Assembly (NCBI GenBank): GCA_963971425.1
Contig: OZ020515.1
Span: 38,793,198 to 38,857,197, forward strand
Source of the DNA: Bryoerythrophyllum caledonicum
Taxonomy: Eukaryota; Streptophyta; Bryopsida; Pottiales; Pottiaceae
Length of the DNA: 64,000 nt
Direction: 5' to 3'
This document shows positions 1-64,000 of this stretch, piece after piece; the first letter of the stretch is position 1; every line of letters begins with the position of its first letter. Under the pieces are notes generated by a model. That model made no database searches. It worked only from the letters and a program-made list of their open reading frames with translations, and was not told where the DNA came from. Position numbers and translations under genes: made by a program.

Positions 1-948
1 CCAGAATGACTTCAATTTAGTCGCCTCTTCATCACCAATGACTACAAACGGACCCTGCCCACCATCGACAGCCATGTTCACCTCTTCCAGAATCGTGAGA
101 CCTTCTTCGACCAGCCGCTTATGGTCAGCGGCAGTGAGGATTATCGATTTGCCTTTCGAAGCTTGAGATTGCGGATGATTGGAATAATCCACGCCTTTCC
201 TTTGACACCAAGACCTTATGTGCAACGACGACTGAAGGTGGGACTTCTTGAAATTCGCAAACAAATTGTGAATGGCAGATTTAGAGTGATCTCCAGTCGT
301 CCCTCCGAAATCTTTACCGCATTCACCACAGTGCAACTTGACGACACCAACATCGTTTAGGTCACAAGATTTCAGGTGCCAGAGATGGTCGTCAAAGTCC
401 ATCTGTTGTAGTTCCTTCTGTAATTTTAGTACTTGAGCCTTAAACTTCTCCATTACGTCTTCTGAAACTAGGATTGACAACAGATTAGCTGCGGAGTAAG
501 GGTCACTGACTTCCGGCAACGCCACAGATGGGGTGGTAGGAGAAGGGGTTGCAGGATCCGTAGCGAAATCGTCGTCAACTGGGAATTGTGCCTGCTCGAA
601 GGGGGGGCTAAATCCGAATACTTCCTCACCATCTCTGATTCCTTGGTCATCCCTCGACGATCCAGCGTTTAATCTTCTCCGCTTTGCTGGTCCTTCGTCG
701 ATGACTTCACACGTTGGAATAACGTACACACGTAAATCAACTGTGTTCATACCCTCGAATGTTCTCTTTATCCTGCATTTCTCCTCGACGTCCTAAAACT
801 CAAACGGCCATCCCACGCAACCCGCGGACTCAAGCTTTGCCCTCAAATCCCTGTAGGAGTCGTTCTCACGGCAAACAAGAGGACTGATTAGTACCGGGTT
901 TGAATCTTCATCAGCCAGACCATACAATTTCACCTTGCACGACGACAT
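1..948 (-). CDS. Zinc-finger-like protein, 3' partial, one in-frame stop
   Basis: Reading the minus strand from an ATG at 948 gives one frame that runs off the left edge of the window (316 codons) and is broken only by a TAG at 795-793 (codon 52). The protein begins MSSCKVKLYGLADEDSN. Around codons 203-240 it carries a C-x2-C pair (LHCGECGKDF) followed by spaced histidines (HSKSAIH, then SHLQSSLH), which looks like a zinc-binding fold of C2H2 type. A short basic stretch AKRRR lies after codon 80. I do not recognise the family and infer no function beyond possible nucleic-acid binding. The stop falls in FEF*DVEEK, where a Trp codon (TGG) is one base away, so it may be a recent nonsense change, an assembly error or the start of decay. 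A shorter product could start at a later ATG near codon 68. The 5' side carries teloboxes, as many plant housekeeping promoters do. Confidence 0.5.
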
Positions 949-1340
949 CTTCCCTCGAACATAGAAGATATAGAATCAGACGCACTAAACCTCCAAACCC
1001 TAACCCAGTTCACAATAGGAAACCAGAAAACACAACCATACACCCATAAACAGTAACCCTAGCAGGAGAGAGGTTAAGAAATCAATTGAATCTCAAGGCT
1101 TGCAGAAGTTCTGTTGCGGTGATGCAAATCTCCATGAAAACAACGCGAAATCAGAACCCTCCCGCATCGACACCATTGCCCGACGATTGCATCTGGAGCG
1201 GAAACAGAATTGGAAGCGGGAAAACCTAGGCCGCCACCCTAAACCGCTGGCAGTGGAAGTGAATCATTACTGATTCAAAAACCGTGGTATTTTCTTACAA
1301 GATCTCCCCCGTTCAGACTTGAATCTCATCCAACGGTGAA
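949..1340 (-). promoter_or_regulatory. Upstream region of the zinc-finger-like gene
   Basis: This GC-moderate stretch lies directly 5' of the minus-strand ATG at 948. It contains AAACCCTAACCC near 995-1006 and has no convincing reading frame. It probably holds the 5' UTR and promoter. I see no clear TATA box at a standard distance. Confidence 0.3.
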
Positions 1341-1343
1341 AAT

Positions 1344-1400
1344 AAACCCTAAACCCTAACCCTGTACCCTAGACCCTGATTAAAAACCCTAAACCCTATC
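1344..1400. repeat. Interstitial telomere-like (telobox) cluster
   Basis: A run of AAACCCT-type units, partly degenerate: AAACCCTAAACCCTAACCC, then ACCCTAGACCCTG, then AAAACCCTAAACCCTA. The plant telomere unit is TTTAGGG, and short teloboxes are common in plant promoters. With only about seven imperfect units, this is more likely a regulatory or relic motif than a captured telomere. Confidence 0.6.
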
Positions 1401-1939
1401 ACATTGTAGTAATTTAGATTCTAGTCACAGCTAATTAATATATGGCACACTACCTTAATATTAATAAAAATCTAACATGGTCTATATATTTGCACCCTAT
1501 ATTACTTATAATTTATCTCCACTATTTCCTTGACGCCTATAATAAATCAAATATTCTTATAATTTTTTGGCCAATGTAATAAAATACACCGTATATTTGT
1601 TCTCTCCTAGTTTCTAACTCAACCGCTTAGTGCCCCCCCCGAGCTATCCATGCATGTTTCTTCAGCATAATTGCAAGGGTACATTAACCATCCTTCATAC
1701 AAGAGGCGCTTGGATTTAGGGTGCCGCAAGGTTCTTGCACCAAGCAACTTGTCAGTGTCTCTTACGCATCAAGGAAAGTGATTGGATTTGATAGTTTGAT
1801 ATTAACTCCAAAGTTCATCTTGTTTGTAGAATTTTGACTGGTCGTGAAAACGAGCAGAATGTATGTGCAGGGTAGGCATCTTTTTAATATTTCAATCACT
1901 CAAGTATATCTTTGCACCTTGTCAAACACTTTGCAGTCC
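1401..1939. other. AT-rich intergenic DNA, nothing recognised
   Basis: AT-rich DNA between the telobox cluster and the first TTAA element. I see no reading frame, structural RNA or repeat that I can name. Confidence 0.4.
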
Positions 1940-1943
1940 TTAA

Positions 1944-2867
1944 CCCCTAAAGGACGACGACCTAATTCGCTCTAAAACCAGTCCAAAACTGCCACTGTCA
2001 AAAAGAGACATGAAAATCACATTTTAAAGTGAATTTTGGATTTTCAACCGTAAGATCTTAAAATAGACTTCCATATAAACATGCCGTCTAATTTTGGTTG
2101 CAATCCACCGCACGGATTGATAGATTTTAGTGTTTAAAGTCAAAACAATGGTTCATTTTCTTCCCTGCCATGCGTAGATCAATAGTCTTTGACTTCATTT
2201 TGTATCAATTTTTTGCATTGTACAAGGTCTAAATCTTTAACCATTGTCTTAAGCATGATGTTATTTCACAACACACCAATTTTTAGAGGTAAAAAAGGGG
2301 TGTAGCATATTCAAAACAAGTGTGCAAGGAGTGGAGGTTCGAAAATTGCCATTTCACGTTTTATTTTTTTGTGAACTACGTATGTATTCAAATGATAATC
2401 CAAACGGTCAATAAGAAGGTTTTCACCATATATTGTTGTTGAAAAAAAAAAAAGTGAAAAATATGAAGATCTCTAGGTTTTATGTAGAAAAGATGAAGTT
2501 TTTTTCCCCCGTTGCCCGACAATGTGTGAAAATGTTTGACTTGGAATAAAATGCCTTTTTACACTAAAGACAATATTTTTTTTTGAAAATTTCTAAATAA
2601 GGAAATATTATTTATATGTGTGAAAAATCTCAATGTCAATAGAAACTTTTGTCAAAATTTTTGGAGGTGCCCGAAGTCCCACTTTTGGCTTTTAGTGGTA
2701 CTAACTTTCAAACCACAAATTCAAAAAAAAATAAAAAAATATCTCCACGAAGCTCTTATCAGATCCTATCTTGAAAAAAAAATCAATTAAAAAGGATTTT
2801 TTTTCAAATTGTAGGTACATGCCCGAAATCCAAAATGACCCCGGGGGGACGTTTAGTCCTTTAGGGG
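1944..2867 (+). mobile_element. TTAA-flanked non-autonomous DNA transposon, copy 1 (924 bp)
   Basis: The element starts CCCCTAAAGGAC and ends with its inverse (GTCCTTTAGGGG). A TTAA lies immediately outside each end (1940-1943 and 2868-2871). It has no long reading frame, so it is non-autonomous. The left interior carries GTCCAAAACTGCC and the right interior GATTTCGGGCA, and these same end types recur in the other copies. TTAA target duplication with ends starting CCC is typical of piggyBac-superfamily elements; Sola3 elements also use TTAA. Much of the interior matches the inverted copy at 56454-57378 closely, so both probably moved fairly recently. Confidence 0.8.
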
Positions 2868-2871
2868 TTAA

Positions 2872-3489
2872 AATCTACCATCAACTTTTGAAATTTTAAG
2901 TTGAATATATGCACAACTAGATCCGGTTGGACTTGTGTTGTCTGTCTAGGTTTCAATTTTTTGTTATCTCAGGCCATTTCAAATTACACATGAATGTCAC
3001 AAAAATTCTAATCGTCTAAATGTGCGCATAATGGCAATGGCATCCTAATTGCGTTGGTTCAATATGACGTGTGTCTCCCGTAAAGATGACGGCATGATGA
3101 ATATTTGGCCAATTTGTGTTTGATCACGGTTGCTAGCATTCAAGGCATCCACCACTCTGTAGTAAAGTTCACATTACAAGTCCTTTCAAATTCAAAGCTT
3201 CTAAATAGAATGTTTGAAACCATCCTAGACGCTTGCTGGAGAAAGAACCATATAATGTAGTGGCAAATATGCAGAATGCAAAAGTTGAGATTTGAAAAAG
3301 AGGCCTATTCAACCTCTTGACAACAATACTAGGGTTTGACGCGCTCCTATCATGGCCACGCCGACCATAATCACATCAAACTTATCTCTTGTAAGCGTAT
3401 TTGACCATCGTCAATCTTGCCATTGCAAAGCTAATAAACAAAGTTTGAAGTCCCCAACCGGTTCTAAATTGATTTTTGGCAAAAACTCT
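2872..3489. other. Spacer between two TTAA elements
   Basis: AT-rich DNA with no coding or repeat feature that I recognise. A reading frame beginning near 3352 runs into the left end of the next TTAA element and is not credible as a gene. Confidence 0.4.
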
Positions 3490-3493
3490 TTAA

Positions 3494-4652
3494 CCCCTAA
3501 AGGACCAGAGTCTCCTTCAGGGGGATTTCACATTTTGGGCAGGTTCCTAAAATTCGATAAAAAATCCTTTTATTTAAAAACTTTTACTATAGATTGGCCC
3601 TGATAAGAGCTTCGTGGAGGTATTTTAAAAAAAAAAATTGGATTTACGATTTGAAAGTTAGTACCACCTATTGTCAAAAATGGGGAGGATGGGCAGCCTG
3701 GGCACCCTGGGAACCAATGAAACACAAGTGTGAAAGAGGGGCAGTAAGTAGGGGCACAAAGGGTGGAGGGAGGGTGGGGCAGCCCAAATCAAGGGGAAGA
3801 ATAGTGGAAGGGAAGACCCCACAAATTCCAAGAAAAGAGATAAATAGAAAATTTAAAAAAATAGCAAAAAGTGGTGCATGGCAGGGGCTGTGGGTACTGA
3901 AAGAGATGGCACTTGTGAAGAAAAAAAAACAAAAAAAACAAAAAAAAAAAAAAATGACGCCTTGCAATGGCGGGCCACCTCCTAGGAGCTGTGCGGGTCC
4001 CGCACAGGGGAGTGGGTGAATGACATGGCCCTTCATTTCTTAAAGGGTCCCCATTTTGAAGCCCTGCCCTCACCTATAATATTTGAATAATTCAATAAAT
4101 TCATTAAAATTAGAGATTTTACCCGTTTTAGAAGAAAAAAATCTTTTAAATAAGTAAAAATTAAATTCCACATTTCAACCATACGGCTTTCTAAATTTGT
4201 AAATTCATACTTAGCAAATAATTTCTCACTTCATTTGTAGTGATTTGCATTGTTTTATACCCCCTTTCACTAAAGTATTTATTTGAGCATGATGTACCCC
4301 TCAAAATGACCTCAAATTTTGCACACACTTCGCTAACATCATATTCTTTACATTGGTAATGGTTTCCAACACAATGTACTATAAATACTAGAAGATATGC
4401 TTAGTGAAAGTGAGCTGGCTTTGTCGGGCAAGAGGGAAAAATAACTACTTCTTGCACTTCAAACACTGTAATCTTCACATCCGTGCGGTGGATTGCAATT
4501 AAAATTTTACAGGATTATTATACATGAGTCTAGTTTTAGATCTTATGGTTCAAAGTTGAGAATTCTTCTAAAAAACGTGATTATTGCGGCCATGTTTGAC
4601 TATGGTAGTTTTGGACTAGTTTTGGATAGAAATTGTCAAGGAACTTTAGGGG
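3494..4652 (-). mobile_element. TTAA-flanked non-autonomous DNA transposon, copy 2 (1159 bp, reversed)
   Basis: The left end is CCCCTAAAGGACCAGAG and the right end is a degenerate inverse (GAACTTTAGGGG). TTAA lies on both sides (3490-3493 and 4653-4656). The end types are swapped relative to the copy at 1944, so the element is in the opposite orientation. It is about 230 bp longer than its relatives because of a divergent centre (about 3690-4080) with an A-rich run and a GC-rich part. The reading frames there are composition artefacts rich in Lys/Gln or Phe. The interior is more diverged than that of the copy at 56454, which suggests an older insertion. Confidence 0.75.
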
Positions 4653-4656
4653 TTAA

Positions 4657-7600
4657 AAGACATGCTTAAGAATTGTGCTCTTGGAACATGTTTTGGAACG
4701 ACTCCATTGTCTTGCGGTCCAAATTCTCAAAATTTCTCATTTGACCATTTAGAGCAGCGTTGCTAACTGCAATATAAAAGTGTGCACACAAGAACTCCAT
4801 GCTACTAGCAAAAGGGTGCCCAATCTATGATTCAACACACCTTGAAGTCAAAAGGTGTGGTTTCCAACTTAGGCAAAGCGCTAGTCAATTTTTGCTGCCA
4901 GAAATGTGTACGTCAAAGCGTTGTTGTATACTTGGATGAATTCTCGGGAGCTCTTTGCTTCTTGTGTGTCTCCTTGCAGCAAGCACCACAATGGCTCAGG
5001 AGGCACCTTGAGTCGTAGAGGCTCAACTTTTCGTTGATCATAATACAAAGTAAAAATGTGATTGACGTGTGTTGGATTTTTCTAGTGATGCATTGTCTTA
5101 GCTAATGCAATGCATTACAAATCCTACAATGGATGTTCAATTGCTGAAGTATATGACAAATGTTGCTAGCGAGACCACCATCCACACGACGTGCCATCGA
5201 CAAATCTGAAAGCCTTTTTTTACGTGGTGCATTGTGTGATTCATATTCAACATTTGTGCGTCTAGCACGTCGTTCTCACACCAATTGATTTTTGTAAATT
5301 TTTGAAGAATGTCTTCTTAAACATTTGACCTAACAACTTTCAAAAGGTCTACAAGTGGAGTAAAAGAAGAGGGGATATAAGTTTAGGGATTTTTGTAAAG
5401 GACTTTAATGATAACTTTAATGTGGAAAGTTTGTGATGTGATGGGTTTGGATTTGTTGATGTAGGAAGTTCGTGATGGGTTAGAGATTATTGTGATGGAA
5501 AGAGCTTTATCTTTATAACCTATATCAATCAAGGCTCATCGAGTCGGACTCTTTGATTTGTGTTTTGTATGTAGTAGCAGGAGGTGTGGAATTGAAGACA
5601 TGGTTATAATTACCTGGAGCCTCTTCTCAAATTTCATTCAAGAAGCCAATATGCAAACAAATTGGAGCTTACACAATGTGAGCCATGGAATTGAGGATAT
5701 TTTAGGTTTGTTTATGGCAGGGGCTGTGGATTTTAGGACAATTTTAGAATTTGCAAGTGATTCTAAGAGCCTCTCCTAACAAACAAATTGAACCTCAAGA
5801 ATTATCCATCGTCATTGAAACTCCAAAATCTATAAGCGAAGAACAAATATCGGATCCCTCTATTTTCTACTTGGAACGTGCAAAGTTTAGGCGTATAGCA
5901 ATAGGGCTTTATTATTAAGCTCTGAACAATAACAAATCAAAACAACAACAACAACAATAACAACAACAAACCTCACACAAAGTTATCTGCAACAATTCCA
6001 ACTATAATCAACATGCAAAGCGCACTGTTGTGATAATTTTCTCAAAGTTCTGGATAGAAATGACTAGCTTTAGTCAAGTATTACATCAAAAAATAGTCCT
6101 CATACAGATCATGGCAAATTGCAAATTTTCAAAATTAGGGCAAGCACTCGCCACAACAACTCCAAATCACTAGCCATCACATAAACCCAGAAGCAACAAG
6201 CTTATAAACAACCTTATAGATTCAATTTAAAACAAATCACTCGACTTCCTTGAAATTGCACCTTTGTTAGATCGTCACCGGGAGTGAGCAATGAATCCAA
6301 TGTTCTAACAAGAAAGCTTCCAAATATGAAGTTGCAAACATGGAAAAAACCATCGCCAAAGCCAAAGCATATTTTAACCCTCCAATCCGAAACACGCCAC
6401 CACCGCCCCTTCCAATCTACGCTTATCCCGGTCACCTTATAGGCAGGCGTGTTGAATGCAGCATAACATTAAGTAGTGATGTTAAGACTCAATATGGAAG
6501 AGAGTGTAAAAAAAATCTCAAAACAAACTAGTATTTCAAATAAATAAAAATATACCGTTGCAATGATTGATGTGCAAATATGAGGTCAAATCCAAAAGCA
6601 AATCTTCTAAATAAAACATGTGCCATCAATGTAGGTTGCTTTCATGATTTCCTCCCGGATTTTCACAATTGTCATCTTGTCTTTTCACCTCAATTTCTTT
6701 AATGAGCCAACCTCTACTCTTTGTAGATGAAGAATCACTTGCCAAATTGGCTTTTGATTCCTTTAGACAAAGGGTCGTATCTCTCATCTACTTAATGTTA
6801 TGAGCTCGCAAGACGTCCATGTGCTATGACTCCGCCAATTCCCAAGTGGATACGTAATATGTTTTGGTGTATGAGGAAATGGTTTGTTTATGTCATGCCT
6901 CTTACATCAACACTATCGCCTCAACCTCTCACAAAACTCCTCCTCAATTTTCAACGTTCTCACTCACTTGCAACACTCCATCCTCTCGTCAAAGCAACAA
7001 CGTCAAGACACCTCAACTTATCAAAAAGTTTATCTTAAATCTGTGTCGGATTCTCCAAAATGTAGATTACGTAACTTATAATTGTATCTTATTGTGTTTT
7101 TGTGAACGTCCATGTGGATTTTGGAGTTTTTGGAAGACAGAGAGAGAATTAGAATTTGGTCAACTATGGTGGAGAGAGGCGAGCTTGAGGTTTGAGCATG
7201 GTTCCTTTACGCTTATGTTTTAGATGCCCCCTTACTTACTTCGCCAACCTAAGTTTTGGTTTCACAGGGTTTCACTAGTATTTTTTCATGGTAAAGTACA
7301 GATAGCTTTTTCTTGTCAGTTAAATTAACACAATATATTTTATTTCAAACATTTACACAACTTGCACATATCAACTACCATCACCATGCCTTAATGGATT
7401 TTGCTCCTTATCCTAGTCCTATACACATGATGAATTGTTACATTATTATTCTTAATAATAATTAATAGATCTATAAAATGGAATTTCAACTAATTATTTA
7501 ACACAATTTTAATACATTAATTAAATGTTAAACATTAAATAATTAAATAAAAAATAATAAGAAATGATAAAATTTAAGATTCAATAGAATATATATCTCT

Positions 7601-8400
7601 ACAGATAATAAAACACTGTCTATTTGGAACATCCACTTGTTCTGCAGGGGACAGATTTCATCTACCACTTTTAAAATGGATGAAATTCAAATCCAAAAAT
7701 GCAAAAGGAGAAAAGAAAGTTTTGGTTGGAGCTCGCTTGTGTGAGTTAAGAGCATCTATTTTTTATGGTTTTGATAGACTACCCCTGCTTGTCGGTTACG
7801 ACGGGGGGTTCTACTAGTATATAGTTAATTGTTCATGGTCATAGTGTCCACCAAATTATCCAATTGTACTTCATGAGAAGTTCTTGGTGAGTTGATATGA
7901 TCAAACATATATTTCTTCAAGATTATTTTTGATATTACTCTTGAAGTAATTCTACGGAGATACCGTATCCAAGGGTCATATTTGGCAAAAAAACATGTCT
8001 ACAAATAGCTGCCAAAATTTTCTAAAATAATTTCTTTAAAAATTAAATTTTTAACATAGTGAAAAATGGATTTGAAAGAACATTCTATTTTTATACTTTT
8101 ACAAATATTCTATTGAAAGACATAAATATTTATTCGACATAAGTGTGCCGAATCCGACAATTGGGTACGGTAGTCTTTCAGAAGACATTGTGTTTTAATA
8201 ATCATATTCCTTTCTCAACCAACTTCTTTTTCAATCAACCCTGGTTTAATCTCATGGAATGTCAGCATCAAATACCACCATAATGATGTAAAAGTTTGAT
8301 TGTCACAGACTCAAATAAATCAAACATGTTATGGAAGAATGCAACGATTCATCGTTACCCTTACCAGCAGTATACCCGGATCAGACTACACCTGACCCAT
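4657..8400. other. Intergenic DNA, no gene recognised
   Basis: Mostly AT-rich, with short reading frames of 60-120 codons that overlap each other in different frames and match nothing I know. A CAA microsatellite lies near 5940-5970. Much of it may be old repeat DNA, but I can delimit no element. Confidence 0.4.
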
Positions 8401-8716
8401 AGATACCCGGTCGAGACCCCGAGATATCAGGCGCGAAGATACCCGGGGCCTGAGCCTTGTTCACACGGGCGCTGAGAGGCATCGTCTCCGCGAAAGCCAG
8501 GGCTCAAGAATTCCACTCGCCATCGCTACTGATCTGCGACCTTAAACCCTGGCTCGCGATCACCGAACACGCGCCACCGCTCCTCACCCGCTCCCTCCCT
8601 CACGCCACATGGAAGACGGGTGAGCACGGGCTTGGAGGAGGAAGGATGCACGAGTGTGAGACCAATTTGAGGAGGAGGGGGAGGTGAAGAGAAGAGGATT
8701 GAGGAGAGTAGGGTTC
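8401..8716 (+). promoter_or_regulatory. GC-rich 5' region of the topoisomerase gene
   Basis: Base composition shifts sharply from AT-rich to GC-rich just upstream of the first exon, as expected for a promoter and 5' UTR. Open frames here have no ATG in a good context and look incidental. No TATA box is evident. Confidence 0.4.
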
Positions 8717-11700
8717 ATGAGTTGGGTGGTGCGCGTGGTGTCGTCCACAATGGCTGTCACCGCCCGCGCGTCCGCCGTGCCCGCTGCTGCCATGTGGGAG
8801 CTCACCAATTGCCGCCTCTCCGACAGCAGCCGCTGCTTCGTCTTCCTCGACGGCCAGGTGCTAAGGAACGTCGTCCTGCAGGTCAGGCTAAACCCTCGTC
8901 ATTCAATCAAGAAATGCCGTATGATGTTGTGTAGCTCTCTTTGATTTTCTCGGAGGTAATTGGAAGAGTAGAAGTTTGTGGTGCAATTGGCGCTTGTGTC
9001 GATTTATAATGGTGAATTCCGTTAAGAAGTAGCCTCTGATGGCGCATTAGGGTTTTTAGTTAGCCATTGAAATGAAAGTTTGTGGTGAAATTTCCAGGGT
9101 TTAGGGTTTATGAGTATAGGTCTCTTGTGTTGAGTTTTATTAGTGTGAGGAGTCGTCTAGTTTTCTCTAGCGCGTGCATTTCCTTCCAGGTAGCCACTGA
9201 ACTGAGAGAAATTGGAAGCTGGTGGTGAAATTCAGGGTTTAGGGTTTATGAGCTATATTATCTCGTCTACCGAGTTCAAATAGTGAATCGAACCGAGGAA
9301 CACTCTCTGATGCCGCATTGAATTGTCTCCATCGCCATCGAATGAAAGAAGTTCAGGGTTTAGGGTTTATGAGGAACATCTCTTCTGTCAAGTCTTACGG
9401 CGGATTGAGTTGAGAAATCAACTTTCTGAAAGAATGGTGAAATCCTAGGGTTTAGGGTTTATGAGGAACATCTCTTCTGTCAATTTTTACGGCGAATTGA
9501 GTTGAGAATTCAACTCTCTGATGGCACATTGGGTTGTGCATTTTCTCGAAGGTAGCCATCAAATTGAGAGGCTTTCAAGAATGGGAGTGAAATCAGTGAA
9601 AGAAAGAGAGTTGTTCGTGTTTATACTAGGGTTTATGCTCTGTTTCTCGTCTGGATTGGGTGAATTGAGTGGAGGAGTTGACAGTAATCTTTCCTGTCTC
9701 CGCCTTCCCCAGGGTTTCCGCTCCTCCCGCCACTTCAGCACCGCGCCCACCCCACTGGTGAAGACGAGCAGTCCGGACTGGGGCCACCACCGCAAGAGGA
9801 GAGCCAGAGGCGTCATCGAGGCCTCTGCGAACGCCACTCTGCAGCAGCAGCAGTCCGTGGTGGTGGTGGAGTCGCCCAGCAAGGCCAAGACCATCACCAA
9901 GTACCTGGGGCCCGGGTACACCGTGCTGCCTAGCTACGGCCATGTGCGGGACCTGGCGGCCAGGGCGGGGTCGGTGCGCCCGGATGACGACTTCAACATG
10001 CTGTGGGAGGTGCCGGGGACCGCGCGGCCGCATATCAATTCCATCAAAGCTGCCTTGAAAGGGTGAGGATCATGTCAATTCTGTCGAAGTTGCTTTGGAA
10101 GCGCAAGCCTCGTGGTTGCTCTTACGATGATGATGTAGTTGGATGATGATGATGATGGTAAACTGATGTGTTTTACGTTTGTGATTTTCAGAGCCCAGGT
10201 GCTAGTTCTGGCCTCGGACCCAGACAGAGAGGGCGAGGCCATCGCCTGGCACGTCCTGGAGATGCTAACCATGGAGGGCGCGCTCAAGAAGGACATCCAA
10301 GTGAAGCGCGTCGTGTTCAACGAAATCACCAAGACCGCCGTGACGCGCGCCATGCTCTCCGCGCGCGACGTCAGCGCGACGCTCGTGAACGCCTACCTCG
10401 CCCGGCGCGCCCTGGACTACCTGATCGGCTTCAGCCTCTCCCCCGTGCTCTGGCGCAAACTCCCGGGCAGCAAATCCGCAGGCCGCGTGCAGTCCGCTGC
10501 GCTCCGCCTCATCTGCGACCGGGAGCAGGAGATCGAGACGTTCCAGAGCAGGGAGTATTGGAGCGTGGAGGCCAGTCTGAGGAGTTCACAAGGAGGTGTG
10601 ATCTCTGCCAAGGTGACGCATCTGGATGGGGTGAAGCTGGGGCAATTCTCGATTGGGAATGAGGCGGAGGCTGGCAATGCGGCGAAGCGCGTTGCGGAAG
10701 GTGAGTTGCGCGTTGCGGTTGTGAAGAAGCGGTTGGTGAGAAGGAATCCGTTGGCGCCGTATATTACGTCCACTTTGCAGCAGGATGCGTCTGCAAAGTT
10801 GGGGTTTGGGGCCACTCGGACCATGGCGGTGAGTTTCCTTAGTGAATGTGATGCTGGTGTCGCTCACAATGATACAAGAGTTATCTCATGTTCATCATGG
10901 TTGACGCTCTTTCTTCTCTCTCAAAGACGGCTGAAACTAGTGTTTGCCTTGAGTTTAGAGGCCACTGAGCTCTTCTGATTGAAGGATTAGACCACCAAGC
11001 TCTCCTATTGATTCAATAATTTGTTTAGAACGGAGAAAGAGTGGCGGATAATAGATCGAAAGAGGAGGTATCTTATGAAAGTAGTGTCTGATTTGGCTTG
11101 GCTGAGTAGCTTTGATCTGTGTGTGTGTGTGCAGATAGCGCAACAGTTGTATGAAGGAGTGAAGATCAATAACGATGAGCTGACAGGTCTCATCACGTAC
11201 ATGCGTACTGATGGAGTTCAGGTGCGTTGCGTAGATTTTATTTTACAATGTATTGATAGTTTGTTGTGGTTCTTGAGAGCCTGAACTGACCATGGGTATG
11301 ATATCAGATATCTGGTGAGGCATTGGAGAGCATAAGGTCGCTGGCTAATACTAGGTAAGAAGAAGAAGCTATTTCTTTTAGGTTGAGTTTTATCGAGGCT
11401 TCTTCTCATTTGTTACAATTAGCATTTGTCTCGTGAATATCAATCTTATTTAGACTCTAATTGTAAGCATGGCCATGATACTGTGCTGTAGGCATGGAGA
11501 AGACTATGTTCCCGCAGAGAATCGTGTTTTTGTATCCAAAGTGAAGAATGCGCAAGAAGCTCATGAAGCTATTCGGCCAACAGATATCTTTCGCCTGCCA
11601 TGTAAATTTGTTTATTGTTTGTTTTCACTTCATCCACAATCAGGTCATGTCCGATATATGAAGCACTTCTACACTTTGGGTCCTCATATATGGAGAGTTG

Positions 11701-14700
11701 CACACTTCTATCTTGTGTTTTTGTCACAAGTAGGGAATTTTAATGTATGTCACCCTGTGAGTGCAGCATCCCTGGCTAATATCTTGGAGGAGGATGCTTT
11801 GCAACTGTACACCCTCATATGGGCTCGCACATTGGCGTGCCAGATGGAGCCTGCCGTATCTAGCCAGGTGTGGATGCGTGATAGTATAGCGAATCAAGCA
11901 ATTTTATCAACTAAATGACTATGATGAATCTACTGATAAATATCTTCTTGCTAATTGTGGTTGAGGAGCTCAAGCTTTCACCTGTTAGTAGTACAATATA
12001 CCAACTTTTCCTTCACTTCAGTAGTTGGTTTTCTCTGATCTTCTTCTGAGGGCTTTTGTGTGGATAGAAACAGATGATATATCCTCAAAATTGGGCAGCA
12101 GTTAGTAGATTTTCAATGCGAGGAGCAGGAATTTTTACCGTTGTTTGTACTTGACCATGAAGATCGTTTTGAGAATGATCTATTTTGTATGAGTCAGCAA
12201 TCCTGGGTTGGGGTGACATGCAGGTTTCTGTTGACGTTGAGGATGTGGACCAGAGTGTGCAGCTGCGTGCTACTAGCTCAGCTATTTCCTTTCCTGGATT
12301 TCTTGCAGTCTACAAGGTTTGTGGCTCCTGGCTCCTGTTTGTAATGTTCAACCGAAAATGAGTTACAAAAGCTGTTAGTTTAGGCAACGAAAGTTTAGCT
12401 TTTTCTTAGACTTCATCTTTTCGGAGAGGTAACCGTGCTAGGTGTGGCTTCTTCTTGCGCAGGACGTGGCAGCTCTTGGCAAATATGCAGAAAAGCTTCA
12501 AGACGATGAGAACAGTGGGTCCACTCCAGATTTCAATCGACTCAAGGTGACAAAAGCGAAGTCTTTTCTTTTAAAATTAGTTTTTATTTTTTTGTAAGGT
12601 TTGCAGGTTACATTCTTAAACAATACATGTGAGGGTTTAGCCATTGGTGTAATTAAGTGAATTTTGCATTGGGAGGCCAGGCAGGGGATTCACTACAGCT
12701 CTCAGAGGTTCGGCCAATTCAGCACTTCACAGAACCTCCACCTCGATATTCAGAGGGCACATTGGTAAGCCATATCATTTCGTGACTAACAAACGTAAAT
12801 GATATGTAAATTTCAACCTGTACACCGAGGATTCTGTTTAGTTCGGTCGATGGAATTAAGTGCAGTTATCACAGGCAATCCACTAAAATCTGGAAATGTT
12901 GTAGGTAGTTCTCTCCAAATCTACAAATGTCACAGATGATGTGCCTAGGTTTTGCGCAATCATGAAATAGTTTGCACCACAGTGAATGTTAATTCTGATG
13001 AGGCAAGTTGTGGCCTCTTCTGTGACCAAAGAATTTTATGATATCAAGGAAGGCACTTAATTATGCAGGTGAAGCATCTGGAAGAGCTTGGCATTGGCCG
13101 CCCTTCAACATACGCTCCTACTCTACGTACACTTCAGGTAAAAGTTCCTCTAACGGGCCTCTAATACTTTTGGGTTCTTGTATGTGGACCTGGAATTTAT
13201 TCTGTTGCTTTTCCAAGTTTTTCTTGTTTACCAACTCATGCTTTTGGTTTTTCTCTGCTGTGTTGCAGTTGAGGAATTATGTGAGAATAGATAAGCGTCG
13301 GGTTTTTCCTGAAACACGAGGTCGTATGGTACGTACTGAAATAAAGTCATCCTTTCTCGAAGTTGAAGACTTTGTTTATCAGCGAGTATGATGGCTCTAT
13401 GTCTCAAATGCTTAATCGCTGTGCAGGTCTCTGCATTCCTAATTCATTACTTCCCAGACTTTGCGGACTTTGACTTCACTGCCAATATGGAGAGCCAGGT
13501 ATTTTTGTGCCCAACACTTTTTCTATATAAGAATTCACTGCAGCTGGGATGTATTTCTGTGAGTTATTTATTAGAAGGGTTCAATAATGTCTTTAATGGT
13601 TAGCAATTCTGAGGTGAGACTCGTTAAGGCTGACCTAATCTGACAGCTACTTCACGTATCTAACTATATTTGAGTTTGGATATATGATTTTCCGTGGTAC
13701 AGCTTGATGAAGTATCAGCAGGACAGGCCAATTGGAAGAAGGTGTTGGGCAATTTTTGGCCTGGATTTCATGGAAATGTTTTGGATGCCATGAAGGTCCC
13801 TGTTGAAAAGGTACAGTTAGTGTAATCAATACTTTTACCATTTCTTCACCAGTTTGCACTTTGAGTCTCTTTTATCTGTGAAGGTGGTGGAGATGCTTGA
13901 AGGAGTGCTTGCCAAACAGTTCTTCCCATCTACAAGTTCAGGACTTGGGAACAGAGTTTGCCCAAGGTAAATTTAACTTTTTGACGCTGCTGGTGTGCTC
14001 GAGAACTCTACGTATGAAGTATTTTTCTATGAAGGCTTGTACAAGTGTCTAGGAAATTGTGATCAGTATTATTTCTGCATCAATCATGCTTTTGGCTGAT
14101 GAAGAATGAACTGAAAATGTGTCAGCTGCAAAGAGGGAAAGGTGTCTCTGAAACTGAGTCGATTTGGAGCTGGCTACTTCTTTGGATGCTCTCGGTATCC
14201 TGATTGCTTGTAAGCATCTCAGTCATGATTTGTACTTCTTTTTTGTGTCCAAGTTGCTGAGCTCATAATGTTATAAAGTCATTCGCTCATATGCCCATCT
14301 TCATAAATACAGGTTTAAAGCCAACATGATATCTGGAGAGGAAGAGGAGTCTAGTGACGAAGAAGACTCTGAAGCGCCAGCTGCTCAATGGTCTGCCATA
14401 GCACGCCCTGCAAAGGTTCTTGGTGTGGATCCAGCCACTCAACTGCAGGTAATTTCTAAAACTCAACTCTACAGACATTCCTTCTTGTTTCAACACATGG
14501 GTTTTGGTAGCAAAAAATGACATCGCTCATGTTTTCAGGTGGTTATGAGAGTGGGGCCCTATGGAGCATACGTGCAACTTGGAGAAGCTTCCAAAAAACA
14601 GAAACCACGTCGAACTACTTTACCCAAGGCAAGTAAATGAAGAGTTCCATTTCCCGAGCTTCTCACTTCTTCAGTCTGCATACCATAAGAAGAGTTCAAT

Positions 14701-15670
14701 ATTGAACTTTCTTTCATGCTTTTGCAGGGTGTCAAAGCAGAGGAGGTTGATATAACGAAAGCGTTGGAGCTGTTGAGCTATCCCCGCGAGCTTGTAAGTG
14801 TCCTCAATTGTGTTTTAGCGTGGTGCATGCATTCCTATATTAATTTTCTGACTTCCTTGACAGGGGAAGCATCCTGTTGAAGGGACACCCATTACAATCA
14901 GCATTGGAAAGTTTGGGTTCTTTCTCCGGCACCGGGCCATCATTGCATCTGTTCCCCAGGTAATGAATGTTTACTTTAAACGAATGTGAGTGTTGTATCC
15001 GACTTTGTTTTAAGATTCTGGTTGCTCGTTACAGGGCCTTAGAGTGGAGGACTTGTCCATGGACAAGGCAGTTGAGATACTGAAAGGCAAGCACGTCTCA
15101 AGACGAGGGCGGCGGCCCCGGAAAGCCGCACCTGACGACACGGTCGCAGAGTCGAGCAACTCCTCTGAACCCTCTCTCCGTGACTCAGGTGAGGCGTCAG
15201 CATCATCGCCGGCAACAGAGCTGCAGCAGGGCACGGAGGCGAACTCCCAAGACAAACCGAAGCGGAAGTACGTCAAGAAGCCCAAACAGGATGCTACCAA
15301 GGACGATTCTTCCCATGGACCTGAGCCTGTTGTTCAGAAGAGAGGCAGAGGGCGCCCGAGGAAAAATGCTGTATCGCCGGAGCTTCAAGTTGTCCAGGTC
15401 TTGCCCTTGCTCTCTGTTTCTTGCCCTTTCAGAAGACTACACTAAAAATGAAATGTTGTTATACTAATTTCAACAGCTTCCTTAATTGATTAAAAAACTA
15501 TCATCCATACTAACTATTTTTACCCAGTATCTTTCACTTGGTGAAATTTTTTATCTTGTATGAAAAGATCAATTGCCCCGAGGAAGAAGTTAGTGTGGGT
15601 GCTTCTGGTTACCACTTTCTACAAGAACCAGTTCTTATGCTTTTCTTTTTCTTCTTTTCAGAGCGAGTAG
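8717..15670 (+). CDS. DNA topoisomerase I, type IA (bacterial-type), organelle-targeted
   Basis: Relaxes negatively supercoiled DNA by a single-strand break with a 5'-phosphotyrosine link; the N-terminal extension suggests plastid or mitochondrial import. Exons with consistent phases: 8717-8881, 9713-10062, 10192-10828, 11135-11221, 11308-11354, 11492-11601, 11767-11867, 12224-12316, 12463-12546, 12681-12764, 13069-13137, 13269-13328, 13427-13498, 13703-13810, 13884-13966, 14126-14209, 14313-14448, 14539-14628, 14728-14793, 14864-14959, 15035-15397, 15662-15670 (about 997 aa). Key blocks: Toprim start VESPSKAK (107-114), SDPDREGEAIAWH from 180, catalytic Tyr406 in ITYMRTDG, RPSTYAPT, and a four-Cys zinc motif (C715, C718, C738, C744). 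The tail holds two AT-hook-like motifs, RRGRRPRK and KRGRGRPRK. The intron after exon 18 uses a GC donor. Reading through the last intron instead would stop at 15445. ATG 8750 is an alternative start. Confidence 0.93.
9096..9465 (+). repeat. Degenerate repeats with TTTAGGG core inside topoisomerase intron 1
   Basis: The motif AGGGTTTAGGGTTTATGAG occurs at 9096, 9234, 9354 and 9447 within the 831 bp first intron. Each copy follows similar flanking sequence (a GAATTGAGTTGAGAA-like or GTAGCCA part). The last two copies share GGAACATCTCTTCTGTCAA downstream. Spacings are 138, 120 and 93 bases, so this is a decaying tandem array. Telobox motifs in first introns can enhance expression in plants; that role is only inferred here. 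Confidence 0.8.
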
Positions 15671-16329
15671 ACGACGGTTTGGTCTGTTTGCATCAACAGA
15701 TACTTGAGGACTTTACCGGTATACCCACCTCAACCTCAAACCTTGGTGTTTGATTCTGAAGTGACTTATAATTATTATAACTCCGGCTTATAATTGTTGA
15801 TGAACTACTTGAATTCACAACATGTTTTCCGCTGGTGTTTTCATAGAATTAATTGATTTTGATCAGAAGCTACCTCCACTCATGGCCTGCAAGTCTCGCT
15901 GACATGGACGAAGAAGTTGAGGTGCTGAAAAGAGCAGGAATTAATCTCAAGACTGAAACCTGGAGCTTGGGGTTATGGTAAGATTTTGATCCTCACAAGT
16001 GGGCTTTTTTTTTGTGCTTCAGACTGATTAGACATCAATCCCATATTGATTGTAAAGTTAACAGAAAGTGGCGGATGAGAGTAGGTGGTGAAGTACTGAA
16101 GTAGGGCTTAAGCGAGAGCAGGCAGATCTACATTGGATCATGTTCTTGCATCTGTACACTAAGTCATCCTGAAACCTGATGAAATTGTTGGACTGTTTCT
16201 TTTTTGGTCAAGGCGACGTTTTCGTGGATGACGGAGTGTTTTGAAAGCTTGGGGTTATGGTAAGAGTATGTGCTTAGTAACTTGGAACTCATTTCCTCGA
16301 GTGTGGTAGCTTTTTCCCAGATGCCCTTG
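15671..16329 (+). other. Downstream region / probable 3' UTR of the topoisomerase gene
   Basis: There is no further exon in frame. The short direct repeat GCTTGGGGTTATGGTAAGA occurs near 15964 and 16249. The region ends at the TTAA of the next transposon. A polyadenylation site probably lies here, but I cannot place it. Confidence 0.4.
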
Positions 16330-16333
16330 TTAA

Positions 16334-18164
16334 CCCCTAAATTTCCAAGAGTCTCCTCGTGGGACTCTAGAAGGTTCGGGCAGGTTCCTGTGGTGTCAAT
16401 TTATAACATTGTCCTTTGAAATTCTTACTGAAGATGAACATTACCAAAAGCTTTGTTTGAGTCCAATTTTTTCCTCAATCCAACATTTAATGAAAAAGTT
16501 ATAGGGTTTTGAAGTTCAAACGGGGAGAGCGGGCACATTGGGTAACTCCAAAAACTTTTGCTAGGACTCTCTATTGAACGTGAGATTTTCAGAACTAGCA
16601 AATAATAATATTTCCTTTCATATTGTCAAAAAAAATCTCTTGTCTCTATTGTTGGGAAGGTACCAAAAAACTTCTTCTTTTCCACATTAAACTTAGTAAC
16701 CATATTTTCACTTTTTATTTTTTCCATAACATTATGTGGTGTGAACCTTCGCATTGACCATTTAGATTCTCATTCTAAAACATGTGTAGTTCAAAAAGAA
16801 TATAACATGAATTGACATTATTTTAAACCTCCACTACTTGCACAATTTTTTTGAATATGTTACACCCCACCTCCCTCTAAAAGTTGGTGGACAAGAAACT
16901 AGTATCATCCTTAACCCCTAAAGGACCAAGGCAGTTTTACACCAAAAACACTTCAAAATTGTTGGATTCTAGTGCAATGAATAAAGAAGGAACCAAAAAC
17001 TTATTTTTAGTTCTGACCGTAGGATCTCAATAAAGGCTTATTAAGTAATACATGTTCAAAATTTCATAAACTTTGACCGCACGGATTGAAAGATTACAGT
17101 GTTTGAAGTCAAGCAAATGGTTCATTTTCTTCCCTGCGTTTAGTGGATCAGCAGACTTTGACTTCACTTGGTGTCAAAAAATTTCACTACACAAGGTCTA
17201 AATCTATTACCATCTTGTTAAGCATGATGTTAGTTCCTTACACACCAATTTTTAGAAGTAGAGACGGGGTGTAGCCTATTCAAAACAAGTGTGCAAGGAG
17301 TGGAGGCTCGAAATTCGTTAATTCACACTTTAATTTTTTTTGAACTCAATATGTTTTCAATTGATAATCCGAATGGTTGATAAGAAGGTTTACAGTACAT
17401 ATTGTTGTGGAATAAATAAAAAGTGAAAAATATGAAGATCTCTAGGTTTTATGTGGAAAAGAAAAAGTTTTTTTGGTACCTTGCCCGACAATGAGTGACA
17501 ATGTGTGAAAATGTTTGACTTGGGTTGGTATGTTATTTTTCACTAAAGACAAGATTTTTTTTTGACAACATGAAGGGAAATAATATTACTTGCGAGTACT
17601 GAAAATCTCACTTTCAATAGAGTGTCCTATCAAAAGTTTTTGGAGGTGCCCGAGGTGCCCGCCGACCCCATTTAAAATTCAAAACCCTATAACGTTTTCA
17701 TCAAATGTCCAATTTAGGAAAAAATTGTTTTCCCACTAAGCTCTTGGTAATGTCTTTCTATAGTGAAAATTTCAAAGAAGAATGTTGGAAATTGACACCA
17801 TAGGAACCTGACCAAACTTTCAAAAAGCCCATTGTGGGCACTTGGTCCTTTAGGGGTTAACGTGATGGAAATGAATTCAAACCTTGTGTGTTGCAAATAT
17901 TTGACACCAAGTGAAGTCAAAGTCTACTCCACTTAGCCCAGGGAAGAAAATTAACCTTTTTTCTGCTTCAAACACTATCTTCTCACAATCCGTGCGGTCA
18001 AAGTTCATGAAATTTTGTGAGTGTGTTATTTAGTAAGTCTTTATTGAGATCCTACGGTTAAAATTAGAAATAAAATTCTTAAGCTTCTTCCTTACTCATT
18101 GCACTAAAACTAATAGTTTTGAAGTGTTTTTGGTGCGAAATTGTCAAAGAAATTTACTAAGGGG
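16334..18164 (-). mobile_element. TTAA-family element, copy 3, outer and split by another copy
   Basis: The left end CCCCTAAATTTCCAAGAGTCTCC follows TTAA at 16330-16333 and matches the left ends at 3494 and 56454. The right end near 18130-18164 (TTGTCAAAGAAATTTACTAAGGGG) is a worn counterpart, and its outer TTAA is no longer intact. Removing the nested copy at 16915-17856 and one TTAA leaves about 885 bp, close to the normal length. No coding capacity. This copy must be older than the one inside it. Confidence 0.75.
16915..17856 (+). mobile_element. TTAA-family element, copy 4, nested inside copy 3 (942 bp)
   Basis: The ends are CCCCTAAAGGACC and its inverse, with TTAA at 16911-16914 and 17857-17860. 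Sequence left of the insertion (ATCATCC) and right of it (GTGATGG ... ACCTTGTG) continues the outer element as seen uninterrupted near 57060-57110 (ATCATGCTTAAGACAATGG). A single TTAA was therefore duplicated. No coding capacity. The left end (CCAAAAACACTTC) matches the worn right end of the outer copy, so both belong to one subfamily. Confidence 0.85.
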
Positions 18165-19623
18165 CTAGCTTGTGGAGAGTATCATCACAATTTTGTGCGT
18201 TATTTGTAAACTTCCCCAAGGTTTCAATAGGATTCTCCCATCCCTTTCGACTACAATTTATTCACTCTGAATTGTTATTAAACAGAGAAAAGTGGTCTCT
18301 CATACATAATCCTATTATGCAATGAAAGAGCTTCATGGTTTCTAAACATAGATTAAAGTTTTTGCTATCTTTGAAGGAGAAAATAGAACTTGCATGAAGT
18401 ACTATAATTCATTAGCCATCTTTCTCTTCCTTGAGGTGAAGATAGATAAATTGAGAACTATTTAGAGCTGATATACGAAATTGAGTTTGCATTTGACAGG
18501 GAATCCATACACAATCATACTTGGTTGGTGGATTACACCACACTTATGATCAGCACACCTTGTGTGGAAGGTACAAGTCTCAAGAACACCTTGTGTGGAA
18601 GGTACACGAGCAGCCCTGAAAACGACAATTGTCACTTGAAAGTGCATGTATTTTTCCAAATTGCCTTTGTGTCAAACATGAGCCATGGCCTCTGATTTTA
18701 TTCACAGATTGGAGTCTTTTTTTTCATGTACATAGAAGGAAGACAACAATATTGGCCTCAAAGGGGTTTTTTCCCACCTAACTTTGGCTCTTTTCCTTGT
18801 GCGTGTGACCATGATGGGGTCTCAGGACCTTGAATGGGTACTCTCAAGATTGTTGTTTCTTGGGAGAAAATATGTCCTGTCATTTTAACTTTTTAGTGCC
18901 CAGGTCATGTTTCTCCAAAACCAAGATACGTGCTGATTTTTTGTACTAATTTTGATGGAAATGTAATGCCTAATTTTAGTATCCGACCTTACATGATCGA
19001 ACTCAATCCATGACCTAACTTTGGGGAAAATTTGCACAACATTAAACGGTTGATGGAATAGATTAGAGTGTTTAATGTAACATTGGTATTGGAAATTGTG
19101 GACTTTGGAGGGTATGCTAATTTATCCATCAATTGATTCTTGCAAGATTTTTTTGTATTTTGAATAAAAGAGGTTCCCATGTGCACTAGGTTGATAGCTT
19201 TGCATTGACATATCATACGTGAAGAAAACATTTATACATGATTATTGATGACTTATTTTACTTTTGTCTACTTGATAGTGTACAAAAATGTTCCAAACTT
19301 ATATGAACTAAATTGGAGGTTTTGTATGGGATGAGAGAGATCAACAATCACAAAACAATGAAGAATCTCTTAAAGCAAAATTTTAATTAAAATTTAAGAC
19401 CAAAATCATTTTGCATGTGTGTGAAATACAACATAGTATGTGGCATGGTATTCATTGTATTTCAATGTATTTGATGTATATTGTGTTGTATTCCTAGCAT
19501 TTCCAGGAGTTCTATCACTCCAAATCATGATCTGATTTTGGCAAAGTGTTCATATAATATGTGTGCAAATCTGAACTTCATACTTAATAACCTAATTCCT
19601 CATGGATTTCATGAAAATTGAGT
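18165..19623. other. Intergenic DNA, small direct repeat only
   Basis: AT-rich, with no credible gene. The stretch ACACCTTGTGTGGAAGGTACA occurs twice near 18555-18606 about 33 bases apart. Nothing else is recognised. Confidence 0.4.
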
Positions 19624-19675
19624 TTTAACACCTACAGAGTCCCATTTTGGGTCTTGTGGGACTACAGGGTTAAGG
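19624..19675. repeat. Short TTAA-ended palindrome
   Basis: The sequence starts TTAACACCTACAGAGTCCCA and ends GTGGGACTACAGGGTTAA, a near-palindrome of about 50 bases. It resembles the ends of the other TTAA families here and may be a deletion remnant of one. Confidence 0.45.
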
Positions 19676-19925
19676 TACTAAGTAGTAGATTAGGTAGTTG
19701 CAGATTTCACCTTCAAAAGGAGGAATCAATGGTAAGATGTGCTATTTCGGTCCTAGTGGCACATTCATTTGCCCTATTCCCCATGAATATTTGATTCATG
19801 TGGGCTCACGCTACTCTCTTTATCACATAAGTGATACCAATATACTCATTTTTGGTAGAAATATTTACATTGCTCTTAAAAGCAATTTACTAAGTCCATT
19901 TCACATTATTTTTAGATTAAACCTT

Positions 19926-20083
19926 ACATGCCAAAGCTTGTCACTGATGGCCATACTAAGGTTCAGATATTGGAATAACCTCCAAATGAAAAATGTTAGT
20001 TGAAGAATCTTCAATCCAAAGGTATAAGTTTTGCTACACTTTGATACATTTGTTTGTAAAACGCGTGAAGTTTAAAGGGTTAA
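19926..20083 (+). mobile_element. Right-end fragment of a second TTAA family (family B)
   Basis: The block around TCTTCAATCCAAAGGTATAAG followed by GCTACACTTTGATACATT recurs at 28622-28788 and 29383-29544. All three end in a short lead to GGG followed by TTAA or a degenerate form of it. Here the end is TTTAAAGGG then TTAA at 20080-20083. No coding capacity. Confidence 0.5.
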
Positions 20084-20204
20084 CAATACTAGATCATAGC
20101 GAAAATCAAAATTTCCTCACCAATTTTCAAGATTTCTGAAGAGAAAATTTCCAAAGAAAGTGGACTAATCTAAAACACTTCAACTACAATAGTACCAAAG
20201 TGGT

Positions 20205-20604
20205 AAGGTTGGATGACCTATAACCACCAACTTAAGCTTGTTGTCCTATTTATAGCGTTTGTATATGTGGTAAGACATTTTTGGGAATTCAAAATAGGAT
20301 TTCATGAATATTGCAATTGTCGTGACCATTTATTTCTTCATATTGAAATTGCTACAAATTTTCAAAGTGGATAGTAAGCCGTGACCCATTCCTCGACATA
20401 CAAAACTCTCTATTTCCACACTAAGTTGTACTAATCATCACTTCGGCATTGACTATAAACCGGCAGCTTTGAACCAATCATGAACTGACACCCAATCATA
20501 TGTGACTTCCTAAAATTTCGGAAATGGGGTGGGTCTGTGGTGGTTTTGATCCACTTTAGCTTGTTGGTTCTGGGGTTCGTGGTGGTTATAGGTCATCCAA
20601 CCTT
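20205..20604. mobile_element. MITE-like element with 25 bp perfect terminal inverted repeats
   Basis: Positions 20205-20229 (AAGGTTGGATGACCTATAAC and five more bases) are the exact inverse of 20580-20604. The interior of about 350 bp is AT-rich and non-coding. I could not identify a clear target duplication, so the superfamily is open. Confidence 0.7.
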
Positions 20605-21169
20605 ATAGGCGGTACGGCACCTTTGCTTATTAGCCAAGGATTCAAAGAATGTTGGCCAGCAAGGGAAACATGACTTGGGTTGACAACTTGCCACCAGAAC
20701 TCCATATTCCACGCTGGCATAGCCCTCTTCCAAGTGACTTTTTAGAATTTACTTTAAATTCCCCCTAACACTTCCTCAGATATTTATGAAATCCAATGGC
20801 AGGCCTCATTTCCGGATTCTCAAGGCCACGGTGGACCCACCCTCCCCTCCATTTGCATTCTTCCCGGGATATTATCACAGGGGATATAATTTACTGCACA
20901 AATTAGAGGAGCTGGGATAAATTGACCCCTTGCTGGGACTTACCCGAGGGGGCCACGAGGTGGTGGGGCCAAATTTGGCCCCTATTTTGTTTTTGGATGG
21001 GGAACTATTTATAGAAAGGGAGGGTCCTTCATGGTAAACAATGACCGTAGGCCCCAAATTTGCCAAAAAAATCCAAAAAAGCCTCTGGACCCCCCAAAAT
21101 AAGAGGGCCAGAAAAATGGTAGGGGGTCAATTTGCCTTGGCCGGATAAAAGGGCTGCAACAAAAAATGG
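20605..21169. other. Spacer with no feature recognised
   Basis: Mixed-composition DNA with overlapping short frames on both strands and no recognisable domain. Confidence 0.35.
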
Positions 21170-21775
21170 AGCCACTTGAAGCTTTCATTGGAAGGTGGGT
21201 TGAAAACTGAAGGAAGAGAAGTTCTTTGGATTCTTCATAAGAAAAATGGAGCCACATGAAACCCTTTTAGGACGAACCACAGTGGACAAAATCTATGAGG
21301 GTTGTAGATATTATTGTCCGTCATTAGGGCAGCAAGTACATTCCGCCCATAGGCCTCGTCCTTAAAGGGTTACATACGTTTTCAACACAAAAGTAGGAAG
21401 TATAGGGTCAGATCCTCCTTCATCATACACAATTGACTCTCGTATCCAATGCTTGCTTATCATGTCAAAATAGTGATATGATAAAAATTAAAAAAAAACC
21501 CCATGCTACCTACTTTTGTGGAAAAAACGTCGTTAGCCTTTTAAGGACGGGCCCAAAGCAACCATGGGCGGAATGTAACCGCTGCCTTGATGACGAACAA
21601 CAACACCTACGATGACCATCGTAGATTCCGCCCATGATCGCTCCGGGCCTCGTACTTGAAGGGTTAAACGAAACCACTCAAGTGGCTCCATTTTTCCTAG
21701 GAAGAATCCCAAACAACATCATTTCCTTCAATTTCCAACCCACCTTGCAATACTCTGAGTGAAACCTTAAAGTGG
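21170..21775. mobile_element. Compound fold-back region with three inverted-repeat pairs
   Basis: The outer arms are inverted relatives: 21170-21260 (AATGGAGCCACTTGAAGC ... GGTGGGTTG) and 21676-21775 (ACTCAAGTGGCTCCATTTTT ... CAACCCACC). Inside sit two smaller hairpins. At 21259-21371 the ends are AACCCTTTTAGGACGA and TCGTCCTTAAAGGGTTAC. At 21534-21668 the ends are CCTTTTAAGGACGGGCC and GGGCCTCGTACTTGAAGGG followed by TTAA. Both hairpins contain ATTCCGCCCAT or its inverse. These look like small non-autonomous elements related in end style to the TTAA families. Confidence 0.55.
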
Positions 21776-22436
21776 CTCCTTCAATGACTTTTTGGTCTTT
21801 GATTCGACCATATAATGGGGTGATGACAGGCTGGCAGGGGTTGCCAAGCGGGCGCCCCCAGAGTCCAGACGGTGTTTCCAAATGAATGCCGGTTCTGTTA
21901 TCAGGGACCGCGTTGTGCACAGGAACCATCCCAAATTTTCTATTTTATCTTGTAAATCATAGGCCTGAGTTGGTGCAGAAGCGCTCTTCCACGTGAGCTG
22001 TGTGGAGCGGACCATGCAAATTGCTGCACAACACTGTTGTCTGCGTGACAAATGACCGCCGCAACTTGTCACACTCCACTCAGCTAATTATTTCAATCAG
22101 TTAAAAATCTGTTTGCACTTGGTGTTAGCAAAATGACTCGGTAGATACACTCTGAGGTAATGAATATGCTGCATGCCAACCAAAAATAGAAATGATCCCG
22201 TAAGAAACACATCAGATGTGTTCCATGAAGAAAGAATGAAAAGTCAATCCTAAATTTATGTCCTAAGAGTAGTAACCGACGTAGCTACGTCAATAACAGT
22301 CGTAAAAAGGATGTGATCTTCGCCATACTTTAATGGGAAAAATCCGGCGTCCGTGCGTCACGACTCCGCTTTCGTCAACAAGCCTGAGTTTCTAGATGCA
22401 AGCGGTGCGGGGAGGCGCCACCTCAGATTCACCAGA
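21776..22436. other. Intergenic DNA upstream of the F-box gene
   Basis: No gene recognised. Composition becomes GC-rich from about 22340 towards the F-box gene, and part of this may be its distal promoter. Confidence 0.35.
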
Positions 22437-22545
22437 GGTCCACCTCGGATCCGCCACCTCCAGCTCGGATTTTCCCGGGTCCAGCTCGGATTTTCCTGGG
22501 TCCAGCTCGGATTCGCCACGTACAGCTCGGATTCTCGGCTGGTCC
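22437..22545 (+). repeat. Short tandem repeat with core CAGCTCGGATT
   Basis: At least five imperfect units of about 20 bases share the core (C/A)(A/C)CTCGGAT. Examples are TCCAGCTCGGATTTTCCCGGG followed by nearly the same unit ending CCTGGG. The array lies about 420 bases upstream of the F-box start codon. It reads open in several frames, which explains the spurious proteins there. Confidence 0.8.
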
Positions 22546-22639
22546 GCACTACTCGCGCTGCGTCTCTCCCACCGCGCTTTCGTCACGCAGAGCGGCCGCC
22601 CCGCTCCAGACCTTGTTAGCAAGCTCTTGTGCTGCACCG

Positions 22640-22966
22640 GAACCTTCCTCCCGCGATCACCATCGCCACTTCTAGGTTACTACAGCGTCATAAGCATCTA
22701 GAATTAGTAGAGAAGATCGGGAGAGGTGAATTGCAGTGAACGGCGAGTTTGGCCGTGGTGTGGAGTGGTTTTAAGGCTTGTCTAGGGTTTGAGGGAGCAT
22801 GAGAGTTGTGTGTTTGGAGTATGAGAGAAGGTGTGGAGGGTGAGAGAGGCGGCCGAGGCCGTGGGAGATGGCGGGGTGATGATATTTCTGGTTTGTGAGG
22901 GTTTGACATGCCACAGCGTTTCTACAGGAGGCTTTGTGTTTGCGGGAGTTTTTGGAGTGCGCCGCG
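22640..22966 (+). promoter_or_regulatory. Probable promoter and 5' UTR of the F-box gene
   Basis: GC-rich lead-in to the ATG at 22967, containing the telobox-like CTAGGGTTTGAGG near 22781. No TATA box is evident. The ATG context GCCGCGATGAG is good for plants (purine at -3, G at +4 is absent). Confidence 0.35.
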
Positions 22967-24747
22967 ATGAGTTACCAGGTGCGGCATGTGCAGCCGTGCA
23001 GCAGCAGCAGCAGCAGCCGGTTCCGTGCGGAGAGACCGACGGAGGTTGTGAAGAAGCGGAGGCTGTGCCCGAAGGTGGCGGGGTTTCTGGACCCGGCGCT
23101 CTGGAAGTATTTGCCGGACGATGTGTTCGAGAAGGTGGCGGCCTATCTGCCATTTCCCGGGCTTTTTAAATGTCGCGCGGTGAACAAGCGGCTCAAGGAC
23201 TTTGTGTTTTCGGAGAAGTTTTACGAGGCGCGCGCTTGTGTGAAGTCGTGGGAGGCTTTGTCCGGGAAATCTAAGTATTTGCTCCTGTTTGCTACTATCA
23301 AGGGGGGGAATATGTGCACTGCGTATGACGCCGTCGGGAATTGCTGGCTTCGTATGCCTCCAATGCGAGGACTTGACCCGAGAGCGAAAGATTGCGTAGC
23401 TGGTGAGGGAGTTGGCTGTGTGCTTTTGTGGAGTTTGGTTCCTGGTTGAGGATGTTTCCTCTTAGTTGTGTGTGTCCTCAGCCTTCTTGTTGCTGGTTGT
23501 TTGATGATGTCCTTGATTTGAGCGAAATTTGTGACAATTTCATAAAGAACAGTTGTTTTGGTGATAGCTTCACGGGAACGAATTTCTGGTTGCTTTTTAT
23601 AGATAGTATTTGTGCTGCAGACAGAGAAGCTTGACGGTGTCAAGTTCTGCGATTGTCGGACTGGGAAGTAGTACCAGTTGATTTTGTTTAGTCCGCGGGT
23701 GACGTGAGTATGATTTTTGTAATTGAATTGCAACCGATCAATTGGCTTCGTCAATGAACTGAGGTAGTTTTTGAAGTTTGAAAGTAGTACAGCTTGTGCT
23801 AGGTTGGAAGGCTGAACACGCTATCTTGTTTATTCCGTGCAGGAGACGGAGGCCTCTTGTGTTTCCGGAACGTGAACGAGCAAGGAGTGATGAGCCTGTT
23901 TGTGTACAACCCCGTCACAGCGAGCTGCAGAGAGCTGCCGCCAATGCACGTCGGCAACTCCATGATGCAGCATACGTGGCTGTTGACGCACATGATATTT
24001 AACAGGTTCACCAGCTCCTACAAGCTCCTGGTTCTGACCAAGAGCATGCAATGCCCGCAAGCGTGCGCGCACATGGAGATCTACGACTCGCTCACGCAGA
24101 CGTGGTCCATCGACAAGAAGCTCTCAGTGATCGAGCGCAAGTACAAGCTGAGCTTCCTTCCCCAAGTCGGAGCGTGCTGCGACAACTTCTTCTACTTCGT
24201 GGCCAAGGAAGGCATTCTCAGGAGCAGCGTGATGGGACTGGTTGTGTACGACATTTACGAAGGCGTGTTCAGAGAGAAGCTGCTGTACAGATGTGAGCCG
24301 CGGTGCCCGGGGAGCGAGATCGAGGTGCAGGTGGTGGAATGCAAGGGCACTGTGTACATGGTGGTGCGAGAGGACGACTGCAAGGGCACAAAGGGAGTCT
24401 CGTTTTGCAGGTTGAACCCCTCGAAAGAGCAGAAGATCGAGGACGCCGTGTTGTTCGAGAGCTATTTCGAAAAATGGGGCTCTGTCTTCCCCAGCTACAG
24501 GTGCGTCTCGGTGCGTGATGAATTGGGCTTACTCTTATACGACAAGTCATTCCAAGTTCTGGCAGACGATTTGTCAGATGAGCTCAAGCTCCCGCCGTGC
24601 CCGTTCCAAGGCCTCAACAGCTTTGTCCCGTGCACTAAGCTGTTCTCCAAATTCAAGTGCAACAAACCACCGTTGTCTATGTATTATGCGACCCAGAACG
24701 TGGTGTCGGAGGCTCACTTTCAGCCCAATGCGGCTGCTGTAGTGTAG
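22967..24747 (+). CDS. F-box/kelch-type protein
   Basis: Likely the substrate-recognition subunit of an SCF (Skp1-Cullin-F-box) ubiquitin ligase. Two exons, 22967-23402 and 23843-24747, join as GCT G|GA GAC across a standard GTGAGG...GTGCAG intron and give about 446 residues. After a Ser run (residues 12-17) and a basic patch VVKKRR, the F-box spans about residues 43-88 (PALWKYLPDDVFEKVAAYL ... FKCRAVNKRLKDFV). The C-terminal 300 residues show kelch-like blocks (YDAVGNCWLRMPPM, VYNPVTASCRELPPMH, IYDSLTQTWS, VYDIYEGVF) typical of plant F-box/kelch proteins of the LCR/HWS/UFO type, though I cannot assign it to one of these. The first exon continues open to 23449 if the intron is retained. No close neighbour shares its strand and spacing, so it stands alone. 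Confidence 0.9.
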
Positions 24748-25662
24748 AATACAAGGTCATGATTCTTTGGTGACACACAGGGATTGACAGGATCAGGTAG
24801 GCTTATACATCTCCAGGTACAACTCCTTTAGGTTTTCATAGTTGGTAATGCATCTTCTGCAGGTTCAAGAAATGCAATGTCACTAGATATGTACATTACA
24901 TCGTCCTCGCTTGACGTGTTTGTTGATTGGACATGTTACATCCACTTCCGAGTTGTCCTTGTTTCATGTGTGAGAGCAAGTCGTTGAGCGTTAGGTGGTG
25001 GTGCCCACACAAGTTGCATGTGTTGATGACGTTTCTGTAATCACCTTACTTTCGGGAAATGATCACTCACGAACCTGAAGCCTTAATCAACCGTTATCAC
25101 CAAAATCTCACCTTGCACCTTTCCTTCATCTAACTGTTCCTTTTTAATTTATTTTGGGTTAGTCATAGTCCATATAATGCTTGCCTGCTTCAGAGATTGT
25201 AAGAGGTCTCGCACTTTATCAGATTTATGAAAATAATTTCATTTAGGATTTTATAAGTCATTCCTTATAGTGCATTCCTTATAAGTCTACGTAGTAAGCT
25301 AGTGGACCCCTTGTTGTCCCCAATGGAAATGCTGCCCAATATTCTCTAGTTAAGTCCCTAGTTAAGTCCCCATCCCCAATATGCCATGTGTTTTTATTGG
25401 ACTTCATTGTTAATCTTCTATTGTATTTCTACATGATATTCAAGGTAAAGTCAAATTTATGTTTTGTATCTTATGATACAAGTTTATTACACACTATCTT
25501 TTTAGGGCATGCATTCTCTAATAAATCAAACAATGTGGCTAAATGGAGGACAACAAATACAATGGCAAATAAGAGAAATTTTAGAAAGGTGTACAAATGA
25601 ATATACCTAATTTGTTGAATAAATTATGGAAGAGTTATATAGAATGCCTTATTAATTAGTTC
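24748..25662 (+). other. 3' flank of the F-box gene and intergenic DNA
   Basis: Probably holds the 3' UTR in its first few hundred bases. After about 25130 it becomes AT-rich with no gene recognised. The unit CTAGTTAAGTCCC is repeated near 25348-25371. Confidence 0.4.
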
Positions 25663-25666
25663 TTAA

Positions 25667-26140
25667 CCCCTAAAGGATGGAGACCATGTTCGCCAAATCC
25701 ACTCCAACATTGTTTCTCTAAGATGAGATGCTATAATACTAATTGAAACATCTTATTATTTCCAATGGTAGGATCTTCAAGTTATCTACTATAAGAAACT
25801 CAAAACATTTCTTAAACTTAGATTGCACAAATTCAAAGATACATGAATTTAAAACGCTTTATGTAAAATATGCAATGTTTAAAATTTGAAAATATATCAT
25901 GTACTCTATAGAGTGGTCATTTACAGCACTTCTTTGTCAAAAGATTTATTTTTCTTGAACGCAGTGATTGAGACACAATGGATATCACCTAAGTATTACA
26001 TGGGTATCACCTCGGCATTATACGGGTAGCACCTTGACATTACATGGGTAATTACCTATACAAAAAAATTATATTGTCCAAATTTTTTGGACTCTTCATT
26101 TTGAATTAATTATGTACAAAGGTGACCACTGAATAGGATA
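25667..26140 (+). mobile_element. Worn, partial TTAA-family element
   Basis: TTAA at 25663-25666 is followed by CCCCTAAAGGATGG. The next 220 bases keep faint traces of the family interior (GGTAGGATCTTCAAG, then TTAGATTGCACAAATTCAAAGA). No matching right end is visible, so the right boundary given is approximate. Confidence 0.4.
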
Positions 26141-26887
26141 GGTTTTTGTAATTGAACATCGCATTATTCAAGCTTTAACAATATTGACAAGTTGACCACC
26201 AAGTTATTGACAATGTACTTGAAATATGTCCATATAAGTTCTCAATGATTATTCAGCTCAAACATTGACTTTTAAAATAGGCACATCTAATGCCTACTTT
26301 TTTAATTGACCACCACATTATTTGATAATTCGCACTAAGTGAAATTAACAGTGTAGTGTGAGGAAGTTGAAAAGTGGGAAGAGAGATGAGAAATGAAATG
26401 GGGTGAAATGATGTGGTGGAATAAGCAGGCAACATCCTCAGTCACATGTAAGGGACCCTTAGCTCATTCAGGAATCCTCCTCCTCAAAGATTAGCTTCAA
26501 AGGCTGCCCTAGCACTGGTTTAGGGTTTAGGGTGTACCAACATTGTTGAAGGCCAAATTAGTAACAGCACCCTAAACATTCAACCGGTGTTCTGTTCAAC
26601 AAAGTTGATGACACCCTAGAGTATCCATTTCGAAGAACATCAGCCTATTGGACAGAGCAGTACGTAAAAATTCTCACTCTCGTTAGAAAAAATTAAGATG
26701 CTCACAAGAAAGCCTATACCGCAAACCTCCGAATCACCCGCATACGCCGCTAATCCTCACTTCAGTGCAATACTAAACAAATGGAACAAGTAGCTTTCAA
26801 TCTACAAGAATACATGGCAATGCGTCCTTACAATCTTGATGCAGCTCGAGAAGAAAAAGTACGTACCGGAAGACTACTGTCTATATT
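26141..26887. other. Intergenic DNA between the TTAA remnant and FabZ
   Basis: AT-rich with no gene. A telobox-like TTTAGGGTTTAGGG lies near 26519. The right part, adjoining the FabZ stop codon, probably includes the FabZ 3' UTR on the minus strand. Confidence 0.4.
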
Positions 26888-27798
26888 CTACTCCGCCTTA
26901 CCAAGCGCCATCATAAACTCCCCTTCACACACCAACTCTCCTCCCACGAACGCTTGCCCCTCCATCTTCGCAATTCCGAATCTCTTGTTCAGCTTCGTCA
27001 GCTTCATCTTCATTAGCAGCGTGTCGCCTGCAATCACCGGCTTGCGGAAGCGCACCTTGTCCACTCCCGCGAAGAAGAACGACTCCTTGGAGCCTCCAAC
27101 GTCCGGTTGCAGCATCACAATCCCTCCAACTTGTGCCATAGCCTGCAAACAATAAGGAATATCCTATCAAAACTCTCAACAGCAGAGTGCAGCTAACTAA
27201 TACATCATAGCAACCGGACAGTGGCCAATGCGCTCACATTGGAATAGAAAATTCGTTCGCATACACAAAACAGAGAATTAGACCTAAAACCTTCCGCTAC
27301 AGGATTTCGTCAGGATCTAAGCTATCTTACCTCAACCATGAGCACGCCAGGCATGATAGGGCGCTGCGGGAAGTGTCCAGGGAAGAAATTGTCATTGATA
27401 GTGACATTCTTGATAGCCACAGCGGACTCCCCGGGGTTGTACTCAATCACTCTGTCCACCAGCAGAAACGGAAACCGGTGCGGCAGAATGTCCATAATCT
27501 GATTGATGTCCAACGCGGTCGGGAATGCGGGATACCGCTTCTCGATCGGAACCTCGACCTCGGTCGCCTCCTCCGCCGGCGCCGGCGCCGTCGTCGTGGT
27601 GGTGGAGTTCCCGTCCGACGCCCTCACGGCGAGCGAGACGCGTCTCACAGCCGCCGCATTCCCGGTCCGCAGCGCCACCAGCTTGCGCCCGGCGAAGAAC
27701 GACGAGGTCGCAATTGGCGTCCTGGCGGAAGTGGTGCGGGCTTCCAGGGTCGCTCCGAAGGCTGTGAGCGCTCCCGCTGCCGCCACAGCTGCCGCCAT
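26888..27798 (-). CDS. FabZ: Plastid 3-hydroxyacyl-ACP dehydratase FabZ
   Basis: Removes water from beta-hydroxyacyl-ACP in the plastid type II fatty-acid synthase cycle. Two exons (27798-27331 and 27142-26888) join at GAG|GCT across a GTAAGA...TTTGCAG intron, giving 240 residues. Residues 1 to about 85 are Ala/Ser/Thr/Arg-rich, as in a plastid transit peptide. The hot-dog-fold domain follows, with [13 protein letters not shown] (catalytic His107) and [19 protein letters not shown] (151-153 GVL) leading to the catalytic Glu156. Glu156 is the last codon of exon 1, and [11 protein letters not shown] follows it in exon 2. The C-terminal part ([17 protein letters not shown] ... [11 protein letters not shown]) is standard for the family. 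An in-frame GTG lies six codons upstream, but the ATG at 27798 is the natural start. Composition is GC-rich only in exon 1. Confidence 0.95.
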
Positions 27799-28100
27799 TG
27801 CTGCCAAACAAAGCACGGATGTGCGAGCTCAAGGAATCGTTGAAGGCTCGAGCGAGAAACGCGAGTGCAAAATGCCTACGAGTCGACGTCGAGTGTGTGT
27901 TTCACAAGAGTCGCGGACGGACGCTCCTCGAGCGGAGACCCCAATGTGAACGGATGCGTTCATCCCATCGGAGATGAAGATGGATGAATTTCGTTGCGAG
28001 TGGGACGAATGACTCGCGGTCCACGGTCACCGGACCTCTTTATTTCATGTAGACGGATGTCACGGGCTCCCCTCCAACATAAAAATAGGGGCCATGTTTT
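27799..28100 (-). promoter_or_regulatory. Promoter and 5' UTR region of FabZ
   Basis: GC-rich DNA directly 5' of the FabZ start on the minus strand. Open frames on the plus strand here are mirror images of the coding exon and its leader. A TATA-like element is not obvious. Confidence 0.35.
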
Positions 28101-28509
28101 GTCTACACCTCCTCTCCCTTACCATCCGTCCACAAGATGAAGAAGAACTCCAGTCTCTAGGAGAAGGCTGGCGTGAATAAAGTGTCTATTTGTACCACCA
28201 CCAACTCCATATCCACCGGACATGGGTTAGCAGTATGGAATCTATCTATATGGTTTAAAGAGATTCAGAGTCACAAACCCACCATGGCAGGGCTAGAGTC
28301 CAACGGTGGAGCTACTCTAACCCTTCAATCCTTAAACATTAGTGGAGAACCGTATATATATATGCATGTATTTTACACTATGAATTATTTATTTATTTTT
28401 GTTAATTACAGCAAGACTTACACCTTTGGATGAAAGATTTTCAGCTACATCTTCTAATTGGAGGTCCTCTCAACATCTGGAGCTTATCCTGTCCAAATAC
28501 GACGTGATA
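28101..28509. other. Intergenic DNA, nothing recognised
   Basis: AT-rich spacer leading to the palindromic junction at 28510. Short frames only. Confidence 0.35.
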
Positions 28510-28608
28510 TATGTAGAATACTTTGGCCACCAGGGGCACCAAATGACGTTTAAGGGTAAACCCTTACACGTCACAACCGTCCACTAGTGCCCATGGTATT
28601 CTACATGT
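28510..28608. repeat. Palindromic junction of two transposon ends
   Basis: The arms 28510-28556 (ATGTAGAATACTTTGGCC ... TGACGTTTAAGGGT) and 28557-28608 (AAACCCTTACACGTCA ... GGTATTCTACATGTA) are inverted copies. They meet head to head with no spacer. The junction could be two family-B ends side by side or a fold-back duplication. Confidence 0.65.
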
Positions 28609-28788
28609 ATGGTGTTGCATTTGAACATGATAAGGTTCAAATATTGAAATGACCTTCATATGAAAGATTTTAGTTGAAGAGTTTTCAATCCAAAGGAGTA
28701 AGTATTGCTACACTCTCATACATTTTTCTTTTCTACAAAGTAAGATACGTGCCTATATGTACGGTTCTCGATTGACGTTTAAGGGTTT
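28558..28788 (+). mobile_element. Family-B small non-autonomous element (about 231 bp)
   Basis: Begins AACCCTTACACGTCA and ends TGACGTTTAAGGGTTT, so the termini are inverted repeats. The interior TTTGAACATGATAAGGTTC and CAATCCAAAGGAGTAAG blocks recur at 29383-29544 and 19926-20083. The outermost bases resemble a worn TTAA. Confidence 0.55.
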
Positions 28789-29382
28789 AGGACGAGTGAC
28801 CATTCTTCGGTCGTGTGGGCATATTAAGTCTTGTAACAAGCGATATAAACCACCTATGAGGAGAACTTGAAGCAAATTTAGAGGCGGAGCAAGAGGAGCA
28901 TCTATCGGGACCGGCGCAAAATGGATGCAAGCATTGGCAAGCTACAATAATTTATGTGAAGTGGGGTAGCGATGACTTGTACCCGAGTCTACGATATTCT
29001 ACATGATCTATTACACTCGTAGCGTCTTCCAAGCCTTGTAAGTTCAATGTCCGTAAAGGGTTAATTTAAACATCAATTGTAGAAAAAGCTCTTCATAATG
29101 AAAGTGAAATTGTTGTTGGTGTACAACAAGTGCGACTTACAACAATGTTGTTTTATACTACTTCTGACACAGGAAGAAAGTGATGATGCATTCTTCTAAG
29201 CTATCAACTTTGAAGTAAGTCTCGCAACAAATCTACATGGATTTAGCGTTTCGTTTATCGACAATAAGATGCTATCTAGATTCAGAAATGGAGGAGACGA
29301 TATTAAGACAAGTTGTAGTCAAATTAGTGGATTTCTAGTGGAAGCAATTTTTTTAAACTTGACTTGGTCTGGATTTGAACAT
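28789..29382. other. Intergenic DNA with a family-B-like end at 29061
   Basis: A segment around 28980-29060 (GTCTACGATATTCTACATG ... GTCCGTAAAGGG followed by TTAA at 29061-29064) looks like another family-B end. The rest has no recognised feature. Confidence 0.4.
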
Positions 29383-29544
29383 GATAAGGTTCACATATTG
29401 AAATGACCTCAAAATAAAAGATGTTATTTGAAGAATCTTCAATCCAAAGGTGTAAATCTTGCTAAAATTTAATGCATTTTTTGTATTCTACAAAGTAAAA
29501 TACTTGCCTGTGTATATGATTCCCAACTGACGTTTATGGGTTAA
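29383..29544 (+). mobile_element. Family-B right-end fragment
   Basis: Shares TTTGAACATGATAAGGTTC, TCTTCAATCCAAAGGTGTAA and the terminal CTGACGTTTATGGG followed by TTAA (29541-29544) with the copy at 28558-28788. The left end is not evident. Confidence 0.5.
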
Positions 29545-30483
29545 CCAGGTTTATATCTTAACCTCGTTAAACTACACGTTCTTAACATAGTATTCCCATT
29601 AAATAGAGTTAGGAGGAGGTGAGGACGATTCTTTTTAGAGACAGTTATAAGAAAGGAGGCTCTAGAAACATTACAATTCTTGTGTTGTTCGTGCTTGCAT
29701 TGCTCCTATATGTAGAGTACATACACTTGTACACATGGATTATAACCGTGTATCAACTTCAACATGCCCTGCCACGACCTACTTGAGAGACCACCAAGCT
29801 CCTCCACATCCGGCTGCTAATTAGAGTTAAAAAAACATATGATATCAGTTCAAGAGATTATCATGTACCTCCAGATGACGTTACAAATAAGTTCATTGAC
29901 TCTCTTCTGTCTCGAGAAACTAATCAAGGTCCCAAGTCCGAACTTGGAGTTGGTCTTGATTTGCTTTCTCAGCACCATCTTCCACTTCGCCGAGATCATA
30001 GAAGCCAAGTCTGCAGGTTGGAAAAAGCACAAGTTTCTGCTGTTAACATCAGAGCTATTTTCATGACATTGTCTACGAAACAAGGCAAAGATACCAAGAG
30101 TTTTGACCTCTTTCCTCATTTTTTATTATTAAATGAGCCTGTTTTAGCATGTTTAAGCTTTCAACCCTTTTTGCTATCTCGAGGTCAAAGTAGGAATTCT
30201 CACCCCTTCCTCCACAGATCCTCATGCCACCTCCTCGGTGCCAGCAATTGCTCTCTTCTGTGTTTGTTGCCAGAAGTTCCTACTCCGTTGGGTTCTAGTT
30301 GTGCACATTGTCAATCTTAGTTGCAGTTTGGAGAATTTAGTAAGAGGGAGCTTGTCGGTAACAAGCACTGGTGAGTTTCATGGGCTGTTTTGAAGATGGT
30401 GGTCCGTATAGCTGATGGTATGGAAGCTCGTTCTTTGGGTTGTTGTTGCCACAGTTTTTGATGAGTGTAGGGATTGAGGATGT
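29545..30483. other. Intergenic DNA, possible decayed coding remnant
   Basis: Around 29830-30110 both strands stay open for 75-119 codons in overlapping frames. The composition suggests an old coding sequence, but I recognise no domain and cannot choose a frame. Confidence 0.3.
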
Positions 30484-30844
30484 AAGGTAAGCCCCCCATA
30501 ATCAACAATAAGCCATAGCCAACGGCTATAAAATTGGGGTATATCCAACCCTCTTCCATCCCATTACCACCAACTCAGTTCCAAATGGAGGTTTGCTATT
30601 GGTCAAGACCCTTACTTTTGGTCGTTGGTTATGGGGGGTACCTACTGCTGGCCACCCACTAAACATGGCTGCACAGTTTGAAAATTCATAACTAATTCAA
30701 TTTTCATTATAAAATAAAATAAAATCACTTGGGTTGGAATTGTAATTCTATTGGCTATCAGTGAAAAATAATAGTATAATTATCTCCTCTCTCCATATAT
30801 GCACATTCCTTAACTTGTTGGTTTTAAGGGGGCTTACCTTAGTG
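30482..30844. mobile_element. MITE-like element with TAAGGTAAGCCCCC ends
   Basis: The left end TAAGGTAAGCCCCCCATAA and right end TTAAGGGGGCTTACCTTA are inverted repeats enclosing about 330 bp of non-coding DNA. The palindromic ends make the target duplication ambiguous. It abuts the next TIR element. Confidence 0.6.
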
Positions 30845-30864
30845 AAAATGCTCGTTCGTATCTG

Positions 30865-31187
30865 ACTACTACACTAAACATCACATTTAGTGTAGTCACA
30901 CAAATAGTGTAATTACCCTACTACACTATTTGCGAACTTGTTCACAATTAGTGTTAGTTGCGGCAAGCTTTTTCATACACTAATAGTGTTTTATTCACTG
31001 CGGCAAGCTTATACAGCTACACTAATTGTGTACAAGTAAAAAAAAAAAACCACCCATTTTTACATATAGTGTAATGTTTCACATTTAGTGTAATGTTGTG
31101 TCGTTACACTAATTGTAATTCTTCCTTTTAGTGTAAGAGTTCGTATTTAGTGTAGACGACACTAAATGTGATGTTTAGTGTAGTGTT
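30865..31187. mobile_element. TIR element with ACACTAAA(C)ATCACATTTAGTGT ends, small copy
   Basis: The left end ACTACACTAAACATCACATT is inverted at 31160-31187 (ATGTGATGTTTAGTGTAGTG). The interior is filled with further copies of CACTAAT/ATTAGTG and ATTTAGTGTA in both orientations, so the whole element can fold into stems. No coding capacity. Confidence 0.7.
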
Positions 31188-31501
31188 GGCACACCCTTTA
31201 AAAAAAATTTAAAAAATAATGGTTTTTGTTGCAGTAGTAGTTTTTTTGCATTTTTGCTTTGTGTGCGTTTGGTTTTCAGAAACACTAAGTTGTGAGCTGC
31301 TTCTAGTGTTGTTGATCCCTGTGAGCCACCGCTGTGGCTCACAACTTAGATTCAGGTGAAGAAATACATAACATCAAGTAATTAGGAAGTTCCAAGTGAT
31401 TGATGTTTAGTTATTTCAGAAGAATAGACTCTAGTACATCTACATAGTATATTATAAGTGTCAATCAGTCTGTCCGCCGCTCCCAGTCACATAACCTCTC
31501 T

Positions 31502-31618
31502 TTCTTGATTTTGACCTCTTGATGTGAAGGGTGAGGCACGGTGATGCACTCTTCTTGTCTCTTGATATTAGGTAGTACCCTAATGACTCTTGATTTTGAC
31601 CTCTTGATGTGAAGGGTT
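31502..31618. repeat. Direct repeat of 29 bases
   Basis: TTGATTTTGACCTCTTGATG plus the following GAAGGG occurs near 31504 and again near 31590, about 86 bases apart. This is a local duplication in otherwise unannotated DNA. Confidence 0.65.
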
Positions 31619-31689
31619 TTCTCCTCCAATATTAGGCAAGTGATACTTATGTGCACAAAGGGTCGATCAAAATGCAAATGTAAAGCAAA

Positions 31690-31760
31690 AGTACTTTATT
31701 TTTGGAGTGGATTTAAACTACGGTAACGTTTACATGCACTCCAAAAATATAAGTACTTTT
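31690..31760. repeat. Small fold-back, about 70 bp
   Basis: AAAGTACTTTATTTTTGGAGTG and its inverse CACTCCAAAAATATAAGTACTTTT enclose about 25 bases. It could be a minimal remnant of a TIR element. Confidence 0.55.
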
Positions 31761-31954
31761 CCATTTAGATTCGATTTGAGCTTAAAGGTTTTAAAATATA
31801 AAACATACAAACGTAAATTTAACATACCACCCTCACTCTTGCCGTCGGGACGATGGATACCTACCCTAGTTCATTATATAAGACGTATGTGTTGTAATTG
31901 GCCCATCCATGATTATGAACGGCCATGTATGTAATTGATGAAGTAGAATGAAAG

Positions 31955-32962
31955 GTACACTAAAGATCACATTTAGTGTATGAGCGCGAATAGTGTAATT
32001 ACCTTAGTACACTATTTGTGAACATGTTCGCAATCACTGTTAGATGCCAATGTCATTAATGACACCACCAAACAACCGCTTAGTAGCCGTCATACTTTCA
32101 TTCTCTTTGTTGACTTTTCCCCGTGTCCAACTCACCCTACCCCCAATGAAGCACCTACCAGCCGTCATGACTTAATTGTTTCCATTAACTAATATGTGTT
32201 CCTATTTTTCAATCTTCTTCTTGCATATCTTTCAATGTTTTCATTCCATGTTTCATTTCTTATATTTCAATATTTTTATATTACTATGCAATATTCTTCA
32301 AAATTTCCAAAGATTCCTCAACATTCCTCAATATTTCCAAAGATTCTTCAAGATTTTCCAAGATCCTCTAAGATCCATTAAGATTCCTCAAGATTCTCAC
32401 AAGTTTCTAAGAATCTTAAAAAGAATCTCCAAAATGCATCAAGATTCCTCAAATTATTCCAGAAGATTCTTCAACATTCTCAACATTCCTCACAAGATTC
32501 TCCAAAATATTCCTATAAGATTCCTCAAAACTCTCCATGATTCTCTAGGATTCCTCCAAATTCCACAAAATTTCTCCACATTTGTCTATATTCCTCAATA
32601 TTCCATAATTTTCCTTAATATTCCTCGGAATCTCTTAATATTCCTCATTATTTCTCATTATTTTTTTTGCAAGTCTTTCTTTTTTCCTTATTTTTCTTGC
32701 AAATTCTATTTTATTTAATCAACGTTTTTCCTCCAAATGGTTGTTTTTTGTCTTAATGAACATATTATGTTTTTTTACTTTTCATACACTAAATGCACAC
32801 GAGTAAAATAAAATCCGTTACAATCTTTACTGAAATTTGAATATAGTGTAGTCTTTCACATTTATTGAATGGTTATGTCACTACACCAATTGCAAATTTT
32901 GCATTTAGTGTATGGCTTCGCATTTAGTGTATGCTACACTAAATGTGATCATTAATGTAGTG
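31955..32962. mobile_element. TIR element of the ACACTAAA family, large copy (about 1 kb)
   Basis: The left end TACACTAAAGATCACATTTA is inverted at 32929-32962 (ACACTAAATGTGATCATTAATGTAGTG). Sub-terminal blocks (GTGTAATTACCTTAGTACAC, CATTTAGTGTATG) match the small copy at 30865-31187. Its middle holds the period-13 low-complexity array at 32250-32720. It encodes no recognisable transposase. Confidence 0.65.
32250..32720 (+). repeat. Degenerate tandem array, unit like ATTCCTCAAGATT
   Basis: Dozens of imperfect units of 11-14 bases such as ATTCCTCAACATTC, AAGATTCTTCAAGATT and ATTCCTCAATATTCC follow one another. The 180-codon open frame across it (rich in Phe, Ile, Lys, Gln and Pro) is a by-product of the array and not a gene. 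Confidence 0.75.
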
Positions 32963-35130
32963 GATGGAGGGTAGGAAGTAGTTAGGGTTTGAGGGTGGCT
33001 TGCAAGGCTTGGCCACTCTTCTCATTCTCTTTCTCCCCCAATTGTGTGTGTAGGTGTGTGTCGAAGTGTGTATGCAGAAGATAGAAATATAGAGTTGGAG
33101 CTAGGTGAAAGAAGCCGCAATTTTGAATCAAGAGTACTGCTAGAGTAGGAATAATTTGTAGTTGATATTTTGTAGACATAAACTAGATAAGATTGCAATT
33201 GTAAGGAGATATGGCTCATGTGATTTGGACAGCAAGCTAAGGAGTGGAAGCGATCAAACAATAGGGGGTCTGTAGCCGTCGCAATGTTTAAGCATCAGCT
33301 TTCAAGAGCAAGATCACGGAGCATGTGGCAAATCAAGGCTTGAGATTTTAAGGGTATAAGCATTGACAAATTAGCTTCCTAAGGATATCAAGAACAAAGT
33401 GTTTAGCAAAATGGCAAAGGAGATACGGCAACCAAGGCTTCAGGGGTTCTGCCGCTGTCACTCATAACCAAAGCATTGGTTTTGGAAGGCAAGATCTCCG
33501 AGTTTGTGGCGGATCACGATTTAAGATTTAGAGAAAAGAAGCGTTGTGGAGTTTGCTTTCAAATGACACCAAAACCAAGGTGTGTCACGAGACAATATAA
33601 TCCTCAAGGCACAAGAGAGTTTGTTGCCAAGATATTTGAGAGGGGCAACTTTGAGTGCCACGATTTAAGAGAATAAAACAATCTAGAAGATGAGCTTTGG
33701 AAAGCTAGAACATCTTAAGGTCTTTTGTCCAACAAGCCTAAGCTCGCTTCATTCTAATCAAACAACAGGGAGTAACAGTCTTTTAACCATGAGGGAGTTA
33801 GTGGTCTTCTCTAGAAGTCTTGATACTCATGTGAATTGGAGATCAAATGTATTTTTTCTACACTATCTTATAAAGACAATTGCATTATTTGATGTATGAG
33901 TATATTGAACGAGGTCGAACATCTTGGTTCGTTAAGTCCATTGCTTGGAGGCGTCTTGGGGTTCCAACTCTCAATTGGCCTAGTTCTTTAGCTTTTTCCC
34001 CCTTACTGATGGAATTGCTCATAGAAATTGGTGTGTTTGCCGGGAGAGAGTCTTCTAACTTGTAGTACAAGTCTTGTGACTACTTTTAAAGGATATTTGG
34101 AGCTATGCATTTAGAAGCGGCGTTGGAGCTCGTGTAGAAGTTGCCGTGCTTGATTTGTTTTGTTTTATGTTTTACTTTTTTAATATTTTTGTGGAATCGG
34201 CGTTTTGTGGATGTTGTTGCGTTTGTGAGTAGCCTACAAACATTGTATTTAAGGGCACAGAGAGGTTGTTCCACCATTGTTGGGTGGTGGCTCTTTTATA
34301 TTTGTTGTAGTTGTTCTTTTGCATTAGGCGTTTCTCATATGACGGTGAGGTCGGGTTGATAACCGGCAGGATTGTATTTGGCGTTTGAAATCAGATGTAG
34401 CAGGAGTATGCCCCCAACGCCCTGAGAGATTGTGTATGGAGGTTGAACATACATGTTGCTTTTAATCCCATCCATCAACGTTTGTTCAACCATGTAGTAA
34501 CTTTTGCAAAAAGAATTGTAAACCTCTCGTTAATCCAGAAATCCAAGCGGAGAATAAAAAGTGGAGATGGGAATAGCCGGCTATCTAAGAACCGGCACGA
34601 TGTTCTTAAATTATATCCACTTTTGAGACATGCATGACAACTAAGGGATAGAGGACTATGTGTTAATCAAAAGTTTAAGTTATAAGCCGGTAATCCTCAT
34701 AATATTGAAAATTAAATTAAAACAAATATTGAACTTTGTGTGCAAACTTTGCATGATCATATATCTGTGGAACTTGAGCTAGATCCTAATTATTGTAAGC
34801 TGGACCAAGACTTGCAATTGTACAACCATCAAACTTTGAAGATACCAAAACGGAGCCAAATTACATGAGAAGCTATTAAACCTAGAAAACATAGTTTCCA
34901 TGCTTTTATTAGAGGCCGTACTAGATGTGTGGAATCTTGGACAAGGACCTCCATCTCATCTGTCAGAGAGACAATCTTTAAAACCTTGGAATTTGGGTAG
35001 GTTGGAAGTACAATAGGAAAATCACTTTTAATTTGATAATGGTTTTATACTTTTACAAAGAAGGTGCAATGGTGATCTTGAACATTGAAATTGGGACCAT
35101 AGGTTGTTTATAGTAAGTTGGACCTCTTTT
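32963..35130. other. Intergenic DNA with a degenerate tandem duplication
   Basis: Around 33270-33600 a unit of about 160 bases seems duplicated: AGAGCAAGATCACGGAGCAT near 33305 parallels AAGGCAAGATCTCCGAGTTT near 33486, with similar flanks. It may include the 5' part of the Gypsy fossil, but I find no long terminal repeat. No host gene recognised. Confidence 0.35.
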
Positions 35131-35141
35131 AGCTCTACTAG

Positions 35142-35510
35142 TTGCCTACTTACCTAAACAATGAAAAGTTGGCATATAGATCTCTACCTATGGATCCCCC
35201 AAATCCAATGGATGCAATGATGGCACCCCAAAGCTTATCATTTGTGATGCCCCGAGACTTAGCACCACGGTCAATGCTTGTTCATTTGCCTAAATTTTTG
35301 GAAATGTCTCATAAAGATCCTACTAATTACATAGAACAGTACATTGAGGCTCTTGTGACAAATGTGATCTTTGATGAGTCATACTGGTTGGTGTGGTTTT
35401 CAACAACATTGGAGGGAGAAACAAATGATTGATATTGTGCACATGCCCCTGAAACCTTTGCTAATTGGCCTGCCTTCCATACCGTCTTGCTTAGACAATT
35501 TTGACTCTAA
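35142..35510 (+). mobile_element. Gypsy fossil: gag part
   Basis: Contains a Gypsy-type gag block: LPKFLEMSHKDPTNYIEQYI, then W-x2-WFSTTLEGE and, further on, FANWPAFHTVLLRQF. These match the usual gag helix spacing. No zinc knuckle is seen. The part is a broken fossil. Confidence 0.65.
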
Positions 35511-36079
35511 ACCAGACAACAAAGTGTCTCGGTAGCTTTTACGGAATGGGCTCATTTAATTGAGGGAAAATGACAAAGGTTCAAAATCTATGATGCATTT
35601 TTAGTCATTTTTGTTTAGATTTAATCACCTCTAGATCTTTTGTCATTGTACCGGTATCTCTTTTCTATAATGTCAAGTAAATGGGAGATATCCACCCCTT
35701 GTGCAAGGAATCAAAAGCCAATTTGGCGATTTGTTGCAAACTCATTCGCGTACAAGATGTTGCAATTGCCGATATTTGCCGGTGAAGACTTTCTAACACC
35801 AAATTTTCAACCATCCGGTGTATTCCATTTGGCGGGTAGAATGTTGGAGGGCAAGCTGCCGATGCCGTAGTTGGAGGTGTTGCAGGCACTGACAACTCTA
35901 TCCACTAAGGAGAATTTGGTGACAATGCTAGACAAGTTGGCGGCAGAGGTTGTATCCGCGATTCAGGCCAATGCCACTTCCACAGCTACGGAGCAGCCCT
36001 CCGGGGATGAGTCATTGCTCTCTAGAGTGGCTGATTTGTCTGACGTTGCGGCCTGATTGGCATGAGAGCAACGCAATGT

Positions 36080-36480
36080 GCGTCCAGGGATGGTACGCTT
36101 GGTGAATGACAACGGAATCATGTTGGTTGGCTGTACAAACGACAATCCTACTCAAGCTACCCCCTTGCGTGTTATGTTGGACTTTGGAGTCCGGAGCTCA
36201 GCTAATGATGATTGGCAACCAACTAGCCAAAGATTTGGATTTAGATGCTTTAGACCTCAAGTTTTACCCATTTACAATTGTTACATTGGTTGGGAGCACG
36301 GAGAAGGCCATGGGATACACCCAACATCCGTTGCAATTGATGTTTGGAGTAGGATCTAGTCCATTATTCTCACATGTATCTCATCAGTGCGTTGTGACTA
36401 GTGCCACTGACTACGACATTCTGATGAATCAACATGCGTTTTATCCACTTTGTTTTGGAGTAGATCACTCAATGGAGGAG
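36080..36480 (+). mobile_element. Gypsy fossil: aspartic protease part
   Basis: Shows the retropepsin-like start (a worn form of LDSGA followed by QLMMIGNQLAKDL) and downstream TSATDYDILMNQHAFYPLCF, a pattern known from plant and algal Gypsy proteases. It lies just before the methyltransferase block. Fossil. Confidence 0.6.
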
Positions 36481-36862
36481 GCCTGAATTAGGCCTGAGTG
36501 GTTTGCTGATAATAGCAAAAAGAAGCTTATGCCCCTTGTCTTTGTAGCTAGCGTGGTGACTTCGATGGTCGACACTGTGTTTAGATGCGGTGCGTTGGTA
36601 CTTGGCATCAAGTTTGCCATGAGGTTTGATGCTTCTAGAGGAGACATGTGCATTTATGTTGGGGGTAGCGGAATTACAGAAGCACGTACGACTACAGATC
36701 CTTGAACGTCATTACAAGGATCCACTTCCGCCACAGGGGACTCAATTGGAACTTCGAGCTCGCTCGTCGCAATCATGAGATTGTGGACGCTCTTGATGCT
36801 CCACAACTCTCAGTGGATTCTTCCACTCCGTTGTTGGCTCACACTATTTAGTGGCAACTACC

Positions 36863-37310
36863 AGATGAGGATATTACCCTCATCGAGCTATTTGCCGGTA
36901 TCGGTGCAGGGCTTGCGGTTGTGTTAGAGGCCAGGCTTAAAGTACGGCGGTACATCCACGTGGATAGTGGATTTGCAGCCAACCGTGTCGTTGACCATTA
37001 CATTTAGCGCCTTATGGTGTTGTATCCGGAGCAATTACTGTCTTCTGCTATGCGGGTATGTTTCAGCAAGTTGCGAGTGATGTGACGTTGATCAATGAGG
37101 ATGATCTGCGCTAGTGAGGTCATGTGGACTTGGTGATTGCCGAATGGCCTTGCCAAGGCCATTTACGGACGGGCAGTGGAGGCGGCTTGGATGATCCACA
37201 TTTTGGTCTATTTGCTTATTTGCTCAGGCACATGCAGTGGTGGATTATCCACCAATCAACGCCACTGGGGTACATTTTTGAGAATGTATCTCAAGGGTTG
37301 TTCCGACGTC
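36863..37310 (+). mobile_element. Gypsy fossil: C5 methyltransferase, N-terminal motifs I, IV and VI
   Basis: ITLIELFAGIGAGLAVVLEA near 36873-36932 is C5-methyltransferase motif I (SAM-binding F-x-G-x-G). DLVIAEWPCQGHL near 37125-37163 is motif IV with the catalytic Pro-Cys. YIFENV near 37271-37288 is motif VI. The layout, with GLDDP between IV and VI, resembles DNMT3/DRM-type enzymes. Fossil part of the retrotransposon; not expected to be active. Confidence 0.75.
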
Positions 37311-37429
37311 CGTCCGTCCATCCAACTATCCATCTATCCATCTAATAGAGGTTGATCCCGGTCGATAAGGGTCAATGCTAGTTTGACCAGAACAATAGGT
37401 AAATCAATTTATCTAATGCCACGAGGATG

Positions 37430-38110
37430 ACTACGTAGGTGACATGTACACAAGAGGGTCGCACGCGTGTAGAAAGGAGGCGGGCCTATGAAAGAGGTGG
37501 GCACATACTGTCCGGGCTGGGCGCGTATCAAGAAAGAGGGATTGGGCGCGCGTGTGGCTTAGAAGTTAGGATCATTGTGGACATAAGCTTCACTCCATTT
37601 AACACCAGTAAATGGGTCGAGCGCATATCGATATGAAAAGGGCGCGTACCAATAAGGGTCGAGCGCGGGGAGGGGAGGTGGGGGCGGACACGCAGGTGGG
37701 CTGGCGCACAAAAAAGTCAGGGCGCGTACCAATAGAAGTTAGGCACGTGCGCATAGAAGCTTGGCGTGCACGATTGCAAGGTCGGGTGTGTACGCGGATT
37801 GGAAGTTGGGTTCTTTTTGGACATGAACTTCACACTACAAACACTACTAAATGGGTCAAGCGCGCGCAGGAGGTTGAGCGCGCAAGCGCCTTAGAAGTTG
37901 GGTTCATTGTGGACACAAGCGTCACTCCATTTAACATCATTAAATGGATCAAGCGTGTACCGATATAGATTGGGTGCGTACGAATATGAGTCGAAAGCGT
38001 ATCAATAGGAGTTGAGCGCACTCACATTGGAGGCTAAGCGCGCACGCTTGTAGGGTCGCCCCTGTGTACCAGTTGGAAGTTGGGTTCATTGTGGACATGA
38101 ACTTCACATG
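37430..38110 (+). repeat. GCGCGTACC-type repeats, forward block
   Basis: Units such as GGGCGCGTACCAATA, TCGAGCGCG and GCGCGTAC alternate with a longer unit that starts GAAGTTGGGTTCATTGTGGA. That unit recurs near 37560, 37802, 37892 and 38077 and is followed by CTCCATTTAACA-like DNA and AAATGGGTCGAGCGCG. The array is irregular and degenerate. Confidence 0.7.
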
Positions 38111-38387
38111 AGTAAAAGCATGTCCACCCCTTGTACGCCAACTCGGCGCAACAAAAAGTTTCTTGAAGAATTCAAATCCACAAATTCTATAATTTTAACT
38201 AATTTCGTATATTATATATTTTCTAAGACAATACACATGATATATAGAGTACTTATCAATCCGACGCGAGATCATCACAAAACAAAAATATAAGATTAAT
38301 GAAACATTTAAACACATTTTTTCTTTAGGGATTTCAAGAAAATTGGTCTATTTTTTGTTTTTTTGGGTAATTTTATGATCTACTTGG

Positions 38388-38555
38388 GGTCTTCAAGTGG
38401 CTCAATGGGGGCCCCAAGTGGCTCAACTGGGGCCCCAAGTCATCTACTTGGAATCTTCAAATGGCTCAACTAGGGCCTCAATTGATCAAAGATTTAGGGT
38501 TTAGGGTTTAGGATTACAACTTACAAAGGCGTCTTAGGGTTTAGGATTTAGGGTC
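38388..38555 (+). repeat. GGCCCCAAGTGGCTCAACT repeat next to telomere-like repeats
   Basis: Three or four copies of CAAGTGGCTCAACTGGGGCC, partly diverged, occupy 38388-38480. TTTAGGGTTTAGGGTTTAGG and related units follow at 38491-38555. It lies between the two opposed GCGCGTACC blocks. Confidence 0.65.
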
Positions 38556-38809
38556 CCAGGGGGATCTTCTGTTCTAATTTTTTAGCATTTTGAAATCATA
38601 GCCGTAGAGAATCTTGTAACAGACACTTTGTTTAGAATCTTATTTCTGATTTTTCTACTTATGTAGGAAAACTAATTAGCAAAGGAAATAAAATGATCCC
38701 AAAAAAATAATAGAGTGCGATACCCTTCTCTTTATTTTGTACGCTAAGCCTAAGAATTTAATTATCCTAATCAATTTAAGAGCTTCAATTATTGGTTTTA
38801 ATCCAAATG

Positions 38810-39390
38810 TATTTCATGTCGAAAAAGAACCCAACTTCCAATCCGCGCACACGCACGACCTTGCAAGTGTGCGCGCCCAACCGCTATGCGCGCGCATTCG
38901 ACCCCTATTGGTACGCGACAAGCACAAGAATGCGCACGCCCCAACCCTTATGCGCGTGCGCCCGATTCCCATACGCGCACGCCCGATCCATTTAGGTACG
39001 CGCCTAAACTATTTAGGTACGTGCTTGATGCATTTAGTGGTGTTAGTGGTGTGAAGTTCATATCCAAAAAGAACCCAACTTCCAATCCGAGCACACGCGC
39101 AACTCTACAAGTGTGCGCGCTCAGCCCTCTATGCGCCGCGCCCGACCCTTATTGGTATGCACCTAGCCTCTAACCTTACGCGCACGATAAGCAGGTACAC
39201 GCACGACTCACAATGGTACGCACCAAGCCGCAAATGTTGCACGCCCAGATCCTAACGGTACGCACCCGACACTCAAGGGTACGCGCCTGGGCTTGAATGG
39301 TATGCGCATGGCTCTAAATGTTGTGCATGTAGCTCAAAGGTGCACACCCAACTTGCTTACGGACGCGCCCGACCCTATGACGTGACGTGG
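38810..39390 (-). repeat. GCGCGTACC-type repeats, reverse block
   Basis: The inverse of the block at 37430-38110. AAAGAACCCAACTTCCAATC occurs near 38825 and 39068, with GTGTGAAGTTCATATCC before the second copy, and many GGTACGCGCC/GGTACGCACC units follow. The two blocks face each other across about 700 bases. Confidence 0.7.
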
Positions 39391-39769
39391 AATGTGGTAT
39401 GATGTGTAAGCACAGGTGTTTTACTACGGGGTAGGTTGTTAATTCGATTTAGGGTTTGTAATTTTTTTTACACACAACTATCTGCTAAAAAGTGTTGTCT
39501 ATCATGTACGTTCGTCTGTCCGTCCGTTCACTCTGTTTGGGCTCATGTCCGTTGTCCTGATGGAAATTCTTCCATCATGTACATACAAGTATTAGTCTTT
39601 ATATGTGTGGATTTTAATAAGTAAGGAGTTGGGATAAAAGGGGTTGGTCGTGGTAAGAACCACGGTTTGAGGATTTGGGCAAGTGTTAGCATTTAGGTGC
39701 TGCACCGCTCTTGTCACTGCTCAGGGGGGTAGGTAGCGGGTTGACTGGTATTTTTCCTGCTTCACTAGC

Positions 39770-39840
39770 GAGCCAAGCCGTGGGCCGCCGAACCACTCGA
39801 CGGGCTCGATCGGGTTCGAACCCGGATCGGCGGCAGCCAC
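39770..39840. other. tRNA T-arm-like sequence, possible SINE or relic
   Basis: CGGGTTCGAACCCGG near 39813-39827 is a perfect palindrome that equals a tRNA B box (GGTTCGAANCC) with its stem. I found no A box at the usual 30-40 base distance and no cloverleaf, so this is not a tRNA gene. It could be a SINE remnant or chance. Confidence 0.3.
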
Positions 39841-41279
39841 TGACCACGACATTTCCAGCCAACCAAGTCCACGACTTGGCGATCAGGTTGTGCGAATCAA
39901 CACCTTTATACGTCCGCACCATCAGCTATCTTATGATAAGTTTTATTTTTATTTTTATTTAGTTATTTTTTTATTTTACTTATCTTGTTGGTTGGAAGGT
40001 CTAAGTTTTTAGTCTTCCAATAAATAAAAGACTAGGGGATTTTATGTGGTTGAAAGTGGAAAGGATAAGAAAGTAATCAAGTACCTTGTGGGGTACTTTG
40101 GGTAGGGTGACATGGGCTGGAGTGCCCACGTCCACTAGAGGTGGAAAAGTTGAAAAAGGAGATTCCTTAGTGAGTTAGTGTGTGTGTGTGTGCGGGTGAA
40201 AGAGCAAGGGTTTGGAGCAGAACTTGGACTGTATGTAGCTCAGCGAGTTTTGTTCGCATGGAATTGAAAATTTGATGGTTTGTTTTTTGTCTTCAGAGAT
40301 TTCTATACTCGTTTCAAAAATTGAATTCGGAGTTATGTAGCAAAAGTTATGAAGGTTTGTTTTTCTGTGAAAATCCGAGGCCATCCATTGAGAGGCAGAG
40401 GTTTGACAAGCGATAACTTTTGCTGTAGTTCTTAGTTTTCTTTGAGATTTGAAGGGTGTATGCGTCTCTATCTTAGCTTTCTAGAAAGATATCACAATTG
40501 AAATTTGGAGTTTTGAGCAAGAAGTTATGGAGATCTGAATGAATATGTAAGGCAGAACTTTGAACGTCCACAACTTTTGGACAACAGTTTTGAATGTTTC
40601 GAGATTTTCAGGAGTGTTAGCATATTGTGTTAGCTTTTCAAAGAGTTATCACACGTAGCATTTGGAGCTTCCAACCATATGTGGCGTCTATTTGAAGCTC
40701 ACAACCTAGTTTGAAGCATATTGTTGAGAGTTTTTTTTTACATCTTGAAGACTTTGGAGTTGAAGGATGGAAGAATTGAAGACATGAGGTTTGAAGAGAA
40801 GAGAAGATGGAGACAAGTGTGTTGTGGCTTGTGGTCCGATTTCTTTTTTTGTGATTCCAAGCCAGCTTTGGAGGCTAGTTGTATTTCAATTCTGTTTTTG
40901 TAAACTCTGTTGCGGCGAAGTGGGGTTAATTGCCCACACGGTCGTGTTTATGTCGTTCCCACCGGTGAGGCACGTTTGCTGGTCACCGTGGATTTGAAAT
41001 TTAGGAGGCAACGTCCGGACGGTTCAGCTCGTGGTCTGGCCGTCCCGTTTTACCCGTCCGAAACCGTGGGTTCTTATTACCTTACCTTTACCCTTAAACC
41101 TGTTAGAGCCATCACAGGATAGGCCAACGGGGAGCAGATTGAAGACTCGAAGATTTAGAAGACCAGATGATTGAAGACCTGAAGATTTGAAGATACGATT
41201 GGATTCCCGAGCAAACAATCTCCAGTCGCAGCCAGATTCCCTGCGAATTCTCAAGGCGCTCCCCTCTCTACACGACATC

Positions 41280-41900
41280 GTCTATGTAGACAATCTTGTG
41301 TACCCCTATTTAAGGACATTTGGACAGGCGCATGAGGATGGTGCATACATCTATCACTTTCTTGGTCCTCTCACTTTTGTCGATGCCGTAGCGTTGGGCT
41401 TATTTGCCCATCGTTTACGTTGGCTGTGATCCAACCTCGCTTTTTCAACAACTCGCACTTCTATACTAGCTCACATGCAATGACCCACACGCACTTGAAT
41501 TGGTGATAACTTTGGTGGTGATCGTGTTTCCACAAAGGTCTCCAAGGATGATGAGCCACCATTGGCGGTGGTGAACCGCGTAGGCTTCACTTGGGAGGCA
41601 TTTCTCGCATTGATGTGCTACCCGAGCCTAGGGGTCCTTTGCATCTATGACATGCGGTCCGGGCATGTTTGAAATTTTATTTCCCAAATTTATGAGAAGC
41701 CTTGTACCGATGAGAGAAAGCGGAGGATGGGCTTTTTAACAGGCACCACCGTTGCACTAGATCTCTCTAAGGGCCAACGTAATTGGTTGTTGGGTCAAGC
41801 CATGAACCTCAACACTCTTGTGTTGGTTTGTGGCCTTTGTTTTGCCGTTCATCAATGTTTGCGTGATCATCCACGTGTGTTAGGGGCAGACACTAATGAT
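41280..41900 (+). mobile_element. Gypsy fossil: C5 methyltransferase, C-terminal motifs
   Basis: FVDAVALGLFAHRLRWL near 41373-41426 matches motif VIII of DNMT3-like enzymes (DA...AHR.R). GFLTGTT and RNWLLGQAMNLNTLV near 41727-41822 match motifs IX-X (RQRLLG.S..V in DNMT3). They lie about 4 kb from motif VI because of the foreign insert. Fossil. Confidence 0.7.
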
Positions 41901-42529
41901 CATGGCGCAACGGTGCCACGTCGTACAAAGGTCAAATTGAGAGAGCTTCTTTTTTGTTAGAAGAGGCACGCAACTAAGGAGCTTTGAGCTTAGCGTGTCT
42001 TTGCAACCTTGGCTGAGGACTTTGGTCAGAAGGATGCCCATGATATCTTTTCCCGACTTTATCGTCACGGCACGGGATTTTCTGTGGATCCCGTGAGTGA
42101 GGAGTCTCGGGGCATGAATGCCTTCTCTTCTACCAAGTAGCAATCACTCATCGTGCCGGTATGCGGTGAGTCTCTACAGTGGAGAAGGAGACCACGGAGT
42201 TTGATGAATAGCCTTTGGATTTTGGGCACATCGTAACGGTACTCAGGCACAAAAGGTACAAGCGTATATACATTCATATCGAAGTTGTTGTGCCTATAGT
42301 CTCCATGATTTGAAGGGCTACAGAGGTAAGCCATTTACATTTAGTTGGGCAACAACCATCCGATCTTCAACAACCGTACAAGCTCAGTCTTTCAAAGAAA
42401 TTTGGGGTTTAGATTCGTTGTCAGGAGTTGTTGGCCACCAGCTTGATTGAGCTTTTCAACGGCAAATACGCTTGTGCCACGATTATGTCATTGAAAAACG
42501 ACATCTTTGGCACCTAGACAAATAAGCAG

Positions 42530-42910
42530 ATGTGTGGAAATTATAGGCCGGTCAATTGCAAGACCAAGTTGGACCAATATCCCATACCCACGCCGGAGGA
42601 TTATTTGATGCGGTGGGCCACGCTAGAGTATTTAATACTCTAGATTTGCCGTCTGGTTATTATCAGTTACCATTGATGGTGGATGACCGAGTGAAGATTG
42701 CATTCTACAGAGTTGATCAGGATGAGAAAGATGAATTTTATCTTTGGACATTTCTTCGATTTGGCCTCAAGAATGCACCCCTGAGTTTCAGAGGGTGATG
42801 GACGAGGTGTTGACGGATTTTCCATTTGCCCGATGCTACATTGATGATGTTATCGTTTTTAGTAGCAACCTACAGGAGCATGTGAGGCATCTTTAGGGGA
42901 AATATGAGAA
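42530..42910 (+). mobile_element. Gypsy fossil: reverse transcriptase part
   Basis: Recognisable RT blocks are FNTLDLPSGYYQLPLM, FLRFGLKNAP and YIDDVIVFS (near 42838-42864), the last being the catalytic box. The type is Ty3/Gypsy. Fossil. Confidence 0.85.
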
Positions 42911-43229
42911 GTTACGGTAGTGGAAACTGAGCTTGCACCATAGCAAGTGCAAGTTCTTTTATCAACGGTTGCCATAGTTGGAACTTATGATTGTTCTGGT
43001 GGATCTTGACATGCAACAAGTCAAGATGGATGCGTTGCAGAAGATTCGTGCCCCAAACAACGTTTCACGGCTTTGAGCTTTACTTGGCTTGGCAAAGTAC
43101 TATAACCAGTTTGTCAAGAACTTTAGCTTGATTGCCAAGGCGTTGATTGTTATCACGGAGAAGGATCAGCCATAGACTTAGGGAGCGGAGCAACAATAGA
43201 CGTTCGCTACTTCGAAGCTAAAGCTCGGT

Positions 43230-43440
43230 TCAGCTCCTATGCTGCGTCGTATGGATGCTACACAACCCTTTCAGTTGCACACAGATTGGAGTGTTGTGGG
43301 ATTGGGGGTAGTGTTGACTCAGAAGGATGATGAGGGACGGGGTAAAGTTGTGGTGTTTGCTTTTAGGAGCAACAACAACGCGGAGTCCAACTATTTATCC
43401 TATGAGGGGGAGGCTTTGGCTGCATTTGGGCCATAGCCCG
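43230..43440 (+). mobile_element. Gypsy fossil: RNase H part
   Basis: FQLHTDWSVVGLGVVLTQKD followed by VFAFRSNNNAESNYLSYEGE is the usual Gypsy RNase H start (TD.S..G.G.VL.Q) and its YEGEALA block. Fossil. Confidence 0.75.
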
Positions 43441-44129
43441 TTTTAGGCCCTATTTGTATGGCAACATTTTACGTCGATGACCAACCATCAGCCTTTAAAG
43501 TGGCTCATAGAGTCTGACAAGCTCGCCAAGTGGGCTTTGTTGCTTCAGAAGTATGACTTTGAGGTTGTACGTTTGGCCAGCATGACAAACTTGGATGGTT
43601 AATCTCACGATCCAAGATGGCCATATTTGTTAAATTCAGACATTTCACGAAGTTTGAGACTTCAACCCCTACTACTCTCAAGTTCAAAGTCACTCATTTG
43701 AGACTAAAAAATGTCTCAATTTTATGAATATGGCATTCAAGTACTTTTAAGGAAGATATGACTCGTATCAAGTGGCATGGAGATTGTGATAGGAGTCAAT
43801 CATGGGGTGGCATGCAATGGCTTACCTCATGTTGATGTCTTCCTCCGCGTCAACATTGTTTGATTTGGCAACGAATGAGGAACCAGATAGGGCCCAAGAC
43901 GTTGGCGATGTGTAGGAAGACGTTCCAATCTTGCACAAGCTATAACATGGAACACTTCCCCAAGCTCTTTGTGCTATAAAGCGTGATCAAATTGAAGACC
44001 AAATAGCAAGGTTCCATTGGAGGAATGGCCTTCTATTTGAAGTGTGGCCGGATGAGACAAGGCGCATAGTTTTGAGGCTAGGTCAGAGGGCTTCTTTGGT
44101 ACAGGAAGTACACAAAGAACTAAGACATT

Positions 44130-44650
44130 TATGTGTGCGACGGACTCATTCAATGTTGCGCAACCAATACTGGTGGATTGATATGTCTTAGCAGGTCGCC
44201 ACGTATGTTTCTCAGTGTGAAGTGTGTGCTCGGGTCCAATTGAGCTTCAACACCTTTTCACCACAGTTGCAACCTTTGCCCATTATAGAATTGGACTACC
44301 ATTGGTCCTTGAATTTTTCCGGGTCACTTGTTGTCAGCCAAGAGCCCAAGTGGGGCCAAATACGTATTGGTGATGGTGGAGCATTTTAGCAAGTGGATTA
44401 AGGTTATAGCACTACCGCAGAATTCTTTTGAGTTGGTAGCCATGGCGTTAATCAACTAGCTGATGACTCATTTCAAGTCTTAGTTGAGGTTTTGACAGAC
44501 TATGGGCGTGAGTTCTTTGGTGCTTTTGAAGCTTTGTGTACCAAGGCTTTGATTGACCACTGTATCCTTTTGGGGATCACCCGGAAGCGGACGGTTTGGC
44601 GGAGCGTGTGGTTGAGGTCGTTAAGCATGGCCTAGAGAAGTATAGATTAC
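44130..44650 (+). mobile_element. Gypsy fossil: integrase part
   Basis: A zinc-binding start (NQYWWIDMS followed by C-E-V-C) leads into a DDE-type core with EHFSKWIKVIALPQ and VLTDYGREFFGAF, then LAERVVEVVKHGLEKY-like sequence. The order matches Gypsy. Fossil. Confidence 0.75.
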
Positions 44651-44969
44651 TTCAGGGTGGCCACCGTGATTGGAATCTGATGATATCATGGATCGCCATG
44701 GGGTACTGGTTTAGCCGGTAGGCTTCATTGGTTGCTTTCAGTCCGTATCAATTGTTGTAATGGCGGGAGCTAATTTTACCGAGTTCTGTTTGGGAAAAGT
44801 TGGCTCCGGTTGTAGATTGGACGATCCAGAGTTGTGGGCCCACTGCCTACAAGATTGAGCGGAGTTTTTTGAAGTGGGCCATGCCTGTGGCCATGGAGAA
44901 CATGTCGATCGCTCAATACCGTGACACATTGCGGTAGGTTTATATTTGTAGCAGTGTCTACCGACCTCA

Positions 44970-45240
44970 GTTGCGGCATTTCTCAATGAGAGATTACGTG
45001 TATCTCCTGCGTGAGGTGTCCACAACATTGGACATTAAAGTTGGGCACACTATTCTTTGTGGAAAGGATGTGTTATCAAGTGGTATCTTGTTGCTAGAAG
45101 GCAAGGATGGCCGGGAGTGTCGGGAGCACTCTAAGAATTGTGTTCCCTGCCAATTACCTATTGATGCCTCCATTGCAAGTTACAACTTCTTTCAAATGAA
45201 AAAGGTAACCAACACATGGCCAAGGCCCAAAATACACTTT
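44970..45240 (+). mobile_element. Gypsy fossil: C-terminal pol tail
   Basis: The frame contains GKDVLSSGILLLEGKDG and REHSKNCVPCQLPID, a Cys-containing tail that follows the integrase. I cannot name the domain with certainty. It marks the approximate 3' limit of the fossil. Confidence 0.45.
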
Positions 45241-46059
45241 TAAATAGAAACAAAGTCAATTTAGGGCATTAAAAGTGTACTAAAATGGGATTGACGTGGT
45301 GTGTGTGATGAGATCATGCACTAAGTGTTAAATAACATCTACAAAAAAATAAACACTTAGTCCTTCAACTTATAAAAGCCATTGACAAGTGGCTTCTTGT
45401 ATTTATAAATAGAAAAGTCCTAATCAATGCATGATGAAGTGGCAAGTCTAAATTAGAAAACAAATTGCACCTGCATTAGAAATTTATCATTGTCGGAACG
45501 GATATGGAACTATTAAATCACATCTATTGTGGCAAATAAAAATGATATTTTTTCAAAGGCGTAGAAAATAGAACATGTTGGGAACATGTAATAATATCTA
45601 TGGTGGGCCGGGAATCAATAATGTAATACTTTAAGGAACAAATGAATTGAATGCAAAGTACATTCTTTATTAGAAGACTTTGATGTGCATATGCTTGTAT
45701 TTAATTTAGTGGATTAGAATAAGACTATGCTAAAAACAATACCAATGATTTGCATTGGTATCGAATGGCCAAGTTGGTTTTGGGCCTTCAATTTCACGTT
45801 ACCAATTGAAGGATCTAGGGTTTTTGGAATAAATTTGGAAGATTGTAAGACATTACTCCCTTTTCCGTGCTATGTGCTTTGGTGAGTAGTACTAGTTTGG
45901 TGTTAATATTTTTGAACTTCCTAATGATTGTTTTACTTATTCACTACTTTGTTTGAAACTCAATGATGAACCACCAATGGATTTCGTTTACTAAGTATAT
46001 TTTCTAAACATGTGTAGTCGTATATTGGAAAATACAATGGATCTTTTGCATTCACCCCC
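45241..46059. other. AT-rich intergenic DNA 3' of the Gypsy fossil
   Basis: May contain the element's 3' end, but no long terminal repeat can be matched to the 5' side. A TATA-like TTTATAAATAG lies near 45400. No gene recognised. Confidence 0.35.
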
Positions 46060-49000
46060 TTCACCAAGTACTTACACTAGTCAAGAGCATACTATAATCC
46101 ATGATCTTTCAACTCTACCTCCATTTACCGGTACACTTACTTTCACACTGTAGGTGGAATTCGACATTGTGCACCTAGGTTAGGAGTTTCTAGGCCTTCA
46201 TGTATCATCATCTATTCCGGTCCATGGACTACTCACCAAAGCACGTCGCACAGGGAAGGAAGAGACTTTAGCTCCCAGTTCAAGGGCAAGAAAACATATG
46301 AATGATCTAGCTCATGAAGGGTCTCTAAATTGCCGGAAGCGTGAATGGTGGTTAGGCGTTGTAATGGAGATTCCACTGGATCAAATTGGAGATGAAGATG
46401 TTATGGAGGTATTCGATATCAGGGCTCAAGTGATGCATTGAAACGTCTCTTAGGATTATACTGAGCTATGGAAAATTTGATCGTCCGGACATCTATTGAG
46501 GATAACGCTGAGAAAAAGGTACTTGGAAAGATTGGATCCTACTTTAATTCCAACCTTTTTTCTTTGCTCATGGTAGTATCTAGTCTAACAGATAAAGCAT
46601 TGCGGGCCATCAAGGCTATTGATGAACTTGGAGTTTCAAGAATGTGACAAGTTCAAATATCATCAAGGAAATGAAAGTAAGTGTTTTTTCTTCTCTATAA
46701 TATAAAAGAGTTTTTTATTATATATTTAATATTTCTCATGAATATATTATATGTTTTATGATTTGTATATTGTTTCTCGTAATTTATTGAATTTATGATT
46801 ATGTGAACTATAGAAATTTGTGCAAGAGGCTACAAGTGATGGCCTTGGTTGGCAAATAACGGATGGTGTATCTTTTGGAGTTCACGTTGATAGCGTTGAG
46901 GCTTTATGTTTTTTTATGATACTATAATACGAGAGGAGATAAGGGACCATTTTGCACGATGTGATCTATTTCAAATTAGGGATTGATGCAATATTTCATC
47001 GAAACTGTGGAGTTCAGGTATGTGAAATATGCCTTGAACTTTTGCATGATCGAGGTCTACTATCTTGCATATTGATAGCTAAATATGAGGGGAAAGATTC
47101 ACAGAGTGAGGTACTAGTTTATATCGGAAATCAAGATGCATTTCCATTAGGTGGCCACATCTTTGACCAACTAAAGATCCAATGGTTGAAGGCATTTCTA
47201 TAGATAACAAACACTTGCAATTTAAGCTTTTGGATGTCACGATTTAGTATGCTCATGTAGTCTTGTCACAAGAGGAGAAGCATTTGCAATAGGTAAAAAA
47301 ATTGTCCATGGTATATGGCTACGAAACCTACTTCGGCAAATGTCACTTCACAAGAAACGGTAGTAATAGATGATACTATATCCTCAATTGCAAAGGCGTA
47401 TTTTATGCAAGAGACTCTAGTACAAGAGTTGAACCCATCTATTCCTTTATATATAGGTTCAGATGTTCCATTGCTACCTCAATTATCAATTCATGGGGAT
47501 AATAGTGTATCAATTATTTTGGTACTAAAAAACAGCTGATGGATAGACCAAACATTAATAAGATTACACCTCCATCGATGAGTAATTTTGTGTATTGTAT
47601 TAGACATGCATCCATCCGGTCCATATTTAAAATATTCAATATTTTGAACATTTTGCTCAAGAACTTGATTTGATGGACAAGAGAAGCTCTTCCTCGTTTG
47701 AAACATTACGTGCAACCATGCAAAATCCTCCATTGAGGATTCAAGTGATGGTAAAATCAACAATGGGAGTCGAATATAAGTCATTGGCTTATGGAAAATC
47801 GGATGGTATTATCTCAGATCGTATTGTCTTAAATATAGTTTTGTTATTGGAGGTCGTTAGAGAGGGTACTAATCCTCAATGGTTCAACAATATGTATAAG
47901 ATATAGGATGCCTATCGGCAATTTGATATTTTGCAAAGGGCCCATGATCCGATTTGCAATGTTTGAGACTCATCATTGGAGGGTAGCATCTCTTATGTAG
48001 CATGTGAATTTGGGTGGTATGCATCCAAATGTTTTCATGAGCTTACACCATATTTTCATGTGCAAATTGCATACGCTGCATAAATGTCCCGTTCATGGGT
48101 AGAAGTCAGCTAGGGTTACTCACTTTTGGGCAAAAAAAATATACCCCAAAACTATATTTTTTTGGCCAAAAAAATTTAATTTTGCCCAATTTAATGGGAA
48201 AAAAAGGTTTTTCTTCAAAAAAAATTATGTCTCAAGATGGATCTATGCATGATGTATCTGATTGGATAAGAAATCAGAGAAAAAATCAACATTGAGTCCT
48301 ATTTTAGGAGCCTTGAAGAAATATCTCATTTTTTAGCAATAATAGTGAGAATAAGTTTCTGATCTAGAATTTTCAATTATAATATATGAACACATTATGG
48401 CGTGAATGTGTTCAAAACTTTTGGAGTGTTTAACTTCCTAGAACTCTCAAAATAAGAATATTTGGCAAATGTCATATACTTGTGACTGGTATATACTGAT
48501 GAAAGATATACCTATATTGGCCAAATCGTAAATCAAAACTCAACATTTTTGAGGTTCCTAGACTTTAAATCAAGGCAATTATCACATTCCGTCAATAGAA
48601 TTCCAAGATCGATCCCACATTCGCACTATGCAGCAAAAGAAGGTTCGTGACTCTTTCCAAAACCATTTGTGACACTATAAATATACCACCTTAGTGGACT
48701 TTCACCCTCATTGCCTCCTTGTATTACCCTAGGGAGGTTGAAGAATGAAGCGATAGAAAGAAAGCATTGAGAAGCCAAGAATATGCATACAGCACAAGGT
48801 GCTAGTCAAGGTGGACCATCAGCAGCAGTACGTGGAACCGCTAAATGGGATGAAATGGAATTGGAAGAGGAAATCCTCACTCAATATGTTTGATTGCGAA
48901 TGTCCTACGATGACATGATTCTGGTAAAGATTACAATTCATAACAATTATCATTTTTTAAATCAATACTGTAGATCTTTTATGTTCATTCGGATTACTTC

Positions 49001-49790
49001 AAGTTACCACAATTATGTTTCCTGTTGACTTCTTTTGGCCGTTGTCATGTGTAGAAATACAAGCAAAAACCATGGACACAAGAGCCAATTTGCAGTAAAT
49101 TAAAGCAAGAATTCCTAAAAAGATAATCAAGCTTTATAACTATCAAGAGGCTAAAGATTTGGCAGCACATTGCCACCTTATGAAGGTCAAGTGGTTGCAC
49201 AAAATCAAACAAATTTTTAGAAATTGGTTTGATAAGCACCAAAGAAGTCAAAACGGAGCAACAACGCCCCAAGCACGGGTAAGAACTTCTACCAAACGTT
49301 TTTAGGTTATTAAATTGTACATTATAATAAAATATATTCTAGAGTTGTCAAAAAGTTGTCAGATTCTCTGTGCATAACATTGGAGAATCTGTATATTGGC
49401 TTGAAACTAGAATATCCTCCACTTTTACTAAGGTCATTTGTATACAATTTGATTAAGTTCATGAACCATTATTGCAGACAAGATTATTAATTGAGTCTGC
49501 TATTGCAATTGAGGCAGCACACCATTCTTTTAGATGCCAAACTAAAAGACCTAGCGTGAGTCCAATAATAGAAGGGTTTATTTTGGGATCATCGAGTATC
49601 TATAGTATTCCTATTGTGGAAAATATAACATCAAGTGTAGCAAATACAGAATAGACACCTTTGCAAGGACAAGTTGCTACCTGCGGCCGTGGAAGAAACC
49701 AAAATCGGGGCCATGGGCAAAATCCTACACGTGGTTCTTGATCTCAACAAGGGTTCACAACACCAATGTTAGAATAGAATGTAAATTATC
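46060..49790 (+). pseudogene. Remains of an unknown intron-bearing gene or mobile-element gene
   Basis: Several open stretches in the plus direction look like decayed exons. One near 46300 reads LAHEGSLNCRKREWWLGVV. One at 46952-47203 reads CEICLELLHDRGLLSCI. Others lie near 47315-47539 and 47670-47906. A block near 48780 reads MHTAQGASQGGPSAAVRGTA. One near 49100-49280 reads KDLAAHCHLMKVKWLHKIK, and its 3' boundary looks like a splice donor (CACGGGTAAG). Around 49690 a Gly/Arg-rich tail (CGRGRNQNRGHGQ) appears. I recognise no family. The layout could be one gene, two genes or an unknown transposon. Confidence 0.35.
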
Positions 49791-50099
49791 TTGTATCTTT
49801 TCCCAATTTTCAATATTAATATGATTGAATTAATTCACTTTGAATGTATTATTTGAAATTCTTCACATGATAAGAATATAAGCTTGAATGTTCAACAAAT
49901 AATTATCATGGCATTATGCATGACATTAATAATGATCATACAATACATTAGTAACAGTCTATATTATGGACTAATGTGATGTTCCACTGCACCAATACAT
50001 TTATAGCAACAATGCATAGGGTCTCAAACATACCTATCATATATAAAAGAAACACGTAAATGTGGAAGACAAACCCAATGCCCATATAAACCATATGTC

Positions 50100-51450
50100 A
50101 TAGTCGGATCGACTTGGCTTTAAGAGGGATGAGCACAACCCTTGGTTACATCACGCAATTCACGACGAGGAAAGGTTGACCAACCATAAAATATGTGTTG
50201 GCGTAGTAAATCACAACCTGTAATTGTCACTCGAATGTAATTCTTGTAATGTTCAATAATCCCATGATGTAGTATCGAAGAAAACACACCATTCTAAGTG
50301 TTGCTATCGCAATCGACATCGATATACAAATGATTACTTGAGCCCCTCAAGTGTTGCACACTTGTAAGTCTATCATAAATTTAACGTCCAAGGATATTCT
50401 GAAACACCACAACTCGTACATGAGGTTGAGGAATGCCTATAGACGATAGTAATACTCCATTTGCGAGTATATCCAACTAGCCGTTAGTCTACTATCAACA
50501 ACTTTGGATGTAGAATCCACCAATAGTGGCTACCATATAGTGTTACTTCCATGTACAATGACCATGTAGTGGCAAAAATATGCTGGATATAGTGGCACAC
50601 ATCCCAACTAGAATCGATAAGATTTGAGAATATGGAAACAATAATCAACATTTGTACATAAACATCAAATGTTAGAGTGAAATAAAATAAAATAATTTTT
50701 TTTTGGTGATTGTCAAAGCAAAGGTACTTACCACACAAATTGTTGATTTCTTCAAGAGTAGTCTTGGTTGTATAAAAAATCTCTGATCGTAAACACTTCC
50801 GTCCTCCATCATCTTCCAAATGAGCAAACGCAGGAACCTTATAGTCCCTCAATAAAATATCTAAGCGCCGTAAAACTTCCCTTCCTATACAAAGTGATTC
50901 ATCAGTGGAAGAATTAACAATACATTGAAGAACTTCAAACATGCACAATGATTCAATATCAAGCCCATCTATGAAATATGATCCACTCCAAAATTCCACT
51001 CATGCATCACAAACATGCATAGCATGTGAGTTCACTTTGAAATATTTTTGCCCTTGATACCACAAAACGTTTTCCATACCATAAGTAATAGGAGGAAATA
51101 CATTGTCGCGGCCACCAATATATCCTTTATACTATTTTCAATCAATGCATAGGGCAAAGGCATCGGCATAGCAAATAAATCAATCATGAAGGTGATTTTA
51201 AAATCAACCCACCACGCTCATGTGCGTAGTCCATTATAGTGGTGATAATAGACAAATAGGGATGTTGGGAATAAACCATAGAGGGTATGAAATGCCCGAA
51301 TGATGCCTCCAATGGTAAATTATTTAAAACGACATGCGCGTCTTCAACAACTTGGTAGGTGGAGATGTGGGCCAAAAGTACCGTTTGAAGTCCACCTATA
51401 ACATCTAAAATTGCTACGGTTTGTAATTCGGAAACATGTTCCACAAAAAC
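50100..51450 (-). pseudogene. Remains of an unknown gene, convergent to the previous one
   Basis: The minus strand holds a frame from 51444 (MEHVSELQTVAILDVIGG ... SMVYSQHPYLSIITTIMDYA), a diverged link at 51000-51180, and the longest frame 50999-50484 (FWSGSYFIDGLDIESLC ... GREVLRRLDILLRDYKVPAF). That frame ends at a likely splice donor (TGTGTGGTAAGTACC near 50730). Further sequence down to about 50100 may continue it. I recognise no domain. Convergent placement with the 46-49.8 kb remains suggests the two were once one mobile unit, but I cannot show it. Confidence 0.35.
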
Positions 51451-52329
51451 ACGTATTTGAAGGCGGTGGGGTACTCAATGGACATTTAGAGGGAGAAATG
51501 AGTCTAGACTCTAGTACCATTCTATGGTAAAATCAATGGTTGTTTTGTGGTATTTCTAATAAAAAGATCTCTTGCTAGATTCTCTCGTTTGATACAAACC
51601 TCAATCAAAGACGTATCTCTTTCTAGTTGTATCTCTTGAAGCATTGTAGCTCTTCTATTGAAAATTTCCAAATGATGGGATACTCATTGAGCTTAAATTT
51701 GAGAAAACATATGTCCAATTCTAAGTAACCATAAGTTGCCATAAGTAGACAAAAAATAGTTCACCAAGTTCTTCATATAGGTCGTTGCAGCAACTCTCTA
51801 CCCCTTCTCCTCACCACCTGCACTACCCCCACACATTTTCAAACCGTGTCCTATAATGATAGACAATAACATGTGCATCATATACATCAAAACATCCTTG
51901 AATTAATTTATAAGAGCATGCAAGAGGGATACTCATGACTATCTTGTTGTCAACATTGACCTAGCACAGTGAGAGAAGAACACATCGGTGGAGAGCATGT
52001 CAACATCAATCTAGCATGGTGAGAGAAAAACACATCGGTGGAGAGTATGAGGAGGAAGATCTCGATCTTAGGGATGCTCTACGTTGCCTCAAGCCGCACA
52101 TCAGCCTCCACCATAGCCTCCTACAATCCCGTTGTGTCCGTCACGGTCCTCATCAATATCCTCTATCGCCCACTATGACCTCCACCGCTGCCCAACCTCC
52201 ATGGCTCAATCCTATTTTGCCTTGCCTAGAAATTGGAAACCTTCCAACGCAATACCAATGTTGTCAGCTCTGTAAATCAAACATTACCATTTAATATTCA
52301 ACTCCTAGTAACGGTATCTGCCAACACTC
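51451..52329. other. Intergenic DNA with a 48 bp duplication
   Basis: The block GTGAGAGAAGAACACATCGG followed by TGGAGAG occurs near 51970 and 52018, separated by about 48 bases. No gene recognised. Confidence 0.4.
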
Positions 52330-52359
52330 ATGACTGTGCATCAAAATCCTAATGATGCA

Positions 52360-52420
52360 AACTCACAGCAAAACAAACTCACAGCAATGCAAATTCACGG
52401 CAATGCAAACTCACAGACCA
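52360..52420 (+). repeat. Short tandem repeat, unit AATGCAAACTCACAGC
   Basis: About four imperfect 16-base units lie in a row. The open frame across them (Asn/Gln/Thr-rich) is a by-product. Confidence 0.7.
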
Positions 52421-53639
52421 TGCCAACCCAACAAAAATCAGACAGCCAGAGAAATCGAACCCATAACAGCAATGAGACGCATCTACATGTAAGGATGAGA
52501 TGCGGGTTCACGCGTTGCAAAAATGGGAGAATCGAGTGATGTTGGGCGGGGAGGAGCCCAAAACTGTAGAAGCTGATCTACAAATAGATAGAACCAAGTG
52601 CCGCGGAGAAGCCGTTGTCCACAAGCAGTGAATGAGATGTGGAGCGATGAGCGATTGCATGACGAGAAGCGAGGAGAGATTGCATGGGAGGGAAACAAGT
52701 ACAAACAAGCACATGTGCGAGCAAATCGGAGTATGGAAGCAAGGAGCACAAATTGAGCTGTCGGCAGGCAAATAAGAGGAGCGAGGATTGATATCAAAGA
52801 GCCTGAAGATCACAGAGCCTAAAGTATTTGGACCTTGAACATGTGCTTTTGTAACGAGCAAGCACAAATGCAAGGAAATCGAAGCAATTAGCTTAAGGAA
52901 GGTGCGGACAGGCTAAGAACAGATGCGAGGGAGATGGAGTGATTTGCAAGGGGGCGGTGATTAGCGAGAGGAAGCCATGCAGCAAGAGAAAACCACATAG
53001 CTGAGAGCAATTAGCGAGAGGAGCGTGAGGAAGCCCACAACAAGAAGGTACCACACAAAGGAGAGCAGGTCACGGCAGGCAATGAAGAGGAGGAACGACA
53101 AAGAACAGGTTTGAAGAGAAAGGTGAGCGATGGATATCTTCAAGGAGACCTTGCCTTTAATGTTGTATATGACGGCAAGGAGGAAGAGTTGCGAGAAGAG
53201 AAAGCTAAGGGGAACAAAGAAAGGCTGGTGGGATGCGGGTCGGAGAGGAATTTACCTAGGCGCAATGGCGCCACCAGAGTTGCCGTCAAGTCAAAAGAGA
53301 TGTCTGTTATACTCTATACGGATCTAATTCAGGCAAAGGTGCTGCCAGCTTTGTGCATTGATATTTCAAGGTGAGTCATTCAAAAAAAGAAACCTTTAAT
53401 TAAATAGGGCCCATGATGGTGCATGATGTGAACTTTGAATTGATGACTCATGTTGCAAGCCGTCGGGTCAGTATTCCTCCGGATGGCACTCAATCGTCAC
53501 TTCATGCTTTCAAAGTAAACCGCTCCGGTTTCATTCCCACAAAGACCTATTGTTCCTTTCAGAATATCCCACGAAAACTAAAACTACCAAGCACTACTCC
53601 ATAGGTTAACTTTCCTATTCATTCTTTTGCTAGAAATTC
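52421..53639. other. Intergenic DNA, purine-rich on the plus strand
   Basis: Purine-rich sequence with many GAGCGA/GAGAGGAG-like words gives overlapping minus-strand frames rich in Cys, Leu and Ser. I see no domain and think these are composition artefacts. Confidence 0.35.
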
Positions 53640-54270
53640 GGATCATTCCGGATTCCGGACGTCTTACAATAGCTTCCAGAACTACTTTCCGGACAACCAG
53701 AAGGATGTTTTGTTTTATCTCTATTCCTCTTCAGAGAGTCTTTCAGACGGTTTAAACGAGTGACCATAAGGCCACTAATCATGTTTTGTGTAAGTGGCTG
53801 GATTCCCCACTGTCTTGTGACTTAAAGTGGCTAGACACCGGCTGCCCCGAAACTTATAGTGGTTAGACACCCACTCTCCCTACTCCGTTAACCGGTGGAT
53901 GATTGCTGCTGCTAGACCTACGCTCGCACAACATCCGGATGGCCATCCGGACGAGGTCACGCAGAGGTAAGTCCGAACTACAACGACATTCCGGCAAGTA
54001 TTGTTGTGATTCTTCTGAGCAAGTTCTATAGTTTAAAAAGAGGACTCTTCTAGACATAAAAATAAGGCTTTTTCCCTAGCGTGGGAGTAAACTCCGGCCT
54101 TAACCGGAATCCAGGTTCACACGGATTTTCGTACCGTAGGACTACTAGGAACACATCTGCAATATATTTCTTCCCCCCTGGCTTTTTCCGAACACTGGAG
54201 ACTATCAGGCACACCTCTGCAATACGTCTCCAGCTTTCTCGAACGCTCTCCTAATACAAGCTCCAACCGG
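53640..54270. repeat. CCGGA-rich repeat-like stretch
   Basis: Frequent TCCGGA/TTCCGG words (GATTCCGGACGTC, ACATCCGGATGGCCATCCGG) and small duplications (ACACATCTGCAATAT near 54152 and ACACCTCTGCAATAC near 54214; GGCTAGACACC near 53829 and GGTTAGACACC near 53860). Similar composition returns at 61190-61340 and 63710-63960, so the same repeat family may be present at all three. It could be a retrotransposon end; I cannot prove that. Confidence 0.4.
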
Positions 54271-54539
54271 TTTCCTCAAGTGCAAAACAAAATAACACTT
54301 ATTACGGAAGAACTCTCCACAACAACACGCACACCACAATGGATCCGTTCCTCACAAGAAAAACGTTCAACACCATATTGTCTAGAAAGCAAATCTAGTG
54401 AGGAGTTGAAATCAGGGTTGTCAGGACGCTCGATGTCCATGATGTCCAGTCGTCTCGACTGAAGACATCCTCGGCCACCACATGACGTCCGCTGACATCA
54501 CTGATTTAGATTAGTTTACCCGGGGTAAAAACCCATCTG

Positions 54540-54666
54540 CTACCCCGGCCGACCGCTCGGCAGACGGTGTCATCCACCCTAGCCGACCACGCGGCGGACG
54601 GCTCTTGCCCGTCCGCACAGCCAACCGCCTTGCCGTCCGCACAATGGTCGGCCCTAACTCGTTCGC
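54540..54666. repeat. GC-rich CGTCCG/CGACCG repeat units next to a fold-back
   Basis: Units such as GCCGACCGCTCGGCAGACGG, GCCGACCACGCGGCGGACGG and GCCAACCGCCTTGCCGTCCG follow each other at a spacing of 30-40 bases. They resemble the arms of the adjoining hairpin. Confidence 0.55.
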
Positions 54667-54932
54667 GGGGCCGATCGCTTGGCCGTTCGCACGACGGTCG
54701 GTCTTTGCCATTTGAGCGCCCCCCCCCCCCCGTCCGCCTCGCCAACCACACATTGCTCGGTCATTGGACGTTCGCTCCGCGGACTGCAAAGTTGACCGTC
54801 ATTCGGTCGGCTTTGCAGTCCGCGGAGAAAATGCCCAAGGACCGAGCGATGTGCAATTGGCGAGGCAGACGGCGGGGGGAACGTCCAAATGGCAAAACCC
54901 GACCGCCGTGTGGACGGCCTGGCGGTCGGCCA
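54667..54932. repeat. Long inverted repeat (fold-back), arms about 125 bp
   Basis: 54667-54791 and 54811-54932 are inverted copies. The inner 17 bases, CTCCGCGGACTGCAAAG at 54775-54791, match perfectly at 54811-54827. Outer parts match with scattered differences (CCGTCCGCCTCGCCAA versus CCGTCTGCCTCGCCAA when inverted). The loop is 19 bases and itself contains GACCG...CGGTC. A transcript would form a long hairpin. Could be a fold-back transposon. Confidence 0.85.
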
Positions 54933-56220
54933 TTCTAATATGCTTGTGGTTAGTAAAGAAAAAAAATGATTCAACATTACTTATGTACTCTATTTTAAGT
55001 AGAACCGTTGTTCACAAGTTCTATTCTTCATATGTTTCCAAGCGCATAGGATATTTGGAATGGAATATCCACTTGTATTCGCATAAAATCTTTTAGACAT
55101 TCCTCTAACTAATAATGCATGTGACTTTTTCTCCTTATTTAGACTGCACGTGCAATGTCAAACTACCGAGAAAAGAAAATTTCTAAACCACTTTTGTGTT
55201 GCCAAGGAGCAAAGAGAAGTGGAAGAGAGGGGAAGGAGTTGCTGAAATTTGAGGCTTGGTGGTGTGGTGGCCGTCCGCAAAGCTCTAGGGGCGGACGACA
55301 TGGCGGTCGACCACCAAGTGCCGACCGACTGATCTCGAGTTGATTGATCAAGGATGTTCGATCGGCATCAGGTGGAGCAAGATCGTCCGATGAGGCGGGC
55401 GCAGTCGAGTGCGTCCGCAATCAAACGGCCACAGATGGATGAGAGCGATCGGACGACTGCGATTGATGGTGCCGACCGCGCGGCCGTCCGATCGAGCATT
55501 ACGGCCAAGTTTGTCTGCCATCGGACAGCCTGAGCGATCTCAAGTGAGGCTGGGTCAAGTTCAAGACATGATGCTAACTTAGATGAAGATTAATTGTACA
55601 TGGGCACCTTGTTATGTAGTCTATGTGGATAATGTCTTGGTGCAAGAACACTATTCTGTAAATTCCGAAGGTTGTTTTTTAAGATCTTCTAGTGGATGTT
55701 TATTTCTACATTGCGGCCATGTCAATGTAAACAAAGAATATACATTGTCTGTTACCCGTTTTAAAATAAACTTGATTGATTGTTTTTTGTATAAGTAGAT
55801 GTGTGGAATGAAATTTTTTTATACATTCCAACGTTCCCAACATAGAATTTGAAAGGAGTAATTATTTTTGCAAAGATGTATATAGTGAATTTGGAACTTG
55901 GAAAAAGGTGCAAGTGTTTAACGATACTTTCCAAAATCATAATGTCAATAATGTTCTACAAACAATGTGATTACCTTAGCAATGTCTTCAAATATTTCCA
56001 AACTCTACACCATTTTGGGGTGACAATGTTTGTGTTTTAGATAGAATTGGAAGTTGGGGGTTTGAACCAAGGTTGAACTTTCTAAATACACTTGGAATCA
56101 AAAAAAGGAGCGCAAAAGTTAAAAGATAAAGTGTTGGACCGGTAGAATCGGACTTCCTTGTACATGTGAAAATCCATATTTCTAATACACAATGCTCTTG
56201 ACATTATATTGCCAATTTCG
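54933..56220. other. Intergenic DNA with a second CGTCCG-rich patch
   Basis: Around 55260-55530 GC-rich words recur (GTGGCCGTCCGCAAAG, ATGGCGGTCGACC, GACCGCGCGGCCGTCCGATC), related to the fold-back at 54667. The rest is AT-rich with no gene. Confidence 0.4.
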
Positions 56221-56350
56221 GAATGGTATGGCATCTGAAAATCCGACAAAGAACCAATGACTTCTAAATGGATGAAGTACTCCATTGGAAGAGTTCATCC
56301 GCATTTAACGCATCCATTAGTTATCCAATGGACTATTGCCATACCATCTT
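56221..56350. mobile_element. Small TIR element (family D), copy 1
   Basis: The ends AATGGTATGGCA and TGCCATACCAT are inverted repeats around about 105 bases. The interior word AAAATCCGACAAAG is shared, in the same order, with the copy at 60606-60733 (ACAATCCGACAAAG). No coding capacity. Confidence 0.65.
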
Positions 56351-56453
56351 GGAATGAGCATGTCAAAAAGAAGAGCGTGAAAGCCCTCAAAAACATTTAT
56401 TATTGAAATCTCAAAATTTAGGATACACTACAAGGTCGAGTTCATATGCTTAA

Positions 56454-57378
56454 CCCCTAAAGGACCAAAGTCTCCTTCGGGGGGATTTCTGATTTTGGGC
56501 AGGTTCCTAAAATTCGAAAAAAAATCCTTTTTCTCTGAAATTTCTATTCTAGATTGCCTCTGATAAGAGCTTCGTGGACATATTTTTATTTTACTTTTTG
56601 GATTTGTGGTTTGAAAGTTAGTACCACTTAAAGCCAAAAGTGGGGAGACCGGGCACCTCCAAAAATTTTGACAAAAGTTTCTATTGACATTGAGATTTTT
56701 CACACACATAAAGAATATTTCCTTTTTCGGAAATTTTCAAAAAAAAATCTTGTCTTTAGTGTAAAAAGGCATTATATTCCAAGTCAAACATTTTCACACA
56801 TTGTCGGGCAACGGGGGAAAAAAACTTCATCTTTTCTACATAAAACCTAGAGATCTTCATATTTTTCACTTTTTATTTTTTCAAAAACAATACATGGTGC
56901 AAACCTTCTTATTGACCGTTTGGATTATCATTTGAATACATACGTAGTTCACAAAAAAAAAACCGTGAAATGACAATTTTTGAACCTCCACTCCTTGCAC
57001 ACTTGTTTTGAATATGCTACACCCCTTTTTTACCTCTAAAAATTGGTGTGCTCGGAAATAACATCATGCTTAAGACAATGGTATAGGATTTAGACCTTGT
57101 ACAATGCAAAAATTTGATACAAAGTGAAGTCAAAGTCTGCTGATCTACTCAACGCAGGGAAGAACTTGAACCATTGTTTTGACTTCAAACACTAAAATCT
57201 ATCAATCTGTGTGGTGGATTGCAACCAAAATTTTATGGCATGTTTATATAGATGTCTATTTTAAGATCTTACGGTTGAAAATCCAAAATTCACTTTAAGA
57301 TGTGATTTTCATGTCTCTTTTTGGCAGTGGCAGTTTTGGACTGATTTTAGAGCAAAAGTGGTCGTGGTCCTTTAAGGG
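56454..57378 (-). mobile_element. TTAA-flanked non-autonomous DNA transposon, copy 5 (925 bp, reversed)
   Basis: Starts CCCCTAAAGGACC and ends GGTCCTTTAAGGG, with TTAA at 56450-56453 and 57379-57382. When inverted it matches the copy at 1944-2867 almost throughout, for example GTTGCCCGACAATGTGTGAA and CTAGGTTTTATGTAGAAAAG. No coding capacity. High similarity to copy 1 argues for fairly recent movement of the family. Confidence 0.85.
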
Positions 57379-57847
57379 TTAAATCATTGGATGTGGACCA
57401 CTTCTTTATTTTTAGAATGCCACGATAGAATTATGGAATAGCCCAATAGTGCCGCATTTTAATAAAAGGTACGGGTACAGTCGTATTGGCAAAAGGTTAT
57501 GGCTAGATCTTCCATAGTTAGGTATGGCAGTGGCATGTATTCCAAAATTTACATATTAAGCGAGATATATTTGGAGAACCAACGACCATCAAAATTTGTA
57601 TATATCCATACATGAATTTCATATTGTTAAACATGTTATATGGAATATCACTCTTGCACCTATCATGCTACTACTATTGATTGAAATTGATTATGCGTTC
57701 AAGGAAAAAACAATGATTATTTAGAATAATTGTTTTTATTGTTTTTGTCAGAAAGACCACACTACTAGTTATCGTTGGAAACACTATTGGCAAAAAATTT
57801 GTAACAAGAATATGAACTCATCTTACTCTTGAGCCATATAAGTTTAA

Positions 57848-58400
57848 CCCCTGCGGGCCTAAGTGCACTTTATGGGGTTCATTATGTTTACCTTGACCGC
57901 GATCCTCTTTCAATTCAAGTGGTTAAATTTCACAAAATTTTGACCACATCATCTCATATAAGTTGAATTTTTTTTTTTCCTATAGTTACATTTTCAATAA
58001 GTTTCTTTTTGCAAGATGAACCCCTAAAATTCTTTGAGTATTTCCCATCAAAAATGTACGTTTACTTTGTACAAAAAGAAATGAGGGGAAAAGAAGCTTG
58101 AAGCTCTACTTTAACTGTGACAACCTCAACAATACATTTAGAATAACAAGCTTTCAAAATTTCATGAAAGTTGACGGTACGGATTGAGAGATTATACAGT
58201 TTGAAGCAAAAAACAAGGTTTTTTTTCTCTTCCATGTGTTTTGTGGATCATCTCTCTTTGAATTCTTATGATGTCAATTTCAAGCATTAGTTTAGGATCA
58301 AATTTTCTGCAAAAATTTGATATATAATGTTAGTTCCTTGCTAGAAAAATCAAAGAGAAATATGAAGGGTGCAAAATATTCAAAAACATTGTGGAAGGAA
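57848..58400 (+). mobile_element. Diverged, partial relative of the TTAA family
   Basis: TTAA at 57844-57847 is followed by CCCCTGCGGGCCTAAG. Further in, ATTTCATGAAAGTTGACGGT, CGGATTGAGAGATTA and TTCCATGTGTTTTGTGGATC follow the same order as in copies 1 and 4. No right end is visible, and the boundary given is approximate. Confidence 0.45.
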
Positions 58401-60560
58401 TTGAGGTTCAAACACTATCATGATATATATATATATTTTTTTAATTTTTTTTTAATTTTTTAATTTAAATAAAAAATAAAAAATAATAATTTTTTTCTTT
58501 TATTTTTTTGGTGGTGAACCTAATTTGTCATAAAATAAGAATCCCAACAATAAAAAGGATGACATATATTGCATCATATAATAAAATAAAATTGTAGAAC
58601 CGAAACATTAAAAATAGCTTTTAAAATAAATTTAAGTGTAAAAAGGGTTGTGTATGTATTCAAAAATTAGTAAGTAGTGTTAAAAGTTCATATCAATTAT
58701 TTTAAATAGCTAAAAGACATTAAAAATTAGTTAAGATTTGAAGAGGTGCATCCATTTAATGAACAGATGTGGAAGTTAAAGAAGTTATAATACACACCTC
58801 TTCCCAAGAGGTGTCTTCTCCAAAATTTAGATTATAAATAGCATTGGAATTACAATAATTCCACTACTACCACGTTGAAGATTGGAGTGTGTCTTAGCTT
58901 TGGAAGCTAGTTTTTTGGGTTGCTATACGTATTTGATTTATGATTAATATATGTGATTATTCATTGTGTAATTATTGTCTTAATTTTGTGAATTGAGTCA
59001 TTTGTAGTACATTGAATATTAGTACTTCATTATAATTTAGAGAAATACTCTAATTTGTCTGACTAATACAATTTTGTGTGTATGAAGATTAGTTATAAAC
59101 ATTGTGATGAGATGTGAGTGTGATTGAATCAAATTAATGTAAAACTTGAGTGCAAGTAAGAGTATAATTTGATTGAAGCTTTGAGTGGCATTGTAGATGT
59201 TTAAGGAGTGATTTCATGAATGAGAGATTCATGTGTGTGTGTGTTAATATGTAATCAGTGACCTAGTGCAATATTCCCAGAAATGCATGGGCACTTGCCA
59301 CTTGATAAGGATTTAAGTTTGAGTGTTGAAAAATTAAAGAGGCATAAGAGTAAGAGTAATGTTACTCAAGGAATGCATCTCTCTTGATGCATAGCATGTT
59401 AAGAGTGTTATGTGCACATTAATAAGTTGAATTAAGTCTAACCTAGAAAGGAGATATTCCTTAAGGTGGATTAATTGCTTTTGTGTTTTATGTGACGAAG
59501 ACAATTGGGAATTAAGTGTAATGGAAATTGAGATAATTTCCTAGACTTAAACCAATTTTGTGTTATTCTTTGAGACTAACTTGAATATAAGAGGATCGTA
59601 ATGATTAAGTGAAATTGGAGAAAACTTTATTGCGTGAGGTAAGGTTTGAATTCTAAGGAGAACATAATTAATGATTTGTATTGAAATTTGATGGAATCTT
59701 CCATTGGCCTATCTAGGCATGGATTGAGAGTCTTCACGGTTGACCACATGCACAATTGATAAAAGAATAATGTTCCTACCAGGCACTTAGTCCTTCGATT
59801 TAATTATTACCTTGTTCCTTAAGAGTAATGAATAACAACCTTAAATTCTTAAGAGTTTGGGTTAAATTTTAAGTTTTGTTAATGGAAGAGAGTTTTTATA
59901 TAGAAATTAGAGTCAAATTACAATACAATAGATGCTAGACCATCCAAGGAATGGGTTTTGAATCAGAAGGAGAATATGTGTGACTCGTGGGTGTTTTGTG
60001 AGTTGACCCGTTTTAAACCTTACAAAAACCTAAACCCAAAGATGTGAAAATGTCCAAAATTATTAGTGGTTCTCTTTACACTACCTAGAAATGTGTGAAC
60101 ATTTTTTACTTTGCTTGGAAATTAGAGCTTTCATTGAAGACATGAAATTTTTATTGACGTTTTTAAGAAACCTAGGTACGATCTAGTATTACAAAGACTC
60201 TTAAAATCGATGGAAGCTTCTAGCAAAAAGTTTGGAGTTGCGCGGAGTCAAACTATGTGTGATTAGAAAAGCATTGCTTTTTCTCTAGAGATCCAACTTT
60301 CCAAGTGGGACAAAATTAATGTTTCCACTAGGCTTGCGTTATGGAAATCTATGTTTAACATTTCACAAAATTCCAATTAAAATCACAATCAAAGGAACGT
60401 GCACCAAGTGAAAATTTTCTCCCCAAGGGTGATTTGTTCCTTCAAGGATTAGACGAAGGTTGTGCATGATCAATACATCTCAATAAAAGAAAGATCCATG
60501 AGTCGAAGGAATTTTTTTGAACCATTACAAATTTGTCTTCGCCGTTCACATGGGATTCCA
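58401..60560. other. AT-rich intergenic DNA, no gene
   Basis: Starts with an A/T low-complexity run (58425-58500). A TATA-like ATTATAAATAGC lies near 58829. No frame or domain is recognisable on either strand, and it may be an unidentified non-coding repeat. Confidence 0.4.
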
Positions 60561-60605
60561 TAGTCGTAATACATTACGCTCCGGAAATTATGCTGCCAAT
60601 TTCAG

Positions 60606-60733
60606 AATGGTGTGGCAACTGACAATCCGACAAAGGACGAAGGACTTATGAACGGATGATCTATTCCGCTGGAAATGTTCATCTGCTCATAACTCATGCA
60701 ATTTTGATCCAATGGGCAATTGCCACACCAACT
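60606..60733. mobile_element. Small TIR element (family D), copy 2
   Basis: The ends AATGGTGTGGCAACTG and CAATTGCCACACCAACTT are inverted repeats. About 160 bases including flanks (from about 60590) align with 56205-56355. No coding capacity. Confidence 0.7.
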
Positions 60734-60769
60734 TACAATCAACAGGTTATAGAGAAGAATGTGACGTGC

Positions 60770-61100
60770 AATTAGACGGCAGGCCAACCGATCGCAATTG
60801 GACGGCCGTTGGGCCGTCTATGCGATCGGACGCCCGACTCTCTGTCCGTATGATTAAACGGTCGGCGAGCCATCCCCACGATTAGACGGCCGACTTGCCG
60901 TCCGCTCGATCTGACGGCGATGAGATGTCCACGTTGTTCCACGCGCAATTGAATGGTCCATATTGGCCCGTGCCGACCAATTTTGTTGTCCGCCCGCGCC
61001 GTCCGATTTTTGTAAAAATAATTTCACTAAAAATAATATTGTGGCCATGGGTAAATGATTTTTATCCCGCGGACGATGCGTCCGGACGACGTCATTTTGG
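60770..61100. repeat. GC-rich CGGCCGTC/CGTCCG repeat patch
   Basis: Short units ATTAGACGGC, ATTGGACGGCCGTTGGGCCG, ATTAAACGGTCGG and ATTAGACGGCCGAC are spaced 40-60 bases apart, with GCGATCGGACGCCCG between them. They share words with the patches at 54540-54932 and 55260-55530, so the three may be copies of one family. Confidence 0.55.
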
Positions 61101-61427
61101 TAACCCTGGTTGAAATGCCTTCAGCGCGAGAAAACAAGATGAGTTTCTAAAACTAAGTACAAACTAAGTTTCTAATTTAAGTTCTACTTTATCCGCAAGA
61201 AATCCGGAAAATGGCGGCCGAAATATCCTAGAACTCCACTTCTAAAAGTTTGATAATTTCTAAGTCAGATCTGAGATCCGAAATTCTCGGATCCGGAATC
61301 CGGAGTGTTATGAAATCCGGACATACCGCCTTCTAATTCTAAGTTATATACAAAATTCCTTAGTCTATTGGGTAGTAGCCGGGTGCAATGCTGAGCCCCA
61401 TCGTTAATCGCTACTGAACCTAGGTAA
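61101..61427. other. CCGGA-rich spacer 3' of the minus-strand coding remnant
   Basis: Contains GATCCGGAATCCGGAGTG and ATCCGGACATAC near 61290-61326. It is related in composition to 53640-54270 and 63710-63960. No gene. Confidence 0.35.
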
Positions 61428-63459
61428 CTAAGAATTTCCTAACTCTAATCCTAGATCTAAGTAGGGAGGTGATCCAACATCCTTGAACCTTGGGCTCATA
61501 CGCCTAGGAGACCCATCCGGCTTTGCCGGTCTTCGTCTTCCGGGGTGTCGTGGCTGCAGGTTGACTCGAGGATCCGAGTTTGGAAGGTGGTGATGGTGTT
61601 TCCGCCATTGGGATTGTTTCGGTGGCGGAGTCCGACACAGTACCTTCTGGTCCTTCAACGAAGCCCTGGAAGCTCATGCTTGGGCTCGGAGGGTCTGTTT
61701 CTAAACGCCGGGCTAGATGAGGCATCGACTTCCGGTGGCCTACTAGATGGAGTAGGTACCGGCCGGATAGAAGAAGGCGATTCTTCAGGACTTAGCTCCG
61801 GTATTAGCTCCGTCCAATGCCTGATTGTGCCCGTACTTAGGAGACTAAGGGGACTCCAGTTCATAGGTGTGATGGAATCCGGAGTGGTCAATACCTTCTT
61901 CTTCTTTCTGGAGCAATTCGGAGGCACCTCAAAGGATCCCGCCACATCCGGAGTGGTCGTGACTCATACCGGGAAGGACCGGTCTTCGGGTGCTTGGGTA
62001 CTCCGGGTCTCTGGCCCTTCCGAAGACATGTTTCCCACCAGCTCCTACATCCGGCTCGAGGTCTTCTCCATCTTCCTGTCGTGGTCGTGGAGGAACCTGA
62101 TGATTTGCACCCGGTTTAGCTTGTCCTCCCGCTCTAGTTGCTCTGTGAAGAGAAGACTCCGGTTGACAGTGTCAACTGGAAAGTCCAGAGCTGCCTGGAC
62201 CTCTGCCAAGGCCCGGACCGAGGCATTCGACCGATCTTCGGCTTCCTTCCTCATAGCCTAGGCTTCCGCCATTGCCGTCTTTGTCTTGTCCAGCTGCTCC
62301 CGAAACTTGTCGCGACTATGGAGGATGGCAGCCTGTTGCTCGTCTAGTGCCCGGAGTCGGAGGGTGTTCTTCTTGAGCTCCTCAATCCGAGCGGATATGT
62401 CAGCCAGCTTATCAAGTCCCAGCTCTTGCCGGATTTCGTCAATGATGTTCATGTGATCTACGTCCGACTGATAGACAAGGGCAGCCCGCCACGCCACGTG
62501 CTGGATGAGCTCCAAAAGATCCGCCCATGTTTGCTCGATGAGTGTTGAAGGTTCCGCTGCAGGCACCTAACCGTCTCTAGGAGGTGGCTTGGTGGGTTCT
62601 TGTGCCTCTCGCGTCACTACGTGTTGGCTTGGCCCTGCTGGCTTGGCACTACCGGCTCCGATGTCGGCTCCCTTTGCGTCGACCGGCTCCTCTTCCGGGT
62701 AGGGGTGATTGGTGGTGGCGCTGGAATGTTTGTCACCTCTGAGTCCTCTACGTCGGACGCTGGCTCCGGTCCGCCGTAGTTTTGGATGCTAAGGAGCTTC
62801 TCATACACGTCTTGCTCATCCGGCATAAGTACCTCATGGCGTACGTAGAGGTGAGTGAGGTAGGAGGATAGGGGAGTTCCGAACTTCTTTACCTTCTAGA
62901 GGTTTTTCACCATCCGGTTGACCATGGCGCTCATGAGTGACGCCTACTCCACCGAAATCTTCCCCCTCATCAACCTCAGGACCATTGTCGCCCATTTGGA
63001 AACCACCCTCTTTGGCTTTTCCGGATGGAAGATTGGGTTGAGGAATCTAACCACGATCTGGGCGTCTTGGTACCGTAAGTCGTCGGTGCTGAATCCTTCT
63101 TTAGGATCTGTTGTCTTTGTGAACTCATTCTCTAAGAACTCGTCCGTCCGCGTAGCCGTCTTTACATATTCGCTTGTGAACGCGTAGGTGCGTTGCCATT
63201 CCGATACACCCCAGGTTTCCGTATGGGCCCGAATTGTGCCATCGTACTAGTTGTTCGGAGTTCCTAGAAGTTCCGCCACCAACTGTCCTTCCTTTACACC
63301 CCACGCAACATCCAGTAATTCTCGGCACCCCATTACATCGAGGAAGTGTTTGAGTACTCCGAGCTCCTCCGGATTCGAAGGTATGACTGGCAAAACTCTT
63401 TGAATGGCCGAAGTTACAGTGGTACTCCGGGTTGTCCGAGAAGGCCCTTCATCCGCCAT
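61428..63459 (-). mobile_element. Fossil minus-strand protein with coiled coil, probably from a mobile element
   Basis: From an ATG at 63459 one frame can be followed leftward for about 650 codons with only a handful of breaks. It starts MADEGPSRTTRSTTVTSAIQ. A globular part follows (LKHFLDVMGCRELLDVAW ... EWQRTYAFTSEYVKTA ... VVSKWATMVLRLMRGKIS). Next come a Pro/Ser linker with a basic patch TRKRSRST, a long coiled coil rich in Glu, Lys, Arg and Leu (RIEELKKNTLRLRALDEQ), and a Ser/Pro-rich tail. The build resembles gag-like or plant-mobile-domain proteins of retrotransposons, but I cannot name the family. It is treated as a fossil. CCGGA-rich DNA lies on both sides. Confidence 0.5.
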
Positions 63460-64000
63460 GCCTTCTCAAAATTGAACTCTTAATCCTCACAACCTCTCCG
63501 GTCACACCTGCACGCATTGACCTCACAAAAACAACTCCCTATCGGAAGCACTTCCGAACTAGCACAACAGGAAGACGGAAGGTAGGAAGGAGAGGAGAGG
63601 GAGAGAGAGAGAGAAAGCGAAGAGCGAAGAAGTGGAAGACGACAAAAATGGATGTTGATTCTTATACCTGTGACGGTGTACGGATGACAGTTGGGTGTCG
63701 TCGCACTCATGATGGGGTTTCCGGATTCCGGATTCTTCCGTTGAGTTCCGGACGTGACGGACCAACCAAATCCGATTGTATCCGAACATTCGGATTTAGC
63801 ACTCCATTAGGGCTTTTAAGAAAGTTGTCTATCTCCTATGTTTCTTATTCACTAATTCTATTTTTCTATTGCTTTATTCCTCCTTAACGTTCTAGTGCTA
63901 TTTTTTTTTGCTTTTGCCGGATTTTAAGGTTAACTTCCGGAACCTTTTCGGAACGGATTCCCACAACTCATTCTATTTAGGAAAAATGAAAAATATTCAA
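63460..64000 (-). other. 5' flank of the minus-strand coding remnant
   Basis: Holds a GAGA microsatellite (about 63598-63615) and CCGGA-rich words near 63720-63780 and 63918-63960. Short overlapping frames on both strands are not credible as genes. Any promoter for the minus-strand frame would lie here. Confidence 0.4.

Follow-up and report, generated by a model that had tools for sequence, protein, structure and literature searches.

A decayed Ty3/Gypsy retrotransposon with a probable C5 DNA methyltransferase domain in Pol in Bryoerythrophyllum caledonicum

Retrotransposons are silenced by the cytosine methylation of their host, which makes a methyltransferase encoded by the element itself puzzling. 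The locus described here raises such a question: did the Pol polyprotein of a Ty3/Gypsy element once hold a C5 DNA methyltransferase (MTase), or did MTase-like motifs come to lie between its protease and reverse transcriptase (RT) in some other way? The locus is part of a 64-kb stretch of DNA, which was analysed as a whole and is called the window below. It is very probably what remains of a Ty3/Gypsy LTR retrotransposon, now dead, in which Pol once held an unpermuted C5 MTase, DNMT3-like in motifs I and IX–X, between the protease and the RT.

Methyltransferase motifs in the window

A frame check placed all of the peptides quoted in the initial annotation where they had been reported, on the plus strand: FAGIGAG (frame 0, about 36.89 kb), WPCQGH and FENV (frame 2, 37.15–37.29 kb), VDA...FAHRLRW (about 41.38–41.43 kb), and RNWLLGQAM (about 41.78 kb). 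The features of the locus are listed in Table 1.

Table 1. Features of the element and of the MTase region (window coordinates)
Feature	Position	Strand	Evidence
gag-like open stretches	35142..35870	+	5' of the protease block; position only
gag-like second stretch	35625-35870	+	position only
retroviral-type aspartic protease remnant	36106..36486	+	PF13975 E = 0.1, PF13650 E = 0.24, both below cut-off
C5 MTase motif I block	36852..37004	+	2nd of 2,801 for the C5 profile, E = 0.84
C5 MTase motifs IV (PCQ) to VI (ENV)	37118..37288	+	1st of 2,801 for the C5 profile, E = 2e-6
stretch dividing motif VI from VIII, ~4 kb	37290..41318		approximate boundaries
motif VIII-like block	41318..41426	+	seen by eye; no significant score against DNMT3A
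motif IX-X-like block	41700..41855	+	4th of 2,801 against DNMT3A IX-X; shuffle p = 0.011, in register
RT block	42547..42795	+	RVT_1 E = 1.2e-5, 25.5 bits (cut-off 29.6)
RT block with YIDD, other frame	42771..42893	+	RVT_1 E = 2.3e-4, under the cut-off (query with a wrong first letter)
RNase H	43200..43433	+	RT_RNaseH_2 E = 8.6e-17, RT_RNaseH E = 2.7e-12, both above cut-off
integrase zinc-binding domain	43946..44188	+	Integrase_H2C2 E = 2.2e-6, above cut-off
integrase core fragment	44313..44456	+	rve E = 0.0079, below cut-off

The 78 sequences behind the C5-MTase profile were human DNMT3A, two phage enzymes, and 75 of the 80 IMG/VR loci that represent one type of phage enzyme. The profile was searched unfiltered against 2,801 fragments from the six frames of the window, each of at least 15 aa. 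The top fragment (37118–37342, +) carries both the PC of motif IV and the ENV of motif VI. The second fragment, which is not significant alone, is the motif I block and lies upstream of motif IV; the E value of the third was 7.9. The span from motif I to motif VI is about 139 codons, as compared with 125 residues in DNMT3A, and leaves little room for an intron.

Segments of DNMT3A were also ranked against the same fragments. The motif I block was first of the 2,801 with a score of 56 (runner-up, 37), whereas the IV–VI block was only 10th. With the VI–VIII segment, the 60 best fragments included no plus-strand fragment starting in 36.8–42.0 kb. Among the five pieces searched, PF00145, the family named in the initial annotation, matched only the IV–VI block (E = 0.0083; 16 bits, cut-off 22). 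This block was also matched by PHROG 363 (E = 0.001) and by TIGR00675 (E = 0.0051; 16.5 bits, cut-off 100.65), and the PHROG and TIGR family search of three further blocks, IX–X among them, gave no match. The original observation is confirmed: motifs I and IV–VI lead the window and IX–X ranks high, while the DNMT3-like motif VIII is not significant. The assignment of motifs I and IV–VI taken together to a C5 MTase is solid and that of motifs IX–X fair; the putative motif VIII was assigned by eye only.

The element and its decay

A Pfam search of the blocks gave the order protease-like sequence, MTase motifs, RT, RNase H, and integrase on the plus strand. Apart from the MTase motifs, this is the domain order of Ty3/Gypsy elements, with a weak protease match; an active-site-like motif was seen by eye in the protease remnant. 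Since the integrase lies 3' of the RNase H, the order is that of Gypsy and not of Copia elements. Some 0.4 kb separate the MTase region from the protease-like block and some 0.7 kb separate it from the RT match, and the region shares the strand of Pol. That a C5 MTase lies between the protease-like and RT sequences of a Ty3/Gypsy element, all on one strand as first annotated, is supported by the Pfam matches, the profile, and the DNMT3A rankings.

The ends of the element are less clear. Pfam gave no match at E ≤ 1 for the first gag-like stretch (35142–35429) and none for the last Pol-like stretch; a C-terminal zinc finger was sought by pattern. An LTR pair was not found by blastn (word 7) between 28.0–35.2 and 45.15–54.0 kb, where the best E value was 0.65. 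The LTRs of so decayed a copy may be lost or too diverged. Within the 64-kb window, no second copy of the element was found. The window also holds bacterial-type topoisomerase I, FabA/FabZ-type, and F-box genes. Over its whole length there were no Rfam matches and no tRNA genes, and a tandem-repeat scan gave nothing bearing on the MTase.

The MTase gene contains frameshifts and stops, which means that this copy is dead, as had been proposed. The stretch that divides motif VI from motif VIII is rich in TCCG, TCCA, and TCTA at its start, contains inverted and direct repeats at 37.54–39.29 kb, and is probably inserted DNA. Its CpG observed/expected ratio is 0.97, as compared with 0.58–0.79 in the element; the stretch may be younger than the element. 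CpG depletion of the element was considered as a sign of self-methylation and was rejected: with ratios of 0.72 in the whole window and 0.55 in each of two other stretches off the annotated genes, the values are those of ordinary decay. With a broken gene and about 4 kb between motifs VI and VIII, no enzyme is expected from this copy. In an intact relative, the Pol product would include the MTase domain, which the protease would presumably free. The freed domain could then methylate the cDNA of the element or its new insertion, as the architecture and the precedent described below suggest.

Alternative explanations and the type of the methyltransferase

Mimicry of the MTase motifs by degenerate frames might be suspected, because the blocks are weak singly. 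However, the two best of the 2,801 fragments lie 113 bases apart, on the same strand and in the right order. Furthermore, the score of the IV–VI block was reached in none of 1,000 shuffles against M.HhaI, M.HaeIII, DNMT2, and the two phage enzymes, and the corresponding p values against DNMT3A, DRM, and DNMT1 were 0.02–0.06. Chance can thus practically be dismissed. A host DNMT3-like pseudogene or retrocopy, nested in the Gypsy element by insertion and never part of the polyprotein, would fit a single copy in a region so clearly disrupted between motifs VI and VIII. This explanation is nevertheless improbable: the domain shares the strand of Pol at short distances from the protease-like block and the RT match, no direct repeats of at least 40 nt flank it, and a Gypsy element with a Dnmt3 in Pol has already been published from Klebsormidium nitens (PMC5890265). 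Against capture into Pol itself were counted the PF00145 match to one block below its cut-off, the low rank of IV–VI against DNMT3A, the non-significant motif VIII, the weak protease and integrase core, the unconfirmed gag, the missing LTR pair and second copy in the window, and the lack of a relative in IMG/VR or the GTDB contigs.

The type of the captured domain is a separate matter, as a bacterial or phage-type enzyme in place of a DNMT3 would be compatible with capture into Pol and would change only the donor. For the IV–VI block, which carries PCQ and a DDP run, the scores are 87–88 with the two phage enzymes and 74 with M.HaeIII, as compared with 33 for DNMT3A and 33–34 for DRM. When this block was used in tblastn against 50,697 phage records, four matched with E values of 6e-4 to 3e-3, two of them being the same phage. 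In a tree of 82 columns and 17 rows, built without plant or algal DNMT3, a split with a support of 80 separates DNMT3A and DRM from the rest, including the sequence from the window; the long branch (1.83) makes this tree unreliable. In contrast, the motif I scores are higher for DNMT3A (56) and DRM (42–49) than for the phage enzymes (22–29) and M.HaeIII (31). The IX–X block aligns with DNMT3A in register, and the identity over aligned columns is narrowly highest to DNMT3A (29/82, as compared with 27/79 for M.HaeIII). A phage or bacterial donor therefore seems unlikely, though not to the degree of a nested pseudogene. Motifs I and IX–X resemble DNMT3A, whereas IV–VI is closer to phage and bacterial enzymes; membership of DNMT3 is plausible. 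DRM identity was rejected. The motif order of DRM is permuted, with VI–X before I–V, whereas motifs I, IV, and VI are here in direct order; in the DRM rows of the PDB search, motifs I–V matched near the C-terminal end.

Relatives and known systems

Further searches for relatives gave little. The motif I and IX–X blocks had no match at E ≤ 1 in the 50,697 phage records. In IMG/VR, 29 pattern-matching stretches were obtained with the IV–VI block, 21 with the IX–X block, and 6 with human DNMT3A as the query, none of them confirmed; a degenerate pattern of the catalytic motif matched nothing. The pattern MGF.TGTT was present in 28 IMG/VR contigs without a relative among them (best tblastn E value with five blocks, 0.019). 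In the GTDB contigs, none of 427 stretches obtained with the IV–VI block was confirmed. In the PDB, this block had a single weak match, M.HaeIII (E = 0.75), and the IX–X block matched nothing relevant. Annotations of seed-free plant genomes may include related intact polyproteins, which would be a lead rather than evidence.

A C5 MTase inside a Ty3/Gypsy polyprotein is a rare combination. In an opinion paper, transposon-encoded DNA methylases are stated to be absent from land plants, with a reason given for the expected loss of such elements (PMC6338049). No land-plant retrotransposon with a C5 MTase was named in the titles or abstract openings of the literature matches listed, which included few subscription titles. 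The present copy makes it moderately likely that land plants have, or once had, a Gypsy lineage with a C5 MTase in Pol, maybe continuous with the charophyte elements. If so, the statement of absence would be contradicted and the explanation offered for it removed (PMC6338049), and plants would become the place for tests of self-methylation on intact copies. If the lineage is continuous, self-methylating retrotransposons would have survived the move to land.

Several known systems can be compared with the locus. By tblastn the IV–VI block matches C5 methylases of phages, for example of Pelagibacter phage HTVC309P, but these are stand-alone phage genes. Plant DNMT3 and DRM share the type of motif I, and DNMT3 also the direct motif order; DRM is rearranged, and host DNMT3 genes lie outside Pol. 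The initial annotation had named retrotransposons with MTases from dinoflagellates, a sponge, and a charophyte alga, which is partly off. In PMC5890265 only the charophyte element is Gypsy, and the main text contains no "sponge". SymbioDIRS-Dnmt3 and SymbioLINE-Dnmt of dinoflagellates resemble the present element in that a retrotransposon encodes a C5 MTase, but they are DIRS and LINE elements, respectively; the SymbioDIRS enzymes methylated CG de novo in yeast, and the charophyte acquisition was judged by the authors to be independent (PMC5890265). The closest precedent is KnitGypsy-Dnmt3 of the charophyte K. nitens, a Gypsy LTR element with Dnmt3 in Pol (de Mendoza 2018, PMC5890265). It is present there in several distinct copies with conserved key residues, a Ka/Ks below 0.2, and a DIRS-like repeat structure (PMC5890265), whereas here there is one broken copy whose LTR pair was not found. 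The place of the domain within Pol is not given in that text, so the two are compared by description and without position: both are Gypsy elements with an unpermuted C5 MTase in Pol, of the Dnmt3 type in K. nitens (PMC5890265) and plausibly so in the present copy, where its place in Pol is probable.

Methyltransferase motifs in a Ty3/Gypsy element

Between about 35.1 and 44.5 kb, the + strand carries the broken pieces of a retrotransposon, and additional Pol-like sequence reaches, by eye, about 45.2 kb. From 5' to 3', the order is gag-like, protease-like, C5 methyltransferase (MTase) blocks, reverse transcriptase, RNase H, integrase zinc domain, and integrase core fragment. The integrase is downstream of RNase H, which means that the order is that of Ty3/Gypsy. 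No Pfam match was obtained for the one gag-like stretch searched. About 62 bp of the gag region (35667-35727) matches the left flank (6741-6801) at 82% identity in the opposite orientation.

Features of the element and other genes in the window
Feature	Position	Strand	Evidence
protease-like block		+	PF13975, E = 0.1, below cut-off
METHYLTRANSFERASE blocks	36852-37004 (I), 37118-37288 (IV-VI), 41318-41426 (VIII-like), 41700-41855 (IX-X-like)	+	between protease-like block and reverse transcriptase
reverse transcriptase		+	RVT_1, E = 1.2e-5 and 2.3e-4, two frames, both below cut-off
RNase H		+	E = 8.6e-17
integrase zinc domain		+	E = 2.2e-6
integrase core fragment		+	E = 0.0079, below cut-off
bacterial-type DNA topoisomerase I gene	9506-15442	+	several open stretches; Toprim and Topoisom_bac at 9.5-11.9 kb
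F-box gene	22907-24744	+	E = 2.5e-6; kelch-like motif just under cut-off; apparently two exons
FabA/FabZ-type hydroxyacyl-ACP dehydratase gene	26891-27828	-	long N-terminal extension

Of 80 IMG/VR loci, 75 were combined with two phage enzymes and human DNMT3A into a C5-MTase profile of 78 sequences, which was searched, with filters off, against 2,801 six-frame fragments of the window, each of at least 15 aa. The first rank was taken by 37118-37342 (+), containing motifs IV-VI (E = 2e-6), and the second by 36852-37004 (+), containing motif I (E = 0.84); the third fragment had an E value of 7.9. The two blocks are in order, with a gap of 113 bases. When the same fragments were ranked against four DNMT3A segments, the motif I block was first (score 56; runner-up 37), the IX-X block fourth, and the IV-VI block tenth. 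The top 60 of the 2,801 for the VI-VIII segment contained nothing from the + strand of this region. The motif VIII proposed in the initial annotation is therefore a by-eye match. The PF00145 comparison that the annotation proposed gave one block at E = 0.0083, below the curated cut-off, and nothing at E ≤ 1 for the four remaining pieces searched. This combination of MTase motifs and Gypsy sequence is real and rare in kind.

Class of the methyltransferase and its place in Pol

The direct motif order means that the enzyme is not a DRM, and this identity was rejected. The motif I block scored best against DNMT3A (56), followed by DRM (42-49), M.HhaI and DNMT2 (both 40), M.HaeIII (31), phage enzymes (22-29), and DNMT1 (23). 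The IV-VI block scored best against phage (88, 87) and bacterial enzymes (M.HaeIII 74, M.HhaI 57), then DNMT2 (52), with low scores for DNMT3A (33) and DRM (33-34). The IX-X block is in register with DNMT3A (shuffle p = 0.011). Identities over aligned columns are nearly tied: DNMT3A 29/82, M.HaeIII 27/79, the HTVC309P enzyme 27/80, and its relative, the L031 enzyme, 27/81. In a tree containing no plant or algal DNMT3, a split with support of 80 set DNMT3A and DRM against all others, including the window, but the window branch was so long (1.83) that the tree is not reliable.

The MTase might be a domain of Pol or a host gene nested in the element. It is on the Pol strand, with a distance of about 0.4 kb to the protease-like block upstream and of about 0.7 kb to the reverse transcriptase match downstream. 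Motifs I to VI span about 139 codons, compared with 125 residues in DNMT3A, leaving little space for introns, and no flanking direct repeats of at least 40 nt were found. Judged from this one copy, these observations together speak more for a domain of Pol than for a host gene nested in the element. Relatives sought in IMG/VR and GTDB contigs were not found.

Decay and surroundings of the copy

Motif I and motifs IV-VI are in different frames with stops in between, and stops are also present in the right half. The stretch that separates motif VI from motif VIII measures about 4 kb; its start is rich in TCCG/TCCA/TCTA, and it contains repeats in both inverted and direct orientation. The CpG o/e is 0.97 in this stretch versus 0.58-0.79 in the element; the stretch is therefore probably an insertion, perhaps more recent than the element. 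Within it, 37542-39287 is foldback-like or satellite-like DNA, high in CpG. Its repeats are both direct and inverted; among the inverted pairs, the four longest have arms of 80-110 nt that are 74-81% complementary. No LTR pair was found around the element, and the reverse transcriptase, RNase H, and MTase blocks have no second copy within the window. Judging from its sequence, this copy should make no enzyme.

The window is sparse and repeat-rich, as fits a large plant genome. The topoisomerase I gene, being in several open stretches, probably has introns; an AT hook at 15.0-15.4 kb, below cut-off, may by position be its C-terminal exon. The extension of the dehydratase is perhaps a transit peptide. 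We take these three genes to be the set of a plastid-bearing eukaryote, which may be a land plant or a streptophyte alga. A repeat occurs inverted at 1940-2694 and 56629-57382 (91-94% alike, about 54 kb apart), with a third copy at 17.1-17.5 kb (about 81-83% alike). At 61431-63806 (-), a row of open stretches resembles a degraded protein-coding mobile element; the two tested gave no convincing Pfam match.

Possible function and known relatives

The broken MTase coding sequence lies between Gypsy domains. In intact relatives, the MTase domain would be translated as part of Pol and could methylate the cDNA or the new insertion. By analogy, this mechanism has a precedent: in PMC5890265, the dinoflagellate SymbioDIRS-Dnmt3 enzymes are described as performing de novo CG methylation in yeast. 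The Klebsormidium nitens enzyme had no detectable activity in yeast, a result its authors regard as inconclusive (PMC5890265). In the titles and abstract openings of the matches listed, no land-plant retrotransposon with a C5 MTase was named. According to PMC6338049, DNA methylases encoded by transposons are missing from land plants. The K. nitens element, KnitGypsy-Dnmt3 from this charophyte alga (PMC5890265), is of the same kind: a Gypsy element carrying a non-rearranged Dnmt3 located in Pol.
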